The position numbers were made by a program, and so were the translations under genes. Positions 1-41,135 of a stretch of 41,135 bases of DNA are shown one piece after another (positions within the stretch are counted from its first letter, which is position 1; every line of letters starts with the position of its first letter). The stretch covers positions 1 through 41,135 of the forward strand of contig JACQUK010000012.1 in the NCBI GenBank assembly GCA_016210325.1, in the 5' to 3' direction. The notes beneath the pieces were generated by a model, which saw only the letters and a program-made list of their open reading frames with translations, made no database searches and had not been told where the DNA came from. This DNA is from Chloroflexota bacterium (GTDB lineage: Bacteria; Chloroflexota; Dehalococcoidia; Lucifugimonadales; HRBIN23).

Positions 1-536
1 GATACACCGTGGATTAGCGGCGTCACCTGACAGGTGACCTTCCGGAATCTGGACTCACCGATTAAGACCTATACCATGCCATTGCCGGACAGCAACCTAT
101 CCGTGCGACCCAACCTCGTTAGTAGGACCTTGCCTGGGGGAAGCTCAGCGATAAGAAGAGGCGTGGCACGGCGCCCTGGCCACGAAGACAGGGGGCACCT
201 GACCTATCGGGCAGGGGAGAAGCTGTACCAGGGGTCATGGCGCTCTGGCAGGCCTTCAACGATGCTTATGGTGAGCCACAAAGTCGTGTTAACAAAAGGA
301 TGGCCGGTGGATGGCACTACTCGCATCACTCGTGCAAAGGCGCAGCGCGCCGAAAGCCGAGGAGGTGGCGAGTAGACAGCCTCTTGGGGACCAGAGGCAG
401 ACTGCCGTAGAGACCGTGGTAAGCCAAGGTGACAAGGCGGTAATGGAGTGTAACAGACAGACGTTAAGCCTCTCGGTTTCCTGGGCCAGCCCAGCGGGGC
501 TATAAGGGTGAACGAGAGGAGGTCGGTGATAGGAAC
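1..536. other. Leading region with no recognisable gene
   Basis: No coding region could be supported here. Short open frames exist, the longest at 34-375 on the plus strand, but their Arg/Ser/Gly-rich translations show no domain, signal peptide or good ribosome binding site. An AGGAGG motif at 517-522 lies 14 bases before the ATG of the cupredoxin gene and is its probable, somewhat distant, ribosome binding site. The region probably also holds that gene's promoter, but no convincing -35/-10 pair was seen. Confidence 0.5.
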
Positions 537-1379
537 ATGATACCGCTCAAAGTGCTACAGACCTTGGTGAAGACAAAGCTAACAGCTCTTGCTATAGGGT
601 TGGGCGCAGTCATGACGCTGACAACCCTGGCGGTGGGTGCTTCGCTGTTGGCGTCAAACGTGTTGACGCTCGGTCCCATCAGTCTGAGTGGCGAGCCGGT
701 CAGGCTGACCTCCACAACCTCCCTCCCTGCCACGCTGAGGATAGGGGACCACACCGACGTCCTCTTTCGGCTGCAAAATACCGGCGCCACTATCTCCAAC
801 GCCACGCTTATGGTGCGGGTAGCGGCAGCCGGTACCCCCTTGACCGACCCGTACTGTGTAACCCTGGAGTTCAGGGACCCTGTGTCCGGCAACGACCAGA
901 CGGTGACCCTGGCAGTGGCCAACGGTGGGCTGGAAGGCACACTCAAGTCCGGGTGGACCATTCCGGCGGACTATTCCAATGACCTTCGGCTGCGGATCAC
1001 CTTCAACAGCTCCGCACCGCTAGCAAGCTATTCGGTTGACATGTGGGTCGAAAGGCCGACAACGTCTGGTGCCGATCCTACCCCCACGCCAACGCCGTCC
1101 GGTGGCAACCAGCAGACCCCGCAGACCTACACCGTGCAAATGACGGACAGCGATGTGTTTGTGCCGGCCAACCTCACGGCGAAGGTGGCTGACACCGTCC
1201 AGTGGACCAACGTTGGGTCGAAGCCCCACAACGTCGTGTTCAGCAATCCCAGCATACCGAGCAACAACTTCATTGCTGGTGGCGCCAGCTACCAGGTGAC
1301 CTTCAGTGCCGCCGGGACATTCAGCTACGTCTGCCAGTTCCACAGTGGAATGAGTGGGACCGTCGTTGTACAACCATAG
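537..1379 (+). CDS. Secreted cupredoxin (plastocyanin/amicyanin-like) domain protein
   Basis: A 280-residue exported blue-copper protein that probably carries electrons outside the membrane. Residues 12-40 form a hydrophobic signal or anchor. Residues about 40-175 form a beta-rich domain I do not recognise. A Thr/Pro-rich linker lies near 178-200, and residues 200-280 are a cupredoxin fold. The type-1 copper ligands are visible: H231 in KPHNV, then C266, H269 and M272 in CQFHSGM. The C-x2-H-x2-M spacing matches amicyanin. The gene stands alone and is followed by a strong hairpin terminator. The electron partner is unknown. The NrfD/cytochrome c module at the far end of the window is one possibility, but only by inference. 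Confidence 0.88.
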   Translation: MIPLKVLQTLVKTKLTALAIGLGAVMTLTTLAVGASLLASNVLTLGPISLSGEPVRLTSTTSLPATLRIGDHTDVLFRLQNTGATISNATLMVRVAAAGTPLTDPYCVTLEFRDPVSGNDQTVTLAVANGGLEGTLKSGWTIPADYSNDLRLRITFNSSAPLASYSVDMWVERPTTSGADPTPTPTPSGGNQQTPQTYTVQMTDSDVFVPANLTAKVADTVQWTNVGSKPHNVVFSNPSIPSNNFIAGGASYQVTFSAAGTFSYVCQFHSGMSGTVVVQP

Positions 1380-1404
1380 TTAGTGCTGCCACACCGTTCC
1401 CTCC

Positions 1405-1444
1405 AGCGAAGGGGGCAGGCCAACCGTGACCTGCCCCCTTCGCT
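1405..1444 (+). terminator. Intrinsic terminator after cupredoxin gene
   Basis: A perfect 15-bp inverted repeat (arms 1405-1419 and 1430-1444, 10-base loop) is followed by GTCTTGTTT. It lies 26 bases after the cupredoxin stop, between two convergent genes. It may therefore work on both strands. Confidence 0.8.
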
Positions 1445-1550
1445 GTCTTGTTTGGCACAGTCATGTTCCGGGCCTCGCGGCGACCCGTGTGGCTAGCTCC
1501 GTTGGTGCTGTGCCAACCGCTTCTCGTACTCCCTGGTCAGCGCGCAGCGG

Positions 1551-2405
1551 CTACCTCTTCAGAAGCAGCTTCTGGCCGCGCTCCAGCCTGATGACTTCAA
1601 CTTTTGAGTCCACTCGGTGGATGGCCTCCTCCATCTGGGCGATGGTGGTAGCCCCTGGCGGTGGCTGCACCCGCTGATGGTGTGGGATGACCTTCCTAAG
1701 GCTAGAGTTGTCGGTCCGCAGTAGTCGGACCATCTGGCCTACATCGGTGGGGTCCCGGTCCCCGTTCAGCGGCAGAATGGCCAGGTCTGGCCTGAAGGCC
1801 GACCCCCAGAGTTGCATGTCCATGGTGGCGGCCGTGCTGCCGGCGAAGTAGACCGTGTACCCGTTCTCGAGAGTAATGATGAAGCCCGCGGCAGGCCCCC
1901 CGTACGGATTCTCTATGGTGGGCTGTGGCAGCCCTGAGCCGTGCACGGAGTTCACCACCCGCACGGTGACGTCTCCGAAGTGGTGCCAGTTCCCGGGGTT
2001 GCTGCGGATGACCTGGGTGCTGGGGACCCCTTGTTGAATCAGCCATGAACCCAGTTCAAAGCCTCCGGGCAGGACCTTGGCCCCGGTCTTCCGCGCCAAG
2101 GCAATCGCGTCGCCCTGCTCATCGCGGTGGCCATCCGCCGCCAGGATAAGGTCCGCTTGGTTGATATCGTCGAGGGTCACGCTGGAATCTGGGTTCCCAG
2201 TGATAAAGGGGTTGATGTGGATAATGGTGCCGTCCGCAGAGGTAATGCGGAAGTGTGACCAGCCGAACCACTCTAAGGTGGGGTCTGTGGACGCTGCGTT
2301 GCTGGTGGCCTGGGACCGAGGCGTTGACCCAGCTACCACCAACGCAACGGCAGTTAGAGCACCGGCCAGAGCTAGAAGGGCTGCCAAGAGTAGTAGCCGT
2401 TTCAT
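1551..2405 (-). CDS. Secreted metallo-beta-lactamase-fold protein, UPF0173-like, degenerate metal site
   Basis: A 284-residue protein with an N-terminal signal peptide (about residues 1-26, no lipobox Cys). The body resembles UPF0173/YtkL-type metal-dependent hydrolases, with the NPFITGN signature near 65-71. The canonical HxHxDH zinc motif is replaced by DGHRDE at 91-96. The usual HAGDT motif reads FAGST at 188-192 and so lacks the bridging Asp. H155 and H242/H243 are kept. Family membership is fairly clear from the order of motifs. Loss of three typical ligand positions suggests an altered or absent metal centre. Export is also unusual for a normally cytoplasmic family. The gene is convergent with the cupredoxin gene. 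Confidence 0.78.
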   Translation of the reverse strand: MKRLLLLAALLALAGALTAVALVVAGSTPRSQATSNAASTDPTLEWFGWSHFRITSADGTIIHINPFITGNPDSSVTLDDINQADLILAADGHRDEQGDAIALARKTGAKVLPGGFELGSWLIQQGVPSTQVIRSNPGNWHHFGDVTVRVVNSVHGSGLPQPTIENPYGGPAAGFIITLENGYTVYFAGSTAATMDMQLWGSAFRPDLAILPLNGDRDPTDVGQMVRLLRTDNSSLRKVIPHHQRVQPPPGATTIAQMEEAIHRVDSKVEVIRLERGQKLLLKR

Positions 2406-2656
2406 GGTTCTCCTCCCCCGTTACACCTCTTGGATTGTAGGCGGGCCTGCTCCTCTTCTATTGTCCTCCAGCCGTGGTATGGCGACAAGTCTAGTCGCTA
2501 CTATTGCCCCACGGACACCGGCTGCGCCAGGCGAGCTGCTCTGTGCTCTGTACCTGGCGCAGCCGTGCTCCCCATGACTTCGGCGACCCCGCGCAGCGTC
2601 ACGATGGCGTCGCCTCAGATGAGCCGAAGATCGAGTAGCGTTGCCTTCAGGGCTGG

Positions 2657-3148
2657 CTAGAAAGTCCCGGCCCAGCGGGTCTCGTGGCGCTCGCGCTGAC
2701 CGTTCTGGCCCATGGACTCGCAGCGCACTTTGACCTCTGCCTTGTCCCCGACAACCACTGTCCCGGGCTGCTTCGTGTGGACCTCGGTAACGGGCACCCC
2801 GGCGGTGTTCCTGGGGTCGGTGGCCGGCAACAGGGTGACGTTGTCCTTCCAGCTCAGAGCACCCACCTTGACTTCCACACGGCATGAGCCGTCTGCTGGG
2901 AAGCGCGCTGGGTCCATGTTGGTCAGGTGGACACCGACCCTTCCCTGGTCGTCGAGCTGAGCGTCGCCGTCGGCGGGTGCCCAGGGCGCTACACTGGGGT
3001 CCTCGCCGCTTACCAAATGTAGGTCGGCCTTCATCAGCGCGCTGGCAAATACCGAGGTGATGGCAAACGCTGCCAGCATGGTCCCCAGCGCTAGGCCAAG
3101 GACTACCTTCTGCTGCCAGGGCCTGACCACTTTGCTCAATCGTAACAT
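2657..3148 (-). CDS. Small exported protein of unknown function
   Basis: A 163-residue protein. The start at 3148 was chosen because GGAGGG lies about 12 bases upstream and a signal/anchor (residues about 14-38) follows; the longer frame from 3241 adds an unlikely N-terminus. The mature part is beta-rich and hydrophilic with two cysteines, one in GSCRVEV and one in KVRCESM, which could form a disulfide outside the membrane. I recognise no family. It is divergent from the sigma factor gene, with a 377-base gap between them. Confidence 0.6.
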   Translation of the reverse strand: MLRLSKVVRPWQQKVVLGLALGTMLAAFAITSVFASALMKADLHLVSGEDPSVAPWAPADGDAQLDDQGRVGVHLTNMDPARFPADGSCRVEVKVGALSWKDNVTLLPATDPRNTAGVPVTEVHTKQPGTVVVGDKAEVKVRCESMGQNGQRERHETRWAGTF

Positions 3149-3525
3149 GGGCTTCTCAATCCCTCCTAACACGTTTTTTGTAGAGGTCCCCTTAGGTCGC
3201 CCTCGGAAATTGAGGACTGCATGGTCCCCGGCCCAGCCCACCCCTTCCGCCCGCAGACACCGTTTCGGCTCATCGCACCTCCGCTACGCGTCTCAGGGCT
3301 CCGCCAGGCCAGCGTGCATATGGGAGTCGGCCGCTCTTCAATTATTCTGGAGGCTGGGTATACAAGCGCACAGGGGATAGTCTCTAGAATGCTAAGCGCG
3401 AACTGTGTTCCGGCGCTGCTGATGGGTAACCTCGCGGAGGTCCGCGGGTGGAGCCCCTGGTCTAGCTTGTTGTCGGTGTCCTCAGGGCACTACCCTGACC
3501 CATCGCGCGCTGAAGGAAGTGCTAT
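3149..3525. promoter_or_regulatory. Divergent intergenic region upstream of the sigma factor gene
   Basis: A 377-base gap between divergent genes that must hold promoters for both. No clear -35/-10 boxes or operator repeats were seen. The sigma gene's probable ribosome binding site, AAGGAAG, is at about 3512-3518. Confidence 0.4.
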
Positions 3526-4212
3526 GTGGACCTGCCTGACACTACGCTGCGTCCGTCGTTGTTAAGTTTGGAAGGCAGTACGCTGTTACAATGGGACGAG
3601 GCGACGGAAACGTTACATGTGTCTGCCAGGCCTCTGAACTGCCCCGCTCGCCTGAGGTTGGCCCCGTTGTTTCTGCGGAGACAGGCCCAGGATGCTGCTG
3701 GAACGCGAGCGGCTGTTGCCCGGCTCTTTGAGACCCACTTTGAAAGGGTGGTCCGCTACATCGCTGTGCGCATTCGGGATGCTGAGGAGGCGCAGGACCT
3801 GGCCTCTGACGTCTTCACGAAGGCGCTGCGCGCAGCGGAGACCTTCCGCGAGACTGGAGCACCCATGGAGGCCTGGCTCTTCAAGATCGCTCACAATGTG
3901 GTGGTGGACCATCTGCGCAAGCAGGGTCGCCGTCCTGCCCGGGAACCTCTGGACGAAACCATGCCTGTGGCGGGTGGCGAAGACCCCGTCGAGGGGCTAG
4001 AGCGGGAGCAAGAGCTTGCGCTACTCCGCCAGGCAATGGAGCACCTGACCGAAGCCCAGCGGCAGGTGCTGGCACTGCGCTTTGGTGGTGAAATGACGTC
4101 GGAGCAGGTGGCCAAGATGCTTGGGAAGAGTCCGGGGGCCATACGTGAGATGCAGAGCGCAGCGGTCAAGAGGCTGCGCCAGATCATGGCCCAGGAGGAG
4201 CAGGGGCTGTAG
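3526..4212 (+). CDS. ECF-type RNA polymerase sigma factor
   Basis: A 228-residue protein with sigma-70 region 2 at about 66-132 (acidic AEEAQDLASDVFTKAL, then W117 in AWLFKIAHN) and region 4 at about 166-222, with a helix-turn-helix in MTSEQVAKMLGKSPGAIREM. The start is GTG with AAGGAAG 8 bases upstream. This gives a 65-residue N-terminal extension of unknown role. A TTG at 3667 would give a more typical ECF length. The stop lies 6 bases before the GTG of the next gene, so the sigma factor and the membrane protein are almost certainly translated together. That protein is the likely regulator of this sigma factor. Confidence 0.92.
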   Translation: MDLPDTTLRPSLLSLEGSTLLQWDEATETLHVSARPLNCPARLRLAPLFLRRQAQDAAGTRAAVARLFETHFERVVRYIAVRIRDAEEAQDLASDVFTKALRAAETFRETGAPMEAWLFKIAHNVVVDHLRKQGRRPAREPLDETMPVAGGEDPVEGLEREQELALLRQAMEHLTEAQRQVLALRFGGEMTSEQVAKMLGKSPGAIREMQSAAVKRLRQIMAQEEQGL

Positions 4213-4218
4213 CCCCTG

Positions 4219-6615
4219 GTGAAGACCATGACGGTTCCATTCGAGAAGGTCCTGGACGAGTGCATTGACCGCATCATCCTGGGGGGTGAGACGGTCGAGG
4301 CCTGCCTTGCGCGCTATCCGGAGTATGCATCCGAACTTGCCGCCCTCCTACGGACCGTCACGGCCACTGCCCAGGCCTACCGTGGCCCCGTCACTGCCGA
4401 AGCCAAGGAGCAGAGTCGGCATCGCCTTCAGGCCGAGATGGCGCGTTTGGCGCGCCAGGAGGTCAAGGTTCCGGAGCGCGGCACCCCGAGGACGCAGCGT
4501 GCGGTGGATTGGCAGCCCAGGTGGGCTGTTGCCCTGGTGGCCACGCTGCTGGCGGTCCTCATCGGTGGGGCCAGCACCGTGGCAGCCTCAGGGAGTGCCC
4601 TGCCCGGAGCACCCCTCTACCCGGTCAAGCGCACTACCGAGGAGGTGCGCCTGGCCCTCGAGTTCTCCAAGGTGGAAAAGGCGAAGCTCCACGTGGCGTA
4701 TGCCGAGCGCCGCGCTACCGAGATCAGCGCCCTGCTGGCCAGCGGGACAGGCCCCCTGGTTGACTCGACCCAGGAGGACCTTACCAGGCAGCTAAAGGAG
4801 GCGCACCGCATTGCCAGCACCATTGATGACCAGCAGGCAGTGGTGGACCTGACAGCAGCGTTGGCAGCCAGTGCCTCGCGCACGATGGCGGGCTTGCAGC
4901 TTTCCCTGGCAGATTCCCCTGACTCCAGCCAATCAGCAGCCCGTGAAAGCTACGAGGTTGCCAGCGAAGCCTACGCCACGAGAGTTGAAGCGCTGGCAGC
5001 CCGCGTCCGCCGGCCGGCTGCGCTGGCCCTGGGGACCCTCCAGCTCCGCGCGGTGGACCCGTCATCGCTTGGCCTGGAAAAGCTGGCTTTGGAGGTCAGC
5101 GCCGTTGAGGCGCACCGGGCCGGTGATGGTGACGATGGCTGGGTGATTATTAGCAGCACCTCCCAGATTGTGGACTTGCTCAGTATTGCGGAGGTCGAGA
5201 GGTTCCTGGCAGAGCAGAGCGTAGAGCCTGGGACCTACACCAAGGTGCGCTTTTCCATTACCAATGCAACTGCGGTGAAGGATGGCCAGGAGTACGCGGT
5301 CGTGGTCCCCAGCGGGCAGATAAGCCTGACTCGGCCGTTCAGCGTGGTGGAAGGCCAGACGACCGTCGTGCTGCTAGACTTCAATAGCGCCCAGTCGCTC
5401 AAGACGACGGGCCAGGGTGAGTATACCCTTTCCCCACAGGTCCGCCTCCTCGCCGAAGAGCCAAGGGAACGCGAGCAGTCCATAGACAAAGGGAAGAAGA
5501 AGCCAGCGGACCGGGGTGAAGAAGCGGCGCAGCGAGGCAAGGGCCTTGTCCCAGAGACCCGGAAGCCGCCTCGCAACGTCGAGATCGAGGGGATCGTTGA
5601 GGTCCTGAGCGAAGAAACCCTGGTTGTGCAGGGCCAACGCATCAACATAAGTCCGAACGTGAAGACCGAGGGACATCTGGAGTCTGGCCAACACGTCAAG
5701 GTGGAAGCGGTCCCACAGGCTGATGGCGCTTTCCTGGCGGTCGAAGTAAAGGCCCGCCCCAAGGAGGAGAAAGCCAAAGACGAGAGTAAGAGGCCGCCGT
5801 CTCGTCTTTCAACCCCAACGCCTACGCCAACATCATCCACGTCCACCACGCGGAAGCACACCCAGCTTGAAGGGACTGTCCAGAGTGCCCAGGGAACGGA
5901 GTGGCGCGTATCTGGACTGCCTGTCGTGGTGACGGACGAAACGCAGATTGTGGGCATCCCCACCGAGGGTGCGCGTGTCGTTGTCGAAGGGGTAGAGGGA
6001 GAGGGAGGCCTTATCCGGGCCACCGTTGTCACGGTGCTGCCATCTCTTGGGGGCCCAGAAGCGACCCCAGAGGCCACCACGGCCCCAAGACCGCAGCCGA
6101 CACTGGGGCTTACGCCTGCGCCGGTCCACCTGGCGGGCGAAGTGGAGCAGGTCCAGGAGGGGGGTATGCGCGTGTCCGGGCGGGAGGTGATAGTCACCGC
6201 GGATACAAAGATGGAAGGGACTCCGGCTACAGGGGTGCGGGTGGTGGTAGAAGGGGTGGAGGGAGAGGGTGGTGTCATTCAGGCCACCGCTGTCAAAGTG
6301 CTGCTGGCCCCTGGGGTCCCAGAAGCGCCCCCAGTGGCCAGCCCGGTCCCAGTGCTGCCGCCGCCCGGTGGGCCGACCGTCACTCCTACACCTGAGTCGC
6401 CACCAGGGGCTGCTCAGGCATCAGTCGTCCTCTCGGGCCAGGTCGAAGTGGTGCAGAAAGGGCGGTGGCTGGTTGCAGGGCAGGAGGTGGTGGTGACCGC
6501 CGACACCACGGTACAGGGGGCGCCGCTGGCAGGGTCCACAGTGCGCGTGGAGGGAGTCCAGCGAGCGGATGGCGCTATCCAGGCTGCAAGAATAGTGAAC
6601 GAGGACTCTCCGTAG
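4219..6615 (+). CDS. Membrane protein with DUF5667, DUF4382 and four DUF5666-like repeats; probable sigma regulator
   Basis: A 798-residue protein. Residues 1-50 form a cytoplasmic helical domain (LDECIDRI, then ARYPEYASELAALL), common in Chloroflexota genes next to sigma factors. One membrane span lies at about 101-124. It is followed by the DUF5667 signature GSALPGAPLYPVKRTTE (125-141) and a helical stretch to about 270. A DUF4382-like domain lies at about 287-410, then a Lys/Glu-rich linker. DUF5666-like beta repeats lie at about 454-512, 548-607, 635-696 and 735-793, separated by Thr/Pro linkers. Two repeats share GARVVVEGVEGEGG-like segments, which points to internal duplication. The start is GTG at 4219, or ATG at 4228. 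The topology suggests an outside sensor that holds the sigma factor by its N-terminus. This role is inferred from gene coupling. Confidence 0.85.
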   Translation: MKTMTVPFEKVLDECIDRIILGGETVEACLARYPEYASELAALLRTVTATAQAYRGPVTAEAKEQSRHRLQAEMARLARQEVKVPERGTPRTQRAVDWQPRWAVALVATLLAVLIGGASTVAASGSALPGAPLYPVKRTTEEVRLALEFSKVEKAKLHVAYAERRATEISALLASGTGPLVDSTQEDLTRQLKEAHRIASTIDDQQAVVDLTAALAASASRTMAGLQLSLADSPDSSQSAARESYEVASEAYATRVEALAARVRRPAALALGTLQLRAVDPSSLGLEKLALEVSAVEAHRAGDGDDGWVIISSTSQIVDLLSIAEVERFLAEQSVEPGTYTKVRFSITNATAVKDGQEYAVVVPSGQISLTRPFSVVEGQTTVVLLDFNSAQSLKTTGQGEYTLSPQVRLLAEEPREREQSIDKGKKKPADRGEEAAQRGKGLVPETRKPPRNVEIEGIVEVLSEETLVVQGQRINISPNVKTEGHLESGQHVKVEAVPQADGAFLAVEVKARPKEEKAKDESKRPPSRLSTPTPTPTSSTSTTRKHTQLEGTVQSAQGTEWRVSGLPVVVTDETQIVGIPTEGARVVVEGVEGEGGLIRATVVTVLPSLGGPEATPEATTAPRPQPTLGLTPAPVHLAGEVEQVQEGGMRVSGREVIVTADTKMEGTPATGVRVVVEGVEGEGGVIQATAVKVLLAPGVPEAPPVASPVPVLPPPGGPTVTPTPESPPGAAQASVVLSGQVEVVQKGRWLVAGQEVVVTADTTVQGAPLAGSTVRVEGVQRADGAIQAARIVNEDSP

Positions 6616-6988
6616 CGGCCCACCCCGTTGGGGCCAGACACGGTCCCGGTCTTTCGGTTGTCATGTGGAACGCAGTGAAGCATCTCCCGCTGGGACTTGG
6701 ACGTATCCTTCTCCCGGAAGGACCAGTGCTTCCTGTGGCAGTCTTTTCTAACGTGATGGCAAAACGGCCAGAAGTGGTGCGGAGAATTCCTTTTCCTCCT
6801 CTCCCCCCGCCTGAAGAGGGGCATGGATGCCCCTCTTCAGGCGGGCGTGTCCAAGTAATCCCGCACTGCTTCCAGGAGTGTCCTGCCAGCTTTGCCTGAC
6901 ATTCTGCGGCCGCTGGCGTTTTATCATGCAGAAGGGCAAAGACGCAACCTACGGTCATAGAACGCAAACTGCATGAGAAAGGGGTGCG
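6616..6988. other. Intergenic region containing repeat elements
   Basis: This 373-base gap has no gene. It holds a perfect palindrome at 6806-6845 (listed separately). A stretch beginning TGTCATG at 6659 and reaching GCATCT near 6680 resembles the left end of the repeat at 26274-26400. The ribosome binding site of the next gene is AAAGGGG at 6978-6984. Confidence 0.45.
6806..6845. repeat. REP-like perfect palindrome, 19-bp arms
   Basis: Arms 6806-6824 and 6827-6845 are exactly complementary with a 2-base loop. The left arm begins CCCGCCTGAAGAGGGGCAT. It has no T-run, so it is a weak terminator candidate. A variant of the same sequence lies inside the CaiB gene at 16950-17000, which argues for a dispersed repeat. 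Confidence 0.75.
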
Positions 6989-7453
6989 ATGAACCGTCTT
7001 GTACTGGCCCTCGCTCTCGGGACCATCACTGTGGCTGTGGCCTGCGCCCAGCCTTCCCCGACTCCTCCACCCACCGTGGCCCCATCTCCTACACCTCCGG
7101 TAGCCGCATCTCCCACGCCCACAGTGGGTCTACTTCCTACGTCCACCGCCACTCCAACGGCGGGCCCCACATCAACTCCTGAGGCAACGGTAAGTCCTGT
7201 ATCTTTCTTCCTTGAAGTGCTTTCGCCAACGGACGAGACCGTCGTCCGCCAGGCCTCGGTGGAGGTCAAAGGACGGTCGGTGCCAGACGCGGTGGTCTCC
7301 GTCAACGGCCAAGTGGCGTCCCTGGCCGCCGATGGGACCTTCAGCGCCACAGTACCCCTGCAAGAAGGGCCCAACACCATCGAGGTCCTGGCCAGCGACT
7401 TCCAGGGGGGACGCGCGTCGCGACTCCTCACCGTGATTTACGCCGCGCAGTAA
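6989..7453 (+). CDS. Small lipoprotein with glucodextranase-B/Ig-like domain
   Basis: A 154-residue protein. A signal peptide ends at a probable lipobox (VAVAC, C19). A Thr/Pro/Ala linker runs from 20 to about 70. The C-terminal domain (about 75-152) begins LSPTDETVV and includes VPDAVVSVNG and PLQEGPNTIEV. This pattern resembles the glucodextranase domain B family, a beta-sandwich of the kind bacteria use in surface and adhesion proteins. A purine-rich ribosome binding site lies 4 bases before ATG. It lies between two proteins carrying DUF5666-like repeats, so it may belong to the same surface module. That link is inference from position. Confidence 0.75.
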   Translation: MNRLVLALALGTITVAVACAQPSPTPPPTVAPSPTPPVAASPTPTVGLLPTSTATPTAGPTSTPEATVSPVSFFLEVLSPTDETVVRQASVEVKGRSVPDAVVSVNGQVASLAADGTFSATVPLQEGPNTIEVLASDFQGGRASRLLTVIYAAQ

Positions 7454-7585
7454 GGACAGTGACTGCTTGCTCCAGGGGGTAAAGTTTCTCCAAGGGCCTG
7501 ACACGCGGGGCCCAAGAGCGTTGTAAATAAGTGAGAAGGCCACTGAGGTGTGGTCAACAGTTACACCGAGAAAAGGGGGATAACC

Positions 7586-9781
7586 ATGAAGAGGTCTATT
7601 AGCAGCCATCTCTTAAAGCTGGCGATACCGGTATTTGTCGCTCTCCTTGTACTGGGTACCATGGGAGCCGCTCTGGCAAGCTCCCAAACACAGGCGGCTC
7701 AAGGCAAGCAAGGGCTGTTCGGGACAGTCACCGCCAAGAGCGGCAGCACGCTCACCGTAACAACCAAGCAGGGTACCACGGTGGACCTGGCCGTGACGCA
7801 GAACACCCAGTTCCGAGTCCCCGGCCTGGACCAGCCCACCTTCCAGGATGTTGCCGTGGGCAGCAGGGTTGCCATCCTTGCCCAGGGCGAAGCAGGTTCA
7901 CAGAGCGCGCTGAGGGTAATGGTGATACCCGGCGAGCCTCAACGTGAACATCGGGTGCTGACCGTCGTCGAGGTTTCAGGCAACAAAGTCATCGCCGAGG
8001 ATGCCCAGGGGACCCGCATCGAGGTTGAGCTGGACCATTCTGTGAGCGAGGACATCAAAGGGCAACTGATCACCTTTATCGGGGCCAAGAGCGCGCAGTC
8101 AGACAGGTTCAAGGCCAACGTCGAGGTAAAGATTGAGCAGGTGGTGAAGAGGCTGGAGAACCAGGCGAAGGAGCTCGAAGTCAAGGTGAAGGCAGAATCC
8201 GACACCAGGGTCAAAGCTGAGAAGGAGCGCGACCTGGCCCGCCTGCGGGCACGCCTGGAAGCCAACATGCAGCACCATCTGGACCTCTTCGCCGAGGTCA
8301 TCGCCAAGGCCCCTGAGCAGGCCAAGCCATCCTTGAGGGCGGCCCTGGAGATGACGCTCCAAGGGTACAAGGCGGCCCTGGAGGCGCTGGGCACCTCCTC
8401 TGTCCAGGTCAAAGAGCGCCTGGAGCTCCGGTCCCTGCACGGCACCGTGGGGGTGGTTGACGACACCAGTCACCAGATCGCTGTTCAGACGAGGGCGGGC
8501 GCCGAGGTAAACGTTACCATCACCAACGACACCGCCATCCGGATTGGTGACAAGCCCGGGTCCTTTGCCGACATCTCGGTGGGCACCCAGGTCAACGTCC
8601 GCTACAACGAGACGACCTCTGTTGCCACCGAGGTCCATGTGGAGACCAAAGCCAAAGCAGAGGGGACTATCCAGACCGTGGACAGCGCCAAGGGCGAACT
8701 TACCCTGACGCTCGCCAACGGGGCCACGCTCACGTTGACTCTGGACAACGGGACCAGGATTGAGGTGAACGACAAGGCGGCAACGGTTGCCGACCTCCGC
8801 ACCAACGCCGTGGTGCAAGTGGAGTACAACACGCAGACCTCGGTGGCGCAGCAGGTGGAAGCGGAGACGAGGGCTGAGGTGAGGGGCAGCATCACCGCGG
8901 TGGACGGTGCCCTTGGCACCATCACCGTCACGACCAAGAGTGGGCAACAGGTGGTCCTCAAGATCAGCGATACCACCCGTGTGAAGGTGCGGGGACTCCT
9001 GTTCGGTCTCCTGGGCCTGCGCGCCGGGATGACGGTGGAGGCCGCGTATGATGTGGCGACTGGAGATGCCTTAGAGGTCAGGGTCGAGGCCAAGGAGGCC
9101 GCAAAGGCCAGGGCCAGGGCAACCGGCACCATTGGTGGTGTGAACGCCAGCAGTGGTGAAGTGACCGTCAACCTGGATGGCGGAGGTTCCATCACCCTGC
9201 ACGCGGATGGCAATGCAATGGTGACCGTTGACCGCAGGCCCGCTACCCTTGCAGACCTGAAGGCTGGAGCCCGCGTGAGTGTGAACTATGACACCGATGC
9301 AAAAGTCGCCTTTGAGATAGAAGCCCGCTCTGAGGTGCAGAAGCAGGACCGACCAATCTCCGGCGGGCCAGGTCCCAAGAGCAACGCGGGGCCAGGCCGC
9401 TTCTCGGGGACTGTGGTGGTGGACCTGGTTGAGGGTGAGCACATTGAGCTCAAGGGCGAGTGCGGCAGCTTTGTGCTGCTCCCCAAAGACCCCCAAGTCG
9501 CGGCGGAGCTCAAGCTGCACGTTGGACAGCGCGTGGTCATCGAAGCAGCCCCTCATGAGGGCCCGACCATCTACATGCGCCCGACCCTGGAGGTGCAGGG
9601 CGTGACCGCCGCAGGGGCGGACAAGGTCCTGTGTGGGCCTTCTCCGATGTCCCCAGCCAGTCCTGGCCCGAAAAGCCAGGGTTCCGCTGACCCCAGCGGT
9701 GCCTCTTCCGGGGCTGCCAACGCGGGCCTGGGGCTCCACGTGGCGGGACAGATCGTGGTCAAGGATGAGACCGGAGCCTAG
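7586..9781 (+). CDS. Secreted protein with multiple DUF5666-like repeats
   Basis: A 731-residue secreted protein. The start at 7586 was chosen over 7550 because GGGGG lies 7 bases upstream and a clean signal peptide follows (cleavage near ALASS, residue 33). Beta-rich repeats of about 70 residues lie near 42-114, 283-353, 357-425, 431-500, 511-581 and 604-672. Each has the rise 'G.I..V....G.ITV....G' and an ending such as DLKAGARVSVNYD, typical of DUF5666. A charged helical segment at about 178-280 splits the first repeat from the rest and may be a coiled coil. The repeats match those in the membrane protein at 4219-6615, so the two may bind a shared ligand or each other. A long hairpin follows the stop. 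Confidence 0.82.
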   Translation: MKRSISSHLLKLAIPVFVALLVLGTMGAALASSQTQAAQGKQGLFGTVTAKSGSTLTVTTKQGTTVDLAVTQNTQFRVPGLDQPTFQDVAVGSRVAILAQGEAGSQSALRVMVIPGEPQREHRVLTVVEVSGNKVIAEDAQGTRIEVELDHSVSEDIKGQLITFIGAKSAQSDRFKANVEVKIEQVVKRLENQAKELEVKVKAESDTRVKAEKERDLARLRARLEANMQHHLDLFAEVIAKAPEQAKPSLRAALEMTLQGYKAALEALGTSSVQVKERLELRSLHGTVGVVDDTSHQIAVQTRAGAEVNVTITNDTAIRIGDKPGSFADISVGTQVNVRYNETTSVATEVHVETKAKAEGTIQTVDSAKGELTLTLANGATLTLTLDNGTRIEVNDKAATVADLRTNAVVQVEYNTQTSVAQQVEAETRAEVRGSITAVDGALGTITVTTKSGQQVVLKISDTTRVKVRGLLFGLLGLRAGMTVEAAYDVATGDALEVRVEAKEAAKARARATGTIGGVNASSGEVTVNLDGGGSITLHADGNAMVTVDRRPATLADLKAGARVSVNYDTDAKVAFEIEARSEVQKQDRPISGGPGPKSNAGPGRFSGTVVVDLVEGEHIELKGECGSFVLLPKDPQVAAELKLHVGQRVVIEAAPHEGPTIYMRPTLEVQGVTAAGADKVLCGPSPMSPASPGPKSQGSADPSGASSGAANAGLGLHVAGQIVVKDETGA

Positions 9782-9839
9782 CAACATGGAGGCCCGAGGC
9801 CGAGACGATGAAGAAAGCCAGGTAAGGGATTTACCAGGC

Positions 9840-9895
9840 CACAACACCATGACAGGCCCTGGCGGCACGCCGCCAGGGCCTGTCATGGTGTTGTG
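9840..9895. terminator. Perfect 27-bp-arm hairpin between convergent genes
   Basis: Arms 9840-9866 and 9869-9895 are exactly complementary with a 2-base loop. It lies between convergent genes, 18 bases before the end of the MarR gene. No T-run follows on the plus strand. It could end transcription from both sides, or be an inserted palindrome. The length and perfection are unusual for a plain terminator. Confidence 0.6.
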
Positions 9896-9913
9896 GGCTG
9901 GGACAGCTCGTTC

Positions 9914-10363
9914 CTATTCAGATAGGAGCTCTGCCAGGGTCCTGACCGCTTCTGCGAGGCGGGCCTTTTCCTGCTCCGTGCGGGCGCTGTAGCCCAGGGG
10001 CTTGATGAGCGCAGCGGTGGCTTGGCGAAAGGCCCGCAGCTTATCGGCCCCAGCGGGCGTAAGGGAGACCAGGACACGACGGCGGTCTCCCTGGCTGTCT
10101 TGACGGCGCACCACCAGCCTCGACCGTTCCAACTGCTTCAACGTGCCGGTAACCGTGTGGCTCGCACGGGAAGCAGCCGCTGCTATGCTGGACACGGAGG
10201 GACTGTCGCCCGTCACCGCAATCCTGGAAAGGACCGCCGCCTGTGCCAGGGTCAGACCGGTCAACTCCTTCGCACGGCTGTCGAGCCTCTGTCGGACGCT
10301 GTGGGCGACCTCCAGGAGCACCAGGAGCTCGTCGAGCTGGGCAGGCTCCTCCTCAGCCACCAC
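9914..10363 (-). CDS. MarR-family transcriptional regulator
   Basis: A 149-residue winged-helix regulator of typical MarR length. I chose the GTG at 10363 because GGGGAGG sits 6 bases upstream. A longer frame from a TTG at 10495 (193 residues) would overlap the apparent promoter. Helix-turn-helix residues lie in SVSSIAAAASRASHTVTGT. The wing is the classic RRQDSQGDRRRVLVSLT motif. MarR proteins bind palindromic DNA as dimers and usually respond to small phenolic or oxidant ligands. The inverted repeat over the promoter upstream suggests self-repression. The target may include the transporter or catabolic genes to the right, but nothing here proves it. Confidence 0.88.
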   Translation of the reverse strand: MVAEEEPAQLDELLVLLEVAHSVRQRLDSRAKELTGLTLAQAAVLSRIAVTGDSPSVSSIAAAASRASHTVTGTLKQLERSRLVVRRQDSQGDRRRVLVSLTPAGADKLRAFRQATAALIKPLGYSARTEQEKARLAEAVRTLAELLSE

Positions 10364-10472
10364 CTGGCACCTCCCCGCTGGCAACCAGACTTTCCCGCCG
10401 GAGGTTGGCCTTGCCCTATCCCCCGTCACCACCCTTTGGCAAATGTGTGGAAACGTGCTGTCATAGACTAAC

Positions 10473-10500
10473 ATCCTATGTTTGCGTCTTGACAAGTCAA
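10473..10500 (-). promoter_or_regulatory. Probable marR promoter with overlapping operator
   Basis: On the minus strand, TTGACT (10500-10495) and TAGGAT (10478-10473) are 16 bases apart, close to sigma-70 consensus. The -35 box overlaps an inverted repeat, TTGACAAGTCAA (10489-10500, plus strand), a size and shape common for MarR half-sites. Confidence 0.5.
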
Positions 10501-10506
10501 TCGGCC

Positions 10507-10518
10507 ACGATATATCGT
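10507..10518. promoter_or_regulatory. 12-bp perfect palindrome, possible second operator site
   Basis: ACGATATATCGT is a perfect palindrome 6 bases upstream of the marR -35 box. It may be a regulator binding site. A chance palindrome cannot be excluded. Confidence 0.3.
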
Positions 10519-10800
10519 CTGGCTAAACCCGCGGCCGGGAGGCACTGGCCTTTTGAAGTGGCCCCGAACGGCCTCAGGGTCAGGCGATGAGCTACCAGAC
10601 AGCGCTACATCTGGGTCGGTGGACCTTCCCCTCATCGGTGGCAGCGATGCATCTTCTCGCCAGCGCCGATAACCATCGGTAGCGACCCACGTTAGTGGTG
10701 ACTGAGGGCAAGAGCGAGGGCTTCCGCCACTCGCGGGACGACCGGCGGTAACGGGGGCCTCCGCTTTCGCGCTAGGCAACGGCGCAACAAGAGGGACTAA

Positions 10801-11531
10801 GTGTATCAGCTTGCCAAGCTGCGGGTCCTGGAGAACGCGGCTGTCTCTATGCACTACAAGGGCCACCAGGCAGCCCTTTCCGTTGTCCGAGACGTCACCG
10901 AGCACCGCAAGGCCGAAGACGAGGTCCGAGGCTGAATGCCGAGCTGGAGCGGCATGTGCTGCAACTGGAAGCCGCTAACCGTGAGCTGGAGGCCTTCGCC
11001 TACTCCGTGTCCCACGACCTGCGCGCCCCGCTGAGGGCCATTGATGGTTTCAGCCAGGCAGTCCTGGAGGACTACAAGGATAAGCTGGACGTCACGGGAG
11101 CCGACTACCTGGCGCGTGTCCGCAGGGCCACCCAGCGCATGGGGCAGCTTATTGACGACATGCTAAAGCTGTCGCGCGTTACCCGCGCGGAGATGCACCA
11201 CCAGCAAGTGGACCTGAGCGTGATGGTCAACAGCATCGCGGACTCCTTCCGTCAAACGACATCAGGCCGACAGGTGACCATGATTGTGGCTAGCGGCCTG
11301 GTGGCCGAGGGCGACCCGGTGCTTCTGCAAACAGTGTTGGAAAACCTGCTGAGCAATGCATGGAAGTTCCCTTCCCGGCTTGCCACCATCACCATCGAGT
11401 TTGGGCTGGCCCGCCAGAGCGGGGCGGATGCGTACTTTGTGCGCGACAACGGAGTCGGCTTTGACATGGCCTACGCCGACAAGCTCTTCCGTCCCTGCCG
11501 GTCACGCTTGGTGGTCTCCGCGCGGCGGTAG
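10801..11531 (+). pseudogene. Broken PAS-type sensor histidine kinase
   Basis: The remnant begins with the end of a PAS/PAC domain (ALSVVRDVTEHRKAEDEVR), directly preceded by an in-frame stop at 10798. A one-base frameshift at about 10930 moves to the frame LNAELERHV, which continues as a histidine kinase. The H-box reads FAYSVSHDLRAPLRAIDGF, the N-box LLQTVLENLLSNAWKF and the G1 box RDNGVGFDM. After KLFRP the sequence loses homology: the G2 ATP-binding box is missing and the frame ends at 11531. The N-terminus, frame and C-terminus are all damaged, so the kinase is probably inactive. A shorter frame from 10956 could still make a 191-residue fragment. Confidence 0.8.
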
Positions 11532-11663
11532 CGATGGTCACGGGTCAAGGAGGGTAGTGCGCTGGCGTGGTCCGGCGGACTCCCTGCCGCGCCCGGTAGC
11601 CGGAAACCAGCGGGTATGGCGAAAGCTCTCCCTGGTCGGCCACCCCGGGCTAGCTTTGTGGAC

Positions 11664-12989
11664 TCACGGGGCCGCAGTGCCAGCACGCCGCATGCGCGGT
11701 GGGAGCACTGGCGGCCTCGCGAGAAAGAAGAGCACACAGCCCGCTCCGCTGATGGTGGCCAGCACCACGAACCCGATCCGGTAGTCCCCCATCAGGTCGG
11801 CCATCACCCCGGCGAAGATGGGGCCCACCAGCGCGCTGGATGAAGTGAGCAGCGATGTCATCCCCGCAATCCTCCCGTAGGAGGAGCGCCCGAAGTACTC
11901 GCCACGGATGGCGCTCATCAGGGGGCCGCGCATCCCCCAGCAGAAGCCGTGGAGCACGCCAAAGACCATGGCCTGGCCTAAAGAGGTGGCGAACGCCAGG
12001 ACAACCAGGGCCACCGCACTTCCCAGCATGCCGGCTGCTGACAAGTAGCGCTTGGGAACGTGGTCCCCCAACATGCCGGCAACAAGGCGCCCCACGATGT
12101 TTGAGGCGCTGAGCACCGTGACCACAATTGCCGCCGCAGACCGCGACAGGCCGACGCCTTGCTCCATGTGGGCGAACTGGTGCACCGTGATGGCGCCCAC
12201 CACCATCACTGACAGGCCGTGGCCGAACCCGATGAACCAGAAGGCGTGGGTGTGGAGTGCCTCACGAAGGGAAAAGTCCCCGCTGGCCGCGCTGGGCGCA
12301 TGGGGCTTGCCGACCGGAAGGACCGCTGTGGTCGGTGGCGCTGCTCTGTCGCCATCGGGCAACTGGCCATAGAGCTCCGGCGCCCGCCGCATCAGCAGGG
12401 CCGCGGGGATCCCCACTGCCCACACACTCAGCCCGCCCCAGAACGTCGCGGTCCGCCATCCGAACGAGGTCTGGGCCCAGACCAGCAGGGGGATGACGGC
12501 GATGCCGCCGACCCCGAGGCCAAGCTGGGCCAACGCCACGGCGAGGGTCCGCCGGCGGCGGAACCAGTTGTTGATGGCCACCGTCATCACCAGGAACCCG
12601 CCCAGGCTGCTGCCAAGGGCTATCAGGACAAACACCGCGTAGTAGGCCCATAGGGAGTGGATGAAGCTGAAGAGCACCATCCCCAGGCCAAACAGGAACG
12701 TCCCCAGTGTCATGAGGGGACGTGGCCCCCAGCGGTCCACAAGGAACCCCACAAAGGGGTCCACCACCCCGCTCTCTACCTGCATGGCAGAGCGGGCTCC
12801 GGATATGGCCGTCTTGTTCCAGCCAAACTCCTGTTGCAGTGGAACGAAGAAGGTGCCGAAGCCCTGGAAGCCCAGGCCGGTGTTGATCACCTGGTTCACG
12901 AAGGAGGAAGCTACGATGACCCAGCCGTAGAAGGGGCGCCGGCGGCCCAATACACCTGCTAGCAGCACTACCTCCCCCTGTGTTCGCAC
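11664..12989 (-). CDS. MFS transporter, monocarboxylate/oxalate-formate antiporter-like
   Basis: A 441-residue integral membrane protein with about 12 hydrophobic spans. The first begins near FYGWVIVASSF (20-30), a sequence common in the OFA/monocarboxylate-type MFS group. The motif A loop is GFLVDRWGPRP (81-91), and a longer hydrophilic loop near 205-245 separates the two halves. It would carry small carboxylates or related anions across the inner membrane. The substrate cannot be told from sequence. The start is GTG. It is transcribed towards the broken kinase with no obvious terminator. The nearby catabolic enzymes make an organic acid substrate plausible. Confidence 0.85.
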   Translation of the reverse strand: MRTQGEVVLLAGVLGRRRPFYGWVIVASSFVNQVINTGLGFQGFGTFFVPLQQEFGWNKTAISGARSAMQVESGVVDPFVGFLVDRWGPRPLMTLGTFLFGLGMVLFSFIHSLWAYYAVFVLIALGSSLGGFLVMTVAINNWFRRRRTLAVALAQLGLGVGGIAVIPLLVWAQTSFGWRTATFWGGLSVWAVGIPAALLMRRAPELYGQLPDGDRAAPPTTAVLPVGKPHAPSAASGDFSLREALHTHAFWFIGFGHGLSVMVVGAITVHQFAHMEQGVGLSRSAAAIVVTVLSASNIVGRLVAGMLGDHVPKRYLSAAGMLGSAVALVVLAFATSLGQAMVFGVLHGFCWGMRGPLMSAIRGEYFGRSSYGRIAGMTSLLTSSSALVGPIFAGVMADLMGDYRIGFVVLATISGAGCVLFFLARPPVLPPRMRRAGTAAP

Positions 12990-13367
12990 TGGGGTGCAGC
13001 ATAGGCGCCTTAGAAACGGGTACCACGCCCGGGGCAGGAACGAGGCGCAACGCAGCTATTGTAAGCCGGAGGGGGCAAGAGCGCACCACACACCGGGGAT
13101 GGCCCCAAGGTGCTATTCCATTGTCGCTGATTCGACCTCTATCCTCGCCTTCCCCCCGGAAACGGAGGAAGGGACTGTCCCTCGCCCACGCGGGGAGAGT
13201 CAGAGGGGGGGTATGAGAATGTTGCGGCAGCTCTTTCCACAGCACCCTGAGGGACCAAGCAGCGAACGATGGCAATGAACAATCGCCGCGGCGGCTGCTG
13301 GGCGCGCCGGAACTCACGAGAGGCGGACCGACCGGTCCATTCCGCCACACCGGGCTGCCGTGGCACC
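12990..13367. other. Intergenic region with a possible short repeat
   Basis: A 378-base gap between two minus-strand genes. No gene was found. At about 13138-13215 a purine/pyrimidine-skewed, partly palindromic stretch (CTCGCC..., GGGGAGAG...) resembles short dispersed repeats seen in many GC-rich genomes. This is a weak call. Confidence 0.3.
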
Positions 13368-14285
13368 TCACACAAGACGCCGCAGGCGCTCCAAACTGGC
13401 CAGGAAACCTTCCGCTGTCTGGCTGTCGGAGGAGAAGGTGGGATCAAGGATAAGCTCATTGACCCCGATGTCACGTACCGCGCGAATATCCTCCGCAATC
13501 TCTTCAAAGGTACCGGAGAACATCCACCGTCCTTGCCCCAGGGGCTTCGGTGTGATTGAGAGGTTGCCGCGCACCACCACCTCAACGGCGGTGGGGTCCC
13601 GTCCGGCAGCCTCTGCGAAGCGCTTCAGCGTGGCGGTCTGCTGCCGCAGGGCTTCCATTGGGATCCCTGCGGGGTGCCAACCGTTTGCCAACGTCGCAGC
13701 GCGCCTCAGCCCGCGCTCGGTATATGCGGCCAGGAGGAGCGGCGGGTGCGGTTTCTGCACAGGCTTCGGCTGTATGATGGACTTCGGGACCTGGTAGAAC
13801 TCACCATGGAACTCCACCGGGTCAGTGGTCCAGATTGCTTTCAGGACCCGGAGGAACTCGTCGGCGCGTCGGCCACGCTGCCTGGGGGTTGCACCCACAG
13901 CGTCATATTCGTCCTTGGACCAGCCAAGGCCCAGGCCTACCCGCAGCCGTCCTTCGGAAAAGACGTCCAGGGTCGTCAGGCGACGGGCCAACATAACAGG
14001 GTTGTAGTAGGGGATGTCCAGCACACTGGTCCCCACGGCGATCCTCGTAGTATGGGCCGCCACGAAGGTAAGTGTCTCCAGGGGATCGAACACCCGCTTG
14101 TACGCCTCTGGGAGAGACCCGTCGGGGGTGCCCAGGTACCGCGTTTGAGGCTCCAGGGGGTACAGCAGCCGTTCGGTGACCCACACGCTGTCGTAGCCCA
14201 GTGCTTCTGCGCGCTTGGCAGCCTCGAGGATGGTCTTGGGGTTGGCCGCTGGACCAATCTGTGGCAAGAAAGTCCCTATCCGCAT
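13368..14285 (-). CDS. LLM-class (luciferase-like) F420/FMN-dependent oxidoreductase
   Basis: A 305-residue TIM-barrel flavin enzyme. The start at 14285 was chosen because GGAGGAGGAAG lies directly upstream and the protein then begins MRIGTFLPQIG, the usual first strand of this family. Other landmarks are ALGYDSVWVTER, the VGTSVLDIPYYNP core strand, GLGLGWSKDEYDAVG and the C-terminal GTFEEIAEDIRAVRDIGV segment. It fits the TIGR03619-type subgroup of F420-dependent enzymes, but the exact cofactor and substrate are not readable. Such enzymes oxidise or reduce small organic compounds. It is divergent from the CaiB operon, which suggests shared control in a catabolic region. Confidence 0.88.
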   Translation of the reverse strand: MRIGTFLPQIGPAANPKTILEAAKRAEALGYDSVWVTERLLYPLEPQTRYLGTPDGSLPEAYKRVFDPLETLTFVAAHTTRIAVGTSVLDIPYYNPVMLARRLTTLDVFSEGRLRVGLGLGWSKDEYDAVGATPRQRGRRADEFLRVLKAIWTTDPVEFHGEFYQVPKSIIQPKPVQKPHPPLLLAAYTERGLRRAATLANGWHPAGIPMEALRQQTATLKRFAEAAGRDPTAVEVVVRGNLSITPKPLGQGRWMFSGTFEEIAEDIRAVRDIGVNELILDPTFSSDSQTAEGFLASLERLRRLV

Positions 14286-14654
14286 CTTCCTCCTCCTCCG
14301 CTTGCTGGTGCGCTGTCTGACCTGCCGCCACACTGGAGCCCCGTGAGACGCGTTCAAGTGGCTCACAGGCCCCTTAGCCATATTCTATGACTTGTCTTCG
14401 CCTGTGTTGAGGGGGGCCTCTCAGCAGAACAGCGGTCCGGCCCGTGGACTCGCCTCGGTGCGTCGCCCACCGTGCTGTCCTGGCCGGCAGGGTTGGCAGG
14501 ACACCGCCTGCCCTTGACGGGCTATAGACAGGTAGGAGAGAATGGTGCGCCTTGCCGTGGAGAGGCGTAGTCCGGTGTCCGCAGCACTGTGATGGCCTAG
14601 CCCTGGGCGAGTAGTATGGTGGCGCGCGTAGGCAACCCCCTCGGGAGGTCCAGC
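14286..14654. promoter_or_regulatory. Divergent promoter region between LLM oxidoreductase and CaiB operon
   Basis: A 369-base gap between divergent genes. Ribosome binding sites are seen at both ends (GGAGGAGG near 14290 on the minus strand, GGGAGG near 14643 on the plus strand). No clear promoter boxes or operator were seen. Confidence 0.35.
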
Positions 14655-15731
14655 ATGACAGGAAATCTCGAGCTCCCTACCCTCGATTGGCCCTTGGAGC
14701 GGCAGTGCGATTTCATGGCCCAGGTCTACCAGCTCTGGCACACTGGTGTCAGCATGGTAACTCTGCGCGAGAAGGGCGAGGATGCCCTGTACGACCTGCG
14801 CTACCGCATGCTCCGGAAGCATCAGAAGGCCATGTTCCTGGAGGGGCTGCGGAAGCTCGGCGTTGACCCAAAGGGAGAGCCTCCTGCCGTTGTGGCAGCC
14901 AAGTACCACTACCTCTCCAACATCCTGGGCGGCTTCGACCTGGAGTACATCGAGGAGTCGCCCAAGAAGGTGTGGATCCGCTACCGGGCGCCCCAGTTGA
15001 ACCCGTATGGCACGGGCTTCTTGGCTATGACAGCCCGAGTGGGCCGGGTCACCTATGCTACCTGGCACGCGCACAACGGCGAACTGCTGGACTGCCCCCG
15101 CCTGCGCTACGTCTGCACCAAGTCGCTTTCAGACTTTGAGCCTTACGCTGAAGGCTACTTTGAGGAGTGCGACCGAGACCTGGAGCCCTGGGAGCGCATC
15201 CTTTACCAGCCGGTGACAGCCAGCCCCGACTTCGATCCGGCCAAGGCGCCGCGCCTGGACCCGGCCCAGTGGCCCCCTGAGCGCCGGGCCAGGACTAGGC
15301 GCAAGTACGAGTTGGACTTCCTCCGGGACACGGTCCTGGTCGTGCTGGAGATGTTTGGCCTTCCTACAGCTACTCACCTGGTGCGCCAGGGCTTCGGGGG
15401 CATCGCTGTGCAGTACAGTTGGTCTCTCCTGGGAGAGCTGGGCATCAAAGGGGCGGATGCCCGGGGGCTGGCTACCTTCGCCGCTGCGCTCAGCGCCCTG
15501 GCAGGCGAGGAGCCGGAGCTTGATTCTCCAGCGCAGGGCAAGTACATTGTCCGCCCTACCCGACCGCGGCTGTTCCGCCCTGGCGAAGTCCCGCTGGAGA
15601 TCTACCAGGCCCCCTTCGCATTCATCGAGATGACGGGTCGCATGATGAGTGCCCGTATCAAGGTCACACTGGCCCCCGGGGACGAAGGTCCCACGGTGAT
15701 CATAGAAGATGTCCCCAACCGGCTGTTTTAG
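14655..15731 (+). CDS. Protein of unknown function coupled to CaiB gene
   Basis: A 358-residue soluble protein with no signal peptide or membrane span. The start at 14655 has GGGAGG a few bases upstream; an earlier start at 14616 lacks this. The first half contains KAMFLEGLRKLGVD, AAKYHYLSNILGGFDLEY and a Cys-rich region (DCPRLRYVC, YFEECDRDLEPWE). The second half (from about 230) has a similar helix-rich start and may be a diverged duplicate. There is weak resemblance to the L-2-amino-thiazoline-4-carboxylic acid hydrolase family, not enough for a call. The stop lies 15 bases before the ATG of the CoA transferase, so the two are very likely cotranscribed and act in one pathway. Confidence 0.65.
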   Translation: MTGNLELPTLDWPLERQCDFMAQVYQLWHTGVSMVTLREKGEDALYDLRYRMLRKHQKAMFLEGLRKLGVDPKGEPPAVVAAKYHYLSNILGGFDLEYIEESPKKVWIRYRAPQLNPYGTGFLAMTARVGRVTYATWHAHNGELLDCPRLRYVCTKSLSDFEPYAEGYFEECDRDLEPWERILYQPVTASPDFDPAKAPRLDPAQWPPERRARTRRKYELDFLRDTVLVVLEMFGLPTATHLVRQGFGGIAVQYSWSLLGELGIKGADARGLATFAAALSALAGEEPELDSPAQGKYIVRPTRPRLFRPGEVPLEIYQAPFAFIEMTGRMMSARIKVTLAPGDEGPTVIIEDVPNRLF

Positions 15732-15746
15732 GAAGTGCTGAGAGGG

Positions 15747-18248
15747 ATGGCGCCCGGTCCGCTGGCAGGTATCCGTGTTTTCGACCTGACCCACGTCATG
15801 GTAGGCCCGTGGGCCTCCATGCTCCTGGGGGCCCTGGGTGCAGATGTCATCAAGGTGGAGTCCCCTGATGGGGACTGGAGCCGTCTTCTCCCGCCCACGC
15901 AGCGAGGTCTGAGCGTTGTCTACACCCACTGTAACCTGAACAAGCGCGGCATCGTCCTGGACCTGAAGACCCCCCAGCATAGGGGCGTGGCCTACCGGAT
16001 CATCGAGCAGTCGGACGTGTTCCTGGAGAACCTGCGACCGGGGGCAGTAGAGCGCCTGGGGTTTGGCTACGACGCCGTTTCCCGCGTCAACCCACGCATC
16101 ATCTACGCCTCCGCCTCTGCGTGGGGTAGGACAGGCCCTATGGGCAACATGACTGGCGTGGACTCAGTGGTCCAGGCCTTCTCCGGGCTGGTCAATATCA
16201 CAGGGGCCGTGGGTGGCGAGGGGGAGTTCTTCCGCACCACGGCCCACTTGGACTTGACCACCGGCACCTTCCTGGTGGGGGCGGTCCTACAAGGCTTGCT
16301 GCTCAGGAATGCGACGGGGCAAGGGACCCGGGTCGAAGTGACGATGCTGGGCTCGGCGATGGACCTTCAGATAAGCCGCCTGGCCGAGTTCTTCGCCACG
16401 GGCCAAACGCCGCCTCGCCTTGGCAGCGCCTGCGTCACCACGGTCCCCCACCAGGCCTTCCTGTGCCAGGACCGGCAGTGGTTGGCTGTGGGGGTGGTCA
16501 CGGAGGAGCAGTGGGCGGGCCTGTGCCGCGCCCTGGCACTGGAAGAGCTGACACAAGACCCTCGCTTTGCCACCAACGCGGACAGGGTCCAGCACCGAGA
16601 TGTGTTGGTCCCCTTGCTGGAGCGGACCTTCTTGACACGCCCCACGCTCTGGTGGGCCATTCGCCTGTGCAAGGAGGGGGTCCCCCACGGACCCTTCCTG
16701 GACTTCTCCGGTGTGAGGCACCATCCTCAGGTGGTGGAAAACGGGTATGTGATGCCCCTCGACATCCCCCATCAGGGTCGGATGCTGGTGGGCGGACTGC
16801 CGTGGCAGTTCAGCAAGACGCCGGCCCACCTGCGTCCTGCCCCCTTCCCCGGTCAGCACACCGATGAGGTCTTGAAGGAGTTTGCGACAGACCACCAGGT
16901 GGGTGTGAAGCCGACGCCGCTCCTGGGAGCCATCCCGGAAACGGGTCTCCCGCCCCCGCCTGAAGGCGGGGGCATGATGCCACCCCCTTCAAGGGGTGGT
17001 CGGGACCCCCTTTCTGGACGACCCCTGGAGGAACAGGGTGCCTCTCTCCCCCTGTCCGGAATCAGGGTGGTAGACGCCACGCAAGGGCTTTGCGGCCCCT
17101 TCACCTCCCAGCTCCTGGCAGATGCGGGAGCCCAGGTGGTCAAGGTGGAGCCCCTGAAGGGGGACAGCTCCCGTGGGTGGGGCCCTCCCTTTGTGGATGG
17201 GGAAAGCGCAGCTTTCCTGGCCGCGAACCGCCATAAGCAGAGTGTGGCCCTGGACCTGGACGCCGCGTCGGGGCGGGCAGTGCTGTTGCGACTCCTTTCC
17301 AAGGCGGATGTCTTCCTGGAGGAGCTGGGGCCTGGAAAAGCAGCTCGGCTGGGCCTCACGTACCGGCGCCTGGCTGGGCACAACCCGAAGCTCATCCTGT
17401 GCAGCATCACTCCCTTCGGCCCCCGCGGGCCACTTCGAGACGCGCCAGGCAGCGAGCTGGTGGTACAGGCGATGGCTAACTACTGGGGCTCGCTGGGAGC
17501 CATAGGAGACTCGCCAGAGCGCGCGGGAGCGGACCTGGCCAACGTCAACACCGCTGTGCTTGCTTTCAACGCAGTCCTGGCCGCCCTGTACCACCGCGCG
17601 CGGACGGGGGAAGGCCAGCAGATCAACGTGAGCATGCTGGGTACCCTTCTCCACCTTCGGGGCTACCTGTGGAGCGCCTTGTCGGACCCCGACAGTTGGG
17701 ACGGGTTCCTGTGCGAGACGTACACAAGACCCCGCGACCACGGGTACCATACCAAGGACCGGCCCGTCTACTTCAACCTGCGGCGCGGAGACGAGCTGGC
17801 CTGGGTAAACCTGCTGACCGAGTTGGGGCTGACCCATGTGCTGGCGGACCCGCGTTTCGACGAAGGGGGCCGAGACGCGGTGGGAATGGGCCGCTACGCA
17901 AATGAGTTGAAGCCGATTTGGGAAGAAGCGTTCAGGGACAGAACGGCGGACGAGGTGGTGGCGCTGGTCCGGAAGTACCAGGGCGAGGCAGCTCCGGTGA
18001 ACGACTACAGCTCCCTTCTGGCTGACCCGCAGGTGAAGGCGCTGGGCATCGTCCAGGAAATGCAGCGCTCCCGGGGTAGCAAGCTACCTATCTTGGGGCC
18101 GCCGTGGACCATTCACGGCGTAGCCAAGCAGCCGCCTGCTCCAGCCCCCACGCTGGGGCAGCACACCAGGGAGGTCCTGCTGGCTCTGGGCTACACCGAG
18201 GATGAGGTGCTCCGCCTGCGCGACAACGGGGTCATCAGCTTTGGTTGA
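15747..18248 (+). CDS. Double-domain CaiB/BaiF (class III) CoA transferase
   Basis: An 833-residue fusion of two class III CoA-transferase domains. Such enzymes move CoA between carboxylic acids via an aspartyl-CoA anhydride. Domain 1 (about 1-390) starts PLAGIRVFDLTHVMVGPWAS. Its likely catalytic Asp is D169 in LDLTTG. Domain 2 (about 430-833) starts PLSGIRVVDATQGLCGPF. Its candidate Asp is D596 in GADLANVNT, where spacing to the next conserved helix is about three residues longer than usual. The linker (about 397-428) is Pro/Gly-rich and is encoded by a REP-like palindrome. A GTG at 15735 is an alternative start. Tandem CaiB fusions may form an intramolecular pseudo-dimer. The substrate is unknown. 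Confidence 0.9.
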   Translation: MAPGPLAGIRVFDLTHVMVGPWASMLLGALGADVIKVESPDGDWSRLLPPTQRGLSVVYTHCNLNKRGIVLDLKTPQHRGVAYRIIEQSDVFLENLRPGAVERLGFGYDAVSRVNPRIIYASASAWGRTGPMGNMTGVDSVVQAFSGLVNITGAVGGEGEFFRTTAHLDLTTGTFLVGAVLQGLLLRNATGQGTRVEVTMLGSAMDLQISRLAEFFATGQTPPRLGSACVTTVPHQAFLCQDRQWLAVGVVTEEQWAGLCRALALEELTQDPRFATNADRVQHRDVLVPLLERTFLTRPTLWWAIRLCKEGVPHGPFLDFSGVRHHPQVVENGYVMPLDIPHQGRMLVGGLPWQFSKTPAHLRPAPFPGQHTDEVLKEFATDHQVGVKPTPLLGAIPETGLPPPPEGGGMMPPPSRGGRDPLSGRPLEEQGASLPLSGIRVVDATQGLCGPFTSQLLADAGAQVVKVEPLKGDSSRGWGPPFVDGESAAFLAANRHKQSVALDLDAASGRAVLLRLLSKADVFLEELGPGKAARLGLTYRRLAGHNPKLILCSITPFGPRGPLRDAPGSELVVQAMANYWGSLGAIGDSPERAGADLANVNTAVLAFNAVLAALYHRARTGEGQQINVSMLGTLLHLRGYLWSALSDPDSWDGFLCETYTRPRDHGYHTKDRPVYFNLRRGDELAWVNLLTELGLTHVLADPRFDEGGRDAVGMGRYANELKPIWEEAFRDRTADEVVALVRKYQGEAAPVNDYSSLLADPQVKALGIVQEMQRSRGSKLPILGPPWTIHGVAKQPPAPAPTLGQHTREVLLALGYTEDEVLRLRDNGVISFG
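16950..17000. repeat. REP-like palindrome inside the CaiB coding sequence
   Basis: Two adjacent hairpins, 16953-16972 (8-bp arms, TGAA loop) and 16980-16999 (7-bp arms), flank GCATGATGC. The whole unit shares CCCGCCTGAAG, GGGGCAT and ATGCC with the intergenic palindrome at 6806-6845. It translates to a Pro/Gly-rich linker (PPPPEGGGMMPPPSRGG) and keeps the frame open. Confidence 0.65.
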
Positions 18249-18274
18249 CACTTACCTGCTCGCGTTGTCGTCCC

Positions 18275-19468
18275 TCACAGCCTCCCCCTGCCCACGGCCA
18301 GGAGACCATGCTTGGCCTGGACCGGCTTGGTGAACCGTTCCGGCAGGAACGGCTTCAGCGAGTAGGCCAGCGGCCGCCCAATCACCAAGTCTCGCGCCAG
18401 CTTGCCCCATGAGGCGCAGCACTGCACCCCCGGGTTCCCTGCTATCACGTAAACGCCGTCCAAATCCGGCACAGGGCCCAGGATGGGAAGGCCGTCATCG
18501 GGTATGGGCTGAGGGCCGGTCAAACGTCCAGCCACCGTTGCAGCCTTCAAGCAAGGCAGCAGGCGTGTGGCGAAGCTAATGATAGCATGCTCCGCTTCCG
18601 GCCTTGTGGTGTTGTCGAACACATAGGTCTCGTTGGAAGGCCCTCCGGTGGTGCCAAGGACGTACGAGTTGCCTCGTCGCGTGATGAGGAGGTGGCTCAT
18701 GGGAGGACTGGAGATGCCCCAACCATGCCAGTGAGCATCGAGGATTGGGGGGCCGTCGTACTCCAGCAAGAGCTGCTCCCCCTTGATGGCGTGGACCGGG
18801 AGCGGGATGCCCAGCCACTTGGCCGCGTCTGGCGTCCACACCCCCATTGCCAGCACCACCTTGTCGCTCAGAATGGGCTCACCATTGCTGGTGAGCACTC
18901 CGGCTACTTTGCCACCTTCCTTCACAAGAGCTGTCACTGTGCGCGTGAGGAACTGGGCGCCTTGCTGCTCGGCAGCGCGGGCCAAGGCGAGGTTCAGGCG
19001 ATATGCGTCCACCCTGGCGGCCCAGTGCACCCACAGCGCCCCGTAGACCTCCACCTCCCGGTTGAGCTGTGGCTCCCGCTGGTAGCACTCCGCTGGCGTC
19101 AAAAGCTCGTAGTCCAGGTTCTGAAGGGGTGCAAGACGGCGGATTTCCTGCCAGGCCTGGGGGGAGAAGGCCAGGATGAAGTAGGGGTGCATCTTGAAGT
19201 GGACGTCAATCCCGGTCTCCTGGGCAACGGCTGGGGCCAGCTCCATGGTCTGCTGCGAACCCCAGCGTGACATCTCCCCCAGCACCGGCGGTTCGGTGTA
19301 GTGGAGTGATAGCCCAAGGCTGGCCGGCGCATGGCCGGACGTGCCGCTGCCCACCGCGTTCTTCTCCAGGACGACGACCTTCAACCCCTCCTTGCTGAGA
19401 AAGTAGGCCGCGCTGCTCCCAACGAGTCCGGCTCCGATGACGATGACGTCAGCTCTCTTGATGGACAT
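18275..19468 (-). CDS. FAD-dependent oxidoreductase, DAO (glycine/D-amino acid oxidase) family
   Basis: A 397-residue flavoprotein. The start at 19468 has AAAGGAGG upstream and gives MSIKRADVIVIGAGLVGSS, the Rossmann GxGxxG motif (12-17) that binds FAD. An acidic residue closes the first beta-alpha-beta unit (VVVLEKN). The C-terminal FAD contact region reads DGLPILGPVPDLDGVYV followed by GNPGVQ, typical of DAO/sarcosine oxidase enzymes. These oxidise amines of amino or N-methyl compounds, transferring electrons to oxygen or a quinone. A covalent flavin site was not evident. It lies downstream of the solute-binding gene but is separated from it by a terminator hairpin, so it is probably its own unit or depends on read-through. 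Confidence 0.88.
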   Translation of the reverse strand: MSIKRADVIVIGAGLVGSSAAYFLSKEGLKVVVLEKNAVGSGTSGHAPASLGLSLHYTEPPVLGEMSRWGSQQTMELAPAVAQETGIDVHFKMHPYFILAFSPQAWQEIRRLAPLQNLDYELLTPAECYQREPQLNREVEVYGALWVHWAARVDAYRLNLALARAAEQQGAQFLTRTVTALVKEGGKVAGVLTSNGEPILSDKVVLAMGVWTPDAAKWLGIPLPVHAIKGEQLLLEYDGPPILDAHWHGWGISSPPMSHLLITRRGNSYVLGTTGGPSNETYVFDNTTRPEAEHAIISFATRLLPCLKAATVAGRLTGPQPIPDDGLPILGPVPDLDGVYVIAGNPGVQCCASWGKLARDLVIGRPLAYSLKPFLPERFTKPVQAKHGLLAVGRGRL

Positions 19469-19547
19469 GTGCCCCTCCTTTGCCTGCCGAGTTAGCCCCG
19501 GGGCGCCCACAGTCTATCAGGTTCTTCCTTGCAGCAGGCAAGAGAAC

Positions 19548-19587
19548 ACGCAGGGGCGGCCTTGGCTGACGCCGGCCGCCCCTGCGT
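19548..19587 (-). terminator. Hairpin after the solute-binding protein gene
   Basis: A perfect 14-bp inverted repeat (arms 19548-19561 and 19574-19587). It lies 34 bases downstream of the solute-binding gene's stop on the minus strand. No strong T-run follows it on that strand (the next bases read GTTCTCTTGCC), so its efficiency is uncertain. Confidence 0.6.
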
Positions 19588-19620
19588 ATGCTTGCCAGCA
19601 GGTCTTAGCGGTGGAACGCT

Positions 19621-21621
19621 CTAGAGTGACTGGAAGCCCACGTTGGGGTTCTCCCGGTCAATCCAGGCGCGAGCTAAGCTCCAGCCCCAGCCCACTTGCT
19701 GCGCGCTGAACATCTGGTTCTTCACATAGGGCTGGGCCACATAGGGGAACACAAAGGCGCCAGAGGCGTAGGTGGCGTAGCGCTGCACCGCCATGTAGCG
19801 GATGATCTCGTACACGTCTTTCACCCGCGTCCAGTGGTCAATCTCGCCGGACATGGCGTCCAGCATAGCGTCCAACTTGGCATCGTTCACGTGCAGCACC
19901 CGCCCACCGTTGGCTTTGGAGTGGTAGGCATCGCGTAGCCACTGGTCGGGGTCACCACCGCCGCTGTAAAAGCTCTGCATGACGCCATGCCAGTTGCCGG
20001 CATACAGCAGGCTGATGTGAGCGTTGGTGTCCCGGGACTGAATCTTGACGTTGATGCCCACGTCCTTCAGGTTGGCGGCGAACAGCTCACCCTCGGCGAT
20101 GGTGTAGGGCACCCAGGGCGCCGTCTCGAAGTTGATGGTCAGCTCACCGGGCTTGTAGCCGGCCTCGGCCAGCAGCTTCTTGGCCAGCTCCTTGTCGTAG
20201 GAGCTGTACTTGGCTCCCTCACCGTACTCGGAGTTGGGCAGGAACCACTCGCCGGCCCCGGCGTAGATGTATTCGCCGGGTACACACCAGCCGGCCTGGG
20301 GTCCGCTGCACATGCCATCCTGGTCCAGGGCGGCCGAGACCGCCTGCCGCAGCTTGATGTTGTCAAAGGGCGGCTCGTCCACCCGGAATACCCAGGGACG
20401 GCGGTTGCTGATCTCCAGGAAGATGGTCCAGGTGGCGTCGGGGTTGGTCTTGGAGATGCTCTCGTAGCGGGGCTTGCGGATGGAGCGCTGCCATCCCATC
20501 ATATCAATCTTCTGGGAGCGGAAGCCGGCGTCCATGGCCGCCTCGTCCAGAAGCTGGAGCCAGGTTACCCCGTCCATGAACGGGAGCTTGTACTGGTTGG
20601 GCGTGTCTACGACCTTGTTATCCTTGACGCCGCTCCAGTAGCCCCACCAGTCAGGGTTCTTCTTGAAGCGGACCTCGCTGCCCGGGACGAACTTCTCGAC
20701 CATCCACGGCCCGCTGCCCACGAGCTCTGCTTCAGTGGCCGGGCTCTTGCCGCCGTCATAGATCTCCTTGGGCATGACACCGAAGCCGTAGGATCCCATC
20801 TGGAGCAGCAGGGCAGCATAGGGGCGCTTGGTCTTTATCTCAATGGTGTAGTCGTCCAGGGCCTTGAAGGACTCTACCGGCTCGAAGCGAGCGGCGATGG
20901 ATGCCACACCTGGGGACGCCCGCATCTTTTCGAAGCTCCACACCCAGTCCGCAGCCGTCACTGGCCGCCCGTTGACCGGTGGCTTGTTGTGGAACTTGGC
21001 CGTCTTGGTCAGGTGCAGGACCAGGGTAGTGTTGTCCTTGTACTCCCAGGACTGGGCAGCCAATGGGTTCACTGCCGCAGTGGTGGGGCTGTAGGCAGGG
21101 CCTACGGCAATGTCCAGCAGCTTGTCGTTGATGGCTGGGTTGGAGATGATGAAGGAGGTAAAGGGGTCAAGGCTTTGCACTTCGTAGTATGCCTGGATTG
21201 AGGGGTAGCCACCGCCACCGCCGTTGCCCCCATACTTGGGCGAGGTAGTGGGCAGCGGGGGCCTGCGGCCAGGAATGTTACGTTTGGTAATCTGCTCTAG
21301 CACCCATGGGTTCATGGCGCCGTCGCCGCGCGCCTTGGCCTGGGCCACCAGCGTGTCCAGAGGCGTCCCCTGCCCAGTAGGGGCCTGGGTCGGCGCGGCC
21401 ACAGCCGTAGCCGTGGGCGTGGGTTGCGCTGCCGCCGTGGTGGGCGTAGCAGTGGGTTGGGTCACGGCGGTGGTGGCGGTTGGCGTCGCCGGTGCCCTGG
21501 TGGGGGTGGGCGTGGCTGCTGGGCTAGTTGGGGTGGCGGTCGGTGCCGCTGCACGACACGCGACGGAGACCAAGAGAACGAGTGCCAGAAGAAGTCCGGC
21601 ACCTAACATAACACGGTGCAT
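19621..21621 (-). CDS. ABC transporter substrate-binding lipoprotein, family 5 (peptide/nickel type)
   Basis: A 666-residue lipoprotein. The start at 21621 (ATG) has GGAGAG upstream; a TTG at 21633 is less likely. The lipobox is LVSVAC with C22 as the lipid anchor. An Ala/Thr/Pro linker runs to about residue 95. The mature domain has SBP family 5 features: SWEYKDNTTLVLHLTKTAKFH, the ADWVWSFEKM segment, and NPDWWG near the middle. It would capture a peptide, opine, sugar or similar solute outside the membrane. No permease or ATPase gene lies nearby, so it is an orphan here, perhaps served by a transporter elsewhere. A Gly-rich stretch (GGNGGGGGY) precedes the binding domain. Confidence 0.9.
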   Translation of the reverse strand: MHRVMLGAGLLLALVLLVSVACRAAAPTATPTSPAATPTPTRAPATPTATTAVTQPTATPTTAAAQPTPTATAVAAPTQAPTGQGTPLDTLVAQAKARGDGAMNPWVLEQITKRNIPGRRPPLPTTSPKYGGNGGGGGYPSIQAYYEVQSLDPFTSFIISNPAINDKLLDIAVGPAYSPTTAAVNPLAAQSWEYKDNTTLVLHLTKTAKFHNKPPVNGRPVTAADWVWSFEKMRASPGVASIAARFEPVESFKALDDYTIEIKTKRPYAALLLQMGSYGFGVMPKEIYDGGKSPATEAELVGSGPWMVEKFVPGSEVRFKKNPDWWGYWSGVKDNKVVDTPNQYKLPFMDGVTWLQLLDEAAMDAGFRSQKIDMMGWQRSIRKPRYESISKTNPDATWTIFLEISNRRPWVFRVDEPPFDNIKLRQAVSAALDQDGMCSGPQAGWCVPGEYIYAGAGEWFLPNSEYGEGAKYSSYDKELAKKLLAEAGYKPGELTINFETAPWVPYTIAEGELFAANLKDVGINVKIQSRDTNAHISLLYAGNWHGVMQSFYSGGGDPDQWLRDAYHSKANGGRVLHVNDAKLDAMLDAMSGEIDHWTRVKDVYEIIRYMAVQRYATYASGAFVFPYVAQPYVKNQMFSAQQVGWGWSLARAWIDRENPNVGFQSL

Positions 21622-22311
21622 TGCACTCTCCAACGTGATTTTCCCATCCTTCGCAACTTAGGGGTCCTGGTGGTGGCTAGGGCGCGCGAGGCGGTCCCTT
21701 GTTCATGGACCGCGTTCGCCAAGCGGGCCAGGCCTTGCTCTCGCGTCACCTCCCTTCTTTGCGTAGCCTGTGACGAAAGGTGTTGTTGATGCTACGCTAT
21801 TCGCAGGACAGGTCTACTCTTGGCAGCGGGTCTAATCGCCATACTCTGAGCTGGCTTTGCCTCTCTGCCTCCCTTTGGCGTTCTTAGAGCGGCTATGGTC
21901 TAACACATCCCTGGGTACCAGTCAAATGCCTGATTCCACCTTGTGGCCGTTGACCAGTAGGCGCCATTGCTATGCAAACTGACACCGGCGACGGAAAACG
22001 GCGGGTGTGATAGTGGAGTGGATGGAGCGAGGAAACAGCCTGAGGCTGACAGCAGTATCATACATGTCCTTGACAACCCGCGCAGGGAATGCCACAGTAT
22101 CGCCACCTTGGTTGCCAACTGCGTGGGGTGATGAGAGGCGCACCGACGAATGCTGCCTGTGCTGTGGCTGGCGGACTGACGTAACTCGGCTTCGCAAGAA
22201 AGCATCACTGACTGCCTGGATAGTACCCCCATCTGGTAAGGGGCCATCCGACTGCTGAGCAGACACGAGGACGTTGTCCAGAGTCCTCGTGCCTTTGCAA
22301 CAGGGAGGACC
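21622..22311. promoter_or_regulatory. Long divergent intergenic region without a gene
   Basis: A 690-base gap between the solute-binding gene and the oxidoreductase operon. Open frames exist on both strands (for example 22007-22258) but have no convincing ribosome binding site or domain. It must hold promoters for both directions. None could be fixed with confidence. A GGGAGG ribosome binding site lies just before 22312. Confidence 0.4.
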
Positions 22312-24306
22312 ATGACCGGAGAGCACGTGGCCCAGCAATTCCCTCTGTTGTTCAGCCCTGTCCAGGTGGGCAGGTACACCCTGCGCAACCGTATCGTGAA
22401 CACGGGCCACCACACCGGCTACCAGGACGGGGACGGCAACCCCACCGACCGGCACGTGTACTACTATCGCGAGCGGGCGCGCGGCGGCGTGGGCATGATT
22501 ATCATGGGGACCATCAGCGTCCACCCCACGGGGATGTTCCCGTACCGCAACTTCGATGACTCGGTCATTCCCTGGTACCAGCGTATCGCCGCTGCCGTCC
22601 ATCCCTACGGTGTCCCCATCCTCCAGCAGCTCAACCACTTCGGGAAGCGGGTCTCCGAGGGGTTGGGTGAGATGTTCGAGACCTACGCCGTCTCGGCGTC
22701 GGCGGACCCGGCCCCCACCTGGGACTACCCCCAGGTGCCTGTCCACGAACTGGACACTGCCGAAGTGGAGGAGCTGGTGACAGCCTTTGGGCAGGCGGCG
22801 CGCCGCTGTGCCCTGGGTGACCTGGACGGGGTCGAAATCATGATGGCCTTTGCCAACCTCATCCCGCAGTTCTTCTCCCCCGTCATGAACAGGCGCACCG
22901 ACAAGTACGGGGGCAGCCTGGAGAACAGGATGCGGTTTGCCTACGAGGTCCTGGACGACGTGCGACGACAGCTAGGGCCGGACAAGATGGTGGGGGCGCG
23001 CTTCAGTGCCGACTTCCTGGACTACACCACCAGCCTGGACGACCTCAAACAGATTGTGCCTCGCCTGGTGGCCACGGGGATGCTGGACTACGTGAGCATC
23101 CACACGGGGGGCGGTACCGAGCTGCTGAGCGTCGGCCGGCAGACGCCACCTCACTACTACCAGCCGGCCCAGTTCGTGTACCTGGCCGCAGCGGTCAGGG
23201 AAGAGGTCAGGAAGCTGGCCCGCCCTGTTCCCGTCCTGGGCATTGGCCGCATCAACCATCCGGCCCTGGCGGAGGGTCTCCTGCAAGAGGGGCGCCTTGA
23301 CCTGGTGGGGATGGTGCGAGAGCTCATCGCTGACCCGTACCTGCCCCAGAAGGCCAGGGACGGTAGGCTAGAAGACATCCGCGTCTGCATGGCGTGCAGC
23401 CAGAGCTGCTCAGGGCACCTGGACCACGGCCTCGGCATCACCTGCATCTACAACCCAGTGGCCGGGCGGGAGCGGGAATGGGGCGAGTTGCCGCTAGCCA
23501 GCACCAAGAAGAAGGTTGTCGTCGTTGGGGGTGGCCCCGCGGGCATGGAGGCCGCGCGGGTGGCGGCCCTGCGAGGGCACCGAGTGGTCCTCTTCGAGAG
23601 GTCTGGCGAGCTAGGGGGACAGGTGAACCTGGCGGCGAAGGTCCCCAAGCGGGATGACTTTGGCGAAATCCGTCGCTTCTTCGAGGCCCAGCTCCCCAAG
23701 CTGGGTGTGGAGGTCTGCCTGCGCACCGAAGCCACTGCTGAGATAGTGTTGGCGGAGAAGCCTGACGCTGTGGTCATTGCTACCGGCTCCACCCCATATC
23801 GTCCAGACATCCCTGGGAGCGACAGCAAGAACGTTGCCCACGTCAACGAGGTGATGGAAGGCTCGGTCCAGGCCGGGCAGCACGTGGTGGTGATAGACAC
23901 GCAGGGACTGCGTCAGGCCACCGACGTCGCCGACCTGCTCTCGGAGCAGGGCAGGCAGGTGGAGGTGGTCACAGGGCTGCCGTATGTCGGGGTGCACGTC
24001 CCGCGCAACGCCTGGCGGCTCCAGTACGAGCGGCTGTTGCGGAAAGGTGTCCTCTGTCGCCCCTTCACCGGCGTGGCAGAGATCGGTGAGGACCGCGTGA
24101 CCACCTTCAGCACCATCACCCTGGCACCAGGCGCAATCGAGGGGGTGGACACGGTGGTGCTGGCGACGGGAGGCAAGGCGGACGACCGCCTCTACCGGCA
24201 ACTCAAGGGCAGGGTGCCGGAGCTTCATGCCGTTGGGGACTGCTGGCAGCCTCGGGATGCCGAGGCCGCAGTGTACGAAGGTCACAAGGTCGCACGCGCT
24301 ATCTAG
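22312..24306 (+). CDS. NADH:flavin oxidoreductase, 2,4-dienoyl-CoA reductase-like (OYE + FAD/NAD domain)
   Basis: A 664-residue multi-cofactor enzyme. An old-yellow-enzyme TIM barrel (FMN) covers about 10-345, with LQQLNHFGKR at 104-113 and NRRTDKYGGSLENRMRF at 193-209. A [4Fe-4S] site follows at C359, C362, C366 and C378. The FAD/NAD(P) domain begins KVVVVGGGPAGMEAA (401-415). Such enzymes pass electrons from NAD(P)H through FAD and the cluster to FMN to reduce enoyl-type double bonds. The usual HxxH substrate motif is replaced by MMAF (177-180), so the substrate probably differs from that of typical enone reductases. It is the first gene of an apparent operon with PrpD and DinB. Confidence 0.92.
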   Translation: MTGEHVAQQFPLLFSPVQVGRYTLRNRIVNTGHHTGYQDGDGNPTDRHVYYYRERARGGVGMIIMGTISVHPTGMFPYRNFDDSVIPWYQRIAAAVHPYGVPILQQLNHFGKRVSEGLGEMFETYAVSASADPAPTWDYPQVPVHELDTAEVEELVTAFGQAARRCALGDLDGVEIMMAFANLIPQFFSPVMNRRTDKYGGSLENRMRFAYEVLDDVRRQLGPDKMVGARFSADFLDYTTSLDDLKQIVPRLVATGMLDYVSIHTGGGTELLSVGRQTPPHYYQPAQFVYLAAAVREEVRKLARPVPVLGIGRINHPALAEGLLQEGRLDLVGMVRELIADPYLPQKARDGRLEDIRVCMACSQSCSGHLDHGLGITCIYNPVAGREREWGELPLASTKKKVVVVGGGPAGMEAARVAALRGHRVVLFERSGELGGQVNLAAKVPKRDDFGEIRRFFEAQLPKLGVEVCLRTEATAEIVLAEKPDAVVIATGSTPYRPDIPGSDSKNVAHVNEVMEGSVQAGQHVVVIDTQGLRQATDVADLLSEQGRQVEVVTGLPYVGVHVPRNAWRLQYERLLRKGVLCRPFTGVAEIGEDRVTTFSTITLAPGAIEGVDTVVLATGGKADDRLYRQLKGRVPELHAVGDCWQPRDAEAAVYEGHKVARAI

Positions 24307-24374
24307 AAGGACGCCAGGACGTGGGGCCAGATACAGGGAGGGCTGGTCCGCCAACGCCGCTACGGAGGGAGGAT

Positions 24375-25733
24375 ATGGTCTCGAAACAGGCGATGACCCC
24401 AGGCACCCAGGGCGCTGCGGAGTTTGTTGTGAAGAGCAGGCTGGAGGACTTCCCCCTGGAGGTGGTATCCGCCGCCAAGCTCCACATCCTCGACTGCATC
24501 GGAGTTATGCTGGCTGGCCTCAAGACCTCGGCCGCACGCATTGCCGCGGAGTTCGCTCAGGAGGTAGGCGAGGCCAAGGAGGCGACTATCTTCGCCACCG
24601 GTGGGAAAGGTTCGGTGGTGGCCGCCACCTTCGCCAACTCCACCGCTGCATCAGTCCTGGACTACGAGGATGGCCACATCGGCGCCATCCCCCACCCAGC
24701 ATCGGTGACAGTGCCACCCGTGCTGGCCCTGGCTGAACGCGAGGGCAGCCCAGGGCGCAGCGTGCTGGAAGCCACCATCGTGGCCTACGAGGTGGGGTTA
24801 CGCTGTGGGCTGATGCTGTGCCGACGCGGGGGGCAGCACACCACGGGTGCCACGGGGGCCTTCACCGCCGCCGCGGGCGCAGCCAAGCTGCTGGGGCTGG
24901 ACAAGCAGCATGCCGCTGAGGCGCTGGGCGTCGCTGGTTCCACCTTCCCGGTCGCCTATGGCCACGTTTCACCCGGTTCAGGCGCCATGCTCAAGGAGAG
25001 TGTTGGCTGGGGCGCCACCACCGGTATGGCCTCGGCCCTCCAGGCGCAGCTCGGCTTCACCGGTGGCTACACCCCCCTGGACACCAGGACCGACGGCACC
25101 GACCCCTTCCCCTACTACCCATTCGATGGCAAGAGTTGGGAGCTCCTGAAGACCTACTTCAAGCACTACCCGGCCTGCCGCATCACCCATGCGCCGCTGG
25201 ACGCCTTCTTTTACCTGGTCAGGGAACACAAGCTGACCAAGGAGGGGATCACCCAGGTGCTGGTGGAAACGTCTGCCAACGGCAGCCGGTTGAACACGCG
25301 GCGGCCTATCAGCTTACAGCACGCCCAGTTCAGCATCCCCTTCGTCATCGGGTGCGCCATGGTCCACGGCAGGGTGACGCCCACGGAGATGGCGGAGGAA
25401 CGGCTGGACGACCCGGCCGTGCTGGAGCACGCCAAAAAAGTCGTGGTGCAGCAGAACTTCGATATGGACGCCCTGTGGCCGCGGCGCTACGCCGCCATCG
25501 TCCACATCACTGTCAGCGACGGTCGGACCTACACCATGCGCAAGGACTCGGCCCTGGGCGACTTCGATGAGCCCATGACCCCTGAGCAGGTCAGGGACAA
25601 GTTCCGCGCCAACGCCGAGCCGACTATTGGAAAGGAGCGCGCGGCAAAAACCATGTTGCTCGTTGACAGCCTGGAAAAGGTGCGGTCTGCCAAAGAGATT
25701 GTGGCAGAGCTCTGCGGCAGCCCCCGGAGGTAG
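24375..25733 (+). CDS. MmgE/PrpD family protein
   Basis: A 452-residue protein. The start at 24375 was chosen for its strong GGAGGGAGG ribosome binding site. The MmgE/PrpD core is recognisable: AAKLHILDCIGVMLAG near the N-terminus, DYEDGHIGAIPHPAS, a Gly/Ala-rich GATGAFTAAAGAAKLLGL segment, and the C-terminal lid with KHYPACRITHAPLDAF. The family includes 2-methylcitrate dehydratase, cis-aconitate decarboxylase and several iminodisuccinate or other acid epimerases and lyases, so the substrate cannot be set from sequence. Its place between the dienoyl-CoA reductase-like enzyme and DinB suggests a role in breaking down an unsaturated or branched carboxylic acid. Confidence 0.9.
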   Translation: MVSKQAMTPGTQGAAEFVVKSRLEDFPLEVVSAAKLHILDCIGVMLAGLKTSAARIAAEFAQEVGEAKEATIFATGGKGSVVAATFANSTAASVLDYEDGHIGAIPHPASVTVPPVLALAEREGSPGRSVLEATIVAYEVGLRCGLMLCRRGGQHTTGATGAFTAAAGAAKLLGLDKQHAAEALGVAGSTFPVAYGHVSPGSGAMLKESVGWGATTGMASALQAQLGFTGGYTPLDTRTDGTDPFPYYPFDGKSWELLKTYFKHYPACRITHAPLDAFFYLVREHKLTKEGITQVLVETSANGSRLNTRRPISLQHAQFSIPFVIGCAMVHGRVTPTEMAEERLDDPAVLEHAKKVVVQQNFDMDALWPRRYAAIVHITVSDGRTYTMRKDSALGDFDEPMTPEQVRDKFRANAEPTIGKERAAKTMLLVDSLEKVRSAKEIVAELCGSPRR

Positions 25734-25735
25734 CT

Positions 25736-26248
25736 ATGAAGGCAACGGAGTTCATCCTCAGCTCTGTTCAAGGGCTGCACCAGGTGCTGCTGGAGGACAT
25801 GCGGGGCCTCACCCAGGAGCACCTGGCCTGGCGTCCACAGCCGGGGGCCAACCCCATCGGCTGGACCTTTCTGCACTACCTGCGCGCTGAGGATTCTCTC
25901 GTCCATCGCATCCAGGGTCGGCCGCCCATCTGGGGGGCCGAGGAGTGGCAGCGGGCCGTGGATGCTGCTTTCCTTGGCCCAGGGCATTCCGCCGCGGCAG
26001 CGGAGATTGACAAGCCTGCGCGCGTCCCGCTGGCAGCTTCACTGGCCTATGCCCAACAAGTCATGGACCATACCCAGCAGTTCCTTACTACGCTTGATGA
26101 AAGCAAACTGGACCAGGTCCCCGACCCCCAAAACCCGCGCAGGACCATCGCGGTCGCGTTCAGGGCGCTCGTCCTGGCCCACGGCTGGTGGCACCTGGGG
26201 GAGATCAAGTACCTCAAGGGGCTCCAGGGAATGCCCTCGCGGGTCTAG
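25736..26248 (+). CDS. DinB-family putative metal-dependent protein
   Basis: A 170-residue four-helix-bundle protein of the DinB/YfiT type. Its ATG follows the PrpD stop by two bases, so the two are translationally linked. The likely metal-binding histidines are H47 (TFLHYLRAED), H149 and H153 (HGWWHLGEI). The first segment, QVLLEDMRGLTQEHLAWRPQPGANPIGW, is the usual DinB opening. Family members include thiol transferases (bacillithiol or mycothiol dependent) and maleylpyruvate isomerase-like enzymes. A helper role in the neighbouring catabolic operon is plausible but unproven. Confidence 0.85.
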   Translation: MKATEFILSSVQGLHQVLLEDMRGLTQEHLAWRPQPGANPIGWTFLHYLRAEDSLVHRIQGRPPIWGAEEWQRAVDAAFLGPGHSAAAAEIDKPARVPLAASLAYAQQVMDHTQQFLTTLDESKLDQVPDPQNPRRTIAVAFRALVLAHGWWHLGEIKYLKGLQGMPSRV

Positions 26249-26273
26249 TGGCAGGACCACGCGAGTCAAAGGA

Positions 26274-26400
26274 TGTCATGCTGAGTCCCGACCCGTCGGG
26301 ACTCAGCATCTGCGGTGGGGTGGGGTACCGCGCGCACCGGGTGCCGTCCCCCCTCCAGGTTCTTCGTCGTCCCGACTCGTCGGGACTCGTCAGGACGACA
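26274..26400. repeat. MITE/REP-type intergenic repeat with two palindromes
   Basis: A 127-base element bounded by TGTC...GACA. It holds a perfect 15-bp-arm palindrome (26278-26292 with 26295-26309) and a second 8-bp-arm palindrome with the same core, GTCCCGAC-TC-GTCGGGAC (26369-26386). The pattern TGTCATGCTGAG...AGCATCTGCGGTGGGG resembles small repeats dispersed in many bacterial genomes. It begins 26 bases after the dinB stop. It may also act as a terminator. Confidence 0.65.
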
Positions 26401-26535
26401 GTGCAAGATCAGGATCACTAACTATTACCGGAGGGGGCGCGAAAGCACCTGGCCCGCAGGGTTCTGCTTCACACCGCCTTTACATAACCCTTGCTTGACG
26501 CGCCACGAAGGCGCTGTCTTTGCCCTCCGAAAGGG

Positions 26536-27915
26536 TCAACCCGCGCGGACCACGCCCACGCCGTCCTCGACTTGCACGTTGGTGCCAAAGGGGTTGGAGA
26601 GACGCTGGAAGAGCTTCAGGACCTCCTGCGCTACCTCCCCCTGGGCCAGCAGGGGTCGCCCACGCTGGGCGCGTGGGCGTTTGAAGCCTAGGTCTATTGG
26701 GTGGAGTCGGACCTCCTTGAGCTTCCGGGCCTCGAAGGTGACCATGGCGACGGCGTTGCGCCAGCGGTAGGGCTCCGCAGACATGCCTAGCCACTCGCCC
26801 TCCAGCTCCCTTCCGGAGCGGTGGTCGAACCAGTCAGCAGGAGTCGCCTCCCACCCCAGGCCAGCACGGCCCATGTTCTCTCTGGGCATCAGGGCCACCG
26901 TGTCATTCTGAAGAATCAAGTGGCCCAGGCTGTAGAAGATGGGCTTGCCTTTGTATATCTCAATCCCCCGGTCGCGGTGGGGGCCGTGGCCGGCGAAAAC
27001 GTCGGCGCCGGCGTCTATGGCAGCCCTGGCGAAGTGGATGGCCACGTCCGGCGGTTCGTCGGCCGTCGCCCCTTGCTCATGGTTGTGCAGGGTAACGATG
27101 ACCCAGTCGGCCTGGCGCCGTGCATCTCTGATGCGCTGAAGGTTCCCCTCGATGTCTGCCAGGTTGGGCACTGTGCGGCTGGCAAAGCTCTCCCCCAGGA
27201 CAAACGTGGCGCCGCTGGGGATAGGGTACTGGTACTGATCCTGCAACGCCGGGAGGAAAAGCCGGGTTTCAGTGTCGTTTGGAATGGTCTCCCCTTCGTG
27301 CCTGGCGTGCATCCGCTTCTTGAGTGTCTCGAACCCCATCTTTTCGCTCATGCGGCGGAGAGCGTCGAAAGCCGGGCGGTCCACCGTGTACTCAGTGGTG
27401 TAGCGAATCAGGTTCGCACCGGGGCGGCCAAGGCCGTCCCGCCACTGGTCGGCGGCCAGCATCCATTGAGTGCCGGAGGTGGTGGCGGAGATGAGGGCAA
27501 CACGGCCCCTGGGTGTGTCCACGTAGGCTGGGGCGCGGGCCTCAGCCAGGTTGCGGCCGGTGCCAGCATGGGGCAAGCCCGCCTGGTCCAGGTAGCGAAT
27601 GTTGGCCAGGACCCCCTGCTCACCATAGTCATAGGAATGGTTGTTGGCGCAGCCCACCACGCCGATACCGAGCCACTGGAGCTCCTTGATGACTCTGGGG
27701 TCGGCGCGCATGTAGGTGCCACCAGGTAGCGGCGAAGGCGGGGCCTCGTAGTTGTGGAACAGCATCTCGGCGTTGGTGAAGGCCACATCCGCGCCGCGCA
27801 GCAGTTCCACCAGCTTCAGGAACCGCTCCTCACGGAACATGGCCATGCTGCGGGTGATCAGGGAGTCGCCGGTGATGGCCATCTGAATGTTGCCGCTTTC
27901 CGCCTCGTACAACAT
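26536..27915 (-). CDS. CapA-family protein (poly-gamma-glutamate capsule-type metallophosphatase fold)
   Basis: A 459-residue protein of the PGA_cap/CapA family. Motifs along the chain are AITGDSLITRSM (13-24), NAEMLF, CANNHSYDYGEQG, TLHNHEQG, and GHGPHRDRGIEIYKGKPIFY followed by SLGHLIL. These are the metal and phosphate pocket motifs of calcineurin-like CapA proteins. There is no signal peptide or N-terminal membrane span, unlike capsule-polymer CapA, so it may be cytoplasmic. No capB/capC genes are nearby, so a poly-glutamate role is doubtful. It has its own promoter upstream. Confidence 0.87.
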   Translation of the reverse strand: MLYEAESGNIQMAITGDSLITRSMAMFREERFLKLVELLRGADVAFTNAEMLFHNYEAPPSPLPGGTYMRADPRVIKELQWLGIGVVGCANNHSYDYGEQGVLANIRYLDQAGLPHAGTGRNLAEARAPAYVDTPRGRVALISATTSGTQWMLAADQWRDGLGRPGANLIRYTTEYTVDRPAFDALRRMSEKMGFETLKKRMHARHEGETIPNDTETRLFLPALQDQYQYPIPSGATFVLGESFASRTVPNLADIEGNLQRIRDARRQADWVIVTLHNHEQGATADEPPDVAIHFARAAIDAGADVFAGHGPHRDRGIEIYKGKPIFYSLGHLILQNDTVALMPRENMGRAGLGWEATPADWFDHRSGRELEGEWLGMSAEPYRWRNAVAMVTFEARKLKEVRLHPIDLGFKRPRAQRGRPLLAQGEVAQEVLKLFQRLSNPFGTNVQVEDGVGVVRAG

Positions 27916-27983
27916 GCTCCCCCCTTCGTAGGTCAGACGATAGCGGGCCAGGTGGGTATCACTAGTAGGCTCCGGCCGACACC

Positions 27984-28012
27984 TTCTTACGCCTTTTGTG
28001 CGCAGGTGTCAA
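27984..28012 (-). promoter_or_regulatory. Probable promoter of the CapA-family gene
   Basis: On the minus strand TTGACA (28012-28007) and TAAGAA (27989-27984) are 17 bases apart, about 70 bases before the ATG at 27915. The -35 box is a perfect match; the -10 box is partial. Confidence 0.5.
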
Positions 28013-28076
28013 GGCGCCGGGCAACGTGTTGCCGCTGTTTCTATCTACGGCCTCCGCTCGAGAGCAGCGCACAGAA

Positions 28077-28114
28077 AAGCGTGGGGTGACGGCTCATGCT
28101 GTCACTCCACGCTT
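28077..28114 (-). terminator. Terminator of the lipoprotein array (paralogous with 34292-34333)
   Basis: A 14-bp stem with one mismatch and a 10-base loop lies 27 bases after the stop of the last large lipoprotein gene. Its sequence and flanks (CAGAAAAGCG on one side, CGCTTGCCC on the other) match the hairpin after the first large paralogue, so gene and terminator were copied together. Confidence 0.75.
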
Positions 28115-28141
28115 GCCCATTGCTCTGGGGCAAGGAGGAGG

Positions 28142-29707
28142 CTATTCCACCACTTCTATTGCCAGCCGGAAGATAGGCAGCCTGTAGCCCAGGGCCAGGC
28201 CAGGGTGGTCCTGAAGGGCAGTAAGCTGGGGAATCTCGAAGTTCCAGAACTCGGCTGGGTGGGGGCCACTGTGGCGGTAGACCATGGGATAGAGGTCAAC
28301 CAGGTGGGTGCCGGGTGTCCCCGTGGCGACCAACTCGATGGTGATGTCCCCGGCGCTGGTGACGGAGCAGGCGTAACCAATGTAGGCGTTGTCATACGTG
28401 ACGGCAACGCCCTTGTCGAGCTCCGTCCAACCGCCGCCCTTGAGCTGCACAGTGAACTTCTCCCCGGCCTTCACGCGCAGGGGTGTGACACCCACCAGAT
28501 TCCGCTCTACGTAGAAGGGGACCGAGGCCAGCACCTTCTCGTCTTGGACTACCCATACCCACTGCCAGCCGCCCCGGTCGCTGGTGACCTGGAACGGCGC
28601 ACGCAGCGAACCATCTTGAGCTGTGGTGGCCGTCAGGACAAGCGCCTCAGGCAGGACCACTTGGGCTTCGCTCTTCGGGCCTATGGCCCAGAGTAGCTCT
28701 ACATTGGCGTTGGGAGCTAGACCGCCCGCCCGCAGAGTGGTAGTCGTCATGGTGGGGCCTGCGGAGGGCTCCAGCGACGCCGTGACGCCCGGCAGCGCTG
28801 CTGTCTTGGGCACAGCACCGCCGCTCAGCAAGGCGACGCGGCTGGGGTCGGGCCACTGGAGGCTGGGTGGCGGAGGCCCGGCGTCACGGGTGACAGTGAA
28901 CGTCGCCTGCAGGTCCATATTGGGGATGTAGGCTGTGCCCGACTGCTGGTTGTTGAGGAATGGGACGCCGGGGCTGGCGGCTGTGATTTGAATGGTGCGT
29001 TGGCCCACGGGGCCGGCGGCGCGAATCTGAGCGGTGGCGGTGCCCCTGGTGGTCACCGCAGATACGAAGCCGGTGTACTTGTTATCGTAGCGTACGGCCA
29101 TCGTGCTCTCGAATGGCCGCCACCCCAGGCCCGTGATGGTAATAGTGATAGGCGTGCCTACCGGGCCCTCACTGGGAGCAATGATGGCCCTACGGAAGAT
29201 GCGGAACCCTCCCTTGCCGACGTCCTGACCGTCCAGCACAAGGTAGATGTCATGTACCTCGCCGTAGTCCTCAGGGACGGTCAAGGAAACGACGACCCGG
29301 CCCTGGGCGTCCGGCACCACATGGCCCAGCGACATGCGCCGCTGGGTGTATAGACGCTCCAAGAAGAGGACGTCGCCTTCTGGTGTCGCCTGAGTAGTGT
29401 AGCTGCCGTCCCAGGTCACCCACTGTACGTCAAGCTCTTTTCCTGGCGGCAGCCCCTCGCCCTTGACCGTGAAAGGGTCACCTACGTAGCCCGTGACCGG
29501 CTCAACCCTCAACAACTTCAGTATGAAGGGCGTTGGCGTGGGTGACGATGTTGGTACTGGTGGTGGAGACGACAGCGGTTGCGGTGAAGCTGTTGGTTGC
29601 GGCGCCCCACCACACCCCGTCAGCACGAGGGCAAAGAGCACGAGGAGAACGACGCCACACGTCATCCCACTGAACCACCGCTGCGCAACCCCTGCCAGGT
29701 CTCTCAT
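28142..29707 (-). CDS. Large Ig-like repeat lipoprotein, paralogue 4
   Basis: A 521-residue lipoprotein. The start at 29707 has AGGAGGG upstream; a longer frame from 29800 runs into a gene remnant and is rejected. The lipobox is LVLTGC (C32), followed by a Ser/Pro/Thr linker to about 62. Four beta-sandwich units, probably IPT/TIG or Ig-like, follow at about 64-170, 172-275, 308-402 and 405-520. Landmarks are GEGLPPGK, TVPEDYGEVHDIYLVLDGQD, GPVGTPITITITGLGW, YDNKYTGFVSAVTTRGTA and YDNAYIGYAC (C447). It ends LPIFRLAIEVVE. It is one of four paralogues here. No known enzyme motif is present; an extracellular binding or scaffold role is inferred. Confidence 0.85.
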   Translation of the reverse strand: MRDLAGVAQRWFSGMTCGVVLLVLFALVLTGCGGAPQPTASPQPLSSPPPVPTSSPTPTPFILKLLRVEPVTGYVGDPFTVKGEGLPPGKELDVQWVTWDGSYTTQATPEGDVLFLERLYTQRRMSLGHVVPDAQGRVVVSLTVPEDYGEVHDIYLVLDGQDVGKGGFRIFRRAIIAPSEGPVGTPITITITGLGWRPFESTMAVRYDNKYTGFVSAVTTRGTATAQIRAAGPVGQRTIQITAASPGVPFLNNQQSGTAYIPNMDLQATFTVTRDAGPPPPSLQWPDPSRVALLSGGAVPKTAALPGVTASLEPSAGPTMTTTTLRAGGLAPNANVELLWAIGPKSEAQVVLPEALVLTATTAQDGSLRAPFQVTSDRGGWQWVWVVQDEKVLASVPFYVERNLVGVTPLRVKAGEKFTVQLKGGGWTELDKGVAVTYDNAYIGYACSVTSAGDITIELVATGTPGTHLVDLYPMVYRHSGPHPAEFWNFEIPQLTALQDHPGLALGYRLPIFRLAIEVVE

Positions 29708-29732
29708 GCAGCACGCCCTCCTGAAGTCCCTC

Positions 29733-29840
29733 GCTACGGGATGATCGGGGCGCGGCTGTCTATGCCACGCCCCAGGTCCACCAGTGCTGGTGGCCTCCAC
29801 TCGCCGCGGCGGCCCATCCTCGCCATCCTTGAAGTCAACT
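29733..29840 (-). pseudogene. 3' remnant of a third small lipoprotein gene
   Basis: On the minus strand the stretch ends RRGEWRPPALVDLGRGIDSR then APIIP and a stop at 29733-29735. This matches the end of the small lipoprotein at 31660-32337 (RQGEWKPPALVDPSRGIDSR then PQII). Just upstream a shifted frame reads VDFKDGE, again like the same protein, so there is also a frameshift. Only about 35 codons survive, between large paralogues 3 and 4. It records a former large-plus-small gene pair. Confidence 0.75.
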
Positions 29841-29852
29841 CCGTGACGAGTC

Positions 29853-31421
29853 CTACTGGACTACCTCAATGGCCAAGCGGAAGATGGGCAGCTCGTACCC
29901 CAGCGCCTGGCCTGGGTGGTCCTGAAGCGCAGTGAGAAATGGCAACTGGAAGCTCCAGTCTTCAGGCGGGTAGTTGCCCTTTGCCCGAGAGACCGTCGGG
30001 TACAGGTCAATAAGGTGAGTCCCCGGGCCTCCCGTAGCCACCAGGTCAACGGTGATATCGCCGCTGCAACTAAGGCCGCAAGCGTAGCCAACGTAGGCGT
30101 TATCGTACGTGATGGCTACCGCGTTATCCAAATCGGTCCAGCCAACCCCCTTGAGCTGCACCGTAAAGGTCTGCCCCGCCTTCACACGCCTGGGGCTGAC
30201 ATCCACCAGGCTCTGCTGCACGAAGAAGGGGGCCTCAACCAACACCTTGTCCCCACTCACCGCCTTCACCACATGCCAACCACCCAGGGTATCGGGCACC
30301 TGGATGGTAGCCCTGAGAGAGCCATCAGCATCCGTGGTGGCCTTCCTGAGCGGGGTCTCCGTCTCGCTACGGCCGTTGGAGCCGACACGCTTGCTCCTGG
30401 GCGTTACCCAGACCAGCTCCACCTCATCGTTCGGAGGCAGGCCCCTGGCCCACAGCGTAGTCTGGGAGAGGACGGGGCCATAGGGGGCCTCAAGCCCTGC
30501 CTTGGAGCCTTGGGCCGCAGGCACACCTCCCACCATGACCTTGGGGATGGCGTCGCTGAGCGTGGACACCCGGCTGCCAGATGGCCAGTCCAAGGTGTTC
30601 GGCGGGGCACCGGCGTCTTTCGTCACCTCAAAGGTCCAGCTATGGTCCATAGCGATATGGCTTGCCGGCGACTGTTGAAGACCAAGGGATGGGGTGCCGG
30701 AGATGGCGCCAGCTAGCTGGATGGTGTGCAGGCCATCGGGCCCGGCGGCGCGGACCCGAACAACGGCGGTGCCCCTGGTCGTGACCGCTGTAACGAGGCC
30801 CGTGTACTTGTTGTCGTAGAGTACCGCCATCGTGTTTTCAGAAGGCTCCCAGCCCATGCCCGTCACCGTGATGGTGATGGGGGTACCTATCGGGCCCTCG
30901 GTGGGCCACATGGTCGCACTGCGGAGGACCCTGAACTCCCCGATGGCTACGTCCTGGCCGCCCACCACGGCGTAGATATCATGTGCCTCCCCGTAGTCTT
31001 CTGGGGTAGCGAAGGTGGCCGTCACCCGGCCCTGGGCATCGGCCACTGCTTTACCGAGCGGGACTCGCTTCTCTACAAAGCTGCGCTCGAGGAATCTGAT
31101 GGTCTTCCGACTGACCTCAGTCGCGTAGGTGCCTTTGTGAGTCCCCCATTCGAACTGGACCGTTTTCCCTGGCGGCAACCCCTCGCCCGTGACGGTAAGT
31201 GGCTCACGTATGTAACCCTGGACAGGCTCCACCTTCAGCAGCTTCAAGGCAACGGGCGCCGGGTCCTGCACTGCGCCCTGCTGGGTGGGGGTAGTCGCAG
31301 GGGATTGAGCTTGCGGCCCCTTCTGCGGCTCCCCGCTGCATGCCACAAGCAGCCCCAGCAGACCCAGGGCCAAGGGCAGGACCCACAACCGATAAGACGG
31401 ACTCCTAGCGGAGTAATGCAT
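29853..31421 (-). CDS. Large Ig-like repeat lipoprotein, paralogue 3
   Basis: A 522-residue lipoprotein starting MHYSARSP at 31421, chosen because the signal peptide follows directly (LGLLGLLVAC, C28); the frame is open to 31544. It has the same four-unit layout as paralogue 4, with GEGLPPGK, ATPEDYGEAHDIYAVVGGQD, GPIGTPITITVTGMGW, YDNKYTGLVTAVTTRGTA, VSPRRVKAGQTFTVQLKG and YDNAYVGYACGLSC. That last segment has one more Cys than the others. It ends LPIFRLAIEVVQ. A remnant of a small lipoprotein gene lies directly downstream, so this gene probably once formed a pair like paralogue 2 with the small protein at 31660. Confidence 0.85.
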   Translation of the reverse strand: MHYSARSPSYRLWVLPLALGLLGLLVACSGEPQKGPQAQSPATTPTQQGAVQDPAPVALKLLKVEPVQGYIREPLTVTGEGLPPGKTVQFEWGTHKGTYATEVSRKTIRFLERSFVEKRVPLGKAVADAQGRVTATFATPEDYGEAHDIYAVVGGQDVAIGEFRVLRSATMWPTEGPIGTPITITVTGMGWEPSENTMAVLYDNKYTGLVTAVTTRGTAVVRVRAAGPDGLHTIQLAGAISGTPSLGLQQSPASHIAMDHSWTFEVTKDAGAPPNTLDWPSGSRVSTLSDAIPKVMVGGVPAAQGSKAGLEAPYGPVLSQTTLWARGLPPNDEVELVWVTPRSKRVGSNGRSETETPLRKATTDADGSLRATIQVPDTLGGWHVVKAVSGDKVLVEAPFFVQQSLVDVSPRRVKAGQTFTVQLKGVGWTDLDNAVAITYDNAYVGYACGLSCSGDITVDLVATGGPGTHLIDLYPTVSRAKGNYPPEDWSFQLPFLTALQDHPGQALGYELPIFRLAIEVVQ

Positions 31422-31659
31422 CTGAGCCACCGCTGCTTTCCTTTTCCAAGACCTCGTAACTCTACTCTCGGAAGTTGGTTGAAGAAGGACGGCGTCGCTC
31501 ACCCGGTCCTCTGGGGAGGTCTGCTTCGCCGCCTCTGCATGCACTGTGAGCGCTACATAACAAGCCGGGGAGCACGAGCCTCCGTCTTCCTCGCGTCAGT
31601 CGTAGCACAGAGACCTCGCGCTCCCCGCACCGTGCCTGCCAAGGCCCTATGGGGCCTTC
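31422..31659. other. Gap with hairpins between small lipoprotein B and paralogue 3
   Basis: A 238-base gap. On the minus strand, soon after the stop of the small gene, AAGGCCC-CATA-GGGCCTT (near 31642-31659) can form a short hairpin. Further on, GGGGAGCGCGAG pairs with CTCGTGCTCCCC across a long loop. These may terminate the upstream pair. No gene was seen. Confidence 0.4.
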
Positions 31660-32337
31660 CTACGCATCGTTTATCGAACCAATAATCTGAGGGCGGCTGT
31701 CAATGCCGCGGCTCGGGTCCACAAGGGCTGGCGGCTTCCACTCGCCCTGGCGGCCGTCTTTGAGGGCGATGAGGATGGTGTAATCGAGGGTGCCTACGGG
31801 GTAGTCCAGCGGGACGTCCCAGCACACTTCCCACGTCCAGGGGGCGCCGGGGACACGGCCATCACCGCGTTGCTTGAATATGGCCTTTTCTTCCACCAGG
31901 AAGGGCAGCTTGAGGACGACGCTGTCGGCTTCTTCGCTGGTCACCTCTTTCCCGGTGGCCACGTCGAGGACCACAAACCGCCAGACCATGCGCTCGCCTC
32001 GCTTGAACACGCCGCTGGGCGCGCAACCACGAGGGGCCATGAACCCGTAGATGCTCGGCCGGTCGGCCGTGAGGGTCTCCACGTAGCAGAAGAACTTGGC
32101 CTCTTGGCTGGCTGGCGCAGCGGCAACAGGAGCGGGCTCAGGGGTGGATGCCGGCGTGGCCTCCTCCTCTGCCGTGGGACCCCCTTGCTCTGCCTGGGAC
32201 ACTGCAGCCCCTGTGCACCCCATGACTGCCACCATCATCAGGCCAGCGATAGCCGCCAGCAAGCCCAAGGCCCAGGCCCCTTGTTGGTGCTTCGAGTCTG
32301 CACCTGCCTTGGATGGCTGCCTGCCAGTCATCTGCAT
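31660..32337 (-). CDS. Small lipoprotein B, partner of the large Ig-like lipoproteins
   Basis: A 225-residue lipoprotein with an unusually polar N-terminus, then a hydrophobic signal ending AVMGC (C41). A short Ala/Pro/Glu linker follows, then one beta-rich domain from about 85. It shares with the protein at 36074-36886 the segments FYVETLT (here FCYVETLT), a Cys in the RGCAPSGVFKRG region, RMVWRFVVLDVATGK, APWTWEVCWDVPLDYPVGTL and DYTI. It ends with RGIDSRPQI. It starts 27 bases after the stop of large paralogue 2, so the two form a transcriptional pair. No known family was recognised. A stable complex with its large partner is a reasonable guess. Confidence 0.8.
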   Translation of the reverse strand: MQMTGRQPSKAGADSKHQQGAWALGLLAAIAGLMMVAVMGCTGAAVSQAEQGGPTAEEEATPASTPEPAPVAAAPASQEAKFFCYVETLTADRPSIYGFMAPRGCAPSGVFKRGERMVWRFVVLDVATGKEVTSEEADSVVLKLPFLVEEKAIFKQRGDGRVPGAPWTWEVCWDVPLDYPVGTLDYTILIALKDGRQGEWKPPALVDPSRGIDSRPQIIGSINDA

Positions 32338-32364
32338 CGCTTTCCTCTTCCTTTCTGGGGACTC

Positions 32365-33966
32365 CTACTCGACCTCGACGGCGACCCGGAAGATGGGCAA
32401 GTGGTAGCCGATGGACAGGCCCGGGTGGTCCTGGAGGGCCGTGAGCTGCGGGACCTGGAAGTTGAAGACCTGCTTGTTGGGATGTCCCTCGTAGACCATC
32501 GGGTAGATATCTATGAGGTGCGTCCCCTTGCCACCTGTCGCGGGGATGTAGATGTTGACAGTGCCGTTGCTGGAGAAGCCGCAGGCGTAGCCGATGTAGC
32601 TGTTGTCATAAGTGACGGCTATGCCATTGTCCAACTCGGTCCAGCCAATGCCCTTCAACTGGACGGTGATCCGCTCGCCTGCTTTGACCTTCCTCGGTGT
32701 GACCTGCACAAGGCTGGGCTCCATGTAGAAGGGGGTCTCGCTCAGCAGCTTCTCGCCTGCCATGACCCTTACGGTATGCCAGCCACCCAGGTCATCGGGG
32801 ACCTCGAAGGCCGCCTCTAGCGAGCCGTTGCCCCCCGTCTTGGCCTTCCCCAGCGGCAGCACATCCAGGACCCATCCGCTGCCACTGGTGCGGTTGCCGC
32901 GGGCCGTGACGAAGACCAGGTCCACGTCCGTGTTGGCCGGAAGACCGCTGCTGCGCACCGTAGCCTTGGAGAAGACGGGTCCAGATGCAGGCTGCACCAC
33001 CGAAGGAATAAGGGATGAGCGATTGGGGCTGCCTGCCGTGGTCGTTGGGGTGTCAAGGGTCACCGTGGCCACGCGGCTATCATCGGGCCACTGAATGGCC
33101 ACCGGCGGCGCGCCCCTGTCTTCGGTGACGGTATACACAAACTGGTCTGGAAGGTGGCTGAAGATGTACCAGTTCCGGGCATTGTCATGGGAGTTTAGGT
33201 ACGGTGTGGCCTGGCTGGCGGAATAGACCTGGATGATGTGGTCGCCTGGCGGTCCCGCCGCCCGGATCTGCGCGGTGCCGGTCCCCTTGGTGGTGACCGC
33301 GGAGATGAAACCCGTGTAGCGATTGTCCCACGTGACGGACATGGTGCTCTGGTAGTAGGATGTGGCCATGCCCTTGACGGTGATGGTGATGAGGTCCCCC
33401 ACGGCGCCCTTGGTGGACGAGACCTCCACACTCCGCTTGATGCGGAACCCCCCCTTGGCCGCGTCTTTGCCGTCTACCACGGCGTAGATATCGTGGGCCT
33501 CGCCATGGTCCTCAGGTGCAGCAAAGCTGACACTCACCCGTCCCTGGGCATCCGACACTGCACGGCCCAGGGGGACTCGCTTCTTGGAGTACGTGCGCTC
33601 GATGTACTGCACGTTGTCCGGGATAACCTGCGTCACGTAGGCGGCTTCCCACCCGTCCCACTGGAACTCAACATTCTTGCCCGGAGGCAGCCCCTCGGCG
33701 GCAATGGCGAACTTGTCCCCCACAAAGCCCTGCACCGGGTCCACCTTGAGGGGTGTCAACGGCACAGGGGTTGGCGTGGGGGCGGGTGCAGTAGTGGACG
33801 TCGGTGCCGGCGGGACAGAGGTGGGCGTGTCCGCCACCTTAGCTGGGGTCGTAGGGGTCGCGGTAGACTGGCCCTCACACGCCGTTATCAATCCCAACAA
33901 GCCTATGGCAGCCAGGCAAAGCCCCAGCAACGACCATTTCCAGGCAGAATGCATTGACCGTCTCAT
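32365..33966 (-). CDS. Large Ig-like repeat lipoprotein, paralogue 2
   Basis: A 533-residue lipoprotein. The start at 33966 was chosen for the AAAGGAG upstream and the signal peptide ending LLGLITAC (C30). A Thr/Pro/Ala linker follows. The four-unit plan is kept: GEGLPPGKNVEFQWDGW is the equivalent opening (AAEGLPPGK), then AAPEDHGEAHDIYAVVDGKD, GAVGDLITITVKGM, WDNRYTGFISAVTTKGTG, VTPRKVKAGERITVQLKG and YDNSYIGYACGFSSNG. The C-terminus is shortened to LPIFRVAVEVE. The middle (NSHDNARNWYIFSHLPDQF) differs most from its relatives. It forms a pair with small lipoprotein B downstream. Confidence 0.85.
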   Translation of the reverse strand: MRRSMHSAWKWSLLGLCLAAIGLLGLITACEGQSTATPTTPAKVADTPTSVPPAPTSTTAPAPTPTPVPLTPLKVDPVQGFVGDKFAIAAEGLPPGKNVEFQWDGWEAAYVTQVIPDNVQYIERTYSKKRVPLGRAVSDAQGRVSVSFAAPEDHGEAHDIYAVVDGKDAAKGGFRIKRSVEVSSTKGAVGDLITITVKGMATSYYQSTMSVTWDNRYTGFISAVTTKGTGTAQIRAAGPPGDHIIQVYSASQATPYLNSHDNARNWYIFSHLPDQFVYTVTEDRGAPPVAIQWPDDSRVATVTLDTPTTTAGSPNRSSLIPSVVQPASGPVFSKATVRSSGLPANTDVDLVFVTARGNRTSGSGWVLDVLPLGKAKTGGNGSLEAAFEVPDDLGGWHTVRVMAGEKLLSETPFYMEPSLVQVTPRKVKAGERITVQLKGIGWTELDNGIAVTYDNSYIGYACGFSSNGTVNIYIPATGGKGTHLIDIYPMVYEGHPNKQVFNFQVPQLTALQDHPGLSIGYHLPIFRVAVEVE

Positions 33967-34201
33967 GAGTTCACTCCTTTGTGTTCGCCCACAAGGCCCC
34001 CCATCCTCGGTAGGTGTACCTGCCAGGGCTTGTTGGTGATAACTCTCCACTTCGCACTAAGTATGGACCAGCATGTTTCATCCCACATGCGAGGGGATAC
34101 GTGTTTGGGAGTAGGAGACAACTCCTTGTGGGAGTAAGTAGAAACACGTGGTAAGAGCGTGGTCCTGCACTACCCTTCCGCTGGCGCAACATGCCGTTCA
34201 G

Positions 34202-34243
34202 GTCTATGAGGGCCCGGGCCACGTGCTCGAGGCCCTCATAGAC
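34202..34243 (-). terminator. 13-bp-arm hairpin between paralogues 1 and 2
   Basis: Arms GTCTATGAGGGCC (34202-34214) and its complement (34231-34243) are perfect, with a 16-base loop. It lies beyond the stronger hairpin at 34292 and could be a second terminator or a regulatory structure in the leader of paralogue 2. Confidence 0.4.
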
Positions 34244-34291
34244 CCACAGTCCCAGGCAACAACACTACTGAATGATGTAGTTCGGACAGAA

Positions 34292-34333
34292 AAGCGTTGG
34301 GCGCGACGGCCTGTGCTGTCGCGCCCAACGCTT
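34292..34333 (-). terminator. Terminator after large paralogue 1
   Basis: A perfect 16-bp stem with a 10-base loop, 25 bases after the paralogue 1 stop on the minus strand, followed there by TTCTGT. It is homologous to the hairpin at 28077-28114, including the flanking GCTCT and GCTTGCCC. Confidence 0.75.
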
Positions 34334-34358
34334 GCCCGCTGCTCTGCGGCTGAGAGAC

Positions 34359-35945
34359 CTACTCCACTACCTCTATGGCGAGTCTGAACACAGGTAAGCT
34401 ATACCCCAGGCCCAAACCAGGGTGGTCCTCCAGCGCGTTAAGCTGGGGCATCTGGAACGGCCAACGCCCCGTGGCCTTGCCCTGGAAGGTGGTGGGGTAG
34501 ATGTCGATCAGGTGGGTGCCGGGAGCGCCCACGGCGGTGAGTTGCAGGGTGATATCGCCATTGCTGTTGAAGCCGCAGGCGTACCCCATGTAGGCATTGT
34601 CGTAGGTTACCGCAACGGTGTTGTCCAACTCCGTCCAGCCAATGCCCTTGAGCTGAACGCTGAACTTCTCCCCCGCTTTTACCCGCGTGGGTGTGACGCC
34701 CACCAGGCTGGGCTGAACATAGAAGGGAAGCTCGGCCATACGGGTCCCGTCCTGGACCAGCGCAACGGTGTGCCACCCCCCAAGGCCATCCGGCACCTTG
34801 ATGTCGGCGCGGAGTGTGCCGTCACCGTTGGGTATGGCAGTCCCCAACGGAGTTTCGATCAGTTCCCAGCCGGCGGCCGTCACGCGGTTGCCCTTGGCGG
34901 TCAGCCAGACCATCCCGACCTCCGCCCCCGGGCGGAGTCCCCGAGCGGTCACAGTCAAAGGAGAGAGGATAGGCCCGCGCAAGGACTCCAACGAAGCCGA
35001 GACCCCTACGCGGGACGTAGTCTTGGCAGCAGTGGTCCGTGGCGCGTCATCAGCCAGTTGCGCCACAAGACGGGCATCCGGCAGCTCCACTTTCGAAGGC
35101 GGTGCTCCACCGTCCCCTGTCACCTTGAAGGTGAACCGAAAAGCCCCGTCCTTCGGGAAGAAAGCCGCATACGGGGACTGCTGGTTGTTCAGGTACCCTG
35201 CGCCATGGTTGCCAGCGCCGCTGAGCTCGACGGTGTGGAGACCTAGCGAGCCAACAGCGCGGATATAGGCTTTGGCCACTCCGCGGGTGGTTACGCCAGC
35301 GAGGGAGCCTGTGTACTGGTTGTCGTAGCGAACCGCGAGGGCGTGCTCGACTGGCGGCCTTCCCAGGCCGGTCACGGTGATAGTGATTGGGGTCCCCACA
35401 GGGCCCTCCGCGGGGCTGACCGAGATTGACCGACGGACCTGGAAGCCCCCCTTGGCAATATCCTGTCCATCCATCACCACGTAGATGCTGTGCGCGCCAC
35501 CATAGTCCGTGGGCGCCGTCAGGTCAACCTTGAGTCCTCCCTGGGCATCAGTTGTTGCCTTACCTATGGGGAGACGCGCATCGTCATAACGCAGTCCACC
35601 GAATTCGATGGTCTCTGCCATGACATTGGTGTCGAAGGACCCATTCCAGGTGGTCCAGACTAGCTCTGCCGTCTTATTGGCGGGCAGCCCCTCGCCAGTG
35701 ATGGTAAAGCTGGTGCCTACAAAGCCCCCCTCTGGCTGAGTCTTGAGCAGCTTCAGGGGCACCTTGGTTGGCTCATTCGCCTGCGCAGGCTGTGACGTCG
35801 GCGTGGCAGCGGACTGGGGCTGTGTCGGGGCCGGTGGCGGCTGTTGCCCTTCCCCACCACACGCCGCTGCAAGAGTCACCAGCGCAATAGCCAATGAAAC
35901 CAGCCCCAACGAAACCGACCGTACGCAAACTCGGGAGATGCTCAT
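34359..35945 (-). CDS. Large Ig-like repeat lipoprotein, paralogue 1
   Basis: A 528-residue lipoprotein starting at 35945 (AGGAGG six bases upstream, MSISRVCVRS). The signal peptide ends ALVTLAAAC (C29) and a Pro/Gln/Ala linker follows. The four-unit plan is present with GEGLPANK, TAPTDYGGAHSIYVVMDGQD, GPVGTPITITVTGLG, YDNQYTGSLAGVTTRGVA, the YLNNQQSPYAAFF segment, VTPTRVKAGEKFSVQLKG and YDNAYMGYACGFNSNGD. It ends LPVFRLAIEVVE. A hairpin separates it from small lipoprotein A upstream and another from paralogue 2 downstream, so it is probably transcribed alone. Confidence 0.85.
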   Translation of the reverse strand: MSISRVCVRSVSLGLVSLAIALVTLAAACGGEGQQPPPAPTQPQSAATPTSQPAQANEPTKVPLKLLKTQPEGGFVGTSFTITGEGLPANKTAELVWTTWNGSFDTNVMAETIEFGGLRYDDARLPIGKATTDAQGGLKVDLTAPTDYGGAHSIYVVMDGQDIAKGGFQVRRSISVSPAEGPVGTPITITVTGLGRPPVEHALAVRYDNQYTGSLAGVTTRGVAKAYIRAVGSLGLHTVELSGAGNHGAGYLNNQQSPYAAFFPKDGAFRFTFKVTGDGGAPPSKVELPDARLVAQLADDAPRTTAAKTTSRVGVSASLESLRGPILSPLTVTARGLRPGAEVGMVWLTAKGNRVTAAGWELIETPLGTAIPNGDGTLRADIKVPDGLGGWHTVALVQDGTRMAELPFYVQPSLVGVTPTRVKAGEKFSVQLKGIGWTELDNTVAVTYDNAYMGYACGFNSNGDITLQLTAVGAPGTHLIDIYPTTFQGKATGRWPFQMPQLNALEDHPGLGLGYSLPVFRLAIEVVE

Positions 35946-36005
35946 CCGCCGCCTCCTTGTCCCTTTCTGAAACCCCATCGTTGCTCCATATCAGGCCTAT
36001 CAGAC

Positions 36006-36046
36006 CTTTACGATGGGCGGGGCTGGCGGCCCCGCCCATCGTAAAG
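36006..36046 (-). terminator. Terminator after small lipoprotein A
   Basis: A perfect 18-bp inverted repeat (arms 36006-36023 and 36029-36046, 5-base loop), 27 bases after the small lipoprotein A stop on the minus strand. Its stem differs in sequence from the 28077 and 34292 hairpins. Confidence 0.7.
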
Positions 36047-36073
36047 CTTCCCCGCAAAGCACACCCGGCTTTG

Positions 36074-36886
36074 TTACTCCAGAATCTGTACCCGCTGGTC
36101 TATACCAGGGGGAGGGTTCGTCAAGTCCACGAGTTTGGGATCAAAGGCGCCTTTCCGACTACCATCTTTGCTCTGGACCTGAATGGTGTAGTCCAGTGGG
36201 CCCAGCGGGTAGTCCATCGGGGGGTCCCAGGCTGCGACCCACGTCCAGGGGCCGGTTCCGGCCTTGCGGGCGAACCGCGCCGGGACCTCCTGCCCGTTTT
36301 CCAGCACCAGTTTGACAGTGGGGCTGTCCAGGCTGGTGAGCCGCTTCCCTGTGGAGGTGTCGAATACCTCGAACCTCCACACAATGTGAGCCCCTCGACG
36401 GAACTGGGTGTTGGGCACGCAGGAGGGGTACTGGGCGAACCCTGAGACCTGATGCCCGGTGAGCGTCTCAACGTAGAAGGTATACGGGAAGACGGTGTTG
36501 ACTGTGACATCATCGGGGGGGACGGGGGTTGGTGCTACGAATCCAGGAGGACGAGGTGTTGCTGTAGGCCTTGGCGTAGGGGTTGGCTGCTCCTTGGTGT
36601 AAACCAGCGGCGTTATCCCTTGTAGGTTCGCAGCACTCTTTTTGAGGTCTTCGATCTCCTTGTTCTTGGCGTCAAGCTGCTGCTGGAGCGCAGCGGTCCC
36701 CTGCCCGGCAGCTTGCGCGGCCTGGAGGTCCTGCCGCAGCTTGGCGACCTCCTGCTCCTTGGCGGCGACTTGTGCGTTGGCTGCATCGAGGTCCTTCTGC
36801 GACACGCCCCCGCATGCGACCCATAGTCCAAGTGCGACCACCAGGACCCCCAACAGCGCCCCCAACCTGATGACCGTACGTACCAT
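36074..36886 (-). CDS. Small lipoprotein A with coiled coil, paralogue of small lipoprotein B
   Basis: A 270-residue lipoprotein. The start at 36886 has AAAGGAGG four bases upstream; the frame is open to 37006 but the added residues are unlike a signal peptide. The anchor is C25 (LGLWVAC). Residues about 29-85 form a heptad-rich coiled coil (AKEQEVAKLRQDLQAAQ). A Thr/Pro linker follows at about 95-120. The C-terminal domain matches small lipoprotein B: FYVETLTGHQ, a Cys in YPSCVPNTQFRRGAH, IVWRFEVFDTSTGK, GPWTWVAAWDPPMDYPLGPL and DYTIQVQSKDGS. The coiled coil, absent in B, could trimerise or space the domain away from the membrane. It lies directly after the cytochrome c operon on the same strand. 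Confidence 0.82.
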   Translation of the reverse strand: MVRTVIRLGALLGVLVVALGLWVACGGVSQKDLDAANAQVAAKEQEVAKLRQDLQAAQAAGQGTAALQQQLDAKNKEIEDLKKSAANLQGITPLVYTKEQPTPTPRPTATPRPPGFVAPTPVPPDDVTVNTVFPYTFYVETLTGHQVSGFAQYPSCVPNTQFRRGAHIVWRFEVFDTSTGKRLTSLDSPTVKLVLENGQEVPARFARKAGTGPWTWVAAWDPPMDYPLGPLDYTIQVQSKDGSRKGAFDPKLVDLTNPPPGIDQRVQILE

Positions 36887-37088
36887 GATGCCTCCTTTAC
36901 TACTACTGCTATCGGCGCACGTTGTCGCCGTATTTCCCCTGTTACGCGGCCGGGCCGTATCCAAAAAGGGACTGTGCCCGGTCAGTCCTCGACCCAAGAA
37001 TGGCACTAAGGCTACCAGAACGCTCCCCTACAAACATCCCTAAAAATAGCCATTGCTAGCCGATGTCACCCTCAAGCTTCTACAGGCT
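36887..37088. other. Gap between cytochrome c gene and lipoprotein A
   Basis: A 202-base gap with locally low GC near 37030-37060. It probably holds the promoter for lipoprotein A. No clear terminator for the cytochrome operon was seen, so read-through into the lipoprotein array is possible. Confidence 0.35.
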
Positions 37089-37838
37089 CTACGACGCGTT
37101 GACCGGGTCAGCATCGTGAAGCACCGCCATCATGTAGTAGGCGATGGACCTGGCATCTTGTAGGTTCAGATTTGTCGTCCGGACCATTGCTGCTACCAGG
37201 GATGTTGCATCGTAATCGCCGGGAAAGGCGGCTCGGATATCCTCTCTACCAGGCTGCGCGTGGCAGGCGCCGCAGGACCTGCGGATGGCGGCCTTGCCTT
37301 GCAGAAGAGCGCTGGGTGGCACGGAAGGGTCCCAGGACAGGTTCTGTATCGCCGCTATCTCCGCCGGGCTGGGCTTGACTACCGTGAGCCCCTGGAGGTA
37401 CGTAGCCAGCTTCTCCAGGTCAGCCTTGTTGAGCTGGGCTTCGGTGTAGGTGGGCATGCCGCCGGGGCCATCCCGCACCATGTGCTCCAACGTGTCCAGC
37501 TTGGCGCCGGCCACCGATGGCCCCACCGCCCCACCCCGGGCGTCCACTCCGTGACAGGTGCCACAGCCCCGTCCCAGGTAGATGGCGCGGCCGGGGTCCA
37601 TGGGGGTCGCGGCACGCAGGGACACGCTGGGCATGGCGAAGGCTACCTTGGCCGTCGCGTGCTCCCCCGTCGCCTTGCCGCCCAGGGTAGCCACCTCCGT
37701 GCGAGCGTAGCCAGCCTTGATGCCACCCCAGAGGTTGCCGTGGGTATCAGGACCGCGGAGGACAATGACCCCAATCAGCAGCGTGGCCAGGCCCAACACC
37801 GCCGCAATGCCCAACCGTGGCACCAGGAACCTATCCAT
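37089..37838 (-). CDS. Membrane-anchored di-haem cytochrome c
   Basis: A 249-residue protein. The start at 37838 has GGGAGG six bases upstream and overlaps the previous gene's stop by eight bases. An uncleaved N-terminal anchor spans about 8-28. Two class I haem sites are visible: C92-x2-C95-H96 (GCGTCHG) with candidate sixth ligand M128 in GGMPTYTEAQ, and C189-x2-C192-H193 (SCGACHA), whose Met ligand is less clear. Each sits in a small cytochrome c domain. It probably passes electrons between the NrfD/ferredoxin-like complex and an outside acceptor or donor. It is the last gene of the tight respiratory operon. Confidence 0.9.
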   Translation of the reverse strand: MDRFLVPRLGIAAVLGLATLLIGVIVLRGPDTHGNLWGGIKAGYARTEVATLGGKATGEHATAKVAFAMPSVSLRAATPMDPGRAIYLGRGCGTCHGVDARGGAVGPSVAGAKLDTLEHMVRDGPGGMPTYTEAQLNKADLEKLATYLQGLTVVKPSPAEIAAIQNLSWDPSVPPSALLQGKAAIRRSCGACHAQPGREDIRAAFPGDYDATSLVAAMVRTTNLNLQDARSIAYYMMAVLHDADPVNAS

Positions 37839-38403
37839 GCTGGCCTCCCGCTCTGGAGGGGGCCTTGGCCCCCTCCCTGGCAATAAGGGTGAGGAGCACC
37901 ATCACCGCCAAATAGGTCCCCCAGACTCCACCCAGGAGTCCCACCAGGAGCCAGACGCTGACGCCGGGCACCCGCACCCCCGCGCTGGACTGATAGAGCT
38001 GCGCCGAGCCCTGCACCGCCATCTGCGCCGAGGCCTGGGCAGCGGAGTAGCGACTGTCCCCGCTGAAGGAGGCGTTGAGCACCACCGACTCCTCGGTCCG
38101 CGCCTCGTAACGGAAGGTGGCCTCCCCCCGGGCGTTGGTGGCCACCTTCCCCAACTGCACAGCGCCCCCCGTGCTCAGGAACTGCGCCGGACTCCACAGG
38201 ATGACCGGGGCGCCGACGATGGGCGTACCGCTGGCGTCGCGCAGCACCGCCGTGACCGTCACCTGCTCCCCCAACGTTGCCTCCTGGGGGGCCTGGAGTT
38301 GCAAGTCTGCTGGGTCGGCGGCCAGCGCCGCCCTCCCGGTGGCCAGCAGGAGCAGCAAGGGCAGCAGGACGAGCAGTGCCCGCCTGACGTTATGCATCCT
38401 CAT
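37831..38403 (-). CDS. Membrane-anchored Ig-like protein in respiratory operon
   Basis: A 190-residue protein. A signal peptide (about 1-28, cleavage near AALAA) is followed by one Ig-like beta-sandwich (about 33-130) with TVTAVLRDASGTPIVGAPVILW and GEATFRYEA, typical of Big_1/Big_3-type domains. A membrane span lies near 148-172 and a short cytoplasmic tail follows. The ATG overlaps the NrfD stop (ATGA). It has no cofactor motif, so a structural role is likely, perhaps holding the cytochrome or an outside partner next to NrfD. Its Ig-like fold parallels that of the lipoproteins further downstream. Confidence 0.8.
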   Translation of the reverse strand: MRMHNVRRALLVLLPLLLLLATGRAALAADPADLQLQAPQEATLGEQVTVTAVLRDASGTPIVGAPVILWSPAQFLSTGGAVQLGKVATNARGEATFRYEARTEESVVLNASFSGDSRYSAAQASAQMAVQGSAQLYQSSAGVRVPGVSVWLLVGLLGGVWGTYLAVMVLLTLIAREGAKAPSRAGGQHG

Positions 38404-39818
38404 CGTGTCCCTCCTGGGCCGTGGTCTGCGCCCTCAGCGGGCGGCTCGGACGTTGGCTCCATCCGCAGCGAGCCGGTGGCCGGGAGGCTCCGCCCCAGGG
38501 CGGGCGCCTCCTTCACCTCGTGTTCCTCATACTGCTCGGCCACCTCCCAGATGGAGATGACCGGGAACAGCTTGGAGAAGACCGCGATGACCAGGCCAAA
38601 CATGGCGAAGGCCCCCGCCATGATGGACCACTCCACCCAGGTCGGCACGTACCACGAGGGGTCATAGGGCATCAGCGGCACCCGCAGGCCAGCCACCACG
38701 ATGATGAACCGCTCCATCCACATGCCCACCAGCACCAGACCGGCAGCCACCAGCACGCCGGTGAAGGTGCGGGTCTTGGGGAACAGGATGATGAGGCCGG
38801 GCAGCACCATGCCGCCGATGGTGTACAGCCAGAAGAAGGGCGCGTACTCCCGGACCATGAGCTGCACGAAGTGGAAGGACGTTTCCCCCGCCATCTTGTA
38901 CCCGGTGACCACGTACTCGGAGACGTTGAAGTACATCATGATGAGGGTGAAGCCGCCCAGCATGTACCCCAGGTTGATGAAGTGCTTATGGGTGATGTAG
39001 GCCTCCAGGTGGAAGGCGCGCCGCAGGACCGCCATCACCAGGATGATGGCAGCAATGCCCGAGAAGATGGCCCCCGCCACGAAGTAGGCCCCAAAGACCG
39101 TGGAGTTCCACGGCTCCCGCAACGTCATGGCGAAGATCCAGGACACCACGGTGTGGACCGAGACCGCCACCGGGATGATGAGCACCATCATGGAGGCCAG
39201 CGCAATGCTCAGCAGCTTCTTCTGCCGTGCCGTCCCCTGCCACCCCACCGAGGCCACCCGGAAGAACCACCGCTTCCACCCCGGCACCTCGTTCCCCAGG
39301 CGGTCCCGACAGATGGCCAGGTCCGGGATCAGGGGCAGGTAGAGGTAGATGATGCTCCCCGTGAGGTACGTGGAGATGGAAAGCACGTCCCACAGGATGG
39401 GCGACTGCCAACGCCCAAACAGGACCAGGTTCGGGATGCGGTCTGGCCGCCCCAGGTCCAGCATCGGCATCAGCCCGCCCACCGAGAGGGCCACCACGGT
39501 GATGAACTCCGCCATCCGAGTGACCGGCGTCCGCCACTGGGCCTTCACCACCCGCAGGATGGCCGAGATGAGGGTGCCCGCGTGGCTGATGCCGATGAAG
39601 AAGACGAACAGGATGATGTAGAAGCCCCACAGAATGCGGTCCCGCATGCCGGTGACAATCAGGCCATCCCGAAGCTGGGTGCTGTAGGCAAAGAGGGCCC
39701 ACAGCACCACCAGCACCAGGCCACCTACCAGCAGGCGGTACCCTTTACCAGTGCGCACCAGTGGGCCCAGCACCACCCGCTCCAACTGCTCCCGGGGTCC
39801 GTTCTTTACCTTGTCCAT
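38400..39818 (-). CDS. nrfD: NrfD/PsrC-family polysulfide reductase-like membrane subunit
   Basis: A 472-residue integral membrane protein with about ten hydrophobic spans, the usual NrfD-type fold that handles quinone. Landmarks are ISHAGTLISAILRVVKAQWRTPVTR in the early part, LMPMLDLGRPDR after the third span and SVHTVVSWIFAM. NrfD subunits pair with four-cluster iron-sulfur proteins in Psr, Ttr, Dms, Nrf and alternative complex III type enzymes. Its start overlaps the iron-sulfur gene by 13 bases, so the two are translated together. No molybdopterin catalytic subunit lies within the window; it may lie to the right, or the module may work with the cytochrome c alone. Confidence 0.9.
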   Translation of the reverse strand: MDKVKNGPREQLERVVLGPLVRTGKGYRLLVGGLVLVVLWALFAYSTQLRDGLIVTGMRDRILWGFYIILFVFFIGISHAGTLISAILRVVKAQWRTPVTRMAEFITVVALSVGGLMPMLDLGRPDRIPNLVLFGRWQSPILWDVLSISTYLTGSIIYLYLPLIPDLAICRDRLGNEVPGWKRWFFRVASVGWQGTARQKKLLSIALASMMVLIIPVAVSVHTVVSWIFAMTLREPWNSTVFGAYFVAGAIFSGIAAIILVMAVLRRAFHLEAYITHKHFINLGYMLGGFTLIMMYFNVSEYVVTGYKMAGETSFHFVQLMVREYAPFFWLYTIGGMVLPGLIILFPKTRTFTGVLVAAGLVLVGMWMERFIIVVAGLRVPLMPYDPSWYVPTWVEWSIMAGAFAMFGLVIAVFSKLFPVISIWEVAEQYEEHEVKEAPALGRSLPATGSLRMEPTSEPPAEGADHGPGGTR

Positions 39819-40735
39819 GTTTGGGCTCCTGCTGCCCTCTCTTGCCAGGGCCAGCGGGTAGGCTTCCGCCCCTCATGGTCGGGACTCCTGCCTACCGCCT
39901 GCCCATGGCCGGCGATGTAGTACACGCGCGGCTTGGTGCCCAGCTCAGCCTTCAGGTGGTAGGCCTGGTTCTCGGAAAGGAACTGCGAGAGCTTCACCAG
40001 CTCCAGGCCGTTGGTGGCAATGTCCTCCTCCAGGTCGCCGTAGTAGATGGCGTTGGTGGGGCAGGCCTGCGCGCAGTAGGGGAGCTTCCCCGACCTCGCC
40101 ATGTGGGGACAGAAGTTGCATTTCATCACCGTCCCCCGCTTGGCAGGGAACTGGTGCTCCGGGTCGTAGTCCGCCAGTTGCGCCTCCGGAGGCACCGGGG
40201 CGTCCCCCCAGTTGAAGAAGCGGCGGTCGTAGGGGCAGGCCGCCATGCACAGGCGGCACCCAATGCACCGCTCCTGGTCTATCAGCACCACCCCTTCCGG
40301 CGTCGCGAAGGTGGCCCCCACCGGGCACACGTTCACGCAGGGCGCGTTCTGGCACTGCTGGCACGGCGTGGGAATGAACTGGGTCCCGCCCCCAGATAGC
40401 TCCTGCTCGTACACCTGCACCCACTCCATGGGCTCCGGGCCGTAGTGGCCCTGGATGCACGCCTCCGTGCACTGGGGCGGCAGGTCTATCCCCTGGCACC
40501 CATCGCACCGCCGCAGGTCAATGACCATGGCCCACTGACGCACCCGCGCCGGCGCCGCACCCTCGTCCGCCACGGCCTCACGGTTGCCCCCTCGGCGCAG
40601 CAGCGATGGCACCAGCGGCGCCGCTACCGCAGCAACCCCCGCAACCCCCAAGAGCTGAAGCAGCCGCCGACGGCTCACCTGCCACTTGCGCAGGTTCTCC
40701 TCCCGGCGGCTTTCAGCTTGCTCTCTGGTCTCCAC
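39806..40735 (-). CDS. Four-cluster [4Fe-4S] electron transfer subunit (DmsB/PsrB/HybA-like), Tat-exported
   Basis: A 309-residue protein with a twin-arginine-like signal (SRRRLLQLLGVAG, 21-33), so its folded cofactor-loaded form is exported. Sixteen cysteines fall in four groups: C77, C80, C89, C93; C125, C128, C133, C137; C157, C160, C163, C167; and C206, C209, C221, C225. This is the arrangement of the four [4Fe-4S] clusters in DmsB, PsrB and TtrB relatives. It would carry electrons between NrfD-bound quinone and a catalytic partner or cytochrome c. The start is GTG with GGAGAAGG upstream, 11 bases after the stop of the receiver gene. Confidence 0.92.
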   Translation of the reverse strand: METREQAESRREENLRKWQVSRRRLLQLLGVAGVAAVAAPLVPSLLRRGGNREAVADEGAAPARVRQWAMVIDLRRCDGCQGIDLPPQCTEACIQGHYGPEPMEWVQVYEQELSGGGTQFIPTPCQQCQNAPCVNVCPVGATFATPEGVVLIDQERCIGCRLCMAACPYDRRFFNWGDAPVPPEAQLADYDPEHQFPAKRGTVMKCNFCPHMARSGKLPYCAQACPTNAIYYGDLEEDIATNGLELVKLSQFLSENQAYHLKAELGTKPRVYYIAGHGQAVGRSPDHEGRKPTRWPWQERAAGAQTWTR

Positions 40736-40746
40736 GTGGCCTTCTC

Positions 40747-41135
40747 CTACGCGCTAAGTGGGCCGATGGGAGCCACCGCGGCAAGCCTCGATACCACCAA
40801 CGGCAGCCCATCCCATAGCGGTGGCCCCTTCTCCAGGCAGGCCAGGGCCCCCAGGCGAAGGGCCTCCTCTCGCACCTCTTGCTCCAGGGTGGAGCTGATC
40901 AGCACTACCTGGGTGCAGGGGGACTCCCCCTTCAGGCGCCGCAACGCCTCCAGCCCTCCCATGATGGGCATGTGCAGGTCCATCACCACCAGGTCCGGGC
41001 GGCGCGCACGGGCAAACTCCAACGCCTCAGCCCCGTTGGCCCCTTCACCAACAACCTCGCAGTCGCCTATGCCCCCCAGCAACAGCTTCACCGCCTCCCG
41101 CATCCGCGCTGAGTCATCTACCACCAGCACTTTCA
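40747..41135 (-). CDS. Stand-alone response regulator receiver protein (start just beyond the window)
   Basis: About 129 residues, a single CheY-like receiver domain without an output domain. The window cuts the ATG by one base: the last bases read as TG AAA GTG CTG on the minus strand, so the protein begins MKVLVVDDS. The acidic pocket is D7/D8, the phosphorylated residue is D53 (VVMDLHMPIMGG), the switch residue is S81 or S82 (VLISST), and the Lys is K103. It is immediately upstream of and apparently cotranscribed with the iron-sulfur/NrfD operon. How a receiver without DNA-binding domain would control it is unclear; it may act by protein contact. Confidence 0.9.
   Translation of the reverse strand, partial: KVLVVDDSARMREAVKLLLGGIGDCEVVGEGANGAEALEFARARRPDLVVMDLHMPIMGGLEALRRLKGESPCTQVVLISSTLEQEVREEALRLGALACLEKGPPLWDGLPLVVSRLAAVAPIGPLSA

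Follow-up and report, generated by a model that had tools for sequence, protein, structure and literature searches.

The window analysed here, meaning the whole stretch of DNA at its full length, is one entire contig of 41135 bases, and the relatives of its source genome place that genome probably in the class Dehalococcoidia. Its minus strand carries, in 5' to 3' order, genes for a response regulator, an FeS subunit, an NrfD-family protein, an Ig-like protein and a diheme cytochrome c, followed by smA, L1, L2, smB, L3, a small-gene remnant and L4, where smA and smB are small lipoproteins and L1 to L4 are members of a family referred to here as LARGE. Intergenic gaps are short, or the genes overlap, as far as the cytochrome; thereafter the gaps measure 202, 95, 308, 27, 115 and 52 bases. 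All lipoprotein ORFs reported in the initial annotation are present on this strand. They had been described as alternating, large with small, after a cytochrome c/NrfD operon. The single strand and the position after the operon hold good, but the real order is small-LARGE-LARGE-small-LARGE-(remnant)-LARGE, and L2 has no small partner directly upstream. Both named components of the operon are likewise present, with the refinement that the cytochrome is diheme and that an Ig (Big) protein is encoded between NrfD and the cytochrome. The features are as follows.

40747..41130, minus strand: single-domain response regulator, receiver only; CheY/NarL-type receiver matches under curated cut-offs; start uncertain, at the contig end
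39806..40735, minus strand: FeS subunit with 4Fe-4S clusters, DsrO/NrfC-like; DsrO 176.9 bits (cut-off 200), weak Tat signal match
38400..39818, minus strand: NrfD-family membrane subunit; PF03916, 120 bits; match to 6lod_C (E 1e-60) across residues 13-441
37831..38403, minus strand: Ig-like (Big) protein; Big_3_5 and Big_1 above cut-off; signal peptide, C-terminal membrane helix
37089..37883, minus strand: diheme c-type cytochrome with N-terminal anchor; Cytochrome_CBB3 E 2e-15, two CxxCH motifs
36074..36886, minus strand: smA, small lipoprotein; lipid anchor, coiled coil, Thr/Pro linker, one Ig-like domain
36003..36073, minus strand: hairpin between smA and L1; -43.2 kcal/mol, z -5.1
34359..35978, minus strand: L1, LARGE lipoprotein with four Ig-like domains; orthologues are the LARGE proteins of loci L109 and L110, beside an equivalent operon
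34270..34352, minus strand: terminator-like hairpin 3' of L1; -43.6 kcal/mol, z -6.0, followed by the T-rich tail TTTTCTGT
32365..34050, minus strand: L2, LARGE lipoprotein of a lineage apart, together with loci L122, L126 and L127
31660..32337, minus strand: smB, small lipoprotein; family match to smA
29853..31544, minus strand: L3, LARGE lipoprotein, placed by the LARGE alignment and tree
29740..29859, minus strand: small-gene remnant, a third copy, C-terminal ~40 codons with changed frame; tblastn to smB
28142..29800, minus strand: L4, LARGE lipoprotein; lineage common to the first LARGE copy of L109 and L127; real start probably near 29702

A counterpart of the response regulator stands at the equal position in two other loci (L043 and L046; 57% and 68% identity), and the start of the cytochrome c gene overlaps the Ig gene. 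The dead small gene proposed earlier is recovered by tblastn as 40 residues of the small C-terminus, along which the reading frame changes, between L3 and L4 (E 1e-10). A similar remnant was sought in the gap between L1 and L2 and none was found; a search for RNA families within the window was also negative. Because a terminator-like hairpin lies 3' of L1, two transcription units are likely. The NrfD unit would end after this hairpin, so that of the lipoproteins only smA and L1 would belong to the NrfD operon, and L2-smB-L3-L4 most likely form a second unit. The hairpin between smA and L1 has parallels elsewhere: among gaps of 30-200 bases in Chloroflexota, a hairpin (z < -2 against dinucleotide shuffles) occurs in 15 of 19 small-LARGE gaps and in 16 of 68 other same-strand gaps, the controls being drawn from automatic ORF calls (Fisher p 2e-5, with loci that are not independent). 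That such a hairpin sets the ratio of small to LARGE protein is a guess.

Sequence and predicted fold of the two lipoprotein families

The LARGE proteins follow the common plan first recognised in the letters of the window. Lipoboxes, Thr/Pro linkers, a YDN-Y-GYAC motif and a shared C-terminus are seen in all four, and L2, L3 and L4 are 44, 49 and 48% identical to L1. The two smaller lipoproteins indeed share a domain, smA and smB being 41% identical. A lipobox signal peptide is visible by sequence in all six window proteins; across the families the cysteine of the lipobox column is present in 28/45 LARGE and 31/31 small sequences, and is absent from Actinomycetota LARGE. The 'four beta units' of the initial annotation correspond to four Ig-like domains in an AlphaFold2 model of LARGE built with 45 aligned sequences (pLDDT 89.8, pTM 0.87), in which domains 1-2 and 3-4 are related as a tandem ABAB duplication (profile comparison, probability 99.9%, E 1e-33). 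The small protein is modelled as a coiled coil, a linker and one Ig-like domain (pLDDT 85.5, pTM 0.56).

Profile, PDB and Foldseek comparisons gave no close match to any characterised family, and the pairing recurs in other genomes, so that neither outcome named in the initial annotation as counting against it arose. Foldseek returned generic Ig-type folds and no specific structural homologue (TM ~0.2 for LARGE and, query-normalised, <0.3 for small), and a PDB sequence search yielded no significant relative for either family, the matches of the small protein falling on its coiled coil. Neither family is named in Pfam or NCBIfam, where a borderline similarity of one LARGE domain to IPT/TIG (PF01833) was seen. 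Against a Pfam gathering threshold of 20.9 bits this single domain scores 21.2 in L3, 19.7 in L1 and 16.7 in L4, with no match in L2; the ABAB four-domain layout, the YDN-Y-GYAC motif and the obligate small partner, in contrast, fit no Pfam or NCBIfam model. LARGE domains 3-4 are also weakly like the beta domains of the quinohemoprotein amine dehydrogenase alpha subunit (1jju; E 0.017, PF09099 under cut-off), a similarity below significance; LARGE lacks the heme domains of that protein, and the Ig-like fold class alone is held in common. We found no published description of the small-LARGE pair or of its NrfD operon among open-access papers, and the portion of a review of NrfD complexes drawn on here (PMC8076601) lists no such subunits. 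We treat the pair as two protein families without earlier description.

Two residues of LARGE, C429 in domain 4 and H450, are invariant (45/45), and in 33/45 sequences this cysteine is the only one of the folded part. The small family has an equivalent feature in C156, which is conserved in 37/38 sequences and is the sole cysteine of the folded part in 33/38. A conserved cysteine in each partner would allow an interprotein disulfide. The idea that the pair is itself redox-active was rejected, since no member contains CxxCH and neither Pfam nor NCBIfam gives a match to an enzyme or cofactor family.

Occurrence and genomic surroundings of the pair

Of 400 Chloroflexota genomes, the same 18 came up in two separate searches, one for LARGE and one for small, so that the pairing noticed in the window recurs. 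Among 59 relatives, real LARGE matches are found in four genomes and small in those same four; the remaining LARGE matches (E ~1e-5) cover short stretches, for the most part of the linker region. LARGE is present in 4/246 Actinomycetota genomes, three of which have a clear small domain, and two more small matches in this phylum cover the coiled coil only. Small stands immediately upstream of LARGE on the same strand in 42 adjacent pairs, taken from contigs of Chloroflexota, of Actinomycetota and of MAGs that are labelled Deltaproteobacteria (Myxococcota by tree label). The distance matrices of the partners correlate (r 0.71 overall, 0.43 within Chloroflexota; 0/5000 permutations as high), part of this signal coming from common ancestry. 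Where one locus holds more than one pair, exchanging partners worsens the fit in most cases, and several pairs fit equally well when swapped.

Are the four LARGE genes of the window recent tandem duplicates? This was rejected, because in a maximum-likelihood tree they fall into at least three old lineages. L1 groups with its orthologues from L109 and L110 (support 100/100), L2 with proteins of L122, L126 and L127 (100/100), and L3 and L4 lie in a third group (97/96) with the first copy of L109, L127 and L129. In the window, as at L122, L126 and L127, the gene after an L2-type protein encodes a different LARGE. The initial annotation is to be corrected in that the unit is one small-LARGE pair and arrays are composed of old, diverged LARGE lineages. 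As judged from the tree, the window array joins such old lineages; this speaks for separate roles or for hetero-assembly, and against gene dosage.

The initial annotation had also inferred a link with respiration from position and shared strand. This link is now supported by comparative genomics, since both the pairing and its proximity to one NrfD subfamily recur across Chloroflexota genomes, but the pair is not bound to NrfD. Coordinates read in 18 pair-bearing Chloroflexota genomes place the pair within ~3 kb of this subfamily in 15, counting an NrfD of at least 459 bits by the NrfD profile or an NrfD fragment at a contig end (G186, G226). Two genomes (G096, G102) have pairs without a nearby NrfD, and in another (G194) the pair is at the contig start, with its neighbourhood outside view. 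The recurrent gene order is (HK-RR)-FeS-NrfD-Ig-(cytochrome/cupredoxin)-small-LARGE. Such counts are lower bounds, as antisense ORF calls mask genes, for example those of Ig or FeS in L110, L124 and L128. Ten genomes of 1.9-5.6 Mb hold one to eight NrfD matches each, so that, by an informal estimate, chance adjacency to a pair would be rare.

Some NrfD operons have no pair, which is thus dispensable for their core function, and in these other lipoproteins fill the place after the cytochrome. These are double cupredoxin-like lipoproteins in L207 and L209, cytochrome c'-like helical lipoproteins in L208 and L210 and, as read by eye, an EB_dh-like lipoprotein in L182. The Ig protein varies as well. 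At most loci its orthologues carry an extra N-terminal domain with a conserved His and a CxxxCxxH motif, weakly similar to the cupredoxin domains of nitrite reductases and to nitrosocyanin (Cupredoxin_1 E 0.0024 in L044); the motif resembles a CuA-type loop minus one residue and is a putative metal site. The absence of this domain from the window Ig protein, where the operon has the diheme cytochrome in its stead, points to the two being alternative carriers; both occur in L130.

NrfD is not the sole company that the pair keeps. At L112, L115 and L126 pairs stand beside genes for cytochrome b, Rieske protein, a GltD-like flavoprotein and a c-type cytochrome. At L044 (genome G022, contig C5) the pair lies between an NrfD module and a full nitrite oxidoreductase (NXR)-type gene set, comprising NxrA (1729 bits to 7b04_B, Kuenenia NXR subunit A), an NxrB-like FeS protein, a NarJ-like chaperone and an EB_dh heme subunit. 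At L144/L045 genes for a mono-heme cytochrome and a thioredoxin-like protein come after a divergent pair. No NrfD of the pair-linked type was found in the Actinomycetota carriers examined (L119, L131, L134, L138, L139), whose pairs adjoin an MMPL transporter and a small gene that is cupredoxin-like by eye. NXR was rejected as a general partner: NxrA is missing from the window genome, which is 82% complete, and from most carriers (of 21 pair-bearing genomes, four have a full NxrA-like match and one more has a fragment), and relatives have NXR without the pair. Heme-copper oxidase is encoded in all 21 pair-bearing Chloroflexota genomes, a count that covers carriers alone.

A possible place beside quinol-oxidising complexes

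How does the window operon compare with known NrfD systems? The nearest likeness is to alternative complex III. The window NrfD is closest to ActC (6lod_C, 8k9e_C, 6f0k_C, 6btm_C; E 1e-53 to 1e-60), the FeS subunit resembles the C-terminal part of ActB, and a c-type cytochrome is also present. This FeS protein, of 308 aa, matches ArrB-like 6cz7_B and PsrB 2vpw_B as well. Unlike alternative complex III, the operon lacks the pentaheme ActA, the molybdopterin-like part of ActB and a second NrfD (ActF), as far as it is visible on a contig that ends just upstream of the response regulator, and it adds the Ig protein and the lipoprotein pair. By the NrfD profile, other Chloroflexota ActC proteins, whose label as 'genuine' rests on tandem NrfD genes in two loci (L156, L173), score ~340-390 bits against ~460-800 for the pair-linked subfamily. 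The DsrMKJOP and NrfABCD modules likewise have an exported FeS protein adjoining NrfD (DsrO-DsrP, NrfC-NrfD), but the window proteins score under the curated cut-offs for DsrO (176.9 of 200 bits) and DsrP (115 of 350), and the partner enzymes of these systems are absent from the operon.

The genes, their pairing, the correlated distances of the partners and the recurrent linkage of the pair to quinol-oxidising complexes are observations, and the folds are predictions. To rationalize them, we propose, with a probability of about 0.45, that smA-L1, and by extension the remaining small-LARGE pairs, belong to NrfD-type (sometimes bc-type) quinol dehydrogenases as accessory extracytoplasmic subunits, where they would serve as a scaffold or docking part. 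The ActC-like NrfD subunit would oxidise membrane quinol, and the exported FeS subunit and diheme cytochrome c, elsewhere an Ig-anchored cupredoxin, would pass electrons outwards. A small-LARGE heterodimer would be lipid-anchored next to the complex and raised off the membrane by its coiled coil and Ig-like rod, and this tower may keep the complex together or present an electron carrier to a partner. Binding of small to LARGE, and of both to the complex, is inferred in this scheme, as are the way in which the electrons run and the role as a scaffold. The lack of CxxCH motifs and enzyme domains, together with the Ig-like and coiled-coil models, fits a structural part. Against an accessory subunit stand the Actinomycetota pairs without NrfD, the NrfD operons without a pair, the pairs of G096 and G102, which lack a nearby NrfD, and the window genes L2 to L4, which apparently form a separate unit.

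The same features bear on other explanations. Lipid-anchored Ig-like rods, diverged LARGE arrays, the retention of the pair in Actinomycetota without NrfD, and Foldseek matches, among them an S-layer protein and many Ig rods of the adhesion type, would all suit a surface adhesin or S-layer-like element for minerals, polymers or cells, merely co-regulated with respiratory operons by the adjoining HK-RR. We consider this unlikely, as linkage to quinol-oxidising complexes recurs over many genera and two unrelated complex types, the Ig matches are generic with TM-scores of at most ~0.2, and invariant positions cluster in the fold, with no variable binding face as judged by sequence. Still less probable is an assembly or metal-delivery factor for an exported cupredoxin or cytochrome c; its ligands or redox thiols would be the near-invariant Cys of small and, in LARGE, the invariant Cys and His. 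The cupredoxin-like domains near the pair in many loci, the small cupredoxin-like gene in Actinomycetota and the mono-heme cytochrome and thioredoxin-like gene after the L144/L045 pair speak for such a factor; however, the Chloroflexota proteins have no known copper chaperone or CXXC thiol motif, four large Ig domains exceed the need of a chaperone, and the window operon has a cytochrome and no cupredoxin. An extracytoplasmic receptor passing a redox or ligand signal to the adjacent histidine kinase is very improbable, for although HK-RR genes adjoin many pairs in NrfD-type, cytochrome b-type and pair-only loci alike, the same regulators flank the pair-less NrfD operons L207, L209 and L214 and hence track the NrfD operon, not the pair.

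The accessory-subunit reading has a bolder form. The pair might be an exchangeable external docking tower, a disulfide-linked heterodimer of Ig rods, that serves quinol-oxidising complexes of several unrelated kinds, namely those with ActC-like NrfD, those with cytochrome b/Rieske and one associated with nitrite oxidoreductase, each LARGE lineage within a genome selecting its own carrier or terminal enzyme. We hold this to be rather unlikely.

What are the implications of the pair for NrfD biology? NrfD complexes are a major means by which microbes link quinones with many donors and acceptors of electrons, and each new partner subunit reveals how these complexes are adapted. In subsurface and soil bacteria of which little is known, two undescribed families are repeatedly encoded next to one NrfD subfamily and next to two further redox systems. 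Should the pair indeed belong to such complexes, it would represent a cofactor-free type of subunit that is absent from the NrfD complexes treated in the part of the review considered here.

The pair module in NrfD operons

In a groundwater Chloroflexota metagenome-assembled genome (contig G022:C5, locus L044, 1755-14881, minus strand), a module comprising NrfD, a cupredoxin/Ig protein and the small and LARGE Ig-like lipoproteins is fused, in that order, to a complete nitrite oxidoreductase-type operon, whose NxrA scores 1729 bits against Kuenenia NXR subunit A (7b04_B). A number of the Ig proteins of NrfD operons combine a Big domain and a membrane helix with a cupredoxin-like domain, which contains a CxxxCxxH loop. 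Compared with the CuA loop, this loop is one residue shorter and has Leu at the position of Met. Such proteins are encoded at:

L130, 6133-7080
L044, L046, L048, L111, L114, L117, L121, L123 and L125

The type of lipoprotein encoded 3' of FeS-NrfD-Ig-cytochrome varies between genomes (L207, L208, L209, L210 and L182), and includes double cupredoxin, cytochrome c'-like and, as judged by eye, EB_dh-like proteins.

Pairs in other contexts

At the Actinomycetota loci L131-L142 the small-LARGE pair is adjoined by a transporter of the MMPL family and by a small secreted protein, cupredoxin-like in appearance, in which His, Cys and Met are conserved; in several of these loci the small lipoprotein is duplicated or has two domains. 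A very divergent pair (33-36% identity; L045/L144, G022:C30, 6119-10252) is followed by a mono-heme cytochrome and then a thioredoxin-like lipoprotein, without NrfD. A 502-residue protein (L051, G000:C91, 6051-7559) has an N-terminal lipoprotein coiled coil similar to that of the window's small lipoprotein at 36074-36886 (51% over 45 residues) and a different C-terminal part.

GC-rich hairpins recur in the small-LARGE gaps of Chloroflexota loci, their sequence not being conserved; in the window:

36003-36073, intercistronic hairpin

Other genes of the window

537-1379, plus strand, secreted protein with a plastocyanin-like putative copper site (YVCQFHSGM) at its C-terminal end, by eye
15735-18248, plus strand, protein of 837 residues, by eye a head-to-tail fusion of two CoA-transferase units of the CaiB/BaiF type
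19621-21633, peptide-type ABC binding protein
22312-25733, plus strand, OYE/BaiCD-like flavoenzyme, then MmgE/PrpD-like gene, by eye

Together with the ABC binding protein, the genes at 22312-25733 look like a catabolic cluster.
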